From the NCBI RefSeq assembly GCF_021155765.1, contig NC_060117.1:523001-587000 (forward strand): a stretch of 64,000 nt of DNA. The letters are read 5' to 3'. The stretch is from Diprion similis. Taxonomy: Eukaryota > Arthropoda > Insecta > Hymenoptera > Diprionidae. The first letter of the stretch is position 1. The number at the start of each line of letters is the position of its first letter. The notes beneath the pieces are model-generated. The model saw only the letters and a program-made list of their open reading frames with translations, had not been told where the DNA came from and searched no databases. This document shows, piece after piece, positions 1-64,000 of this stretch. Both the position numbers and the translations under genes were made by a program.

Positions 1-3000
1 CAAATTTGAGATCTGTGTATGCAATATTGATATCTAATTCGTAAGTTGGAAATTAATGGGGCGACGGGCGGTGCTTCACATACCTTTTGATTTTCGGCTG
101 TAGGATTGGCTGCTTTGTCAAGATTGAACATATGAATTGGAATCTGAAACTGTACCAAGGGTCGAACCACAATAGTCCGAGCTGCTCGACAGAGTAATAC
201 AAGATATTCATCCATTCATGTACGAAAACCAGGCGTTATTGCCATCAGAAGATCAATGAGAGGGGACCGGGGCTAGTACTATTGGCAAAGATTTAAAAGT
301 GTGCTGATAGTGGCAGTTGTGCAGTTGGAAATACGAATGATAACGTATGTGTTCGAACGTAGATCACCCCAATCTATACAGAGGTAAAAGGTCAATGATT
401 GGTTGTAATAACATTTGTGAAACCATATTTGGGGGGTTGGGGCAATCAATGTGACAATTTAAGCTTCAGGAGTGCTGTCGCATTAGGGTAATTGATCCTG
501 GGAGCAGAGTTGTAAGAATATCGGTGGCGAGAGGGTTCGTAAGGTGTAACGAGGTAACAGATGTATGAATATGGCTGTTCAGAGCGGAATATTACTATCA
601 TTTTCTGTGCAAATATTTGGGGTGGGGATAGGGAAAGTCAACATTGTCATTTTGAGCTACAGGAATTCCGACTGATGCGATAGCGACGCAATTGCGAGAT
701 ACGGCGCATGGATCGCTGGGCTTGGCGTACGAATCGTATGGCGCATTCCCCTGAACGTTTGACGAGGTACCGTGATCAATACTAAATAATCCTGAACAGA
801 AATATGAGAGTGAAATACCGGTTGATCGCAGTTGGGTACATGGTAATCTACAAACATTTTCCTGCACACTATCTCGTCCGACAATGTAAGATGATAGATG
901 TAAATTCTTCGCAATAAGGTACATTATACGCAACAAACGTTTCTTGGCTGAAATTTAGGTGTACAACAGAGTACGTAAACTTGTGGAGATATCAATCTCG
1001 GAAGTTGGGAGGAGCAATGTTTGATTTCTTTTCTAGAAACTAAAGAGAAAGCAGATAGAGCCTCACCTGTCTTTTAACCAGCATGACGTGTTAATGCTTT
1101 TCGACGTGGCACAAGTCCTTGTGACATACAAACAGTGCTAGATGCAAAATAATACAGACGTTCTCTTCCGTAGAAGCTCTGGTGAAATAGTGCAGTGGAG
1201 TTGGTTCAGTTCTGTGTAAATTTGCATGTGGTTACGTGGGCAAGTCTTTCAAGCGATGTGTAAATATTGAAAATTGCTGTGCGGCTATGATGTTGCTAGG
1301 TATTGAAGGCACAAAGAATTATATGTAATCTTCTTTATTGGACAAGCTGAAGACTGTGGCATTGTACTTTGTATATAATATGGCATAGCTCTGCAAAATT
1401 AATCAGGTACGCAAGAATGATCCTCGTGTTCCCGGCACAAGTAAATTTGTTGTACCTGCGTATCGTGGCACCCAATTTACAATACACTGTAAAGCCTATG
1501 GACATTAAGTATGATCGGATTTGAAGTGGCATAGCATTTTAGGCTGTTATCGGTGAGTGATATGGAATGCAATTACTATTACTATCGGGCTTTCTTGCTG
1601 TTGATTGTTCTTCAGAAATAGCGATGCGCATATACGTACATAGATGCATACATACACACCTATACACACACACACACACACACGTACGTGCATATAATAT
1701 TACGTTGCATACCCACAGGCGTATCTGTATATGATTGTGCTTAATAACTATAGTTCTGCCTCTGGTTATATACAACTTCACAATAATTGTGTAGCATCGA
1801 TTGTAATGAACTCACTCTTACGATTTTATCTCTTTTGTAATGCTGTGTATATTTGTATTATTTGAAAACGATGTGAATAAATCGCAGCTATGCGCCGGGA
1901 GGTAGGGCGGGGAGGGGAGAACCTGGGAGGCCAATCTCTTTATCTGTAGGTTGAACAACTTTTACAAGGAAAACCTGTGCTACGCTTTCAAGGAAGAAAA
2001 TATGATCTTACACCCCGCGTTTCACCTGTTGAAGATTTCAAACTACACAACTCTGTAAATCAAAATTGACATATGATGCACTTCTTATCGATTGATATCT
2101 GTATAAACGCAAGGGGATACCGTCACTGAAGTATTTTGAATGAAGCAAAATTATGAGATGCTCCGAAACAGACTACCGCAAGGAAATATGGATTCGGTAT
2201 ATCCTCGGAAGTATTCAAGTTTATTCACATTAACAATTGCATCAGAGGATGAAAATTGACATGATCAAATAATTGCTTACTCACCAGATAAAGCATTAAG
2301 CTGCACGGTAAACGATTAACTGCAACATTACATCTTCCCGATAGTCATAAATTGATAGACGAGCGATAAATCTCACAAAGATGCTCAGGACTTGCGACCA
2401 TGCAGGATAAGAGCAATTGTATCGCACTTCTACCATACATGCATGGTTAATAGATATTTGTGTACCTTTAGTTATTGCGCTGTTGGTGATTCGCTTGCGG
2501 ATACTTCGGGGTAGAAAATGCCTTCAAATAACAACCCTTAGATTGATGCGTGGGCAACAAGAGATTGGGATGATTGTCAATATTCAAGAAGCTGCGATGT
2601 AAAAGATACGCTGAATAATTGGGGTTGACCTGTATACGACGAGGATAGTCAATTAAAAATATTCTGGAACGGTCAGGTACAAATTATACATTTTGCCAAA
2701 ATATGAAACTCGTCCATGCTGCTGAATCAAGTTAGAAATGGATCTTTGAGAAGAAACTGAAAACTGGAGGTGAGACGCGCTCTTCTTATAGTTCGTTGTC
2801 CTGCTAATCGAGTTTTTTAGAGTATCTGAGAATCCCCTGGGTCAACTTCAACAGAAAGGAGATGAATTCAGGTATCCAACTACTTTCCTTGGGTGGTTTC
2901 GCTGCAGTACTTTCCAGATGTTCCAACGTCGCTTCCCATCTCTTTCGACTTTGCCGTTCTCATTTCCAGTATACTGAAATTGGAAATCATCTTTTTCGCC

Positions 3001-3490
3001 TAACTTTATCGCAATTCCAACTTTGGACAGTTGGATTATCGTCGTAGCGTAATTACTGTGGAAGTAGCCAGGGAGTTGAATTGAAACCTTTTGCTGAACA
3101 CATCTTGGGAAGATCGATCACTGTGGCGTTTCTACTATGGGGTGACAACTTCCTGTGTGCCAGCCAGTTTTCATCTCATCTCTGTGGACTTGAACCTCGA
3201 TGCAGAGTTCCAGCATTAGATCCTTCCTTACCATATAATTACAGGTTTGTGATCAATTGACCAAAATTAATCTGACTGTTTTACAATACTTATAGGAATC
3301 CGTCATTAAATTGTTTCAGGTCTTGCCGGATTTCATTGGCCTTTGCAGTGTGTTTGAAAATTATGTTCTTTCCAGTTCCCATTGTATCCTTGGCGTTGAG
3401 ATGTTCGACACTTCTGAAGAAAATTAACTCCTAATTCCTGATTTTACATCAGTGATTTTGGATTTACTTCGATAGTATTAATTTGGAGTG
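1..3490. other. Intergenic DNA, no gene recognised
   Basis: No open frame here looks like a conserved protein; the frames are short and overlap on both strands. A CA microsatellite lies near 1664-1683. The stretch 2820-3420 has a few exon-like segments ending in splice-like motifs, but I could not assemble a convincing coding chain. Introns of a gene outside the window, or a non-coding transcript, cannot be excluded. Confidence 0.5.
1664..1683. repeat. (CA)n microsatellite
   Basis: Uninterrupted CA dinucleotides, about 10 copies, set in a wider alternating purine-pyrimidine tract of TACA/TACG words from about 1630 to 1695. Confidence 0.9.
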
Positions 3491-3493
3491 AGG

Positions 3494-3800
3494 AAAAAAA
3501 ACATGCGCAGACTGGGGATAAAAAAAAAATTATTAAGAAAAATTGGCTCAAAACAAATTAATCTTTATGAAAAAAAATAACACGCTTGAACCACAAAAAA
3601 AAAAAAAAAAACTAACCTTGATGAAAAAAAATTAACACGTTTGAACCCCAAAAAAAAATTAAAGCGTTATGTGAAAAGATCACGGCCCAGCAAAAATGCC
3701 AATACAAAAAAAAAAAGAAAGAAAAGTATCTGAGAAAAAATACGGAAAGGAAAAATTTAAATTATATCACAAAGTACAAAAAAATAAAATAAAATAAATA
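3494..3800. repeat. A-rich low-complexity tract
   Basis: Many A runs of 7 to 17 bases separated by short words, ending in AAATA-type repeats near 3780-3800. Two similar phrases (AACAC..TTGAACC followed by an A run) recur near 3580 and 3630, suggesting local duplication. No coding potential is seen. Confidence 0.8.
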
Positions 3801-3864
3801 AAAAGAGCATGAGCTGGGTCACTGAAAATTGCTTTGCTGGGGAAGGGGGGTATTTTCAGGTGAA

Positions 3865-4870
3865 TGGTACAGAAGAATGAACCCATCGCAGAAGAAAGAA
3901 GACAACTGAAGAATGAAGAGGATACTATGCCAGAAGGATACAATCATCCAGAAGAGGATAGTACCGAGGGAAGCAAGGCCGCCATCGAAGGAAGGGGACA
4001 CCATCCAAAAAAGAAAACGCTGTTTAGAAAAGAACACACTATCGTAGGAGAAGAATCCCGTCGAGAGAAGAGGACGCTATCGTGAGAAGAGGATGCCATC
4101 GTGACGAGAGGACGCCATCATGAGAAGAAAACGCCATTCAGAGAATAGGACACCATCAAAGGAAAAAGATCCCATCAAGGAGACGGGATGCAATCGAGGA
4201 CGAAGGACACTGTTTAGAAAAGAGGACACTATCAAAGGAGGAGGAAGCCATCGAGGACGAAGACGCTACCGAAGGATGTGGATGCCATCAAGGGACGTGG
4301 ACGCCATCGAGGGATGAAGATGCCATTGAAGGATGTGGATGCCATCGAGGGATGAAGATGCCATTGAAGGATGTAGACGCCATCGAGGGATGAAGATGCC
4401 ATTGAAGGATGTGGACGCCATCGAGGGATGAAGATGCCATTGAAGGATGTGGACGCCATCGAGGAACGTGGACGCCATCGAGGGACGTGGACGCCATCGA
4501 GGGACGTGGACGCCATCGAGGGACGTGGACGCCATCGAGGGACGTGGACGCCATCGAGGGACGTGGACGCCATCGAGGGACGTGGACGCCATCGAGGGAC
4601 GTGGACGCCATCGAGGGACGTGAACGCCATCGAAGGATGTGGACGCCATCGAGGGACGTGAACGCTATCGAAGGATGTGGACGCCATCGAGGGACGTGAA
4701 CGTCATCGAAGGATGTGGACGCCATCGAGGGACGTGGACGCAATCGACGTAAGAAAATGGTATCGAGGGAACGGGACACCATCAGGGGCAGAAAACGTTG
4801 TTGAGCGAATAGGTCGCCGACCAGGAAGCACGACGCCACCAAGAGAAGATGACGCTATTAAGAAGATGTG
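3865..4870. repeat. 19-bp minisatellite with pure core and degenerate flanks
   Basis: The core (about 4310-4745) is built from the 19-bp unit GGACGCCATCGAGGGACGT. About nine nearly identical units sit at 4460-4625. To the left (4318-4455) two variants alternate to make 38-bp dimers containing GATGCCATTGAAGGATGTG. Both flanks (3865-4260 and 4745-4870) keep degraded units such as GACGCCATC or GACACCATC. Because 19 is not a multiple of 3 and the unit has no stop in several frames, open frames of 64 to 184 codons appear on both strands with a 19-residue period. I read these as a by-product of the repeat, not genes. Confidence 0.92.
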
Positions 4871-6727
4871 ATGGCAATTAACTTAAATGTCATAAAATCA
4901 AAAGCTTATTGTTGACAAGAGAATTGATCCTGACAACGAACCACCACAATTTCTAAAATTCACAGCTTGTAGTTTAAACAACTAATCACTATCAACGGTG
5001 TAAGGTTAATTGACTTTTTACTTTAAGTTATTTCACGAATAGTCTGCGACAACCAGCAAAAAACGATAGGCGTCAAGAATAATTCAATGCCATACATGCA
5101 GAATACCTATATCTCTGAAATTGCGATTTTTGGTGGATCATTTTCTTGATTCTATAGAAAATACTGCCATGCCCCGGATTTACCATCTTTCACTATTAAA
5201 GATACCTGGGTTCCCCTGCCTGTGACTTTGTGCAGCTAAATTAAATACTTCGTCGAGTCAATATTCAGGAAGAGGATCCCTCATCTGAAGCTTCAAATTT
5301 TTGGAATGCAACGGGTTCTGATCTTCGTGAGGTCTGAAAGATGATCCAAAAGTGAGGAGTGGCAGAGTTCCAGCACAAAAGCCTTCTTTCTTGAACAAAA
5401 CAGGTTTGTTTCAAACCATTACAGCAATCGAATTTAAATAAATACTGATTATTCGTGAACGAACATCACATGCTCATGATTTTTTTGAACTGTTGCAGTC
5501 TTTGGTGATACTCTTGGTTAGCTGAATCCTATATCTAGTTTGGCTCTTTCGAACCAGTCAACTCTTACTGCAGATCAACTTAACTTCATCTGCATCTGGA
5601 GACTTTTCAACACGTCAGGAGAGATTTACCATCAACACCAATGAAATAGTTTTGACATTGTATAAATAAGCTAACAGATTCTACTTCGTACATGATACAT
5701 GTTGATGCTGTTAAAGGTACATCACGTTTATTTAGTAGTCAATATCTTAAGCTGCTCAGTAAAATAAAGCGAATATTTTGTAATGGACCATTTATACTTA
5801 CGTAATATGATAAATGAATATAAACATAAAAAATCTAAAAAATATCAGAAAGCAAATGTACAACTCCTAGACGCGAATGATTTATACTTGATCAAATAAA
5901 TAAGTAAAATAAAATACCTGTATTGTATCCAATTCAAAAATATGTAAAACTGTACGTATTTATTATTTATCTTGTATATCTAAACAATTCAACACGTGTA
6001 TAAATTGAAATAATTCATTGTGCATAATCGACTGCAGTTTCGAATTGATATTTCGTTTCACAAGAAAAATTAGTAAGGATAAATTGAATAATTTGAATTC
6101 CAAGCTATTCAGAAATTATCAATATGAAGAACAATGTCGGAATTCCTTGTTAATTCACATTAGTGTTCTCATATGAGGATTAATCTAGCGGCCAAACGTG
6201 TTGAACTACTTAATAGTGCGGTTCAGTTTTATGTTCTATAAAAAAAAAACACGAGTTTAAGGTATATAGCAAATTTTGGATTGTCACGCCTCACAATCTT
6301 ATTTTAATCAACATCAGCACATCTGGTCGCTGCAATAACTCTGCCTGCTTGCTTCAGGTTCGTCACTCACATGTGGTAATATCTTATATCCTGCGTAATT
6401 CAAAGTAGTATCTTTTAGTTCTAAGGAAAAGGTGTAAGGAAGAGATGTGAAAGTTCCAAGACATAGAGGAGTTCGTAAAGTTGAGACAACAAAGCAGCGA
6501 AAAAACACAATATTTTGAAATTTAAGAATGAATTTGACGAAACGCATTTGCTGAGTATGCGTATTATTAGCATTATTAATGCTGGTTGCTGCATTTTAGA
6601 CAATTCTCAAGTAACAAAATAGAGATTTATCAGAAAAACTCATTGTTACATGTAATTTTTGTATTTGAATTATGTAAATTAATTTCTACAGCTTAAAGTG
6701 TTCAGTAAATTTATAGTAACTACGTGA
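4871..6727. other. AT-rich intergenic DNA downstream of mRpL11
   Basis: No conserved coding frame is visible. Composition becomes AT-rich from about 5650. The segment next to 6727 should contain the 3' UTR of the minus-strand L11 gene, but no canonical AATAAA is evident on that strand immediately after the stop. Confidence 0.5.
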
Positions 6728-8143
6728 CTATGCTGTTCGAAGCATTCTAGCTTCTTTCTTTTCCTGCAATTCTCGCTTTTGCTCTTCGATTACTAATTTT
6801 CGTTCTTCCAAAAATTGGCCATATTCTACAGGATCTAATTCACGTACAATACGAATTCCACAACTACGAGCCACACCAACAAACATTTGGCAGATTTGTT
6901 TCAAATCCATTAAAGCCATAGAAGGATCTTCAGATTTGATCTTAGCAATTTCATACAAATGTTTCAATGTTATTTTGCCAGCTACTTCTTGACCTGCAAA
7001 AAAATAATAATTTTGTTTACTAACACATATTGTTTGGAACTAGAAAAATATATTCCAGTATAGATTACACTCGACTGTGAAATCAGTTACTTTCTTAAAA
7101 GTATCGTAGACTGCCTTCATTTAGTCACTTTCGAATGGATAATGCAGGGTGAACGATTGCTTACTAAATGCAACTAGTGAAAGACTGGGAAAGTTATACA
7201 TAAATAGCAAGTTCATCGGTGATGTATGCCGAACTAACCACTACAGAGAGTCATTGTCAAATTTTAATATTGATTGATAGTAAATTTTTTTTTAATGTAC
7301 AGCGTGGTACATTCATTTATCACATGTATGTAACTATCATCATGCATCAGGAAAGGTCAGGGTGCTTTATTGAACCCCATACATAACGGCAGTGTGAATT
7401 ATAGGAATGTAACTTGTGGTCCGGCATACAAAGCTTTCAAGTATGTCTTGAATTCTTGTATATCCGATGAAGAACAATTGAACTTTTAGCTCAGAAAAGT
7501 GGGAGTATCTAATTTTGATTAATTCGTCATAACCATATGAAACGAGGGAAAGAAAGCGAATGGTAACACTGACCAGAGTGCATTGCACCACGCTGAATTC
7601 CAGCAGCTTGCTTTAAATAAAAAGTTGCTGGTGGCTTGTGGATCACCAAGTCATAAGTGCGGTCAGAGGTCACTCGTACTCGACAAGGCAATGGAATTCC
7701 TTCTTTGATATCTTTGGTTCTCTCATTAAAATCTTTGCAAAAAGCTGCAATGTTTATGTTCCGCTGAAACAGATGGTTACGTTTTTACTATCGGTGTTAC
7801 AGTAACTCCAGTTGAAGGTCTAAATTCTAGCAATGAGTCAAAAATTCACTACTTGCATGATGGGTGAATTTGTAAAAATGTAAGATTAATGATCAAATAA
7901 GTAGCATTAGGAAGAAGCACAGTTTGAAATGCAAAAGAATGACCCTATATATTCGGACAGATCATTGCGCAAAGATGCAATAGTAAATAGTATCAATTCA
8001 AACCTAACCTGTCCAAGGACAGGTCCTAGCGGCGGACTGGGCATTGCCATACCAGCCGGTATATCGGTCTTCAGTTTCGATGAATGATCCACTTTCGCGA
8101 CAGCTTTTCTCATCGACTTTAATTTCCCTCCGGCTCGAGACAT
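6728..8143 (-). CDS. mRpL11: Large mitoribosomal subunit protein L11 (uL11m), three exons
   Basis: Coding exons on the minus strand are 8143-8009, 7763-7574 and 6993-6728; phases join cleanly to 196 residues, normal for uL11m. The N-terminal half carries the L11 signature with SPPLGPVLGQ at residues 36-45, then NINIAAFCKDFNERT and the rRNA-binding C-terminal domain (KITLKHLYEIAKIK..MALMDLKQICQMFVGVARSCGI). A charged, probably helical tail (EERKLVIEEQKRELQEKKEAR) extends past the bacterial-type domain, as in animal mitochondrial L11. The family builds the stalk base near the GTPase centre of the mitochondrial ribosome. Both introns are GT-AG. The start was chosen because SRAGGKLKS is the usual animal N-terminus. 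A short inverted-repeat element begins 138 bp upstream. Confidence 0.96.
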
Positions 8144-8280
8144 TTCTGTACCGTAATCTTAGATAGAGTTGTTTTTGTAAGGCTCGAGTATTACGTTTCT
8201 AATTGAGGCTCTAAACGGCAACTCGCAAAAATGTAAGACGGGTCACGCTGTTCAGGCGGTGGATTGCTGGTGGTACTTTA

Positions 8281-8424
8281 TAGCGTTTTCCACTGGGGAA
8301 TCCGGTGCATATTTTTACGCGTGAGTAAGTGAGACAGAAGTACTCTCAGTTTATCTGTGTCTCAGTTGCTCTAATGTGAAAAACTGGAGTCAGTGCGCAC
8401 TCGGTGCACCAGTGGAAAACGCTA
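8281..8424. mobile_element. Candidate 144-bp MITE with 16-bp perfect terminal inverted repeats
   Basis: TAGCGTTTTCCACTGG at 8281-8296 is the exact reverse complement of 8409-8424, and the element is flanked on both sides by TTA (8278-8280 and 8425-8427). A 3-bp TTA/TAA target duplication is characteristic of PIF/Harbinger elements, so a non-autonomous Harbinger-type MITE is plausible. It has no coding capacity. It lies immediately upstream of the mRpL11 start. A chance hairpin is the alternative; 16 perfect bases plus matching flanks make that less likely. Confidence 0.6.
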
Positions 8425-8577
8425 TTAGTCTCGGAACAGGCTACACCCGCACGAGGTATTCGGCAGTTTCCCACGTCCCTTGTGCAAATGCGGGTATTTC
8501 TAGTTGGAACGGCCAACCTGCTTACTCACTCCCTGCGACTACAATTCATAATGTAACGAATGAAGACTATTATTATG

Positions 8578-8757
<180 letters not shown>

Positions 8758-8765
8758 TTTTGTTG

Positions 8766-9040
8766 ACCCGAAAACCTTTTGTTTCAGAATCAATTCGTAT
8801 GACCGTTTCTGGACTAAATGGACTGCCTGAGACACAGAAAACGCACCACGAAGAGTATAGGACCAACAGTGGACAATTAAGTTAAGCGAAAATATCTAAA
8901 AAAATCAAACCGCAATTCTATTTAGCGAATAATTGTAGAAGTGCTATACTCTGACACTACACACATGTACTATAATTAGGGCATATTGAATAAACTGGAG
9001 TTAAACTTTGGAAACTATGAGATTGTGACTCATCTTCCCC
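8766..9040 (+). repeat. Strongly diverged satellite monomer at the left edge of the array
   Basis: From about 8766, CCGAAAAC..CAGAATCAATTCGTATGACCGTTTCT..GAGTATAGGACCAACAG lines up in order with the array monomer's CCGAAAATT..CGGAATCGATTTGTATGACCATCTCT..GAGCGTAGGACCAGCAG. Similarity over roughly 110 bases is evident but only around two thirds. A faint AGGGCAT match near 8980 fits the later part of the monomer, with extra bases that make the spacing to the next copy about 346 instead of 312. Confidence 0.65.
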
Positions 9041-12000
9041 TCTTCCTCATGCCGTCAAAATTTTCGCCAAAAATCCAAAGGGGTAAGCCTTACTTTTTTG
9101 GTCATTTTCGGAGCCGAAAATTTCTCGTCTCGGAATCGATTTGTATGACCATCTCTTGAGTATTTCGACTCCCAGGAACTCGGAAAAAACATAAAAAAGA
9201 GCGTAGGACCAGCAGCAGAGAAATGACGACGAAAATCATGAGTTTTTCGGCTGTAACTTTTTAGCTATCGCTCGCAGCGTATTGGGACTGCGCTTAATCG
9301 ATTCCTCTCGCGAAAATACGTCAGGATAGGGCATGCAAAAGTTTATTGCAGCACTTTTCGGAATCGTCGAAATTTTCGCCAAAAATCCAAAGGGGTAAGC
9401 CTTACTTTTTTGGTCATTTTCGGAGCCAAAAATTTCTCGTCTCGGAATCGATCTGTATGACCATCTCTAGAGTAATTCGACCCCGGGGAACTCGGAAAAA
9501 ACATAAAAAAGAGCGTAGGATCAGCAGCAGAGAAATGACGACGAAAATCATGAGTTTTTCGGCTGTAACTTTTCAGCTATCGCTCGCAGCGTATTGGGAC
9601 TGCGCTTAATCGATTCCTCTCGCGAAAATACGTCGGGATAGGGCATGCAAAAGTGAATTGCAGCACTTTTCGGAATCGTTGGAATTTTCGCCAAAAATCC
9701 AAAGGGGTAAGCCTTACTTTTTTGGTCATTTTCGAAACCAAAAATTTCTCGTCTCGGAATCGATTTGTATGACCATCTCTAGAGTAATTCGACCCCCAGG
9801 AACTCGGAAAAAACACAAAAAAGAGCGTAGGATCAGCAGCAGAGAAATGACGACGAAAATCATGAGTTTTTCGGCTGTAACTTTTTAGCTATCGCTCGCA
9901 GCGTATTGGGACTGCGCTTAATCGATTCCTCTCGCGAAAATACGTCGGGATAGGGCATGCAAAAGTGAATTGCAGCACTTTTCGGAATCGTTGGAATTTT
10001 CGCCAAAAATCCAAAGGGGTAAGCCTTACTTTTTTGGTCATTTTCGAAACCAAAAATTTCTCGTCTCGGAATCGATTTGTATGACCATCTCTAGAGTAAT
10101 TCGACCCCCAGGAACTCGGAAAAAACACAAAAAAGAGCGTAGGATCAGCAGCAGAGAAATGACGACGAAAATCATGAGTTTTTCGGCTGTAACTTTTTAG
10201 CTATCGCTCGCAGCGTATTGGAACTGCGCTTAATCGATTCCTCTCGCGAAAATACGTCAGGATAGGGCATGCAAAAGTTGATTGCAGCACTTTTCGGAAT
10301 CGTCGAAATTTTCGCCAGAAATCCAAAGGGGTAAGCCTTACTTTTTTGGTCATTTTTGGGGCCAAAAATTTCTCGTCTCGGAATCAATTTGTATGACCAT
10401 CTCTAGAGTAATTCGACCCCCAGGAACTCGGAAAAAACATAAAAAAGAGCGTAGGATCAGCAGCAGAGAAATGACGACGAAAATCATGAGTTTTTCGGCT
10501 GTAACTTTTTAGCTATCGCTCGCAGCGTATTGGGACTGCGCTTAATCGATTCCTCTCGCGAAAATACGTCGGAATAGGGCATGCAAAAGTGAATTGCAGC
10601 ACTTTTCGGAATCGTTGAAATTTTCGCCAAAAATCCAAAGGGGTAAGCCTTACTTTTTTGGTCATTTTCGGAGCCAAAAATTTCTCGTCTCGGAATCGAT
10701 TTGTATGACCATCTCTAGAGTAATTCGACCCCCAGGAACTCGGAAAAAACATAAAAAAGAGCGTAGGACCAGCAGCAGAGAAATCACGACAAAAATCATG
10801 AGTTTTTCGGCTGTAACTTTTTAGCTATCGCTCGCAGCGTATTGGGACTGCGCTTAATCGATTCCTCTCGCGAAAATACGTCGGAATAGGGCATGCAAAA
10901 GTGAATTGCAGCACTTTTCGGAATCGTCGAAATTTTCGCCAAAAATCCAAAGGGGTAAGCCTTACTTTTTTGGTCATTTTCGGAGCCAAAAATTTCTCGT
11001 CTCGGAATCGATTTGTATGACCATCTCTAGAGTAATTCGACCCCCAGGAACTCGGAAAAAACATAAAAAAGAGCGTAGGATCAGCAGCAGAGAAATGACG
11101 ACGAAAATCATGAGTTTTTCGGCTGTAACTTTTCAGCTATCGCTCGCAGCGTATTGGGACTGCGCTTAATCGATTCCTCTCGCGAAAATACGTCGGGATA
11201 GGGCATGCAAAAGTTGATTGCAGCACTTTTCGGAATCGTTGAAATTTTCGCCAAAAATCCAGAGGGGTAAGCCTTACTTTTTTGGTCATTTTCGGAGACG
11301 AAAATTTCTCGTCTCGGAATCGATTTGTATGACCATCTCTAGAGTATTTCGACCCCCAGGAACTCGGAAAAAACATAAAAAAGAGCGTAGGACCAGCAGC
11401 AGAGAAATGACGACGAAAATCATGAGTTTTTCGGCTGTAACTTTTTAGCTATCGCTCGCAGCGTATTGGAACTGCGCTTAATCGATTCCTCCCGCGAAAA
11501 TACGTCGGGATAGGGCATGCAAAAGTTGATTGCAGCACTTTTCGGAATCGTTGAAATTTTCGCCAAAAATCCAAAGGGGTAAGCCTTACTTTTTTGGTCA
11601 TTTTCGGAGCCAAAAATTTCTCGTCTCGGAATCGATTTGTATGACCATCGCTAGAGTAATTCGACCCCCAGGAACTCGGAAAAAACATAAAAAAGAGCGT
11701 AGGATCAGCAGCAGAGAAATGACGACGAAAATCATGAGTTTTTCGGCTGTAACTTTTTAGCTATCGCTCGCAGCGTATTGGAACTGCGCTTAATCGATTC
11801 CTCTCGCGAAAATACGTCAGGATAGGGCATGCAAAAGTTGATAGCAGCACTTTTCGGAATCGTCGAAATTTTCGCCAAAAATCCAAAGGGGTAAGCCTTA
11901 CTTTTTTGGTCATTTTTGGAGCCAAAAATTTCTCGTCTCGGAATCCATTTGTATGACCATCTCTAGAGTAATTCGACCCCCAGGAACTCGGAAAAAACAC

Positions 12001-15000
12001 AAAAAAGAGCGTAGGATCAGCAGCAGAGAAATGACGACGAAAATCATGAGTTTTTCGGCTGTAACTTTTCAGCTATCGCTCGCAGCGTATTGGGACTGCG
12101 CTTAATCGATTCCTCTCGCGAAAATACGTCGGGATAGGGCATGCAAAAGTTGATTGCAGCACTTTTCGGAATCGTTGAAATTTTCGCCAAAAATCCAAAG
12201 GGGTAAGCCTTACTTTTTTGGTCATTTTCGGAGACGAAAATTTCTCGTCTCGGAATCGATTTGTATGACCATCTCTAGAGTATTTCGACCCCCAGGAACT
12301 CGGAAAAAACATAAAAAAGAGCGTAGGACCAGCAGCAGAGAAATGACGACGAAAATCATGAGTTTTTCGGCTGTAACTTTTCAGCTATCGCTCGCAGCGT
12401 ATTGGGACTGCGCTTAATCGATTCCTCTCGCGAAAATACGTCGGGATAGGGCATGCAAAAGTTGATTGCAGCACTTTTCGGAATCGTTGAAATTTTCGCC
12501 AAAAATCCAAAGGGGTAAGCCTTACTTTTTTGGTCATTTTCGGAGACGAAAATTTCTCGTCTCGGAATCGATTTGTATGACCATCTCTAGAGTAATTCGA
12601 CCCCCAGGAACTCGGAAAAAACATAAAAAAGAGCGTAGGATCAGCAGCAGAGAAATGACGACGAAAATCATGAGTTTTTCGGCTGTAACTTTTCAGCTAT
12701 CGCTCGCAGCGTATTGGGACTGCGCTTAATCGATTCCTCTCGCGAAAATACGTCGGGATAGGGCATGCAAAAGTTGATTGCAGCACTTTTCGGAATCGTT
12801 GAAATTTTCGCCAAAAATCCAAAGGGGTAAGCCTTACTTTTTTGGTCATTTTCGGAGACGAAAATTTCTCGTCTCGGAATCGATTTGTATGACCATCTCT
12901 AGAGTATTTCGACCCCCAGGAACTCGGAAAAAACATAAAAAAGAGCGTAGGACCAGCAGCAGAGAAATGACGACGAAAATCATGAGTTTTTCGGCTGTAA
13001 CTTTTTAGCTATCGCTCGCAGCGTATTGGAACTGCGCTTAATCGATTCCTCTCGCGAAAATACGTCAGGATAGGGCATGCAAAAGTTGATTGCAGCACTT
13101 TTCGGAATCGTCGAAATTTTCGCCAAAAATCCAAAGGGGTAAGCCTTACTTTTTTGGTCATTTTTGGAGCCAAAAATTTCTCGTCTCGGAATCCATTTGT
13201 ATGACCATCTCTAGAGTAATTCGACCCCCAGGAACTCGGAAAAAACATAAAAAAGAGCGTAGGATCAGCAGCAGAGAAATGACGACGAAAATCATGAGTT
13301 TTTCGGCTGTAACTTTTCAGCTATCGCTCGCAGCGTATTGGGACTGCGCTTAATCGATTCCTCTCGCGAAAATACGTCGGGATAGGGCATGCAAAAGTTG
13401 ATTGCAGCACTTTTCGGAATCGTTGAAATTTTCGCCAAAAATCCAAAGGGGTAAGCCTTACTTTTTTGGTCATTTTCGGAGACGAAAATTTCTCGTCTCG
13501 GAATCGATTTGTATGACCATCTCTAGAGTAATTCGACCCCCAGGAACTCGGAAAAAACATAAAAAAGAGCGTAGGATCAGCAGCAGAGAAATGACGACGA
13601 AAATCATGAGTTTTTCGGCTGTAACTTTTCAGCTATCGCTCGCAGCGTATTGGGACTGCGCTTAATCGATTCCTCTCGCGAAAATACGTCGGGATAGGGC
13701 ATGCAAAAGTTGATTGCAGCACTTTTCGGAATCGTTGAAATTTTCGCCAAAAATCCAAAGGGGTAAGCCTTACTTTTTTGGTCATTTTCGGAGACGAAAA
13801 TTTCTCGTCTCGGAATCGATTTGTATGACCATCTCTAGAGTATTTCGACCCCCAGGAACTCGGAAAAAACATAAAAAAGAGCGTAGGACCAGCAGCAGAG
13901 AAATGACGACGAAAATCATGAGTTTTTCGGCTGTAACTTTTTAGCTATCGCTCGCAGCGTATTGGGACTGCGCTTAATCGATTCCTCTCGCGAAAATACG
14001 TCGGAATAGGGCATGCAAAAGTGAATTGCAGCACTTTTCGGAATCGTTGAAATTTTCGCCAAAAATCCAAAGGGGTGAGCCTTACTTTTTTGGTCATTTT
14101 CGGAGCCAAAAATTTCTCGTCTCGGAATCGATTTGTATGACCATCTCTAGAGTAATTCGACCCCCAGGAACTCGGAAAAAACATAAAAAAGAGCGTAGGA
14201 TCAGCAGCAGAGAAATGACGACGAAAATCATGAGTTTTTCGGCTGTAACTTTTTAGCTATCGCTCGCAGCGTATTGTAACTGCGCTTAATCGATTCCTCT
14301 CGCGAAAATACGTCGGGATAGGGCATGCAAAAGTTGATTGCAGCACTTTTCGGAATCGTCGAAATTTTCGCCAAAAATCCAAAGGGGTAAGCCTTACTTT
14401 TTTGGTCATTTTCGGAGACGAAAATTTCTCGTCTCGGAATCGATTTGTATGACCATCTCTAGAGTATTTCGACCCCCAGGAACTCGGAAAAAACATAAAA
14501 AAGAGCGTAGGACCAGCAACAGAGAAATGACGACGAAAATCATGAGTTTTTCGGCTGTAACTTTTTAGCTATCGCTCGCAGCGTATTGGGACTGCGCTTA
14601 ATCGATTCCTCTCGCGAAAATACGTCAGGATAGGGCATGCAAAAGTTGATTGCAGCACTTTTCGGAATCGTCGAAATTTTCGCCAAAAATCCAAAGGGGT
14701 AAGCCTTACTTTTTTGGTCATTTTCGGAGCCAAAAATTTCTCGTCTCGGAATCGAATTGTATGACCATCTCTAGAGTACTTCGACCCCCAGGAACTCGGA
14801 AAAAACATAAAAAAGAGCGTAGGATCAGCAGCAGAGAAATGACGAGGAAAATCATGAGTTTTTCGGCTGTAACTTTTCAGCTATCGCTCGCAGCGTATTG
14901 GGACTGCGCTTAATCGATTCCTCTCGCGAAAATACGTCGGGATAGGGCATGCAAAAGTTGATTGCAGCACTTTTCGGAATCGTCGAAATTTTCGCCAAAA

Positions 15001-18000
15001 ATCCAAAGGGGTAAGCCTTACTTTTTTGGTCATTTTCGGAGCCGAAAATTTCTCGTCTCGGAATCGATTTGTATGACCATCTCTAGAGTAATTCGACCCC
15101 CAGGAACTCGGAAAAAACATAAAAAAGAGCGTAGGATCAGCAGCAGAGAAATGACGACGAAAATCATGAGTTTTTCGGCTGTAACTTTTTAGCTGTCGCT
15201 CGCAGCGTATTAGGACTACGCTTAATCGATTCCTCTCGCGAAAATACGTCGGGATAGGGCATGCAAAAGTTGATTGCAGCACTTTTCGGAATCGTCGAAA
15301 TTTTCGCCAAAAATCCAAAGGGGTAAGCCTTACTTTTTTGGTCATTTTCGGAGCCAAAAATTTCTCGTCTCGGAATCGAATTGTATGACCATCTCTAGAG
15401 TACTTCGACCCCCAGGAACTCGGAAAAAACATAAAAAAGAGCGTAGGATCAGCAGCAGAGAAATGACGACGAAAATCATGAGTTTTTCGGCTGTAACTTT
15501 TCAGCTATCGCTCGCAGCGTATTGGGACTGCGCTTAATCGATTCCTCTTGCGAAAATACTTCGGGATAGGGCATGCAAAAGTTGATTGCCGCACTTTTCG
15601 GAATCGTCGAAATTTTCGCCATAAATCCAAAGGGGTAAGCCTTACTTTTTTGGTCATTTTCGGAGCCAAAAATTTCTCGTCTCGGAATCGATTTGTATGA
15701 CCATCTCTAGAGTACTTCGACCCCCAGGAACTCGGAAAAAACATAAAAAAGAGCGTAGGATCAGCAGCAGAGAAATGACGACGAAAATCATGAGTTTTTC
15801 GGCTGTAACTTTTCAGCTATCGCTCGCAGCGTATTGGGACTGCGCTTAATCGATTCCTCTCGCGAAAATACGTCGGGATAGGGCATGCAAAAGTTGATTG
15901 CAGCACTTTTCGGAATCGTCGAAATTTTCGCCAAAAATCCAAAGGGGTAAGCCTTACTTTTTTGGTCATTTTCGGAGCCGAAAATTTCTCGTCTCGGAAT
16001 CGATTTGTATGACCATCTCTAGAGTAATTCGACCCCCAGGAACTCGGAAAAAACATAAAAAAGAGCGTAGGATCAGCAGCAGAGAAATGACGACGAAAAT
16101 CATGAGTTTTTCGGCTGTAACTTTTTAGCTGTCGCTCGCAGCGTATTAGGACTACGCTTAATCGATTCCTCTCGCGAAAATACGTCGGGATAGGGCATGC
16201 AAAAGTTGATTGCAGCACTTTTCGGAATCGTCGAAATTTTCGCCAAAAATCCAAAGGGGTAAGCCTTACTTTTTTGGTCATTTTCGGAGCCAAAAATTTC
16301 TCGTCTCGGAATCGAATTGTATGACCATCTCTAGAGTACTTCGACCCCCAGGAACTCGGAAAAAACATAAAAAAGAGCGTAGGATCAGCAGCAGAGAAAT
16401 GACGACGAAAATCATGAGTTTTTCGGCTGTAACTTTTCAGCTATCGCTCGCAGCGTATTGGGACTGCGCTTAATCGATTCCTCTCGCGAAAATACGTCGG
16501 GATAGGGCATGCAAAAGTTGATTGCCGCACTTTTCGGAATCGTCGAAATTTTCGCCATAAATCCAAAGGGGTAAGCCTTACTTTTTTGGTCATTTTCGGA
16601 GCCAAAAATTTCTCGTCTCGGAATCGAATTGTATGACCATCTCTAGAGTACTTCGACCCCCAGGAACTCGGAAAAAACATAAAAAAGAGCGTAGGATCAG
16701 CAGCAGAGAAATGACGACGAAAATCATGAGTTTTTCGGCTGTAACTTTTTAGCTATCGCTCGCAGCGTATTGGAACTGCGCTTAATCGATTCCTCTCGCG
16801 AAAATACGTCGGGATAGGGCATGCAAAAGTTGATTGCAGCACTTTTCGGAATCGTCGAAATTTTCGCCAAAAATCCAAAGGGGTAAGCCTTACTTTTTTG
16901 GTCATTTTCGGAGACGAAAATTTCTCGTCTCGGAATCGATTTGTATGACCATCTCTAGAGTATTTCGACCCCCAGGAACTCGGAAAAAACATAAAAAAGA
17001 GCGTAGGACCAGCAACAGAGAAATGACGACGAAAATCATGAGTTTTTCGGCTGTAACTTTTTAGCTATCGCTCGCAGCGTATTGGGACTGCGCTTAATCG
17101 ATTCCTCTCGCGAAAATACGTCAGGATAGGGCATGCAAAAGTTGATTGCAGCACTTTTCGGAATCGTCGAAATTTTCGCCAAAAATCCAAAGGGGTAAGC
17201 CTTACTTTTTTGGTCATTTTCGGAGCCAAAAATTTCTCGTCTCGGAATCGAATTGTATGACCATCTCTAGAGTACTTCGACCCCCAGGAACTCGGAAAAA
17301 ACATAAAAAAGAGCGTAGGATCAGCAGCAGAGAAATGACGAGGAAAATCATGAGTTTTTCGGCTGTAACTTTTCAGCTATCGCTCGCAGCGTATTGGGAC
17401 TGCGCTTAATCGATTCCTCTCGCGAAAATACGTCGGGATAGGGCATGCAAAAGTTGATTGCAGCACTTTTCGGAATCGTCGAAATTTTCGCCAAAAATCC
17501 AAAGGGGTAAGCCTTACTTTTTTGGTCATTTTCGGAGCCGAAAATTTCTCGTCTCGGAATCGATTTGTATGACCATCTCTAGAGTAATTCGACCCCCAGG
17601 AACTCGGAAAAAACATAAAAAAGAGCGTAGGATCAGCAGCAGAGAAATGACGACAAAAATCATGAGTTTTTCGGCTGTAACTTTTTAGCTGTCGCTCGCA
17701 GCGTATTAGGACTACGCTTAATCGATTCCTCTCGCGAAAATACGTCGGGATAGGGCATGCAAAAGTTGATTGCAGCACTTTTCGGAATCGTCGAAATTTT
17801 CGCCAAAAATCCAAAGGGGTAAGCCTTACTTTTTTGGTCATTTTCGGAGCCAAAAATTTCTCGTCTCGGAATCGAATTGTATGACCATCTCTAGAGTACT
17901 TCGACCCCCAGGAACTCGGAAAAAACATAAAAAAGAGCGTAGGATCAGCAGCAGAGAAATGACGACGAAAATCATGAGTTTTTCGGCTGTAACTTTTCAG

Positions 18001-21000
18001 CTATCGCTCGCAGCGTATTGGGACTGCGCTTAATCGATTCCTCTCGCGAAAATACGTCGGGATAGGGCATGCAAAAGTTGATTGCCGCACTTTTCGGAAT
18101 CGTCGAAATTTTCGCCATAAATCCAAAGGGGTAAGCCTTACTTTTTTGGTCATTTTCGGAGCCAAAAATTTCTCGTCTCGGAATCGAATTGTATGACCAT
18201 CTCTAGAGTACTTCGACCCCCAGGAACTCGGAAAAAACATAAAAAAGAGCGTAGGATCAGCAGCAGAGAAATGACGACGAAAATCATGAGTTTTTCGGCT
18301 GTAACTTTTTAGCTATCGCTCGCAGCGTATTGGAACTGCGCTTAATCGATTCCTCTCGCGAAAATACGTCGGGATAGGGCATGCAAAAGTTGATTGCAGC
18401 ACTTTTCGGAATCGTCGAAATTTTCGCCAAAAATCCAAAGGGGTAAGCCTTACTTTTTTGGTCATTTTCGGAGACGAAAATTTCTCGTCTCGGAATCGAT
18501 TTGTATGACCATCTCTAGAGTATTTCGACCCCCAGGAACTCGGAAAAAACATAAAAAAGAGCGTAGGACCAGCAACAGAGAAATGACGACGAAAATCATG
18601 AGTTTTTCGGCTGTAACTTTTTAGCTATCGCTCGCAGCGTATTGGGACTGCGCTTAATCGATTCCTCTCGCGAAAATACGTCAGGATAGGGCATGCAAAA
18701 GTTGATTGCAGCACTTTTCGGAATCGTCGAAATTTTCGCCAAAAATCCAAAGGGGTAAGCCTTACTTTTTTGGTCATTTTCGGAGCCAAAAATTTCTCGT
18801 CTCGGAATCGAATTGTATGACCATCTCTAGAGTACTTCGACCCCCAGGAACTCGGAAAAAACATAAAAAAGAGCGTAGGATCAGCAGCAGAGAAATGACG
18901 AGGAAAATCATGAGTTTTTCGGCTGTAACTTTTCAGCTATCGCTCGCAGCGTATTGGGACTGCGCTTAATCGATTCCTCTCGCGAAAATACGTCGGGATA
19001 GGGCATGCAAAAGTTGATTGCAGCACTTTTCGGAATCGTCGAAATTTTCGCCAAAAATCCAAAGGGGTAAGCCTTACTTTTTTGGTCATTTTCGGAGCCG
19101 AAAATTTCTCGTCTCGGAATCGATTTGTATGACCATCTCTAGAGTAATTCGACCCCCAGGAACTCGGAAAAAACATAAAAAAGAGCGTAGGATCAGCAGC
19201 AGAGAAATGACGACGAAAATCATGAGTTTTTCGGCTGTAACTTTTTAGCTGTCGCTCGCAGCGTATTAGGACTACGCTTAATCGATTCCTCTCGCGAAAA
19301 TACGTCGGGATAGGGCATGCAAAAGTTGATTGCAGCACTTTTCGGAATCGTCGAAATTTTCGCCAAAAATCCAAAGGGGTAAGCCTTACTTTTTTGGTCA
19401 TTTTCGGAGCCAAAAATTTCTCGTCTCGGAATCGAATTGTATGACCATCTCTAGAGTACTTCGACCCCCAGGAACTCGGAAAAAACATAAAAAAGAGCGT
19501 AGGATCAGCAGCAGAGAAATGACGACGAAAATCATGAGTTTTTCGGCTGTAACTTTTCAGCTATCGCTCGCAGCGTATTGGGACTGCGCTTAATCGATTC
19601 CTCTCGCGAAAATACGTCGGGATAGGGCATGCAAAAGTTGATTGCAGCACTTTTCGGAATCGTCGAAATTTTCGCCAAAAATCCAAAGGGGTAAGCCTTA
19701 CTTTTTTGGTCATTTTCGGAGCCGAAAATTTCTCGTCTCGGAATCGATTTGTATGACCATCTCTAGAGTAATTCGACCCCCAGGAACTCGGAAAAAACAT
19801 AAAAAAGAGCGTAGGATCAGCAGCAGAGAAATGACGACGAAAATCATGAGTTTTTCGGCTGTAACTTTTTAGCTGTCGCTCGCAGCGTATTAGGACTACG
19901 CTTAATCGATTCCTCTCGCGAAAATACGTCGGGATAGGGCATGCAAAAGTTGATTGCAGCACTTTTCGGAATCGTCGAAATTTTCGCCAAAAATCCAAAG
20001 GGGTAAGCCTTACTTTTTTGGTCATTTTCGGAGCCAAAAATTTCTCGTCTCGGAATCGAATTGTATGACCATCTCTAGAGTACTTCGACCCCCAGGAACT
20101 CGGAAAAAACATAAAAAAGAGCGTAGGATCAGCAGCAGAGAAATGACGACGAAAATCATGAGTTTTTCGGCTGTAACTTTTCAGCTATCGCTCGCAGCGT
20201 ATTGGGACTGCGCTTAATCGATTCCTCTTGCGAAAATACGTCGGGATAGGGCATGCAAAAGTTGATTGCCGCACTTTTCGGAATCGTCGAAATTTTCGCC
20301 AAAAATCCAAAGGGGTAAGCCTTACTTTTTTGGTCATTTTTGGAGCCAAAAATTTTTCGTCTCGGAATCCATTTGTATGACCATCTCTAGAGTAATTCGA
20401 CCCCCAGGAACTCGGAAAAAACATAAAAAAGAGCGTAGGATCAGCAGCAGAGAAATGACGACGAAAATCATGAGTTTTTCGGCTGTAACTTTTCAGCTAT
20501 CGCTCGCAGCGTATTGGGACTGCGCTTAATCGATTCCTCTCGCGAAAATACGTCGGGATAGGGCATGCAAAAGTTGATTGCAGCACTTTTCGGAATCGTT
20601 GAAATTTTCGCCAAAAATCCAAAGGGGTAAGCCTTACTTTTTTGGTCATTTTCGGAGACGAAAATTTCTCGTCTCGGAATCGATTTGTATGACCATCTCT
20701 AGAGTATTTCGACCCCCAGGAACTCGGAAAAAACATAAAAAAGAGCGTAGGACCAGCAGCAGAGAAATGACGACGAAAATCATGAGTTTTTCGGCTGTAA
20801 CTTTTCAGCTATCGCTCGCAGCGTATTGGGACTGCGCTTAATCGATTCCTCTCGCGAAAATACGTCGGGATAGGGCACGCAAAAGTTGATTGCAGCACTT
20901 TTCGGAATCGTTGAAATTTTCGCCAAAAATCCAAAGGGGTAAGCCTTACTTTTTTGGTCATTTTCGGAGACGAAAATTTCTCGTCTCGGAATCGATTTGT

Positions 21001-24000
21001 ATGACCATCTCTAGAGTAATTCGACCCCCAGGAACTCGGAAAAAACATAAAAAAGAGCGTAGGATCAGCAGCAGAGAAATGACGACGAAAATCATGAGTT
21101 TTTCGGCTGTAACTTTTCAGCTATCGCTCGCAGCGTATTGGGACTGCGCTTAATCGATTCCTCTCGCGAAAATACGTCGGGATAGGGCATGCAAAAGTTG
21201 ATTGCAGCACTTTTCGGAATCGTTGAAATTTTCGCCAAAAATCCAAAGGGGTAAGCCTTACTTTTTTGGTCATTTTCGGAGACGAAAATTTCTCGTCTCG
21301 GAATCGATTTGTATGACCATCTCTAGAGTATTTCGACCCCCAGGAACTCGGAAAAAACATGAAAAAGAGCGTAGGACCAGCAGCAGAGAAATGACGACGA
21401 AAATCATGAGTTTTTCGGCTGTAACTTTTTAGCTATCGCTCGTAGCGTATTGGGACTGCGCTTAATCGATTCCTCTCGCGAAAATACGTCGGAATAGGGC
21501 ATGCAAAAGTGAATTGCAGCACTTTTCGGAATCGTTGAAATTTTCGCCAAAAATCCAAAGGGGTAAGCCTTACTTTTTTGGTCATTTTCGGAGCCAAAAA
21601 TTTCTCGTCTCGGAATCGATTTGTATGACCATCTCTAGAGTAATTCGACCCCCAGGAACTCGGAAAAAACATAAAAAAGAGCGTAGGATCAGCAGCAGAG
21701 AAATGACGACGAAAATCATGAGTTTTTCGGCTGTAACTTTTTAGCTATCGCTCGCAGCGTATTGGAACTGCGCTTAATCGATTCCTCTCGCGAAAATACG
21801 TCGGGATAGGGCATGCAAAAGTTGATTGCAGCACTTTTCGGAATCGTCGAAATTTTCGCCAAAAATCCAAAGGGGTAAGCCTTACTTTTTTGGTCATTTT
21901 CGGAGACGAAAATTTCTCGTCTCGGAATCGATTTGTATGACCATCTCTAGAGTATTTCGACCCCCAGGAACTCGGAAAAAACATAAAAAAGAGCGTAGGA
22001 CCAGCAACAGAGAAATGACGACGAAAATCATGAGTTTTTCGGCTGTAACTTTTTAGCTATCGCTCGCAGCGTATTGGGACTGCGCTTAATCGATTCCTCT
22101 CGCGAAAATACGTCAGGATAGGGCATGCAAAAGTTGATTGCAGCACTTTTCGGAATCGTCGAAATTTTCGCCAAAAATCCAAAGGGGTAAGCCTTACTTT
22201 TTTGGTCATTTTCGGAGCCAAAAATTTCTCGTCTCGGAATCGAATTGTATGACCATCTCTAGAGTACTTCGACCCCCAGGAACTCGGAAAAAACATAAAA
22301 AAGAGCGTAGGATCAGCAGCAGAGAAATGACGAGGAAAATCATGAGTTTTTCGGCTGTAACTTTTCAGCTATCGCTCGCAGCGTATTGGGACTGCGCTTA
22401 ATCGATTCCTCTCGCGAAAATACGTCGGGATAGGGCATGCAAAAGTTGATTGCAGCACTTTTCGGAATCGTCGAAATTTTCGCCAAAAATCCAAAGGGGT
22501 AAGCCTTACTTTTTTGGTCATTTTCGGAGCCGAAAATTTCTCGTCTCGGAATCGATTTGTATGACCATCTCTAGAGTAATTCGACCCCCAGGAACTCGGA
22601 AAAAACATAAAAAAGAGCGTAGGATCAGCAGCAGAGAAATGACGACGAAAATCATGAGTTTTTCGGCTGTAACTTTTTAGCTGTCGCTCGCAGCGTATTA
22701 GGACTACGCTTAATCGATTCCTCTCGCGAAAATACGTCGGGATAGGGCATGCAAAAGTTGATTGCAGCACTTTTCGGAATCGTCGAAATTTTCGCCAAAA
22801 ATCCAAAGGGGTAAGCCTTACTTTTTTGGTCATTTTCGGAGCCAAAAATTTCTCGTCTCGGAATCGAATTGTATGACCATCTCTAGAGTACTTCGACCCC
22901 CAGGAACTCGGAAAAAACATAAAAAAGAGCGTAGGATCAGCAGCAGAGAAATGACGACGAAAATCATGAGTTTTTCGGCTGTAACTTTTCAGCTATCGCT
23001 CGCAGCGTATTGGGACTGCGCTTAATCGATTCCTCTCGCGAAAATACGTCAGGATAGGGCATGCAAAAGTTGATTGCAGCACTTTTCGGAATCGTCGAAA
23101 TTTTCGCCAAAAATCCAAAGGGGTAAGCCTTACTTTTTTGGTCATTTTCGGAGCCAAAAATTTCTCGTCTCGGAATCGAATTGTATGACCATCTCTAGAG
23201 TACTTCGACCCCCAGGAACTCGGAAAAAACATAAAAAAGAGCGTAGGATCAGCAGCAGAGAAATGACGAGGAAAATCATGAGTTTTTCGGCTGTAACTTT
23301 TCAGCTATCGCTCGCAGCGTATTGGGACTGCGCTTAATCGATTCCTCTCGCGAAAATACGTCGGGATAGGGCATGCAAAAGTTGATTGCAGCACTTTTCG
23401 GAATCGTCGAAATTTTCGCCAAAAATCCAAAGGGGTAAGCCTTACTTTTTTGGTCATTTTCGGAGCCGAAAATTTCTCGTCTCGGAATCGATTTGTATGA
23501 CCATCTCTAGAGTAATTCGACCCCCAGGAACTCGGAAAAAACATAAAAAAGAGCGTAGGATCAGCAGCAGAGAAATGACGACGAAAATCATGAGTTTTTC
23601 GGCTGTAACTTTTTAGCTGTCGCTCGCAGCGTATTAGGACTACGCTTAATCGATTCCTCTCGCGAAAATACGTCGGGATAGGGCATGCAAAAGTTGATTG
23701 CAGCACTTTTCGGAATCGTCGAAATTTTCGCCAAAAATCCAAAGGGGTAAGCCTTACTTTTTTGGTCATTTTCGGAGCCAAAAATTTCTCGTCTCGGAAT
23801 CGAATTGTATGACCATCTCTAGAGTACTTCGACCCCCAGGAACTCGGAAAAAACATAAAAAAGAGCGTAGGATCAGCAGCAGAGAAATGACGACGAAAAT
23901 CATGAGTTTTTCGGCTGTAACTTTTCAGCTATTGCTCGCAGCGTATTGGGACTGCGCTTAATCGATTCCTCTTGCGAAAATACGTCGGGATAGGGCATGC

Positions 24001-27000
24001 AAAAGTTGATTGCCGCACTTTTCGGAATCGTCGAAATTTTCGCCATAAATCCAAAGGGGTAATCCTTACTTTTTTGGTCATTTTCGGAGCCAAAAATTTC
24101 TCGTCTCGGAATCGATTTGTATGACCATCTCTAGAGTACTTCGACCCCCAGGAACTCGGAAAAAACATAAAAAAGAGCGTAGGATCAGCAGCAGAGAAAT
24201 GACGACGAAAATCATGAGTTTTTCGGCTGTAACTTTTCAGCTATCGCTCGCAGCGTATTGGGACTGCGCTTAATCGATTCCTCTCGCGAAAATACGTCGG
24301 GATAGGGCATGCAAAAGTTGATTGCAGCACTTTTCGGAATCGTCGAAATTTTCGCCAAAAATCCAAAGGGGTAAGCCTTACTTTTTTGGTCATTTTCGGA
24401 GCCGAAAATTTCTCGTCTCGGAATCGATTTGTATGACCATCTCTAGAGTAATTCGACCCCCAGGAACTCGGAAAAAACATAAAAAAGAGCGTAGGATCAG
24501 CAGCAGAGAAATGACGACGAAAATCATGAGTTTTTCGGCTGTAACTTTTTAGCTGTCGCTCGCAGCGTATTAGGACTACGCTCAATCGATTCCTCTCGCG
24601 AAAATACGTCGGGATAGGGCATGCAAAAGTTGATTGCAGCACTTTTCGGAATCGTCGAAATTTTCGCCAAAAATCCAAAGGGGTAAGCCTTACTTTTTTG
24701 GTCATTTTCGGAGCCAAAAATTTCTCGTCTCGGAATCGAATTGTATGACCATCTCTAGAGTACTTCGACCCCCAGGAACTCGGAAAAAACATAAAAAAGA
24801 GCGTAGGATCAGCAGCAGAGAAATGACGACGAAAATCATGAGTTTTTCGGCTGTAACTTTTCAGCTATCGCTCGCAGCGTATTGGGACTGCGCCTAATCG
24901 ATTCCTCTTGCGAAAATACGTCGGGATAGGGCATGCAAAAGTTGATTGCCGCACTTTTCGGAATCGTCGAAATTTTCGCCAAAAATCCAAAGGGGTAAGC
25001 CTTACTTTTTTGGTCATTTTTGGAGCCAAAAATTTTTCGTCTCGGAATCCATTTGTATGACCATCTCTAGAGTAATTCGACCCCCAGGAACTCGGAAAAA
25101 ACATAAAAAAGAGCGTAGGATCAGCAGCAGAGAAATGACGACGAAAATCATGAGTTTTTCGGCTGTAACTTTTCAGCTATCGCTCGCAGCGTATTGGGAC
25201 TGCGCTTAATCGATTCCTCTCGCGAAAATACGTCGGGATAGGGCATGCAAAAGTTGATTGCAGCACTTTTCGGAATCGTTGAAATTTTCGCCAAAAATCC
25301 AAAGGGGTAAGCCTTACTTTTTTGGTCATTTTCGGAGACGAAAATTTCTCGTCTCGGAATCGATTTGTATGACCATCTCTAGAGTATTTCGACCCCCAGG
25401 AACTCGGAAAAAACATAAAAAAGAGCGTAGGACCAGCAGCAGAGAAATGACGACGAAAATCATGAGTTTTTCGGCTGTAACTTTTCAGCTATCGCTCGCA
25501 GCGTATTGGGACTGCGCTTAATCGATTCCTCTCGCGAAAATACGTCGGGATAGGGCATGCAAAAGTTGATTGCAGCACTTTTCGGAATCGTTGAAATTTT
25601 CGCCAAAAATCCAAAGGGGTAAGCCTTACTTTTTTGGTCATTTTCGGAGACGAAAATTTCTCGTCTCGGAATCGATTTGTATGACCATCTCTAGAGTCAT
25701 TCGACCCCCAGGAACTCGGAAAAAACATAAAAAAGAGCGTAGGATCAGCAGCAGAGAAATGACGACGAAAATCATGAGTTTTTCGGCTGTAACTTTTCAG
25801 CTATCGCTCGCAGCGTATTGGGACTGCGCTTAATCGATTCCTCTCGCGAAAATACGTCGGGATAGGGCATGCAAAAGTTGATTGCAGCACTTTTCGGAAT
25901 CGTTGAAATTTTCGCCAAAAATCCAAAGGGGTAAGCCTTACTTTTTTGGTCATTTTCGGAGACGAAAATTTCTCGTCTCGGAATCGATTTGTATGACCAT
26001 CTCTAGAGTATTTCGACCCCCAGGAACTCGGAAAAAACATAAAAAAGAGCGTAGGACCAGCAGCAGAGAAATGACGACGAAAATCATGAGTTTTTCGGCT
26101 GTAACTTTTTAGCTATCGCTCGTAGCGTATTGAGACTGCGCTTAATCGATTCCTCTCGCGAAAATACGTCGGAATAGGGCATGCAAAAGTGAATTGCAGC
26201 ACTTTTCGGAATCGTTGAAATTTTCGCCAAAAATCCAAAGGGGTAAGCCTTACTTTTTTGGTCATTTTCGGAGCCAAAAATTTCTCGTCTCGGAATCGAT
26301 TTGTATGACCATCTCTAGAGTAATTCGACCCCCAGGAACTCGGAAAAAACATAAAAAAGAGCGTAGGATCAGCAGCAGAGAAATGACGACGAAAATCATG
26401 AGTTTTTCGGCTGTAACTTTTTAGCTATCGCTCGCAGCGTATTGGAACTGCGCTTAATCGATTCCTCTCGCGAAAATACGTCGGGATAGGGCATGCAAAA
26501 GTTGATTGCAGCACTTTTCGGAATCGTCGAAATTTTCGCCAAAAATCCAAAGGGGTAAGCCTTACTTTTTTGGTCATTTTCGGAGACGAAAATTTCTCGT
26601 CTCGGAATCGATTTGTATGACCATCTCTAGAGTATTTCGACCCCCAGGAACTCGGAAAAAACATAAAAAAGAGCGTAGGACCAGCAACAGAGAAATGACG
26701 ACGAAAATCATGAGTTTTTCGGCTGTAACTTTTTAGCTATCGCTCGCAGCGTATTGGGACTGCGCTTAATCGATTCCTCTCGCGAAAATACGTCAGGATA
26801 GGGCATGCAAAAGTTGATAGCAGCACTTTTCGGAATCGTCGAAATTTTCGCCAAAAATCCAAAGGGGTAAGCCTTACTTTTTTGGTCATTTTCGGAGCCA
26901 AAAATTTCTCGTCTCGGAATCGAATTGTATGACCATCTCTAGAGTATTTCGACCCCCAGGAACTCGGAAAAAACATAAAAAAGAGCGTAGGATCAGCAGC

Positions 27001-29215
27001 AGAGAAATGACGACGAAAATCATGAGTTTTTCGGCTGTAACTTTTTAGCTATCGCTCGCAGCGTATTGGAACTGCGCTTAATCGATTCCTCTCGCGAAAA
27101 TACGTCGGGATAGGGCATGCAAAAGTTGATTGCAGCACTTTTCGGAATCGTCGAAATTTTCGCCAAAAATCCAAAGGGGTAAGCCTTACTTTTTTGGTTA
27201 TTTTCGGAGACGAAAATTTCTCGTCTCGGAATCGATTTGTATGACCATCTCTAGAGTATTTCGACCCCCAGGAACTCGGAAAAAACATAAAAAAGAGCGT
27301 AGGACCAGCAACAGAGAAATGACGACGAAAATCATGAGTTTTTCGGCTGTAACTTTTTAGCTATCGCTCGCAGCGTATTGGGACTGCGCTTAATCGATTC
27401 CTCTCGCGAAAATACGTCAGGATAGGGCATGCAAAAGTTGATTGCAGCACTTTTCGGAATCGTCGAAATTTTCGCCAAAAATCCAAAGGGGTAAGCCTTA
27501 CTTTTTTGGTCATTTTCGGAGCCAAAAATTTCTCGTCCCGGAATCGAATTGTATGACCATCTCTAGAGTACTTCGACCCCCAGGAACTCGGAAAAAACAT
27601 AAAAAAGAGCGTAGGATCAGCAGCAGAGAAATGACGAGGAAAATCATGAGTTTTTCGGCTGTAACTTTTCAGCTATCGCTCGCAGCGTATTGGGACTGCG
27701 CTTAATCGATTCCTCCCGCGAAAATACGTCGGGATAGGGCATGCAAAAGTTGATTGCAGCACTTTTCGGAATCGTCGAAATTTTCGCCAAAAATCCAAAG
27801 GGGTAAGCCTTACTTTTTTGGTCATTTTCGGAGCCGAAAATTTCTCGTCTCGGAATCGATTTGTATGACCATCTCTAGAGTAATTCGACCCCCAGGAACT
27901 CGGAAAAAACATAAAAAAGAGCGTAGGATCAGCAGCAGAGAAATGACGACGAAAATCATGAGTTTTTCGGCTGTAACTTTTTAGCTGTCGCTCGCAGCGT
28001 ATTAGGACTACGCTTAATCGATTCCTCTCGCGAAAATACGTCGGGATAGGGCATGCAAAAGTTGATTGCAGCACTTTTCGGAATCGTCGAAATTTTCGCC
28101 AAAAATCCAAAGGGGTAAGCCTTACTTTTTTGGTCATTTTCGGAGCCAAAAATTTCTCGTCTCGGAATCGAATTGTATGACCATCTCTAGAGTACTTCGA
28201 CCCCCAGGAACTCGGAAAAAACATAAAAAAGAGCGTAGGATCAGCAGCAGAGAAATGACGACGAAAATCATGAGTTTTTCGGCTGTAACTTTTCAGCTAT
28301 CGCTCGCAGCGTATTGGGACTGCGCTTAATCGATTCCTCTCGCGAAAATACGTCGGGATAGGGCATGCAAAAGTTGATTGCCGCACTTTTCGGAATCGTC
28401 GAAATTTTCGCCATAAATCCAAAGGGGTAAGCCTTACTTTTTTGGTCATTTTCGGAGCCAAAAATTTCTCGTCTCGGAATCGATTTGTATGACCATCTCT
28501 AGAGTACTTCGACCCCCAGGAACTCGGAAAAAACATAAAAAAGAGCGTAGGATCAGCAGCAGAGAAATGACGACGAAAATCATGAGTTTTTCGGCTGTAA
28601 CTTTTCAGCTATCGCTCGCAGCGTATTGGGACTGCGCTTAATCGATTCCTCTCGCGAAAATACGTCGGGATAGGGCATGCAAAAGTTGATTGCAGCACTT
28701 TTCGGAATCGTCGAAATTTTCGCCAAAAATCCAAAGGGGTAAGCCTTACTTTTTTGGTCATTTTCGGAGCCGAAAATTTTTCGTTTCGGAATCTATTTGT
28801 ATGACCATCTCTGGAGTAATTCGACCCCAGGAACTCGGAAAAAACATCAAAAAGTGCGTAGGACCAGCAGCAGAGAAATGACGATGAAAATCATGAGTTT
28901 TCTGGCTGTAACTTTTCAGCTATCACTCGCACCGTATTGGGACTGCGCCTAATCGATTCCTCTCGCAAAATTACGTCGGAATAGGGCATGCAAAAATTGA
29001 CTGCAGCACTTCTCAGAACCGTCGAAATTTTCGCCAGAAATACAAAGGGGTAAGCCCCACTTTCTTAGCGATCGTCGGAACTGAAAATTTTTGGCCTTCT
29101 AATCGATTTGTATGACCCCTTTCTGACTACTTGGAACCCTAGGAACTCAAAAAACACATGAAAAACAGCGTAGGACCAAAAGCACAGAAACGACTATCAA
29201 AATCCGCAGTTTTTG
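9041..29215 (+). repeat. 312-bp satellite DNA array, about 65 head-to-tail monomers with higher-order repeats
   Basis: The monomer repeats with a period of exactly 312 bp; the same landmark (GATTGCAGCACTTTTCGG) recurs every 312 bases from about 9343 to 28687 with essentially no indels. Fixed landmarks in each unit are AAGGGGTAAGCCTTACTTT, ATCGATTTGTATGACCATC, TCTCTAGAGT, CAGGAACTCGGAAAAAACA, CGGCTGTAACTTTT, CTCTCGCGAAAATACGTC and GGGCATGCAAAAG. A small set of diagnostic sites (CGGAGCCG/CGGAGCCA/CGGAGACG; ATCGATTTG/ATCGAATTG/ATCCATTTG; GAGTAATT/GAGTATTT/GAGTACTT; TTTTTAGCT/TTTTCAGCT) defines monomer classes arranged in repeating blocks. The final copies after about 28770 are diverged. No CENP-B box was seen in the consensus. 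Short frames of 76 to 87 codons (plus) and 79 codons (minus) occur in nearly every copy but resemble no known protein, so I treat them as incidental. Confidence 0.98.
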
Positions 29216-29312
29216 TGTAATTAGAGGCAATCAATATCACGCAACTTAAGAGTGTCTAATTATGGGCAACCTTTATTTTTCCCTTACGTCACACTGACTA
29301 ATTATAGGCAAC

Positions 29313-29601
29313 CACACCTGTTCACTAGACCTTCTCACCTTAGATTTTCTCTCGATACCAGGAGCAATTTTCGGCTGAAATTTCTCCGATTCGCCTGATT
29401 TCAAGCGGCTGTAGCATGTAAGCAAGCGATAACGTGTCTTCTCAAGCAAGCAGGCATGCATTAAGATACGCAGTATCAACGTCGCAAGCAGTCAATCAAT
29501 CAGTCCCTGATTTTGGAAGACCTCCTCGGCTCAGAAGTTCTCCCGATACCAGGAGCAATTTTCGGTATATATTTCCCCGAATAGCCTAATTGTAAGTGGA
29601 T
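29313..29601 (+). repeat. Imperfect tandem duplication with about 191-bp spacing
   Basis: The phrase CGATACCAGGAGCAATTTTCGG occurs at 29353 and again at 29544, each preceded by GACC..CTC and followed by a similar ATTTC(T/C)CCGA..GCCTAATT/GCCTGATT segment. The spacing is about 191 bp. It sits just outside the satellite and is a different sequence family. Confidence 0.75.
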
Positions 29602-29689
29602 TGCATATTTACAATTAATCAATCAGTCAAATCTATCTATCTATCTACACTGTATTATGCTTCAATACACGAATATGCAAGCGATTGTA

Positions 29690-30330
29690 CGCATGTGTCA
29701 TAATGTGGTGTGGTATAATTCGTTGTTCCATACTCTTGTGCGATTATGTGTAGAAGGTGTGTCATAATTATGTGTAGAATAATTCGTGTGGTATCTTGAT
29801 GTTTCATTTATTCTTTCATTCATGTAGCACATTACACAAGAACAATGCAATACTTTAAGGCGTCACATTATATTCTACAGTGATGCACCTTTGTGCAGCT
29901 GGTATAGCTTACATATCTGATAAAACCTATAACTACAGAAGTATGTTATACCCTTAAAAAAAGGTAGTTACAATGGTTGGATACATGCTTAATTACATTT
30001 TATGATCTTACCTTTAGTATCTGATGTTCAGAATTCACTTTTGCCAATTGAAAATTGTAGTTGCATAGTAGATATGTCCAATATACAGTTTGTCAACATT
30101 TGGTCAACATGGCCATTATGGTTAACACCTTCTTTGATATAATACATGTAGAACAATTTCGTGTGGTATAGTTACGTGTAGAATAATATTGTGTGGCATG
30201 ATAATGTGTACTATAAATTCTCGTGATACAATGACGTGTAGAAAAATTTTATACGGTATAATTAAATTTAGGATAATTTTATGTAGTATGATCATATCTA
30301 GATTGAATTTGTGTAAAACAATTTTGCCAG
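29690..30330 (+). repeat. Degenerate 30-bp minisatellite
   Basis: Six consecutive 30-bp units from 30146 to 30325 follow the pattern GTGTAGAATAATTTTGTGTG then GTATAATNAC. Scattered related words (GTGTGGTATAATTCG, GTGTAGAATAATTCG) at 29705-29800 suggest that an older, larger array has been interrupted. It is AT-rich and non-coding. Confidence 0.75.
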
Positions 30331-31314
30331 GTATGCCATACGGTTAATAATGTGTAGAGGTATTTGGTGTGACATAATCACACGTGTGTATTAATTATGC
30401 CATGAATGTGGGAAACCTTATCACTCAATACTTTCATGTCTCTCCTGCATGCCATTCCTCATTATTGTTAACATATAAGTTATATAGTGCAACGAAACGT
30501 ACCTGCATTCAGGCAACCGAGCACGAACACTCGCTGCGTCAGATCGTCACGATTAGGCGCTCTTTGATGATATGGTGATCTTTTCAATCAGGCTTGTACA
30601 TACGAAAAGTGCAAGTCTAGGCGCATTTTTCGAATTTCTAACAGTTCGATGAATGAAAAAAAACCGACTTAAAAATTAATTCTAATACAAATTAAGCTTG
30701 CCACAAAAATGTATGGAACATATTACTTTTTGAAAAATACCAGAATCAATCTACGAAGACAATACATACAGTGTTGACATAGCTGAGAACCCGAAAAATT
30801 TCTTACATATATTCTCCGCTGTTGATCCTATGAAGTTCCAGCTGTCTTGCATTTATTAGAATTCAATCATTGACTATAGGGTCACGAATCGAATCGCAAA
30901 CAAATCGACTTTGAAACAAATTAAAAGTTTCCAAAAAATTGCAAATAAATGACTGTTACCGCAATAATCTTTTCTGGCAAAACTTGACATGATTTTTAAA
31001 AAACTCAATATTCTTCCAGCTACTATGGTTGCAAATGATCTCTGAGAGCCAATTTTTTGTGAAACAAGGAAAATCAAAAACATGTCCTTTTTCTGAGTCA
31101 CGTTCGCTAAAATTCAAGTGATTCCGAAAAATACAACCTTAACGTATACATTGAGATAACGATGTCATTTGATTCGAAGTAACTTCGAGATAGGATTCAA
31201 AAGTCACGACACAGTTACTTAGAGCTATTGATCCTGAGAATAAAGTTCATTATAATCCATTCAAATAGAGGACCCTCAAGGTATGAACGACAAAGTAAAA
31301 TTAATTGAACAAGC

Positions 31315-31372
31315 CATAATAATAATAATCGTAATAATAATAGTAATAATAATAAAAATAACAACAACAACA
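31315..31372. repeat. (AAT)n/(AAC)n microsatellite
   Basis: Mostly AAT units with interruptions (TCGTAAT, TAGTAAT), changing to AAC units at the right end. Confidence 0.85.
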
Positions 31373-32072
31373 CCATATGGAGATAAGTATCACAAGTAAT
31401 TGTCCTTAAGTATATGTATTTGTTTATTTTTACGACGGATGTCATCAAACTTGAAAATTTAATAAAAATATTCACAATCATCATTCTTCCGCTTTCACTC
31501 GCATTCGTTTCATCCCGCATCTAATATATAACGGTCAACTCATCAGGCAAAATTTTCGTCTTTAAAATTTGCCCATCAATATTTAAAGACGCACGTAAGC
31601 TAATATTATCAGCTTCAAAACCAGCTTCGCTTGAAGTTCTTTCAAGTCAATTATATTCACTGACGGCATGTTACTGCGCGTGTGCAGAGGATGGATAGGT
31701 GTATCAGTTACATGTACTTCTATCGACGAGCTTGCTTCCGTATGTTTGTAGACATGTATATGTACATTCAGTTAATAATAATCATTATTATCAATAACAA
31801 CGATAATCGATTACTACGAGTAACTCGTTTTACTATTTGAAGTCGACGTTAATGCCAGTATTGCCGTGTGACCATTGGGACAGGTAATATCAAGAATTAC
31901 CAACATTTTTCGAATGGTGTTCACATGAATTGAGAGATTCTGTGTAATCATAAAGAGGACAAGGTAACAGACAAGTGAGAGCTTATTAATATCTCGATTT
32001 ACATCATAATTTGAGATGTAGTAGAGCAGTTATGGTAATTCATCTATTCCCTGGTATTAACGTTGAATGAAA

Positions 32073-32078
32073 TTTATT
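32073..32078 (-). other. Likely MTA polyadenylation signal
   Basis: AATAAA on the minus strand, about 100 bases beyond the MTA stop codon at 32179-32177. Its position suits a short 3' UTR; no transcript evidence was available. Confidence 0.5.
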
Positions 32079-32176
32079 TCTCAACTCCTTGCCGATCGGT
32101 GAGCCCGAATATAGGGCATTCAAAATTTATTGTTGTAATCATCATCATTAACATCTTCACCGTATTATCACGACAT

Positions 32177-35100
32177 CTAATCGAGAATGACGACCATGTC
32201 GTCGCCTCGTTGAGCCTTTTGAACAGGAGGTGCCGAATGGTGAGGGGGCGGCAGTCGACGCCACGGTTTGCGCGCCGCCCGTCGTAGTTCCACTGACGAC
32301 AGCGATCTTCTAACTCTCCTGCAGAAAACACAAATAAACAAGAGAAAATATTACTAAAAACATACCTCTTATCAAATCATCAATAATCCCTGGTTCATTT
32401 TTCTACAACAGTGTTTTCCTGCCAAACATACTCTGGAATAATAAACTGGCCTCGGTTAGTCAATAAATATTAAAAATAAACAACCGTGTTTGCTGAATGA
32501 ATCAGGGATTAAAATTCAAATTGAGTATACCGACTTGGCCTGATCGGAGGCCCGGAAGTAGACATCGTCGGGTGCATCCATCCAAGAGATAACTTGTTTC
32601 CGTGCGTTGCTTCGAGAAATTGGTGCTTGACCTCCATGGAGATGGGTAGGTGGATGAGGTGCCGCTCTACCATTTAGTGGAGAAGGTAAAGGCATTGCCG
32701 CGGGAGTCGAGTGTTCCAAGGTACTCTTAGAATGCAGATGCTGCGAATGATGAGCTCTTTTCGCAGGCGGACCGCCAGAAAGACCAGCATTCAGAGCGAT
32801 TCCTCAAATCAAATGATGATCTTATTACAATTATTCCGATGCAGCACAAACGCATTGAAATTAACGTTTAGGCAGACATGGAACATCTTTGCGTGTCGAT
32901 GTGCTAAGCGCAAGTTTGAAAAACTTTTAAAACTTTCAAAAAATCCCGAGTACCGAGAATATAAAGAAGCATCCTATCAAAAATGACACACTTCAGAGAT
33001 ACAAATGGTGAAGTCGTGTCCAGCTATGCAGGTTTTAAACTACGTATCTTGAAGTTACGGATCGGAATGCAGGTATGTATTTTTCCACCTGGTATACACT
33101 ATTTTCATTAAGACCCATCGATAATATTTTAAATGCAATTGAGTTCTGTACTTTAATATTGAAAAAACATTTTTGTAAAAGAATGGAATAAGTATAAATC
33201 GGACGAATATTCACATCAGTTGTGCCAATAGAACTTGATTAGTCATTACCTTCGTCCCAGTCCACATCCGAGTAAAAGCCAACAAACATAGAAATTTCAC
33301 AGTATTTATATTGTTCCAAGAAATTTAGGTATTTCAAAATAATGGTGCTCACCATCGGATCCATTTATTTCATCAAACGGCGGTCGCGTGCGTTTCAGAA
33401 TAGTCTGCTGCACCTGTAGCGATGGCTGGGGTTGAGGGGTCAAAGGTAGCCTATCTGCCTCAGGTTTGTTGGGAACTCTCTCGTACAGAAGGCTGCCGTC
33501 TATGAAGACAGATGGGATTAGAATTCAGCGAATGTGTGGTTGAGATGCTATGTAATCGAAAAATGAACGATAATATTATAGCAAATTGGCTTTTCGTACC
33601 AGGCGCCTTGGGAGGTCTTGGAAAGAAGACGCGATCGGGTTGTTTCCGTTGAGCGGGTGATGTAAGGGTGAGCCAATCCCAATCGCCAGGTTGCCTCGGA
33701 GAGGGATGATCGCCGAGTCGTGTAGCGATGTCGGTTACGCGAGGACGCGGTCTGGGTCGCGTTGCTCTGGCGAGGATTCTGAGTTCCCCGGGAGTTTTCG
33801 TCGCCAATTGCGGCGAGGCGCATAAATGCCTGAGAGGTGTGGCGTTGACCGGTTGATGTGGTGCACGAGCAGCGTGACGTGTACGCAATTGAGCAGCACA
33901 AAGCCTACGCGCGGCACGCGCTAGCGCGGAAGTGCGTAGATAAAAAGCGGATCGCGTCTTCATGACGGGACGCGGCGAGCCACCCCCGGCACCTCCCCCT
34001 CCACCTCCGCCACCTCCGACACCGACGCCAACGCCCGTCCCGCGCAGGTCGACGCCATGCGCGCTCGCGTAGTGTCGGCTCAAGTGGGCCTTCAATTTGA
34101 ATTCTTTTCCACAAGACGGTATGCTGCACCGATGCGGTCTGTGGGCGCCTACCGCTCCTTTACCCTCCTCATCGGAACCAGTACCACCTACTCCCGCACC
34201 GACAGAACCCACTCGTTTCCTCTCAGAGTCGACATCATCTATACGCGATGGTACCTGCGGACATTTGGGATGTGTATCTTGCCTTATAAAATTTCGATGG
34301 AAAGTTGGACCAAATGAAATTGCACAAATTACCTTCAGACCTCCGTACTTTTTCCAGTAGGTCCAACAAGACTGGCAGAGTCTGCACTGCATATGGGACG
34401 GCCCCCAAGCGTACCATTGTCCGCTTTGCATGCCTTGACAGCTTTCGCACGCTTTACTGCTACCAACACCAGGTACTAGCAGCGCCCCCACATCTCCAGG
34501 TACGTTCCCATTGCTACTGCCATTGAGTATGTTTGGCAATTTTCCATTGCTGTTATTGTTATTGATTCCCAATGGTATCACAGTGGTGGTCGATGGTGCT
34601 GACGCGGTACCCGATGGTGGTTTATTATAATTTGGTATGTATACTTGTTTCAGCTTACTCTCAGCCTCTACCGCTTTAACACGTTTTTGTTGTACATAAC
34701 GATCCGTTGTCTTCCACATGTAGTAGTACTCGATTACATTTTTCAACGTCTTCCAGGGTAACTAGTATCATAGAAGAGAATATATCATCATTATTTTTAC
34801 TTTCATAATTCAAATATATTGAAAAATTTCAGTGTTAAGAGAGAACAGAGGAAGTAACGAAAGAGTTCCACGGAAATATATAAATATGCCATTAAAAATA
34901 CTGGATAGTCAAACTTACAAAGTCCTGGCGAATGTCGGAAAAGTCTTTGCCGTACTTGTCAAGAGCCTCCTCGAAGAGGTTTGCCTCCGAGGCGCTCCAT
35001 TCCTCCATTTCATCTCTGCATAATACAGGACCAGAACTGGGCACTAATGACGACATGGCTTTTGCAACGTCATAATTGTGCCGATGCAAAGTGTCCATGG

Positions 35101-38100
35101 CGTGAAACTGTGATAATAATGAAAATAATATTCAGTTTAATTTAGTTGAGATTTCATGTGTTGATAAGTTAAATCTACAAGCCAGACAATGAGAAAGACA
35201 ACGGTGAGGATATTAAATATCACTCTGGACACTGCACTCCGTATATTATTAAAGATTTGGTTAAAAGATTGTACAGAATTGAACTATTCCACCAGAATTT
35301 CTCTGGTGGATTAGATCATCGAGCTTACTCACAAGCGTAATATCTCTAGAAGCAGCAGCCGCAGACATGTGAAGAGAAGGTTGTTTAACGGAAGAAGAAC
35401 AATCTAGGGCACGAGCAAAAGTGCCCACTGAGCGGCTGACGACAAGAAATTGATCTATTTGGCGATCGGTCAGCGAATGGCGAGGAGTCCAAACCAATGT
35501 TTCTAGATCCTGGAGTCTTCGGGGGTCTGTCTCTTTTTCTGCCGGTGTCAAAGGAGCGGAAGTGATTCCATCCGCCTGGTAGCGGCTACCAACCCTGATT
35601 TCCCCTAAAGAAACAAGCAAGAGCCCAATAGAATTCACAATAACTTACGAACAATATACCTGCTATTCGAAATACTAAGAATTTATTCAAGTCTATTTGC
35701 AGCTGTAGCTGAATAACCAAAAATGTATCAATAACAAAAACTCAACGTCCCTTTGCAAGTTGTTCATTTTAAAATAATCAATTAGTAAATGCAGTTCATT
35801 ACCTTTGTCAGCGAGTAAAGTTCTCTGCGCCGGATCGAAAACGAGGCAGTAGAAAAAGGAATCTTCTTTGTTTAGGTAACTTAGCAACGACTCCGTCTCA
35901 TTCAATAGAGTAACACAACATTTTCCCCTTATATGAGTTGCAGGCATCGTTTCAACCTGGCGCGACAAAAACAACTCTCGGTGTTTCATCTGGTGTCGTT
36001 GCTTGACGCTAAGATCGCCCACTCCCCCACTTCCTATCGACCCTTCGTCCATACCTGTGGTCATAAATAATAAATCACCATAAATTAATGCCGCATCAAA
36101 ACATCAATGCTGATGGTAATATACATAAATGCAATTGTGTGACAAAAAGGTATAATTATTCTCACTTTCACTTTGTAGAATAATCGCATCAGATAATATT
36201 CAGTCCATAAAAAAATAACAAAAAAAAAACCTGTTTACTCGCTGCCCGTGTATGTCGGAAGTAATGCTTTGATCACAGAGAATAAAAAAAAAACATCTGT
36301 ATATAATCAGAGATGGACAAAAAGTTTCACGTCTGAAAAATATGAACGTTGAAAAAATACTTGTTCAAGTATTATTTTTCAAATGTGTAATCAAACTATA
36401 TTTAACTATCCATCATGGTAGCGGATGCGTACCTGGAGTTAATTAAATTATCCCTTTTTTCAAGTGTGGAATATTGTTGTTCATCAAGTAGCAGCCTCAG
36501 ATTACTAAAGAATCATCATGACACGTGGTGGGATTTGTCACTATTTGTATGCAGGGAGTTACAGGCAGAAATACAAAAATAGTGATTTAGTAGATTTTAA
36601 TTTGTCGTGAATAACGAGGTGATGGATCAAAAAATATTGAAAGGCATTATTTATTATGGAAATGAAGAAAATTAATGAAACCAGTTGAAAAAACACCGTA
36701 CATACAAACTTGTGTGACAGAAGAAAAAAAAAAATGTTGCGGATCTCATTACTCGTACATAAATGCAGAGAAACAGATGCAATGCTACAGCCATAATACT
36801 TCAGAGAAGCAGCATCGATTAATATCCAACTATTGTGTCACTTCGCCCTTACAGTGATTCGAATCTAGACTATTGATCACCACCAAGATTACAAAGTATT
36901 TTAATTAATCCCACCCTTGAGTCAGTAGCCGTGGATCATCATCGGCTGCCACTACTGATGAACGCAAAGGAAAACTTGGAAAAGAAACGTTTCATTGCCA
37001 AAAGAAAATTAACGAGTGTAAGGCGCTAGATCCCTGTCTTTCAATCAAACAGCGGACAAAGCAATATTGTTTTTGCCAATAATTATGAAAATTATATCAA
37101 TTCTTATCGAGATAAGATACGGCTCTCGCATTCCCGTTAATGACGGCGATTACATAATTCATAAACGTGATAGCAATTGCATTTGAATCTTCAAAATTCT
37201 ATCTTATTTGAGTCTTAAAATAGTGTTTAGTGTAACCAAAATCACTTATTTCGGAATGAGAGCTTTAACTCGATAAATGCCATTGTTGCATTTGTTCATT
37301 ATTAAGTTTGTATGTTATATGCCTTGGGCAAAAAATTAATTTTGCTAGCTGACTCACCATGGGGCTCCTGGGCCTCTGAAAGCGGAGCCTTCAGCCAACC
37401 ACCTTTACCTCCCGCTTTGGCTGTAGTTTTCGCACCGATCCCAACGCTATCTCTACCAGTCAAATCCTTAGTCGAATCCGGATTCTCCAGCTTTTGAATC
37501 TGGGTGATAGCAGGGGAATCTGACCTTTGCTGCTCCACGCTTGCCACTGGAATTTTCGTGAGAAATTCAGTTAATCTTTGTTTTTATTTCTGACCTTGTG
37601 TTTCCAAGAATTTTCAAAGTCATTAAAAGCAACACCATTAACGTCAAGGCAAACACATACCTAAGAACATTGCAGCATATCTATGCTCAGATGTTGTCAA
37701 ATGTTCATTGAAATTTTATCTGAATAACGATAGTATTACTAGAACTTTGACATCACTCGGGCAAGGAGTGTGCACCTTAGAAAATTCAACTGTGCTGACA
37801 CTGTCTGTCGAGTGTACTTAATCGGGAATTCATACCGGAAGAGTACAACCAGTTTATTTCTTAAATATATATGCTGACACCGTACTAAAATATATGAATT
37901 CTATTCATTTCCAGATACTTTTCCAATTAATATATGGAAATTATTAGAAACAAATGATGGTTGATGTAATGATCGTGAGGTAATTTTTATATAATTCGAC
38001 TGAAGCAGCACAAACTTACATTGATGCTTGTCAGCAAGCATAATTAAAGTCGATGGAAGATCCCGCCGCCTGAAGAAACACATCACCTTTGCTTCAACAT

Positions 38101-39682
38101 TTCCACTCGCTGTCTGAAACATTGACCCAAATCAATATGAATAATTAAGTTCATGATCAATTTGGTTGAGAATATGTTTTGATAGACACTGGTTTTTTGC
38201 TGATCCATGGTGGATCCTCTCCACACAGGCCGAAACATATTATTGGAACAAATTTGCCTTCTTATTGGCTTCTGATATCGAGTAACCCCTTTATGTTAAT
38301 CGCCTGATATTTATTACACATGTATATAAATACCTTGTTCAATTCTTCTATTCTACGAATCTGATACGGTGAGGTTGACGACGTCTCGAAATACACGTAG
38401 TCTGGAAAATATTGAAAACAATACGATTATCTCGAGTATTTGTAAATTTGAAAAGACTACTAAAACAAAAGCACTAGTCAGGCTCGGTTGGTTGTCGAAA
38501 TCAACATCAACATTAATATCGCTGTATACCCTGTAATTTGCGTTACATAGTTTACATGTTACTATTACTTTTAATAATACTGTTCTTCGGGATGCACAAT
38601 TTTCCTATAAATTACCCAACCAGTGAGCCTTGAAAGAGTGTACATACAATAGATAGAATATTAAAATTCTTTGCACCTATTTGCCCAATAGATTGACTTC
38701 GCTTCAAAAACTGTAAAACGATAGTACAGGCATTTCTATACATCATGATTTTAACTTTGTGATTATTACCACATGAAAATAAATGTATCAAACAGTCGAA
38801 AGATTACAAATACGCGAAAAGACATTCAAACCACATTTTCCTTGGTCGTCAGACGAATTGATGTCTTGGCATAAAATTCTTTAGACGACATATTTTTCTT
38901 CCAAAGGCACAGCAGGAATATTTGGCGATAGTGATCACTCAGACTCAGGGAAGAAAGGCTACAGCAGTAGCGCAATTCACAGAGTCCCATCGACCAGTTG
39001 ACCTGGTTACTATCACCAAATGTTCCCGCTATGGGATTATCATTAATTTCGTTAAAAATTGTAACGCTTGAATTTTGATCGACTCGTTGTTCTGCAGATG
39101 TGATTAGATTTTCATTGCATTTCAATTGCATGCTATAATATGCTATATATACATTTCATGCATACAGACGTACACAGCAGCGGTCCTAGGCGACACCATG
39201 TATACAAGCATTTTTTTGTTAGTGTTGGGGGGGGGGGGGGGGGGGTGAATGTGTCTACACAGATGACAGGAATAAAAGGAGATGCAGAGATGATGGAAAC
39301 ATAAGTATTCGGTGTATTCGAGGCGTCTTAAAAGGCGGATGGCGGACGCTGCGCAAGAAACAAACGACCGGCGGCGAGGGGACGCACGAATATTGGGCCG
39401 AGAAGCGGCGAGAGTTGGCCGTGGAGCGTGCATACATACATACATACATACCTGCATGCGTATGTACGGCGATGAGGGAGGGGCGGGGAAGGACGAAGAG
39501 GGGGTGGGAAAGGACGAGGAGGGGAAGGGGGACGCGTACAGGCGCCATAGTTTCTGCCATTTGCAAACATTCATTTTTCGTAGGTAATTAAAGCTAGGGG
39601 GAGGATTGAAATGGTCGAAAGAGGGATTTGAGAGAGCCAAAGAATGCGTCATACCTCCAACCCGGTACATGTTTGCAGTCAT
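32177..39682 (-). CDS. MTA1-like: Metastasis-associated protein (MTA1-like), NuRD complex subunit, 12 coding exons
   Basis: Minus-strand exons: 39682-39655, 38401-38334, 38113-38020, 37546-37358, 36054-35803, 35604-35333, 35107-34919, 34761-34333, 34254-33600, 33499-33353, 32802-32535, 32318-32177; phases join to 910 residues. Domains in order are BAH (about 1-210, starting MTANMYRVG and [20 protein letters not shown]), ELM2 (from about 211, [11 protein letters not shown]), SANT (about 338-383, [20 protein letters not shown]), a GATA-type finger (about 469-493, CESC..CRLCQSC), a C2H2 finger (about 550-573) and a C-terminal [14 protein letters not shown] motif, ending VVILD. The family scaffolds HDAC1/2 in NuRD and acts in nuclear chromatin repression. 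Insect-type extras are the C2H2 finger and glycine-rich linkers. The start was chosen by match to the family; an in-frame ATG 26 codons upstream (39760) is possible. The join of the last two exons uses a weak GTCGGT donor but restores the conserved tail. An exon between exons 10 and 11 could have been missed. Confidence 0.95.
34255..34332 (-). other. 78-nt in-frame, stop-free intron of MTA
   Basis: Donor AAG|GTAATT follows the conserved YWKKYGGLK and acceptor CCGCAG precedes VPSRIDD. The intron is 78 bases, a multiple of three with no stop, so the two exons appear as one open frame. The 26 residues it would encode have no match in the MTA family as I know it, which supports splicing. Confidence 0.75.
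39227..39245 (+). repeat. G19 homopolymer in MTA intron 1
   Basis: A run of 19 G on the plus strand, so C19 in the MTA pre-mRNA. A strongly G-rich stretch with many GGG and GGGG runs follows at about 39465-39535, and an ACAT tetranucleotide repeat lies at about 39430-39452. Confidence 0.9.
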
Positions 39683-39829
39683 GTTGCTCGAGTCTTGAGA
39701 ATCGATTTGCAACGCCCTTTGAAAATTTGTTTTAAAATCTTCGTAGTATTCGGCCGGCATCGGCGCTCTCCGTTGCAAACGCGCACAACCGCGCCACAAC
39801 TAGGGGACTTTAGCCGACACTTGGGACGC

Positions 39830-39831
<2 letters not shown>

Positions 39832-39868
<37 letters not shown>

Positions 39869-39882
39869 GTCGTCGTCGTCGA
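39832..39882. repeat. (GTC)n microsatellite upstream of the MTA start
   Basis: About 17 trinucleotide units with a single TTG interruption, 150 to 200 bases upstream of the MTA start codon and therefore probably in its 5' UTR or promoter. Confidence 0.88.
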
Positions 39883-39889
39883 CGTTACC

Positions 39890-40909
39890 TAGTCGTTGTC
39901 GTCGCCCTGCTAGTCCTAGTCCTAGCTCCGTTCGTCACTTCATCGTAACTTTTTAACCCTCATATGTCCATCGGTGACGTCCGATTATTATCTATTTATC
40001 ACTCGCACGGCACAGAGAATTATATGCACCTATGATCACCTGGTTTGACGCGCGCACAAATTTCACGTGCCCGTTAGAACCGCGAGCATCTTTGGCGGCG
40101 GCCCATTCCGTTCAACAGACCAACGCCATTTTCATTTTGGCGAGAAAGAGAGCCAAGCACACTGCACACACAGTACGAACCCGCAACTCTCCGTCTCTCT
40201 CTTTCTTACCAACCCGCCGCGGTAGCTCCTTCTCTTTTTACCGTTGAGTCTCTCTTTCCAAAACACGCGACGCACGTTACAGGTATTACATATGACACGT
40301 ATGTCAATACACATGTATGCATGCGTCTGTTAACGAACGTGAAAAATCACCCCTCTCGTTTACTCGCCCGCCGAGTCGTCAGCAAGCTTGATTCGTGCTC
40401 GGCTCGGCTTAGTCAAGAATCCAGCTTGATAAACGTTCGCGCAATCAACGCGTTGACGAATAATTTACGCCTTTCACTTCCACGATACACGAGTGTCAGA
40501 AATCCGTGAACTTTTGTCAACAAATCGCGCACGGAACGCCGCCCGGTGTGACACGGTACACCACATACAGCACAATTTCACACCACGGGTTATCGTAGGC
40601 GAATGAAGACATAGGTGCGGAAACTCGGTACACATTTAGCCGCTTAACATTACGGGACACGGGACACGGAACACGACCACGCTGGTCAAATGGGATTTTA
40701 TCAGACAAATGGCGCTGCGATCGTCCACTTCCGGGTTTCAGGCATGAACGAATACGCAGGAATACAGTCGTCTTGGCTCTGCTGCTTACCGACTTACCGA
40801 CGGAGCTCACCACGTGGACCCGTGAACGACAGATAATATGTTAACTCGGGGTCAACTGTAAACAAATATATTCTTCTTGTACAATTATCACGGACATTTT
40901 GAAAGAAAA
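39890..40909. other. Divergent intergenic region between MTA and POLR1E
   Basis: No conserved coding frame. It must contain the promoters and 5' UTRs of the minus-strand MTA and plus-strand POLR1E genes, whose start codons are about 1.2 kb apart. The stretch 40030-40850 is less AT-rich than its neighbours and has many CG dinucleotides. No TATA box could be assigned with confidence. Confidence 0.5.
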
Positions 40910-42540
40910 ATGAAACATCCGATAGAGGCGGTGATCGATAAAGTTTCTCTCAAACCGAATAAAATTCAACCGATTATTGGTAAGAAATAATCCCACCCGA
41001 CAAAACGACACATACAATAAGCAATTCTAACCTTTCCCGTCACTCACCCATTTTCAATTGTAGATTGAGCGGTTTTAAATGATTTTGTTATTCATGTTCA
41101 GTATTTAAATTTATCTTTCAGTGGATTTTCAAAATGGGGAGCTAAAGGATGACGAGGCTGTCAATATGGAATGCGGGCTGTACCGTGACAACAAAGTCAA
41201 CAGACAACTGCTCGCTCTTTCGAACGGGCAGGTGGTTTATAAAGGTTACCGACCCGATCCTGACCAAGCTCCAACCTATACCATGCTTGCCATTCACAAT
41301 AGGAAAACTGGTAAAGTCCGTTTAGTCCAAGCTGAGAGATGGCAGGTAGCTCCCGTATTGGACAGGGAACCAAAGGGCGGCAAAGACATAGATGACGACA
41401 GAATCGCTCTACTGAATAAACAGTTTGGTTCAAAAAGGGTTAAACGAAGAACGGAGCAAACAGAGAGAATGAAAATTAATGTTAACTCTGTCACAAAACA
41501 ACTGGAGGAAACTGTTTCTAGTAAGATTGGCAAATCGGTGCTCGAAATAATCTGTTTCACCTTGGTAGCATCATTTGTTAATCAAATTATCAATGATTTT
41601 TCAACATTTGCAGACATTAGTATTGAAAGAACGGATCTTTCGCTACCTTCGTTGCACGACGAATCAGTAGCAAACACAAATTTACCCGAATGCAACAGGA
41701 ATGTTTCCGATGTTCGAGATGTATACAATATAGATGACATTGTTCCTCTAGCTAAACTGGAAACCTTGCATGATGCAGCCAAATCTGTCTTAAATCAGGA
41801 ACAAGAAGGGTATTGCAATAATATCTAGTACCAGTCAAAGCATTATTTGAATATTATTGCTAGAATATCAATTTGAAGAAAAATCCAATTCAATATAATT
41901 TATGATAATACTTTCACAATACGTACATGAGATGAGTCGTTTCTTTCAGAAAATCGAAATTCTTTACGGAAACTTTAACAGCATTGATGTGTGACAACTG
42001 CCGTACAGAAAAAATTGCGTTACTGCTTTACATAGAAGCAGTTGCTGCTTGGCTCAATATGCCGATAAAAGATGCCAAGAAGAGAGGCATAATAATATGT
42101 AGCGAATCCAGCGATATTAATGATTACGTTATACAGACTTATAGCATGCGCAGTGCTCAGGGCAGGTAAATGTTTATTGCTATGCCATGAACAATTTGAA
42201 TCGAAATAATTATTTTCAGTCAGTAATAAAAGCATGTTTTCGGAAATTGTAAGTCATAATTGGTTTATATTATGGAATTCATTGCAGGCAACGACCGAAC
42301 AGTATGCGAGACAAAGGAATTATGCACTGTTTAATCCTCGGCCTTACGATATCAAACTTTACACTGGACTTGAATTTGTTCACAACGATCATCAAAAATG
42401 GTGCAGGAATTAAGAAGTTAGGGGAATTGGCAAGATTCGTAGGTGCAGTGCCAACAAAACAAAATAAGAACGTTGTAGTCCTTAAACTACCATTGCCACC
42501 GCAATTAGCAGTGGCTAAAAAAGGAAAGAAGAAGAAATAA
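40910..42540 (+). CDS. POLR1E: DNA-directed RNA polymerase I subunit RPA49 (PAF53), five exons
   Basis: Exons 40910-40979, 41122-41520, 41614-41809, 41950-42165 and 42288-42540 join in phase to 377 residues, typical for RPA49. The N-terminal dimerisation module carries NGELKDDEAVNMECGLYRDN and the strand pattern YTMLAIHNRKTGKVRLVQAERW; the C-terminal half (KFFTETLTALMCDNCRTEKIALLLYIEAV..FTLDLNLFTTIIKNGAGIKK) matches the tandem winged-helix region. The tail is lysine-rich (AVAKKGKKKK). The family pairs with RPA34 on Pol I and aids rRNA initiation and elongation in the nucleolus. The start ATG at 40910 opens MKHPIEAVIDK and is the only one upstream of the first donor that keeps frame. Intron 2 (41521-41613) is in-frame and stop-free; I treated it as an intron because its ends are canonical (GTAAGA..TTTGCAG). 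Confidence 0.93.
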
Positions 42541-43224
42541 CCATTCTTCGATCGAAATATGTATTCAAGCTCTACACTGCAACGAATCCATATTTTGTTG
42601 CACAAGATAACGGTATGATTCTAATAAATATATTGATGATACGTGGGATGCGTTTCTAATAATCTAACCATCATTACTATTTTCCCACTCATTTCATTAT
42701 CATTTCTTGCACGCGTGTGCGTCTGCATATGTATGCAACGTATAACGTCGTACAACCCCAAATAAGTTAGGGATGCAAACATGTGCATCCAACGAACGCG
42801 GTATGATGCGCCTAAAAGTTGTTACAACGCGTGCGTCGTTGGAGTTGTTGATCTTTCCTGCAAACTATGGAGGGTAGAGGTCAGGAGCAGTTTCTCATAT
42901 GGGTTTTCAACTGAAAAAGTATTCGCCAAAAAGCAGCAAATCGTCGTTCAACAAGTCAATCTGATCGGCGCTTAGTAATCAGGGTTCGATGCGATCGGCG
43001 TTTTTTTCTGGAACTTTGCTGCAGCAACGTCTTTTTTTTTTTTTTTTTTTTTTAAACCATCAAGTATAGGCTCAGCAACGCCATCTCGTATTGTATCCTA
43101 TTTTACAGACGCTGTCTACACTACATGTACAACAGTACCCTGCTTCCAGTGCTTCCACCGCAGTGCCACAGCTGCTTGTAGTCGTGAATCATACCAATCG
43201 TTGAACAGTTGAATTAATATATCA
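42541..43224. other. Intergenic DNA between POLR1E and TFB2M
   Basis: No conserved coding frame. An AATAAA at 42623-42628 suits POLR1E 3' end formation. A T22 homopolymer lies at 43032-43053, about 170 bases upstream of the next gene's start codon. Confidence 0.6.
42623..42628 (+). other. Likely POLR1E polyadenylation signal
   Basis: AATAAA about 80 bases after the POLR1E stop; the next gene on the same strand starts about 600 bases further on. Confidence 0.5.
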
Positions 43225-44710
43225 ATGATCGGAATCAAGAAAGAGGCTGTATTTTTCTTCGGGAAATTAATAACCTCCAAAATCTCGACATTCACAAATG
43301 TATATGAGGGAAGACATTTCACTGGTTTAAAGAATAAACGACCTCGGAAGAAATATGATCAGCTTAGTAGAAGAGGTTCGAAAGGGAGGGAACTTGTACT
43401 AGAATATTTCAGCGGGACAACGCTCGTGGAACACATCGACCAACTGCCACTAAATCTTTTTGCTAGTCCAACCTCAAATAATTACAATGTATACTTGTGT
43501 CACGACGATGTGGCCGCCCAAGTTGTAAATATGGTAAAAGATGATCTCTCAACCTCTCCTTCCAAAGTCATTGAAATGAACCCAGGGATAGGTTCGTTGA
43601 CTAAGAAATTGATCGACTTTAACGTTCGGTTCGTCAAATTATTGGAACCAAATGAGAAGTTTACCACAATTTTGAAGGACTCGTTGATAAGATATTCGGA
43701 AAATGTAAATATTGAAAATTTTGATCTTGTGAACTTTTGGAAACTAGTTTACCAAGACAAGTTTCAAGTTCCCCCGAGGGTGCCTCAGCTTCTTTCAGAG
43801 TTTTCGCGTGTTCCATGGGGAAACGAGCGTGGCTTGAAAATTATTGGAAGTGTTATGGATGGTAAATTTATTAGTTTTGTAGCGTTGGATATAATTAGAC
43901 AGAGCAAGTTGTCCTCCTATGGAAGACCTTGCCTTTATCTCTGCATGCCGCCAGAGATTTGGGAGGTTTGTACTACATGAAAAGTCTTTTATTTGATTGT
44001 TAGAAAGAATGGAAGTATTAGAGTTGTAAGTTGGGGTTGGTCGGGCATGATTTTGAAATCAACACTTGACCGTGTAGTCTGAATTGAAATATTTTGCCAC
44101 GAGTCACGTCTTAAATATCTCGCTATTCATTGCTCTCAGAAATACACAAATGATGGCTCACACCCACGGCGAAGGACCACGCCTATGTCCGTATTATTTC
44201 AAACGATATTTGACTGTGAAATACTCGGTCGAGTATCTAGAAGAGCATTTCTACCCTGGCAGACGTATTCCGTACGACTCAACCAAAAGGAATTGGCGAA
44301 TAACGAGGCGGTGATGTACGTCGTAAGGATCGAAGGAAAGAAAAATCTCTTCTCAGAAGTTATGGATGAAGAGCTCTTAGAACCATATTGGTTTTTTCTT
44401 CGTCATATTCTGCGCTCACAATCAAACAGAGTTATACAACAAATGGAGTAAGTGATTCATCATCCTATCGCAGTTATTCCGAGACAAATTATTCGTTTAT
44501 CGTTACTACCTCAGCCGTTTCTTCCACAGATGCTGGGAACCGGATTGCGGACTTGCTTTAATCAAACAAGGATATAATGTATTCACCTATTTCAGTGATT
44601 TGAAACCAGTAAAAATATACGAACTCTATAAGGACTTTACTACCTGGCCTAGCTTTCAATCTTCGTTCATACCTTGTGTAGAGAATTCAATCGTAATCGA
44701 TTATTTATAG
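43225..44710 (+). CDS. TFB2M (mtTFB2): Mitochondrial transcription factor B2 (rRNA dimethyltransferase-like), three exons
   Basis: Exons 43225-43965, 44140-44447 and 44530-44710 join in phase to 409 residues. The N-terminus is basic and Ser/Thr-containing, suiting mitochondrial import. A Rossmann-type methyltransferase core is seen, with motif I at about residues 115-126 (VIEMNPGIGSLT), where the family has D/E-x-x-PGxGxLT, then LLEPNEKF for the cofactor acidic strand. RRRTTPMSVLFQTIFDCE and the C-terminal W-x-P-x-CG block (ECWEPDCGLALIKQGYNVF) match TFB2-type proteins. The family melts mitochondrial promoters together with POLRMT. Whether methylation is retained cannot be judged. TFB1M is the alternative, but the C-terminal block and divergent motifs favour TFB2M. 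The gene follows POLR1E in the same direction. Confidence 0.87.
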
Positions 44711-45744
44711 ATCTGAGTCGAAAAGATGGTTCCTTTGCATCCTGTACAAATAGTAGGTACACATACGTATGTTAATCGGTTACCACTTACCTTTATTGTT
44801 GTTTGGATTACTACATACAGAATCCAATCAATAAAAGTTAACAAATATATTTTTATTGATATATGTAAGCATCGAGTCAGCTGTTACAAGATCCATTTGT
44901 TCAATAAAAAATAGAAATTCCTTGCAACATTTCCGTGAAACAGAGAACAAATTCTTATCGTCAATATATTACCATAAGAGAGACTTTAATTTTTCTGATA
45001 CAATTTTTGCTACGAAGAAGTGATATTAGTTTACGAGCGATGAATTTATAAACTTTTCTCCAAGCTCAAACTTGTCGATTACTACATAATTGCTGGATGT
45101 AATGTTTCGGCATATGAATGTATCGCCACGCACCATCCATGAATCACTGTGATTCTAAAATCAGATTGCAATTATAATAGGAAGGTGAAATTTGCATACG
45201 CGTTACATGGTAAGGTAAAAAATTCTTCAAGAAACTGGTAAAGATTGACTAACGAACGTTCCCAGTGCAATATATCACGACTGTTATTTTGGTCTCTGTT
45301 TTTGTGCATCATTTAATATATTGCTTATCTTGTTTGGACTATACCCAAAAGCATAATAATTATAATACACGATATGTTATTCCACCATGATCCCATTGCC
45401 TGATAATGACCTGTTCGTATTTTTGTCATTTGCTTTTTCTCAGTACTAGTTAGCCTTGAAGCTCTACAGGCTCCATGGTATAACGGTATATTAGATTACT
45501 CTACAGAAAACCTCTCAGTGTAACTACCGCTGCAGTGCCAACCTGCCAACTCAACTAACCAGCAAAGCTCTAAAGTGACGAAAAATAATAAATATCAATA
45601 CAGATTAATCCTCAGTCGTTTGTTCAATCTAATTCGCTTATTCTTAAGTTTTTCCCACGCTGGTCATAAATATTCTATAATTAAAACAAATAAGTGTTCC
45701 TCAGGAAAAACCCAAATTTTCTTTGGAGTTAACTCTTTTTAAAT
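44711..45744. other. Intergenic DNA, no gene seen
   Basis: AT-rich, with no conserved coding frame. AATAAA at 44830-44835 is a good candidate for the TFB2M polyadenylation signal. The right end should carry the promoter of the small secreted-protein gene; no clear TATA box was assigned. Confidence 0.55.
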
Positions 45745-46711
45745 ATGGTGTGGCTATTATTGGGATATTTAACGGTGATATTCACGATGGGAACATTAGG
45801 TCAAGATATCATGTTCCCAGGCCAGGATAATAATCAAGAGGTGTTGAGTGGTAACAATGCAACGGTAATCCACGATTTTTAATAGAAAATTAACAAGTTG
45901 CAATTTTCATTGTGATATCTGAAAATAATATTTTTATTAAATGCTAAAGTCGTTTTGGTTTGAAACAAAAAGTAGCGAAGGTACAAGTAAAATTTTTTGG
46001 ACTTTCCTCAGTCTACGGCTTCTCAATACCTGTTAACTTGATCGAATACATGAAATTCTATTTAAACTATTTGAAAATCGAGGATAAATAATATACTAGA
46101 TACGAAGAATCGAACTGGGAAGCAGTAGTTTCTTGTCTAAAATGAAGATTGCTTTGACATATTTGATTATTGGAGCGACGTAAATCAGGTCTTAATGCCA
46201 GTTATAATAGCAGGTACAATATACTAGTGAAGTTTAATCTATTGATCATTTCCAGAAGATAACCGAGCGCATTCCACTTGACATAAAAGGTCAATGTCCT
46301 GAAAACATGCTTCTGTATCCAGGAGACGGACCTGGAAGCGCCTGGGAGTGTGATTGCATATCTGGCTATCTCTACTTTCCGATCAATAATTCATGCTATC
46401 CTGCGTACAGACAGGGCCCTTGCCCGCTCGAGAATTACGCTGTTCTGCCACAAGGAGAAGTAATCCCGAAATGTGAACGGAATCCCTGCAAGCAGGATGG
46501 CTTGGTGTCTTACAATAATACGTGTTACGAGTTGATGAAAGTAGGGGGACCGTGTCCTCCAAACGAAGTTATAATTGTCAACGAAACTACATTTCAATTG
46601 GAATGTGTATCGACAAGTGTTGGTCCGAATATTATAATAGACGCACCATTGAAACTGTGCCCCGCAGGGAGTCGTAGGAATGCGTCCGGCAATTGCAGGA
46701 AATCAATTTAA
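45745..46711 (+). CDS. Small secreted cysteine-rich protein, DUF4789-like, two exons
   Basis: Exon 45745-45864 (40 codons) ends at a GTAATC donor, and exon 46256-46711 follows in phase, giving 191 residues. The first about 19 residues (MVWLLLGYLTVIFTMGTLG) form a clear signal peptide. The mature part holds evenly spaced cysteines with the repeated pattern C-P-x-N/G-E..C-x-C-x-x-G-Y and NNSCY/NNTCYE..GPCPxxE, and several N-glycosylation sequons (NNS, NNT, NET, NAS). This looks like the insect-expanded DUF4789 family, whose function is not known. It is likely extracellular. AATAAA at 47019-47024 could end the transcript. No neighbour suggests a role. Confidence 0.8.
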
Positions 46712-48002
46712 GTCATTTACGTTTTGTTAATCATCTGTCACGTTTATTGCATTATCAAATACATCGTGAATATCAAATATCTACACAAAACTGATATTTG
46801 GTACAAATAGCCTGCTTGCTTAACAGGTTTATTACGCTTCTTTCTTAATTTTGTTACATCACTTCTCTCTGAACTCTTGATAAGCTATTAATTGTATCTT
46901 TTATGACAATAATATGTATTTGGGATTTCATGTAACCACTGATTGCCTGCAACAATGAACTTCACGTTCTAACATTGTGGTTGATTTCTTTTTTTCCCTT
47001 ATACATCTCCCGACTTGTAATAAATGCTCGGCCTTATTCCCCACATGCAGGCCGTTTTACACGAGGCAAAATCTATATTACCTGAATTATTTTTCATCAG
47101 AAACATAAGTTGTTTGTTTTTATATTTGATCGATGCCAGACCTATGTAAAGATAATGCTTGTGATTGCCTTTATAGGATTTGCATCTACAGACTGTAAAT
47201 TTCAGTGGATTTGATACATGAACTGAAATAAAATAAATAAAATACGATGACATACATTAAGAATTTGTCTACCAATGTAATTTGATCCTTGACACATTGA
47301 ACTTTTTGTAATTATAACTGATATGTTCTATTGACTGAATGTTCGACGAATCATAACAAAAAGTAGCCCCATGTCAAAACAATGAGCTCTTTTAATCATT
47401 TTGATAACAACTTTCAGCGTGAGGTACATAAATGGCCTTCGGTGGTTTGGAGTATCAAGACTTGTAGATACATAACTGGCAAAGGTCACAAGCAATAACA
47501 ACTAATGGGATTAAAACAAAAAATATTCGGAGGTACTTTTTAATCGACAATTGCCAAATCACGCTGTCTTCTCAGTCGTATCTTTGTTCAGATATCTCCG
47601 TAAACAGTGAAGGAAATTCATTCCAGCTCTTTCAATAGTATAACATGATAAAACAAGCATACTCTTTATATACTCAATGTAAACCTACAACATATCGACA
47701 TTGCCACAACACCCCTGTGGCATAATTTACCTCCTCCAATAATTTAAGAGATCTGTCACTTTCAATTATATCTGGCAAACAAAGTAAAGGATAAAGAAAA
47801 CCACACAACATCAAATGACATTTCTATCAACGCCTTACTTGAAAGAAGGTTCGTAATATTGCACACCGCAGGGGTCTCAGTATCTTTTGATATGTTGGGA
47901 TAAATGATTGAATTATAGGTACATTTGACTATTAATAAATACCTCTAAAGCATAATTTTATCATTGGCATCCCAAACCATGAACCTTTTTTTCACTTCAA
48001 AC
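46712..48002. other. Convergent intergenic region between the secreted-protein gene and TMEM179
   Basis: No conserved coding frame on either strand. It holds the 3' UTRs of two converging genes: the plus-strand secreted protein ending at 46711 and TMEM179 ending at 48003 on the minus strand. Confidence 0.6.
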
Positions 48003-49170
48003 CTAACTGTGCGTCAGTTGGGAAGACCTATCACCAGCTTGGATTAATCTCTGCCTCTCTCTGTACATGGATACTTTCATATTTTCCAACTGGTGATACC
48101 TCAATAGCTTTAAAACAGCAAATACCGAGAGGCCTACCCAAATGGACAAGCTGCTCCAAGCCCCGAATTGAGCAGCACCCAATTCTATGTGGAAGCCAGT
48201 AGTGTTAATTCCATCCGCTTTGTCGATATCGTTACCTGCTGCAAGCTCGCACGATAGAAATCTCTTAGTCATACATTGACACCATGTCATGAATCCCAAT
48301 GTGATAATAACAGCGGCGATGAGGGTGAACGTCGTCAAAAGTATCGAGCAAACTACATCCACAAATGCTGAGAGAAAAGAACTATCCTCACCACGGTACA
48401 TCAGCATGGATAGGCGATATATTTGGACAACGCACGTTAAGAATAGAATCAGACCGACAAGTATCGTGTAGTTACAATAGGCCTGCGAAGCCCAATTAGC
48501 CATAAACTGGCCGTCGTTCTCCTGCCATACTCCTGTAGAAAATAGAAGGCAGTGCCCGCTGCAAATAAATACACATTATTAGCCTACTTTGTAGATTTAG
48601 CCAGCAACAATAATTTCTGCCAAAATGTAATCAGCTCAACACTTTGTTTGCGTCAGAGTATTAATTGTGACCTGGTTTCTCGCACGCCTACGAATCCTCC
48701 GACATCTCATTCCAAGTCTCTACACGCGACACTCGAGACCTGCCAAATCTTGCTAGTCTAATATAATTGATAGGGGTCTCGATAAGTCTGGTCTTTGTTT
48801 CACCATTGTTAAAATTTTCATTAATTACGATATTCCGTCGTTATCCACAATCATGACACACGTTGGAGGTATGACTAACACCGCTGGTATCCATTGTCTA
48901 GTAAGAGAAGCAAAAGAAGAGACGGGGGCGTGCGAATAGACCCGGTTTTCTATTTACCGCAATTTCTATTTTCAATCGAAGATACAAACTGACGAGAGAT
49001 GAGTCAATGGGATTTAAATTTTGATATCAGGTATTTAATATCTCGATAAATGCAAATTACCGAAATTCATTTTGATGAAGGCTCATGGGCACGATTATGC
49101 ATAGAGACAAAATCAAGGCCACGACGTATCCGGCTATCTGGCTGAGCAATAGAATATTCGTCAAAGCCAT
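48003..49170 (-). CDS. TMEM179: Transmembrane protein 179, two exons
   Basis: Minus-strand exons 49170-49061 and 48558-48003 join in phase to 221 residues. The N-terminal helix (NILLLSQIAGYVVALILSL) runs into the conserved CIIVPMSLHQNEFRGHCLLFSTG and DGQFMANWASQAYCNYTI. Three more hydrophobic segments follow: TILVGLILFLTCVVQIYRL, CSILLTTFTLIAAVIITLGF and FGAWSSLSIWVGLSVFAVLK, making a four-pass membrane protein. The molecular function of the family is not established. The exon join was chosen because leftover CG plus C restores the conserved arginine before GHCLLFS. The 502-bp intron shows no other gene. Its start is divergent to ATG2. Confidence 0.94.
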
Positions 49171-50679
49171 TTGTTCGTTCTTCTGGAGCAGGTTGGGTTA
49201 GGTTAACTATCGTCCAAGAGATAATTCGACCTCCTCGCTATGGTAATCACTGTAACTTTTTGACTTGACCTCAATAAGTTTGGATTTTCTTAACCAACTC
49301 GATTGTCAGTCCGATGATGCGTATTCCGACGGTTACCAAAATGATATTCCTTTGATTAGGTATATATTCTTCCCAGACCCTTTCCTTGACCGTCGATGAT
49401 TCTCTATACCAAACATACTATTTACACCGCCTGACAAGTGACAAAAGTTTGGACGTTGCTATAGTCAAATCTAAACTACACACGGCCAACGGCGTGCGAA
49501 TACCAATATCTGCATGCATGTATATGCGTATAAGTACGCAGTCTCATATACGATGATTTATAAATGTTTCCGTACAGCGTATTACGTACAGATGCCCGGG
49601 TACATCCATGCGAAGTACGAAACGCGGTCAGCAGTGATGCCGCATGTCGAATGTACCGAAATGTCACTGTTATTTAGTAGGATAAACATAACGCGTCGCC
49701 ATTTTCCGCTCCGTCAGTGTGTCAGCTATTTGCAGTGTGTATGTCAAATAATCCGCGATATACATCTACAACGTGTACGCAATTGTACCGATGTATGTAT
49801 GCGGTCTCCACCTTGAGCGCGAAAGAGCCGCTTGATATCCTCCAAAAAAAATGCGAACTGCGCACTGTATACATATTTCATGACCGCACATAGGTCACGG
49901 GAAGGCCTATACTCTCGTGCGAATTGCGGGTGAACATACCGCCTTGACTACCTGTAAGAATTCGCGTACGCATACCATCAAGTCAGGGCGTTCGTCTTTT
50001 GTCCAACCGCCGATTAACTGCGTGATAATTTCGCCAACCTATAGGTGCATAGTTGCCGTGAGGCAAATTTTTATTTATATCAATTCGAGTAGTTATGAAC
50101 GGGTCTGTCTGTAGCTATTGAACGAGAAAGACTCGTGTACCGCTTGTTTGTTGCCCAATTTAATCGTAAAATGCGCACGACGTGCGTGCTATTCGATATA
50201 TCCTGTATCATCTGTTAGTTAGGAATTACCGAAAGAGAGTCAGCCCTGTGGCCATCGCGATCAAACACATCAAACAAAACACCAAACGTGCAGGGTGTTC
50301 AGAGTGGCGTGTGGTCATAGTGGTCAGTTGTATTGGTTGTATTCCGCGTTATGCTTGCATATGTACGCTGACATACACACGCAGACGTACACACATGCAA
50401 CAGAGTGTCTGGTGCACCGTATCAACGTGAGACGTCAATCGTCGTATTATGTTCAGTGTTTGTTTTTCTGCTCCAGGCACGGGCACGAGCAAGGAAAAAA
50501 AACATACATACCTACCTATCTAATACGTGCACATATTCAAATAAATCGATTATTTTCACGATAAAAAAATACTCTGTCATCTAACCTACAACGGATGAGT
50601 AACGAAATTTTGAAAGCTCGCAACTAGAGCCTCATTCCCATGCCTCTCTGGGATTAATTTACATTTATTCAAAGACAAA
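49171..50679. other. Divergent intergenic region between TMEM179 and ATG2
   Basis: About 1.5 kb with no conserved coding frame. It is rich in CG dinucleotides and in GTACG/CATACG words from 49480 to 50420, which create many short spurious frames. It should contain promoters and 5' UTRs of both flanking genes. A possible 5' non-coding ATG2 exon cannot be located without transcripts. Confidence 0.55.
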
Positions 50680-53600
50680 ATGTCTTGGCTGGGATGCCTA
50701 CCCTGGTCAGAGGGAATAAAGAAAAGGGCCTGCAGGTACTTGCTGCAGCGATATCTCGGACAATTCCTTGAAGAAAAACTAACACTCGATCAACTCACTG
50801 TAGATCTATACAATGGGACTGGTCGAGTTACGGACGTCAAGCTCGATGTTCAGGTAAAATTTTTCTCTCTTTGTCTCTGGTCCTTATTCTGAAATTCGAA
50901 ATCTAATCTACTTATTTACTTGAGGCGATCTTAGTTGAATATGAAAAAAAAAAACATTTTCAGGCTTTGAACGAGTTGGGTGAACAGCAACATCTGCCTG
51001 TTGAGTTTATCGATGGTTTTGTAGAAGAGATGTCGGTCAGTATACCTTGGTCAGCTTTGCTGAGCGAAGCCAGCTATGTCGAAGTAACGGGACTTCGGCT
51101 CACGATACAGCCGAGGCAAAGGGTTGACACTGGCACTTCTATGTTTGAGTCTATGTGGAGCTCTATGACTTCGAGCATGCAGCTTGCCCAGGAATGTTTG
51201 CAGCAGGATGCAGCAGGAGCAGAAAGTTCCCAGCCTCTTGAGGGACTTGAATTATTTGCCCAGGCAATAGACTCGAGTGAGAAAATTGAAAAGCTTTACC
51301 CCGTCAGAAGGAACACCTCGTTTTTAGCCTTTGTCCCTGACATCTTTTACGTGTGCTCTGTCTATCCAATTGTTAATTTAGCTTCTGTTGATCCCCTTTT
51401 TCTTCATTTCCAGTATTAAGCCGAGTCAAAGTTAGATTTTTGGACACAGTCATACGCCTGGAACACGTACCAATGGATTCGACCACTGGCGTTGCCGTAC
51501 AAATGTGTATAAAGAATTTAGAGTACTCTGACGAGGCAGGTTCCGACCCGGGCAACTCGACTCTAGATCCAAATCAAACATCCAAGGGCTATGTAGTATC
51601 CGCGTTTGCAACAAAGAGATTTTACCTAGAAGGGGTTACCTTTCACACAGACGAGTTTCCCTCGCTCGCCCGAACGTTCTCTAGAAGTGTTATGACAGCA
51701 AGCAGAGGTTCTACCCCGGACTCAAAGGTAGCTCGATCCGTTAGTCGCTAACACATAGACTGTGACGATGGTGATAAATTGTGTGTCTGATGACTTAAGG
51801 TTTTAGACGCTAATGATTGGTCGTAAACCATAAATGCGATTTTAGTGACAACAGGTCATTTATATAAATTATTATTATTATTATTTTGCACCAAACACGA
51901 TAAACATGATGAAGATACCCAAGAGAATGTTGAAATCATTTTTTTAAACTTGAAAGCAACGAGTTGTACGTCCAGAAATACGAACTTGAGATTTAACTTG
52001 ATGAAAAAAAAAAAATAGAATTAATTCCACACAGTTGGAAATCAAATGAAAATTCTTTTCTTCTCTAACAGAATTCTGAAGGCCAATTTTCATCTGCACA
52101 AATATCTCCGACGCAAAATATGCAAACTCCGCCAGAAAAGAATATTATTAACAATTTAGGAGAATCTGATCCGATAATGTTTGCAAAGCTGGCTGGGAGG
52201 CAAGAGATGCGACTTAAAATCAAGCAAGGGGAAGGAGTTTTGGGCCCTAAGGTAGCAATTGCTTAGAATGTAGAATCTATCGCAGTTTACCAACTATTGG
52301 TAAAAGCTTACGACTCTCTATTGCTTAGGTGGAACTTGAAGTGACACTTGGATCATTGACATCTTTTATTAGCCCTCGACAGCTACACGTTTTAATCGAG
52401 TTGGCGCACGGGCTCGCCTCACCGGACTTGGAAGACACCAGCAATGTTGCTCCGAGGCCTTGTATCGAGAAACCTATGGCAGGTAGCGATTACAATCGTA
52501 TCGAGCGTGAGCTATTGCAGCAAATTCATCCCGTGCAAGGAGTCCGAACAACTGTAAGAATTTAAATCTAGATAATCAGATTTTCAAAAAAATATTATAG
52601 TAAGTGATTTGTCTTAACAAGGATTTGCGCCATACGCAAGGATGGTCAACAGCGTCGCTGGATGAATCTGATAATGAAGAAGAATTCTTACCGATGCGGC
52701 TACCCGGGACACTGACAACTAGCGACTCTGTTACAAGCAATAACTCTAGTATGGATGGAAGTATATCAGCCAGTAGCATTAGCTCCAAAAGCTCAGTGTC
52801 TAACATTCACAGAACTAATAAGCCCAGGCAAAGCGTGGACAGTGATCCAACTGCCGAAATATTCCAGTTTCATGTTAGGCTGTCGTCAATTGCCATCGTT
52901 TTACTGCATGAGGATATACTCACAACGTCTATCGAAGGATTGGGATTGACAAAAGCTAGTAGAAGACAAATGAAGAATGTGGCTGACGAATTTTTTACAA
53001 AACTAGGAATTTTCGCGGCAACTGGATATGGAAATAAGGATTTCGACAGAGCTTCAAAATTATTCACAGAGGCCTGTCACCTCAGTCATATAAGGTATAC
53101 GTACATTCTTCTTGGTTTTCATCGTATTCGTTAACAGATCGAACTTCGTTGTTGAGATATGGATTTTTCTGCTCTTCCATATTGCAGGCTTTTGGCAGCA
53201 CCTCTTGTCACTGAAGCGAGTGAGAAAACCACGGCACAGGCCTCAACGATATCTGGTAGCGTTAGTTTGGCCAGCTTGGAAATACTCGAATGTCTAATCG
53301 ATTCCAATGGTCCGAGTTCCAAGAAAACTGCAGTTGTGGAATATGTGGAGTTACTAGGATTCCCAAAAGATAGCCCAGCAAACAATTATAGTTTTACCAA
53401 TAAGACTGACTTCCGAGCACGATTCAAATACAGCGAAAAAGCTGTGAGACACGCTCAGTTTACCAAATTCGCCCACCCGCGCACAGAAATTGAGTAAGAT
53501 TGGCTCATCCCATGTTATACTAAATTCTTCAGTAGTACGAGTAGTTTGTATTGCGCAAGAATTCAGTACCAACAACATTGAACTTTTTCAGCATTCAATT

Positions 53601-56600
53601 GGAAGAATGTAGAAGCGAATTGGATATTACAATAGTGGATAGGATATCAGCGGTTCTCAATCCACATCCAATATGCACCTCTACGTACCCTGTTACAGCC
53701 TCAAGAGATGCTGTTGTGAGAATTTATTATGATATTTTACCAACTATTAGCAATACTTACAACATATACTTATAAATCACGTACACCAAATATTTCCAAT
53801 CAATTATACATTCAATCACTTTATACATTATTCATTTGTAACACCATTGCACCTGTATCGTTACATTTCCAGAATCAGCAAGCGTTGTTCTATCAAGCTG
53901 TAGAAAGTCCATCCTTACCGGACTCAAAAATTGATGTGAAGGTCTCATCGGCAAATTGCATGATCAAACTCAGGTATGACCGATTTACTCGAATGCTTAA
54001 TATATGTGTAAAGGTGTACAAGAACTTGCACAATGATCACAAAGAGAAACGAGAAAACATCATCTTTTGCAATTGTCTTTGCAGGTTTCCTGTACCAGAC
54101 TTACGACCTCTGCACGATATGAGTAGGGCACCCTGGTGGAAACGATCAGTTCGACCAGATTTCGTCACGCTGAAGCTGACGGATGCTCAAATTCATTCCT
54201 CCATGGAAAGTCGCAGTCATTGTCAGGCTCGGCATGAGATTCAGTGTCGCCAAATACTGCTTACTTACATGGAAGCTGATGCCAATGTCGGTGTAGAAAT
54301 TGGAAGGGCATCTACCGATGAAAAAGCAAACAGTTCATTGCCCCAAGGTGGGGAGGGTTTTGGATGGCCCAGGATGGTCATTAGCGTGTATCCGAAGCAT
54401 TTAGGCGGACTCTTGGAAGATAGTTCAGAAGGAGAGCAAGAGCCAAGTTTAGATGACACATTAGAAAACACAATTAAGCATCAGCCCTCACCTTTTAGTT
54501 CGAAAAGAGTTGTCCACGAGTCAGACACACCTCATTCGAAACCTCAAGATCACAGCGACAAAAATACCTCTCCGGATCACAGGTTCGTGGTAGATTATTA
54601 TATATACCTTCTCGAAGCTTTACATACACGAATAGATGATCGAAAGAAATGCGTACAAGTAAGTCATGAGATAACAGGTGAGGAAATTAGGGGAGCAAAA
54701 ACGAGAGAATACGTTATTGCATCTCACGGTATTATGTCAGTGTATATCGTCAACTTTGGTCTATGAAATAATTGACAGAGAAGGAGAGGAGCTAGTGATA
54801 CCTGGGAATCGACAGGAGATGCTCGATTTTATTGAAGATGGAACCCGAGGATCTAGGATACAACTGGAAATAAGTTTGCCGTGTGCCTCCATCCAAATAC
54901 CTTCCAAACATTTGTACGAATTGCTTTATAATCGGTTTAATGCCGATCTTTTTCTCTGGGAACCTTCTGCGCCAAGGCCTAAAACCACAACACATGTGGA
55001 ATCCCATGTCGGATTAGATTTGGCGTCGACGCTACTGCAAGAGTCTGTATATCCCAGGTGATGCCAAATTTTCGGTGTTCAAAGTGAAACTGAATTAATC
55101 TCAAAAATCGTCCAATATCGTTCCATGTGGAAATGATTATTCTTGTTGATGTTGACAAATTTTCAGATTCAGCATGTGCAAGAGCGGAATTCAATATGAC
55201 TCAGAGTCCGACTCGGACGAAGATGGTATCTATCGTTCCGCAGCTGAAAGAAGTTGCAGACAAAATGAAAAAAAAATATTTTGTAACGGTCAAAGTACCG
55301 TGGCACTGTCTCTAAATATAAACCAAGGGCTTGTGAGCATGTTTCCACCCGTACGGGACTCGTCTCATAACGTCATTCCTGGGCAGCAGGGCGAGTTGAT
55401 CCTACGATTGGAAGATGCTCTTTTATTTTCAATCAGCGCATACAAAGGAAATAATAACTTGGGCTACGTCTGTGCAATGTTGAGAAATGTTTCCTTGAGT
55501 CATTGCGGTTTGATAACTTCGCCATCCCAAGCACCTCCACTCCGAAGTATGAACAGCATAATACCCAGACATTGTCAGTCGACCATATATCGCAGTGACC
55601 GAGGAGCAAACAGAACTGTGAATTCTGCTGAAAAAGATATGCTGAGCGTAGCAGTGAGAATACAATCGTCGCATCAGACTCATCGAATTAAGGTAACAGC
55701 CACGGAAACTAATAGCAAATGAATGCATATTAAATTTGACTTATAGTAATTATACTTTGACGCATTTATAGCTGCTGCTTGTAATTGAAATGAAACCTTA
55801 CCTCTGTCTATAAGAAATTCAATGGTAAATTATATCTCTTGCAATTGATATTGTAGACCTTTCGAGTAGCAGTAGGAATAAGAAATGCAACATTGAGGCA
55901 CAGAATGAGTTCGACACAAGCATCTTGGTTCACTCAATTGACCGACTGTTTGGATGTAGCTGATCACCCGGTTGCTGGTTATTCGCCACCTGGAGTACTC
56001 ACTGAATTACATTTACATCTTTGGGATTGTGCAGTCGATTACAGGTGTGTATGAACAACATCAAACATTGCTGTCGATCGCAATGTTCTTTTCTCAAATT
56101 CAGTCGCACTGTCAAATATCCAATTTGTGTGTACAACAACCGGATGCTTTACAGGCCCATAAATCTGCAACTCCGATCAATGGTTACACTAGGAAGTTTT
56201 AGTGTATCCAGTAACATTGCAGCACAGACAAACACATCGACGCTGAGATTTATAGCCGAGGATGTGGCTCTTTTCATATCTGAAAAACTTGGTAATGGCG
56301 TGGAATTAAGAAAAGACTATGTGTGCGTTATGGATCTCGGGTTATTCGAACTGTCGTTGAGGCTGAACGAGAAAATGTGCGGAGGTGCACCAAGGGTTGA
56401 CTTGAGGGCAAGTAACAACGTCTTGCACGTGCGCACTTGTTCGGATTCCGGACGTGCCTTGATGCAATTGCTCACGTACTTTGCTAGCGACGGAGATCTT
56501 CTACAATGTTCCAAAAGTACCGAAAGTATTGCTGTACTAAGCTCGGGTGACGACGAAAGCCTTATAGGGCAAGATAGTTTGAATGTCCTCAGCAAGAGTC

Positions 56601-59600
56601 AAGAAGAACGTGTCAATAGTTTGATGGTAGATGCTATGGAGGACACTGTTAAAGGTATACATAATACGTACATTATATTCGGAAAAAAAAATCTTACAAA
56701 ATCTCTATGCTCACGACAGTTTTTATACACATCTTAGTTTCCTTGATTTGAATTTGAAATTGAGTCGAAATAAAATTTACAACAGGTACTATGAGTAACA
56801 ACGATGGAATGTCATCGTCAACTCAAAATCAAGCTCATATATTTTTTTTCCCCGGAGAATCTCACCCGACGTTACACAGCCGCCAGGCAGAAACGGCGAT
56901 TGAGAAAACTTGTGAAGAGAGAAATGTTGATGGTAATAGCAGTAAAAGCGATTATCCAGATGATGACTTTTGCATTTTGGGAGAAGAGGCAGGAGCTGGA
57001 ATAATGCCCAGGCACGGGGTTCCCGAAATTCGATGGTTGTCCGAAGAGCCGATACGCGTTGTAGACAATCACTTTTCAATACCACTTGGAAAGACAGATC
57101 TTCTGAAGGCTCCAAAACATTTCCCTCCAGCTATTTTGAGATATACACTCTGCGAGATGACATTGATTTGGCACATGTTTGGAGGCAAGGACTTCGGCAG
57201 TACCGAAAGTTCGACCAAGAAACACGTTACTATAGACGATAGTCTACACCGTACTGAAAATTCACCTCTGGGAAGGTAGATCGATTGCTTTGTGTCCGTT
57301 ATTCTTATATTTGTGCCAGCGATTTTCCATTATCGCGAATCATAATAGCCGTGAAATGTGTGATGAAAGTAATAATAACAAGGAACAGCAGAGGAACGTA
57401 AGGAATGCGTTTCATTGATTTTCATCTTTCTAGGAGCCACTCCGTTGTCAGTGGGATTGGGGGGATCGGTTTCAGCAAAGCTGCACCCAACAAAGTCTGC
57501 TTTGGAAGTGTACCCAACTCGCCTAGAGGAAAAACCAGGGAATCTTTTTCCGATTGGCAGTCAATCGGAGGTCCTGGAAGACAAAACGATGTTCTCATGG
57601 AACTGCAATTGAACAAGGTTCGATTCCAGCACGAAGTTTACCCAGACAGTACACCCGAGGCTTCGAGACAAGTTTTACTGGTGAATGAAATCGAAATACG
57701 GGATCGCCTGGAATCGTCGCACATAAACAAGTTTCTTTATCAGTATAGCTGCGAGGCACGGCCTAGACAGTCTCATGCAAACATGTTTGCCATGAAAGCT
57801 GTTCATGTACGCCCTGACCCAAAGTTAACAGCTCAGGAATGTTGCCTAAAGTTGAGCTTGCTCCCATTAAGGTTGAACATTGACCAGGATAGCCTGTTGT
57901 TTTTGATTAATTTCTTCACCGAACTCGGAGAAGACTCAAATGAACCCACCCGAGGAAGCGGCAGGACCAGTGCCCCGACTTCCGCCCAATCTTCACCGAA
58001 TTCTAAACACGGTACGCCTACGCATCATCCACCAGTAATGAGTGTTAACGAATCGTCATCGACGTCTTTGTCATCCACATCTGATGGACTAATGACCGGT
58101 TGTGTATCACCCCAAGGAAGCACTGTTGACCAAAACTTACTGATACTTCTTGAGGATGAATTACAGATACGAGAGAGTAAGTCGGAGGCAAAGTCTAGTG
58201 GTGATGTACCCGAGGATACTCAACCAATTTACTTTAGGTGAGGAGTTAGGAAATATATTATTTTCTTGGTTTTTTACCACTTGATCCAAGATTCCTAGGT
58301 AGGTCGAAATAATGCCGTTGGTTAATATTTTAATATCATTTGATATTCATATCACTGCAGAAGCGTTATATTCGCCCCCGAAGTCCTCGTCAGGCTGGAT
58401 TATCAGGGCAAGCGCGTTGACCTTACACACGGTCCACTCGCCGGCCTTCTAATGGGTCTCGCCCAATTGAATTGTTCAGAACTAAGGCTTAAAAGATTGA
58501 CCCATCGTCATGGCCTTTTAGGCTTTGACAAATTAGTAGCTTTCATGCTGTCCGAATGGATCCAAGACATAAAGAAGAATCAGCTACCCAGTTTGTTAGG
58601 TGGAGTTGGGCCGATGCACTCGCTGGTACAACTATGTGAGTAGACCAGAATATGACAACCTACCTTCCCTTAGTTTGTCACTTTGTCGTCATTGTAAATG
58701 TATATAAATACCCGGATGAATCCATAATTCAGATGACTTCGACGAATGATTATCTATTTTCAGTCCACGGCATACGGGACCTATTCTGGATGCCAATTGA
58801 ACAATACCAGAAAGATGGCAGAATTGTACGAGGATTACAACGGGGTGCTAATAGTTTTACTACATCAACTGCGATGGCAGCTCTGGAACTAACTTCAAGA
58901 TTGGTAAACGCGATACAAAGTACAGCAGAGACAGCTTATGACATGGTCAGCCCTGGGCCGAGTGTGAGGCGAAAAAATAAAGGGGAAAAAGGGCGTAGAA
59001 AACGATACAATCAACCACTTGATATTCGAGAGGGAATGGCTAATGCTTATACGCTCGTCAAGGAGGTAATAACAACGTAAATAAAAGAGGATCTCTCGAA
59101 ACGAGTCTTTGGCCCTCGAATGGTGTTCAGTGCAAAAGTACTCGAATAAAAATCGAACGTTAACAGGGTACTGATATTATTGCATAGCTGACGAAGAGAA
59201 ATTGCTTACGAGCACAGTGCGGTCAGGAATTTATTGACACTATATCCGAATCACTTAAACTCTTACGAAATTTCATACATATTTGTGAACATGAAAAAAG
59301 GAGAATAATTCAAATTATTTACTTAATCAGGAGTAACTAAACTATGCGTATCACTTCATAACTATTATGATTGCAAATAAAACTGTCAGCTGTCAAATTG
59401 TCAGCTTTAGACTGCTTTTAGAGGGGGAGGGGTGGGAAAAAACGAAAACCGCCCCAAAATGGTAGCTCAAGCTAAGACCAATTTACAATAACTGTGAACA
59501 TGAGGTACAGAATCAATTTGGCAAGCCCACCTCAAGAGATCCTCACCGACGTGTTATCGTTTACTAATGAAACAAAAAAATGAAACAATGTGATCTAAAA

Positions 59601-59905
59601 TTGCTAGGGCATCAGGGTTGAACTGATTTTCTAATCCTTGAAAATATCTTTGTTATGTCTTGCAGGGTCTGGGCGAAACTGCGAATCAATTGGTACGAGT
59701 GGCAAGTGAGGAACATGAACAAAAAGGAGTTTCCGGTGCAGTAGGAGGTGTACTGAGGCAAATACCGCCCACTGTTGTGAAGCCGATCATTCTTGCAAGC
59801 GAAGCGACAAGTAATGTCCTTGGTGGCATGCGATCGCAATTAGTACCAGATGCCAGGAGAGAAGCTGCTCAAAAGTGGAGACAGGATTCAAGAGATGCCA
59901 ACTGA
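50680..59905 (+). CDS. Atg2: Autophagy-related protein 2 (lipid-transfer protein), 19 coding exons
   Basis: Exons: 50680-50853, 50964-51276, 51414-51727, 52072-52251, 52329-52553, 52622-53094, 53188-53493, 53592-53715, 53873-53973, 54085-54658, 54741-55057, 55167-55692, 55857-56044, 56155-56654, 56786-57275, 57434-58237, 58361-58635, 58764-59065, 59666-59905. All phases agree, giving about 2141 residues, in the range of animal ATG2. The N-terminal chorein domain starts MSWLGCLPWSEGIKKRACRY; the centre has the repeated beta-rich blocks of bridge-like lipid transporters; a DDDFCIL LC3/GABARAP-interacting motif lies near residue 1500, followed by the conserved WLSEEPIRVVDNHFSIP..APKHFPPAILRYTLCEMTL block; the C-terminal domain includes RSVIFAPEVLVRLDYQGKRV and ends REAAQKWRQDSRDAN. 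The family channels lipids from ER to the growing phagophore with WIPI/ATG18 and ATG9. The join at 54658/54741 is the least certain and uses a strong GTAAGT donor. Confidence 0.97.
56968..56979 (+). other. ATG2 LC3-interacting region (FCIL core)
   Basis: Codons for F-C-I-L preceded by four acidic or near-acidic residues (PDDD) within exon 15. This matches the known acidic-FCIL LIR of vertebrate ATG2 proteins that binds GABARAP/LC3. Confidence 0.85.
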
Positions 59906-60712
59906 AAGGGAAGAAAATCCAGTCTGGCGATTCCAAAAAAAACGTGTGTTTGACTACTCTGCTGTATCTCCCCATTACGTGTATCGAAACAGATGTATTG
60001 TTAGAGTTTTCAACGAATTATATTATACTTAGCGCTGGTGAATCTGGGCGTCCACATCGGCATGTGGATAAAGTCAAAACGTCACGGAGGACGTAACGAA
60101 CTTGTTGTAAAAGAGCGTACAACGTCCGAATAAATCGAGTTCCGTTGTTACTTCCAGTTACGGGGTAATGCTTGTGCCACCGCAATTTAATTAATTAGTT
60201 GTACACGTGCAATGTGCTAATACGCCTATGAATATGTTAACTATAAGATTACAGCTGCTATAATCAATGACGGGTACAGGCATTTGGAAGTAAAATTTGA
60301 ACAACGAACATTTGTACGCCTGTATCCGTTACGCGATAAAAGAAAGAAAAAAAAAAATTAAAATGTATTCACTTCTTGTATATGTATGTAATTTCGTTCA
60401 TCACTGAACTGTGTATGTTTTATACCGATGATATATTGTATAGTATGTATTAAAAAATATTTGTCATAATAAAACGAATGAAACGTTACTACAGGTACTG
60501 GGCGATTATTTGTCGGACACCACCACCATTCCCATTTATAGTATACCGATATACTTATCTCTGCATACAAACCCCGGTCGAACTTGGCTACAGTTGCTAT
60601 GACCACCATGCCGAATGTTTACAGCGCTACTGTTCCTCGTTGTACTTTTATCGTCTTGTCTATTCTACGCAACCTGTAATAAAAATACTAGTCAAATATT
60701 GATAATAAGGAA
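59906..60712. other. ATG2 3' UTR and intergenic DNA before DRC7
   Basis: No conserved coding frame. AATAAA at 60129-60134 is a plausible ATG2 polyadenylation signal about 220 bases after the stop. The remainder up to 60712 is AT-rich and should hold the DRC7 promoter and 5' UTR. Confidence 0.55.
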
Positions 60713-62933
60713 ATGTTCGGTACGATTTCGGACAACAGGAGCACAATAACGGACGCGTTCAATATCGACATGGAATCAAAGAGTCAGGTGAAATTTGACC
60801 AGGATGTCTGGTCGGAGACATTACTGAAAAACTCGAGGAGGCGGTCGACGTCCACTGTACCTGGAATTTCGGCAATTAACCGAGATCACGAATACGACGA
60901 TGACGAATCCGAGGGTTCAGAGGTGGAAACCAACGCTCGGCGGGAATCGGAGTACACGGGACCGTTTGAAATCAGTGCCGGAATTTTGAAACAAATACGA
61001 CAAGAATTGTGTCTCATACAACTCAGCTGGCCTCCAGAGATCAAGTGTATCGACATCGACGAAAATTTTCTACCTTCAAGTTACAACAACAACAGCGACA
61101 AAGAAAAGCTTTTGCTTTGGTATACTGAAAATTTTCGAAAACAATATCACACCATTTACGCGAATAGAAAACCATTGCTGTTCGCACGCGACAACGAATG
61201 CGGGATACACGTAGGTTACAGTTGATCTGCCGTTTTAATGTTTAATTGATTGATTAATTATGCTTCTCTGTACGGTCACGATTACGCATACATCATTGAA
61301 CCTACGTTATGCCGGTGATGGACGGGTTAATTTTTGTGAGGGAAGATAATACTAAACGTAAGGCATAACGCCTCGAGCATAAGTAGATTGCATATTTCGA
61401 TTTATTTTCTTTAAATACTTTCGACGTCAAGTCATACAAAGGCGCTTTTTCATATAAAGTTAAAACGAAACATAAATAGAGATATTATTATTAAACTTTG
61501 TTAATCGCAAGGTATACGTAGGGTAACAAGGAATGTCATCTCAGAACAGCGCTAAGTTTTATCAACTCTATAATATAATATTATATCTACTAATGGGAAT
61601 TATAGTTGCATCTATGGACGACAGATACATCAGTTTTGATGCTTTATTTCTTCTACATTCTAAATAATAAAAATAAATTTCGCTATACATTTATTATCTT
61701 ACCAATGCTAAACTAGTCTAGTATAATATTATATACACGCATAGTTTCGCGCTTAATATCTAAGAGCTTAGTCACTGCAGTCTTATATACAGGCTGCGAA
61801 GCGGCAGCTTTTTGGCTTCAATGAAAACGCCGTACACGCGTATGCATACACACATACGTATGTACGGTTTGTGAGATAATTATCACCGAGGGATTTCGGA
61901 CTTGGTGCTGAATTTACTTTCACGTATAAAAACATTCGAACAGCTTTCGATGAGAATAAACTCGTGGCGAATGTAGAGAGACGCACGAATGTCTGTACAC
62001 AGTAATATAGAAGAAGGATCAGAGATACATAACTGGCGGCAGACATGTTGGGACATACCGAATCTCTGCAAGATCAATCATTCCTCATTGCTCGTACGGA
62101 GATCCCAACGGTCACTGTCAATATCTCGTTTTATGGGGTAAGGGCCTCACGTAAGCTGGGCTATCTCTCCGTCTCTCTCCCTCTCTAACTAGATAATATA
62201 TAGCTTGGTACGTCAGTTTCCTCCCTGACCGTAATTGAGCGTGAGAGAGAGAGAGAGAGAGAGAGATCCTCATGCGGACTTGAAATAAAATCGGCTGTTG
62301 CATGTACATGCTTCGACTTACGAGGATGGTACCCTATTCGAGCGGTGAAGAATGATTGATCCTGCATTTCGTGTAACCTAATTATTTCCCGGCGATACGC
62401 AATAAATATATATATATACATACACATATATTAGGGTGGTTCGTTTGAGATGACTATTTTTTTTTTCACTCTCGCCCTAAAATTTTATCGAACATGTCGA
62501 AATAAAAACTCTCTGAAAGTTAAGGCCCTCAAAATTAACATCGAGCACTTTCGCTTATCGTTAAAAGATCTACCATCTAAAATACACGTAAATCAGGATT
62601 TTTTGTTTTTTTTTGTTTTCAAAATACCACTATTCTTACTTAATATTAATTTTGAAGGCTGTAACTTTCCGAGAATGCTTATTTCGACATATTCGATAAA
62701 ATCTTAGGTCGAGAGCGAACAAAAAATAGTCGACTCAAACGAAACATCGTAATATATTGTATAGATATAGATATACATATACTTAAATCTAGCCACTTTG
62801 TTGACAGAAGTTTGTCTCGACGACCATCAGACCGAGTACCCTGCCGTATCCGGAATTGTCTACGTGGCAAGGATGCGCGAAATTCGTCAGCGACTACCTG
62901 ACGTACGAACCACCAAGAAATCCAATTCTTATG
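60713..62933 (+). CDS. DRC7 (lobo): Dynein regulatory complex subunit 7 (CCDC135/lobo), first two coding exons, incomplete at 3' end
   Basis: Exon 60713-61210 encodes 166 residues and exon 62808-62933 another 42, both phase 0. After an acidic, low-complexity N-terminus (YDDDESEGSEVE) come conserved blocks LLLWYTENFRKQYH and RKPLLFARDNECGIH; the second exon supplies KFVSTTIRPSTLPYPEL and WQGCAKFVSDYLTYEP, exactly the order in DRC7. The family is part of the nexin-dynein regulatory complex of motile axonemes and in flies is needed for sperm function. Only about the first quarter of the usual protein is present; after the GTAAGT donor at 62934 no further exon could be found in the window, so the rest should lie beyond 64000. 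The intron between the two exons holds an inverted-repeat element. Confidence 0.9.
62242..62266. repeat. (GA)n microsatellite
   Basis: About 12 uninterrupted GA units inside DRC7 intron 1; a CT-rich stretch near 62165-62188 has the opposite bias. Confidence 0.85.
62431..62753. mobile_element. MITE-like element with about 75-bp terminal inverted repeats
   Basis: The left end (TTAGGGTGGTTCGTTTGAG through TCGAACATGTCGAAATAA, 62431-62505) matches the reverse complement of the right end (62680-62753, TTACGATGTTTCGTTTGAGT through TCGAATATGTCGAAATAA) with only scattered differences. The element is about 320 bp, AT-rich and without coding capacity. The flanks are TATATTA-like on both sides, so the exact ends and target duplication cannot be fixed. 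It lies in DRC7 intron 1. It is probably a non-autonomous DNA transposon; the superfamily is not assigned. Confidence 0.8.
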
Positions 62934-63530
62934 GTAAGTTTTCCGCTCAATTTCTGCCTACCAGCTCCAGTCAGTGTCCGATCAGTGTCAGTATCAATCT
63001 ATCCCATTCACAGATCTCCGCAAGTACTCGCTTATTGAGGAAAAACGATAACCTACAGTAGGGAATACGGTTCAACAATTGTCTCTTACATATTCCACAC
63101 TCACTGCATGTAATTGTTCTCGGACTGCCGGAGCTAGGTATAATAATTAGGTACATACATATCTATACGTCTATGCCTACACGGTAACGATTAAGGACGT
63201 ATAGGAATAAAATTTTAGCAATGTTTAAAGTTAAATACGACTATCTTCTGATTTTGGTATTACTTCATCTTCTCGGCTAAATACTGCTTACGTACAGTGA
63301 AGTTCCCCCAACCCGCAGTCGCTATCACGTCCGTGTCAGCTCCCGAGTTTCACTGATTTAAGGCATGGTAAAATAATTTTGCCAACGTGTCGCGAACAAT
63401 CAGACCTCTATTGAGTTGATAATTTTGAAAAAATACGAAACCCTCCCCCCGTCTCTCCGGTAATATTACATAGGTAGGTCGGTAGGTACTTACTACCCTA
63501 TGCCTAGAACGATATGGTAACAATATAGAT

Positions 63531-63998
63531 TTATTTTCTACTCCGTTTGAACGTGGACGTTGGTTTTCTGCACGTTTTCAAATTGTTCAACAGATATCTA
63601 AACTGCATGATTTGCATTCGCGATACGGATGGTTGGGAGCACTTTTCCAACCACTTGAGGAACTTCTCCCCGTGGGCTACAGCTTCCTCGGTCGTCAGCT
63701 GTGCATCCCCGGTCTCGCCGTTGCTCTGTTGAACTTGGGTGTTTCGCTTCACATTCTCCTCATCGTCGTCGTCGTCGTCCTCCTCCTCCTCCTCCCTCTC
63801 ATCTATGTTGATGTTGTTATTGCTGTTGATGGTGTTGTTGTTCCCGAGAACGTTGTCGAGCAGTGCCCTCGTCTTGGTGGGAGACTTCTTAACAGCGGCT
63901 GCTGGTGTGGGCGCGGTAGGTGCGAAACCGTACTGCTTGTACCATTTCCAGAACCACGAACCACCGAGGTCCCGACTACCGCCAGGACTGAATATCGC
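63531..63998 (-). CDS. C-terminal part of an unrecognised gene, truncated by the window edge
   Basis: One frame is open on the minus strand from the window edge to a stop at 63531-63533, giving about 155 residues. It contains GGSWFWKWYKQYGFAP, then low-complexity Asn-rich and Glu/Asp-rich runs, then a conserved-looking segment EEAVAHGEKFLKWLEKCS and MQIMQFRYLLNNLKTC, and a basic C-terminus. The steady composition, and the amphipathic tail that does not look like repeat translation, argue for a real protein; I do not recognise the family. It is antisense to DRC7 and could be nested in a DRC7 intron. Confidence 0.65.
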   Translation of the reverse strand, partial: AIFSPGGSRDLGGSWFWKWYKQYGFAPTAPTPAAAVKKSPTKTRALLDNVLGNNNTINSNNNINIDEREEEEEDDDDDDEENVKRNTQVQQSNGETGDAQLTTEEAVAHGEKFLKWLEKCSQPSVSRMQIMQFRYLLNNLKTCRKPTSTFKRSRK

Positions 63999-64000
63999 AG

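What the first reader, a model, noticed from the sequence alone, without database searches (positions are those of the whole stretch)
9041..29215. 20-kb array of a 312-bp satellite with almost no length variation
About 65 monomers keep an exact 312-bp period over 20 kb, next to an ordinary gene (mRpL11). The absence of indels in the central copies points to recent or ongoing homogenisation. The family is not one I recognise. It could mark pericentromeric or knob heterochromatin inside a gene-bearing region.
Basis: partly seen in the sequence, partly recalled or inferred. Interest (0 to 1): 0.7.

Follow-up and report, generated by a model that had tools for sequence, protein, structure and literature searches.

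The report
Dispersed, length-locked 312-bp insect satellite
A 20-kb block of a 312-base repeat beside an ordinary gene is one of many such blocks scattered along this insect's chromosomes; the blocks differ in sequence but, where looked at, nearly all keep the same repeat length.

Summary
In detail: TRF finds 64.6 copies of a 312-bp unit at 9053-29194 with 0% indels, upstream of mRpL11 and on the 3' side of an MTA-type gene. It is one of many arrays. A core 27-mer occurs 13,629 times (about 4.25 Mb, 1.6% of a 269-Mb assembly), and capped lists give 58 sites on 11 of 14 chromosome-sized contigs, on both strands. That is a dispersed satellite, not a one-site-per-chromosome centromeric one; satellites of 148 and 279 bp are better centromere candidates.

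Homogenisation is local: in 3 of 3 arrays tested, a 38-mer frequent in the array occurs nowhere else in the assembly, and in 19 of 23 arrays monomers are closer to each other than to any other sampled array.

Length is nearly fixed: 23 of 24 sampled arrays have modal length 312, and their consensuses carry 178 substitution alleles and one indel. Degenerate edge copies carry 3.5-5 indels per 100 substitutions, a small control. The unit is not coding. Subfamilies A and B, about 15% apart, lie more distally (A) or internally (B).

Best reading: a new family of a known kind, dispersed satellite DNA kept uniform by exchange inside each array.

The parts
9053..28708 (+). Homogenised core: 63 full monomers of exactly 312 bp (subfamily A)
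28709..29019 (+). Right edge monomer, 92.6% to consensus, 311 bp
29020..29214 (+). Degenerate partial monomer (77.6% to the window consensus) that ends the array
8765..8869 (+). Degenerate monomer fragment (68.6%, E 8.8e-6) left of the core, just right of a TTG microsatellite
8579..8765 (+). (TTG)n microsatellite between mRpL11 and the array
6728..8158 (-). mRpL11 exons (Ribosomal_L11 and Ribosomal_L11_N domains; the piece at 7907-8158 is below its cut-off); probable start codon near 8143, so the core begins about 0.9 kb upstream of the gene
   Evidence: start codon inferred by eye from the reading frame
33460..34746 (-). ORF of an MTA-type gene (MTA_R1 domain; GATA zinc finger match just below cut-off); its 3' side faces the array

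Best explanation
This is one array of a non-coding satellite family scattered along the chromosomes of an insect with TTAGG telomeres. Shown: the family is genome-wide and dispersed; three of three tested arrays have a private variant; the window array contains repeated multi-monomer blocks; edges decay into divergent monomers; 23 of 24 sampled arrays keep a 312-bp unit although consensuses of the two subfamilies differ by 11-18%. Inferred: new arrays are founded by copies moved between chromosomes; afterwards each array turns over mainly on its own by unequal sister-chromatid exchange or conversion of multi-monomer blocks. Because such exchange works best with monomers in register, copies of odd length would tend to be left out of the core and to survive at edges, which can give the length lock without any function for the sequence. 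No gene-regulatory or centromeric role is shown.
For: Copies: 7115 forward and 6514 reverse, controls 0 and 0. 58 sites on 11 of 14 chromosome-sized contigs, merged by hand from capped lists. Privacy of a 38-mer: 33 of 33 matches in C13 0.533-0.552 Mb, 49 of 49 in C12 17.496-17.512 Mb, 25 of 25 in C10 5.496-5.520 Mb. Like-for-like monomer distances: within an array lower than to the nearest other array in 19 of 23 arrays; for the window 2.5% against 6.6%. Block run of 7 at offset 5. Degenerate edges at different monomer phases and no long non-satellite sequence shared among the flanks of 5 arrays. Within subfamilies, arrays on one chromosome are no more alike than arrays on different ones (p = 0.435, 13 same-chromosome pairs). 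Copies of 300 and 333-342 bp exist and are strongly diverged.
Against: In 4 of 23 arrays (all subfamily B) another array is as close as the array's own monomers (one of the four because a single monomer is out of register), and two arrays on C1 share an identical consensus, so exchange or recent seeding between arrays also happens. Small length changes do occur in core-like copies: of 318 monomers 21 are 313 bp, 4 are 311, one 310 and one 314, one array is 313 bp throughout most of the stretch read, and one 312-bp monomer of C4 19.01 hides a compensating length change. Unequal exchange alone does not forbid a whole array from becoming 311 or 313. No raw reads were seen, so collapsed or expanded arrays cannot be excluded. 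The route of spread was not observed.
Confidence: 0.75

Rival explanations
1. The monomer length is under selection: 312 bp keeps the array phased for chromatin or DNA bending, so length changes are removed even where the sequence drifts.
For: One indel among 24 array consensuses with 178 distinct substitution alleles or 274 parsimony changes, against 11 gaps per 222 substitutions in 7 edge copies (Fisher p 0.0017 and 0.015 against the two counts). AA/TT steps recur every 11.5 bp, about 27 cycles in 312 bp, in all six consensuses tested out of 24 (p <= 0.01, 200 dinucleotide shuffles each); 6 window control stretches give p 0.22 to 0.995.
Against: The control is small. At the strictest gap cost it is 8 gaps in 230 substitutions, p 0.014 and 0.084. 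One of the 7 edge copies is the 300-bp one; without it p is 0.005 and 0.039, and 0.088 and 0.22 at the strictest cost. 11.5 bp is not the usual 10-10.5 bp bending period, the six consensuses are homologous, and the 279- and 148-bp satellites also show AA/TT rhythms (10.0 bp, p 0.005; 29.8 bp, p < 0.005), so a rhythm is not special to this family. Exchange in register can also purge odd lengths.
Confidence: 0.17
2. It is the centromeric or pericentromeric satellite of this species.
For: Abundant, with multi-monomer blocks; 14 hits of one variant span C11 0.047-0.214 Mb near a contig start.
Against: 58 listed sites, two or more on each of 11 contigs, in all tenths of relative position. The 148-bp (149,989 matches) and 279-bp (28,468) families are bigger and occupy several contig starts.
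Confidence: 0.05
3. The arrays are carried by a transposable element that holds tandem repeats, such as a Helitron or Helentron.
For: Dispersed on both strands; such carriers are described for oyster (PMC10048060, passages seen).
Against: Flanks of 5 arrays (10 flanks, 1.1-2.1 kb each) share no long sequence: the matches are degenerate monomers and one 29-bp match at 86% (E 6.5e-4); edges end at different monomer phases. Three of the five arrays lie on one contig.
Confidence: 0.08
4. It is a coding repeat, since 312 is a multiple of 3 and one minus-strand frame is open in most subfamily B arrays.
For: One minus-strand frame has no stop in 11 of 14 subfamily B consensuses. In the window array 183-aa ORFs recur, but in another frame.
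Against: In the open frame of subfamily B stop-creating variants number 20 against 14.4 expected and synonymous ones 76 against 76.1 (145 monomers of 13 arrays). All 9 subfamily A consensuses hold 2 or more stops in that frame. The one window ORF scanned has no Pfam match.
Confidence: 0.02

Closest known systems
Satellites of Tribolium castaneum outside the centromere (Cast and TCsat families; PMC10218199, passages seen)
   Same: Tandem families of a few hundred bp in arrays and scattered copies along chromosomes of an insect
   Different: There the 46 novel low-copy families average 18 repeats per annotated array; here one family has 13,629 core matches, arrays of tens of monomers and array-private variants
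Euchromatic arrays of the Drosophila 1.688 satellite (PMC7642928, passages seen)
   Same: Satellite repeats spread in euchromatin, many near genes; no greater likeness within a chromosome
   Different: Those euchromatic repeats do not cluster mainly by array and differ by 23.7% on average; here most sampled arrays are homogenised and the unit length barely changes
Satellites dispersed in the Pacific oyster (review PMC10048060, passages seen)
   Same: Satellite arrays dispersed along all chromosomes
   Different: Oyster arrays are short and often sit with transposable elements; no carrier was found here
Satellites of the sawfly Diprion pini (Rouleux-Bonnin 1996; paper not held, only its citation and one sentence on transcripts seen, in PMC2220036)
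   Same: Possible relative, if the genome is from Diprion or near kin; that guess rests on my recall of 14 chromosomes in that genus and on no call
   Different: No sequence compared; unit length of those families not seen

Membership tests
Satellite DNA (non-coding tandem repeat family) | Head-to-tail tandem arrays of a common unit | tested here: met
Satellite DNA (non-coding tandem repeat family) | No coding constraint | tested here: met
   six frames, 145 B and 138 A monomers
Satellite DNA (non-coding tandem repeat family) | Concerted evolution: copies within an array more alike than copies between arrays | tested here: met
   met in 19 of 23 arrays; private 38-mers in 3 of 3 arrays; not met in 4 subfamily B arrays
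Dispersed euchromatic satellite | Arrays at many sites along the chromosomes | tested here: met
   58 sites on 11 of 14 chromosome-sized contigs, from capped lists
Dispersed euchromatic satellite | Euchromatic chromatin state | not testable with these tools
   no chromatin data; only gene proximity for two arrays
Centromeric satellite | One dominant site per chromosome | tested here: not met
   two or more listed sites on each of 11 contigs; array sizes were not compared genome-wide
Centromeric satellite | CENP-A association | not testable with these tools
   needs ChIP
TE-borne tandem repeat | Common element ends flanking the arrays | tested here: not met
   flanks of 5 arrays, 1.1-2.1 kb per side; a distant shared end is not excluded

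The most novel reading that the evidence does not exclude
The 312-bp length is itself the selected trait: the family keeps 27 turns of an 11.5-bp AA/TT rhythm per unit, so that every array forms one continuous phased fibre, while the letters between are free to drift and each array holds its own version; and the two subfamilies occupy different chromosome domains (distal A, internal B) because exchange runs between arrays that meet in the nucleus.
Probability: 0.1. Interest if true: 0.65.

Novelty: new member of a known kind. Interest (0 to 1): 0.37.

Why it matters
It offers a natural replicate experiment: many arrays of one family in one genome, most of them homogenised on their own, with degenerate edge copies as an internal control. 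That allows a direct test of whether satellite unit length is held by selection or by the mechanics of exchange, and of how satellite copies move between chromosomes beside genes. Unlike the Drosophila 1.688 euchromatic arrays described in PMC7642928 (passages seen), most arrays sampled here are strongly homogenised.

Tried and rejected
Coding repeat: rejected by variant counts (which repeats without one monomer that was out of register and had inflated the subfamily B counts). Structured RNA: the folding energy of one monomer is ordinary (z -0.52) and Rfam has no match in the window at gathering scores. Strand polarity along contigs (plus on the left half, minus on the right): 20/11 against 10/17 sites, p = 0.064, dropped. 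Local spread along one chromosome: p = 0.435. Kinship with the 148- and 279-bp satellites: for the A and B monomers p is 0.04 to 0.82 in 8 comparisons; a 342-bp divergent copy shares a 19-bp stretch with the 279-bp unit (p = 0.007, one of 14 comparisons), too weak to claim. Functional conserved blocks: the longest invariant run is 10 bp, p = 0.22, though changes are unevenly spread (p = 0.021). First versions of two tests were replaced: an indel control with a gap-prone aligner (which put 31 false gaps in the 24 consensus comparisons); and a periodicity test on tandem copies with base shuffles by one on single monomers with dinucleotide shuffles. In the indel control four copies had been picked for their odd length; one search leaves these out except that one of its seven edge copies is the same 300-bp copy, and one search gives the result without it.

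Dropped before counts: the array at C1 12.51 Mb (its own cluster, 2 monomers) from the A/B tests; monomers whose anchor spacing lay outside 270-360 bp from the length table; monomers not exactly 312 bp from the coding test and from the within/between test, so that C10 11.85 (1 such monomer) fell out of the latter.
Full report
Check. TRF reports 9053-29194, period 312, 64.6 copies, 97% matches, 0% indels. Sixty-three consecutive monomers (9053-28708) align without a gap; 41 are distinct and the mean pairwise difference is 2.46%. The array is not a simple ladder: blocks of several monomers are repeated, with 7 near-identical monomers in a row at offset 5 against a maximum of 5 in 1000 shuffles. 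Both edges decay: 92.6% and then 77.6% on the right, and a 68.6% fragment on the left just right of a TTG microsatellite.

Neighbours. mRpL11 lies to the left on the minus strand (Ribosomal_L11 and L11_N domains at 6728-8158). Its probable start codon is about 0.9 kb from the core. To the right Pfam finds an MTA-type ORF, RNA polymerase I A49, DUF4789, and matches below cut-off to rRNA dimethylase and ATG2. The array is inside gene-bearing DNA, about 0.53 Mb from a contig start that carries TTAGG telomere repeats.

Genome. The window is C13:523001-587000 of a 269-Mb assembly in 60 contigs. C1 to C14 are 10.9 to 28.0 Mb long and sum to about 264.5 Mb; I take them as 14 chromosomes. Lengths of C21 to C60 were not seen, but only about 4.5 Mb remain for C15 to C60. 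Diprion or near kin is my recall-based guess from 14 chromosomes and TTAGG ends; no call tests it.

Copy number and map. The core 27-mer with up to 2 mismatches occurs 7115 times forward and 6514 reverse; the backward control gives 0 and 0. At 312 bp each this is about 4.25 Mb, 1.6% of the assembly. Lists are cut at 100 to 150 places per search, so the map is a sample. Places, merged by hand, give 58 sites on 11 of the 14 large contigs, at least two on each, in all tenths of relative position. No site on C5, C9 or C14 was listed; the capped lists do not show that there is none.

Local homogenisation. Three 38-mers, each frequent in one array, were sought in the whole assembly: 33 of 33 matches in the window's array, 49 of 49 in the C12 17.50 array, 25 of 25 in the C10 5.50 array. 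With 312-bp monomers compared like for like, the mean difference within an array is lower than that to the nearest other array in 19 of 23 arrays; for the window it is 2.5% against 6.6%. The four exceptions are subfamily B arrays; one of them (C4 19.01) owes its value to a single monomer that is out of register. Two arrays on C1 share an identical consensus. So arrays evolve largely alone, but some seeding or exchange between arrays is recent.

Two subfamilies. Clustering of 24 array consensuses gives subfamily A (9 arrays, including the window), subfamily B (14) and one outlier. A and B consensuses differ by 14.8% on average (10.9-17.9%), A arrays among themselves by 7.1% and B arrays by 5.7%. 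A lies nearer contig ends than B: median 0.97 against 7.84 Mb, p = 0.0012; in an extended list partly assigned by likeness to the query, 4.06 against 7.43 Mb, 23 against 20 sites, p = 0.010. Contig ends are not all telomeres, so this is a lead. Within subfamilies, arrays on one chromosome are no more alike than arrays on different ones (p = 0.435).

Length lock. Of 318 anchor-to-anchor monomers from 24 arrays, 287 are 312 bp, 21 are 313, 4 are 311, and 6 have other lengths (300, 310, 314, 333, 340, 342). The modal length is 312 in 23 arrays and 313 in one. The 24 consensuses vary at 145 of 313 columns, with 178 distinct substitution alleles or 274 parsimony changes, and one indel, an extra T in a T run. 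The largest difference, 23%, involves the outlier array; among the other 23 arrays it is 17.9%. Seven degenerate edge copies show 11 gaps to 222 substitutions, Fisher p 0.0017 and 0.015 against the two core counts; at the strictest gap cost 8 to 230, p 0.014 and 0.084. Without the one edge copy that is 300 bp long p is 0.005 and 0.039, and 0.088 and 0.22 at the strictest cost. The scarcity of fixed length changes is plain; that it exceeds what neutral copies would show is likely but rests on a small control.

Cause of the lock. Coding is excluded: in the frame that is open in most subfamily B arrays stop-creating variants number 20 against 14.4 expected, and synonymous ones 76 against 76.1. 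Exchange in register would leave odd copies out of the core. Selection on phasing is the rival: AA/TT steps recur every 11.5 bp (27 cycles in 312 bp) in the six consensuses tested, p <= 0.01, and in none of 6 control stretches; but the other two satellites have rhythms too (10.0 and 29.8 bp), and the six are relatives, not independent tests.

Not a centromere. The first 100 bases of C14, C16 and C19 match a 148-bp satellite, and those of C6, C8, C12, C15 and C17 a 279-bp one at 97-100%. The first has 149,989 core matches (about 22.2 Mb), the second 28,468 (about 7.9 Mb). Both are larger than the 312-bp family; neither shows convincing likeness to the A or B monomer.

Spread. Flanks of 5 arrays, 1.1-2.1 kb per side, share no long non-satellite sequence. 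Pieces of the flanks of two other arrays were scanned with Pfam: at C12 17.50 a WD40 protein on one side and weak aldehyde-dehydrogenase matches below cut-off on the other (P5CS by eye); at C7 0.39 no match in 2 pieces. No carrier element is seen. Movement between chromosomes is inferred and its route unknown.

Literature. A search for '312 bp' with satellite DNA and Hymenoptera found 0 papers; one for satellitomes in Hymenoptera found 41, of which 20 were listed and none read for this family except by title and abstract start. This does not show that the family is unpublished, and sequences of published satellites were not compared. Dispersed euchromatic satellites are a known kind (PMC10048060, PMC10218199, PMC7642928; passages seen). 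The review PMC10048060 reports that homogenisation among distant arrays is weak and that array ends diverge, which agrees with what is seen here.

Noticed in passing
C4 0.63-3.0 Mb, starts of C14, C16 and C19 (L062, L064, L067, L100): 148-bp satellite with 149,989 core matches (about 8% of the assembly); in the 3 kb read the best self-match is at 1332 bp (9 units). Candidate centromeric satellite
   Followed up: partly
C1 14.24 Mb, C2 3.53 Mb, starts of C6, C8, C12, C15 and C17 (L101, L054, L056, L060, L063, L065): 279-bp satellite with 28,468 core matches (about 3% of the assembly) and a 10.0-bp AA/TT rhythm, p 0.005
   Followed up: partly
C11 46,963-214,184: One variant of the 312-bp family recurs 14 times over about 170 kb near a contig start, with some spacings that are not multiples of 312; possibly a much larger, interrupted array
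   Followed up: no
C3 3,334,915-3,349,891: Spacing of a variant repeats about every 21 monomers (6552 bp), a higher-order repeat (read by eye)
   Followed up: no
window 4061-4747: 19-bp minisatellite, about 27-36 copies, open in several minus-strand frames
   Followed up: no
window 29350-29570: Two similar stretches around GATACCAGGAGCAATTTTCGG about 190 bp apart, just right of the array (seen by eye)
   Followed up: no
C2 8.81 and C10 11.85 arrays (L092, L097): Divergent monomers of 333-342 bp with about 30 extra bases, by eye in much the same region; perhaps an older, longer form of the unit
   Followed up: partly
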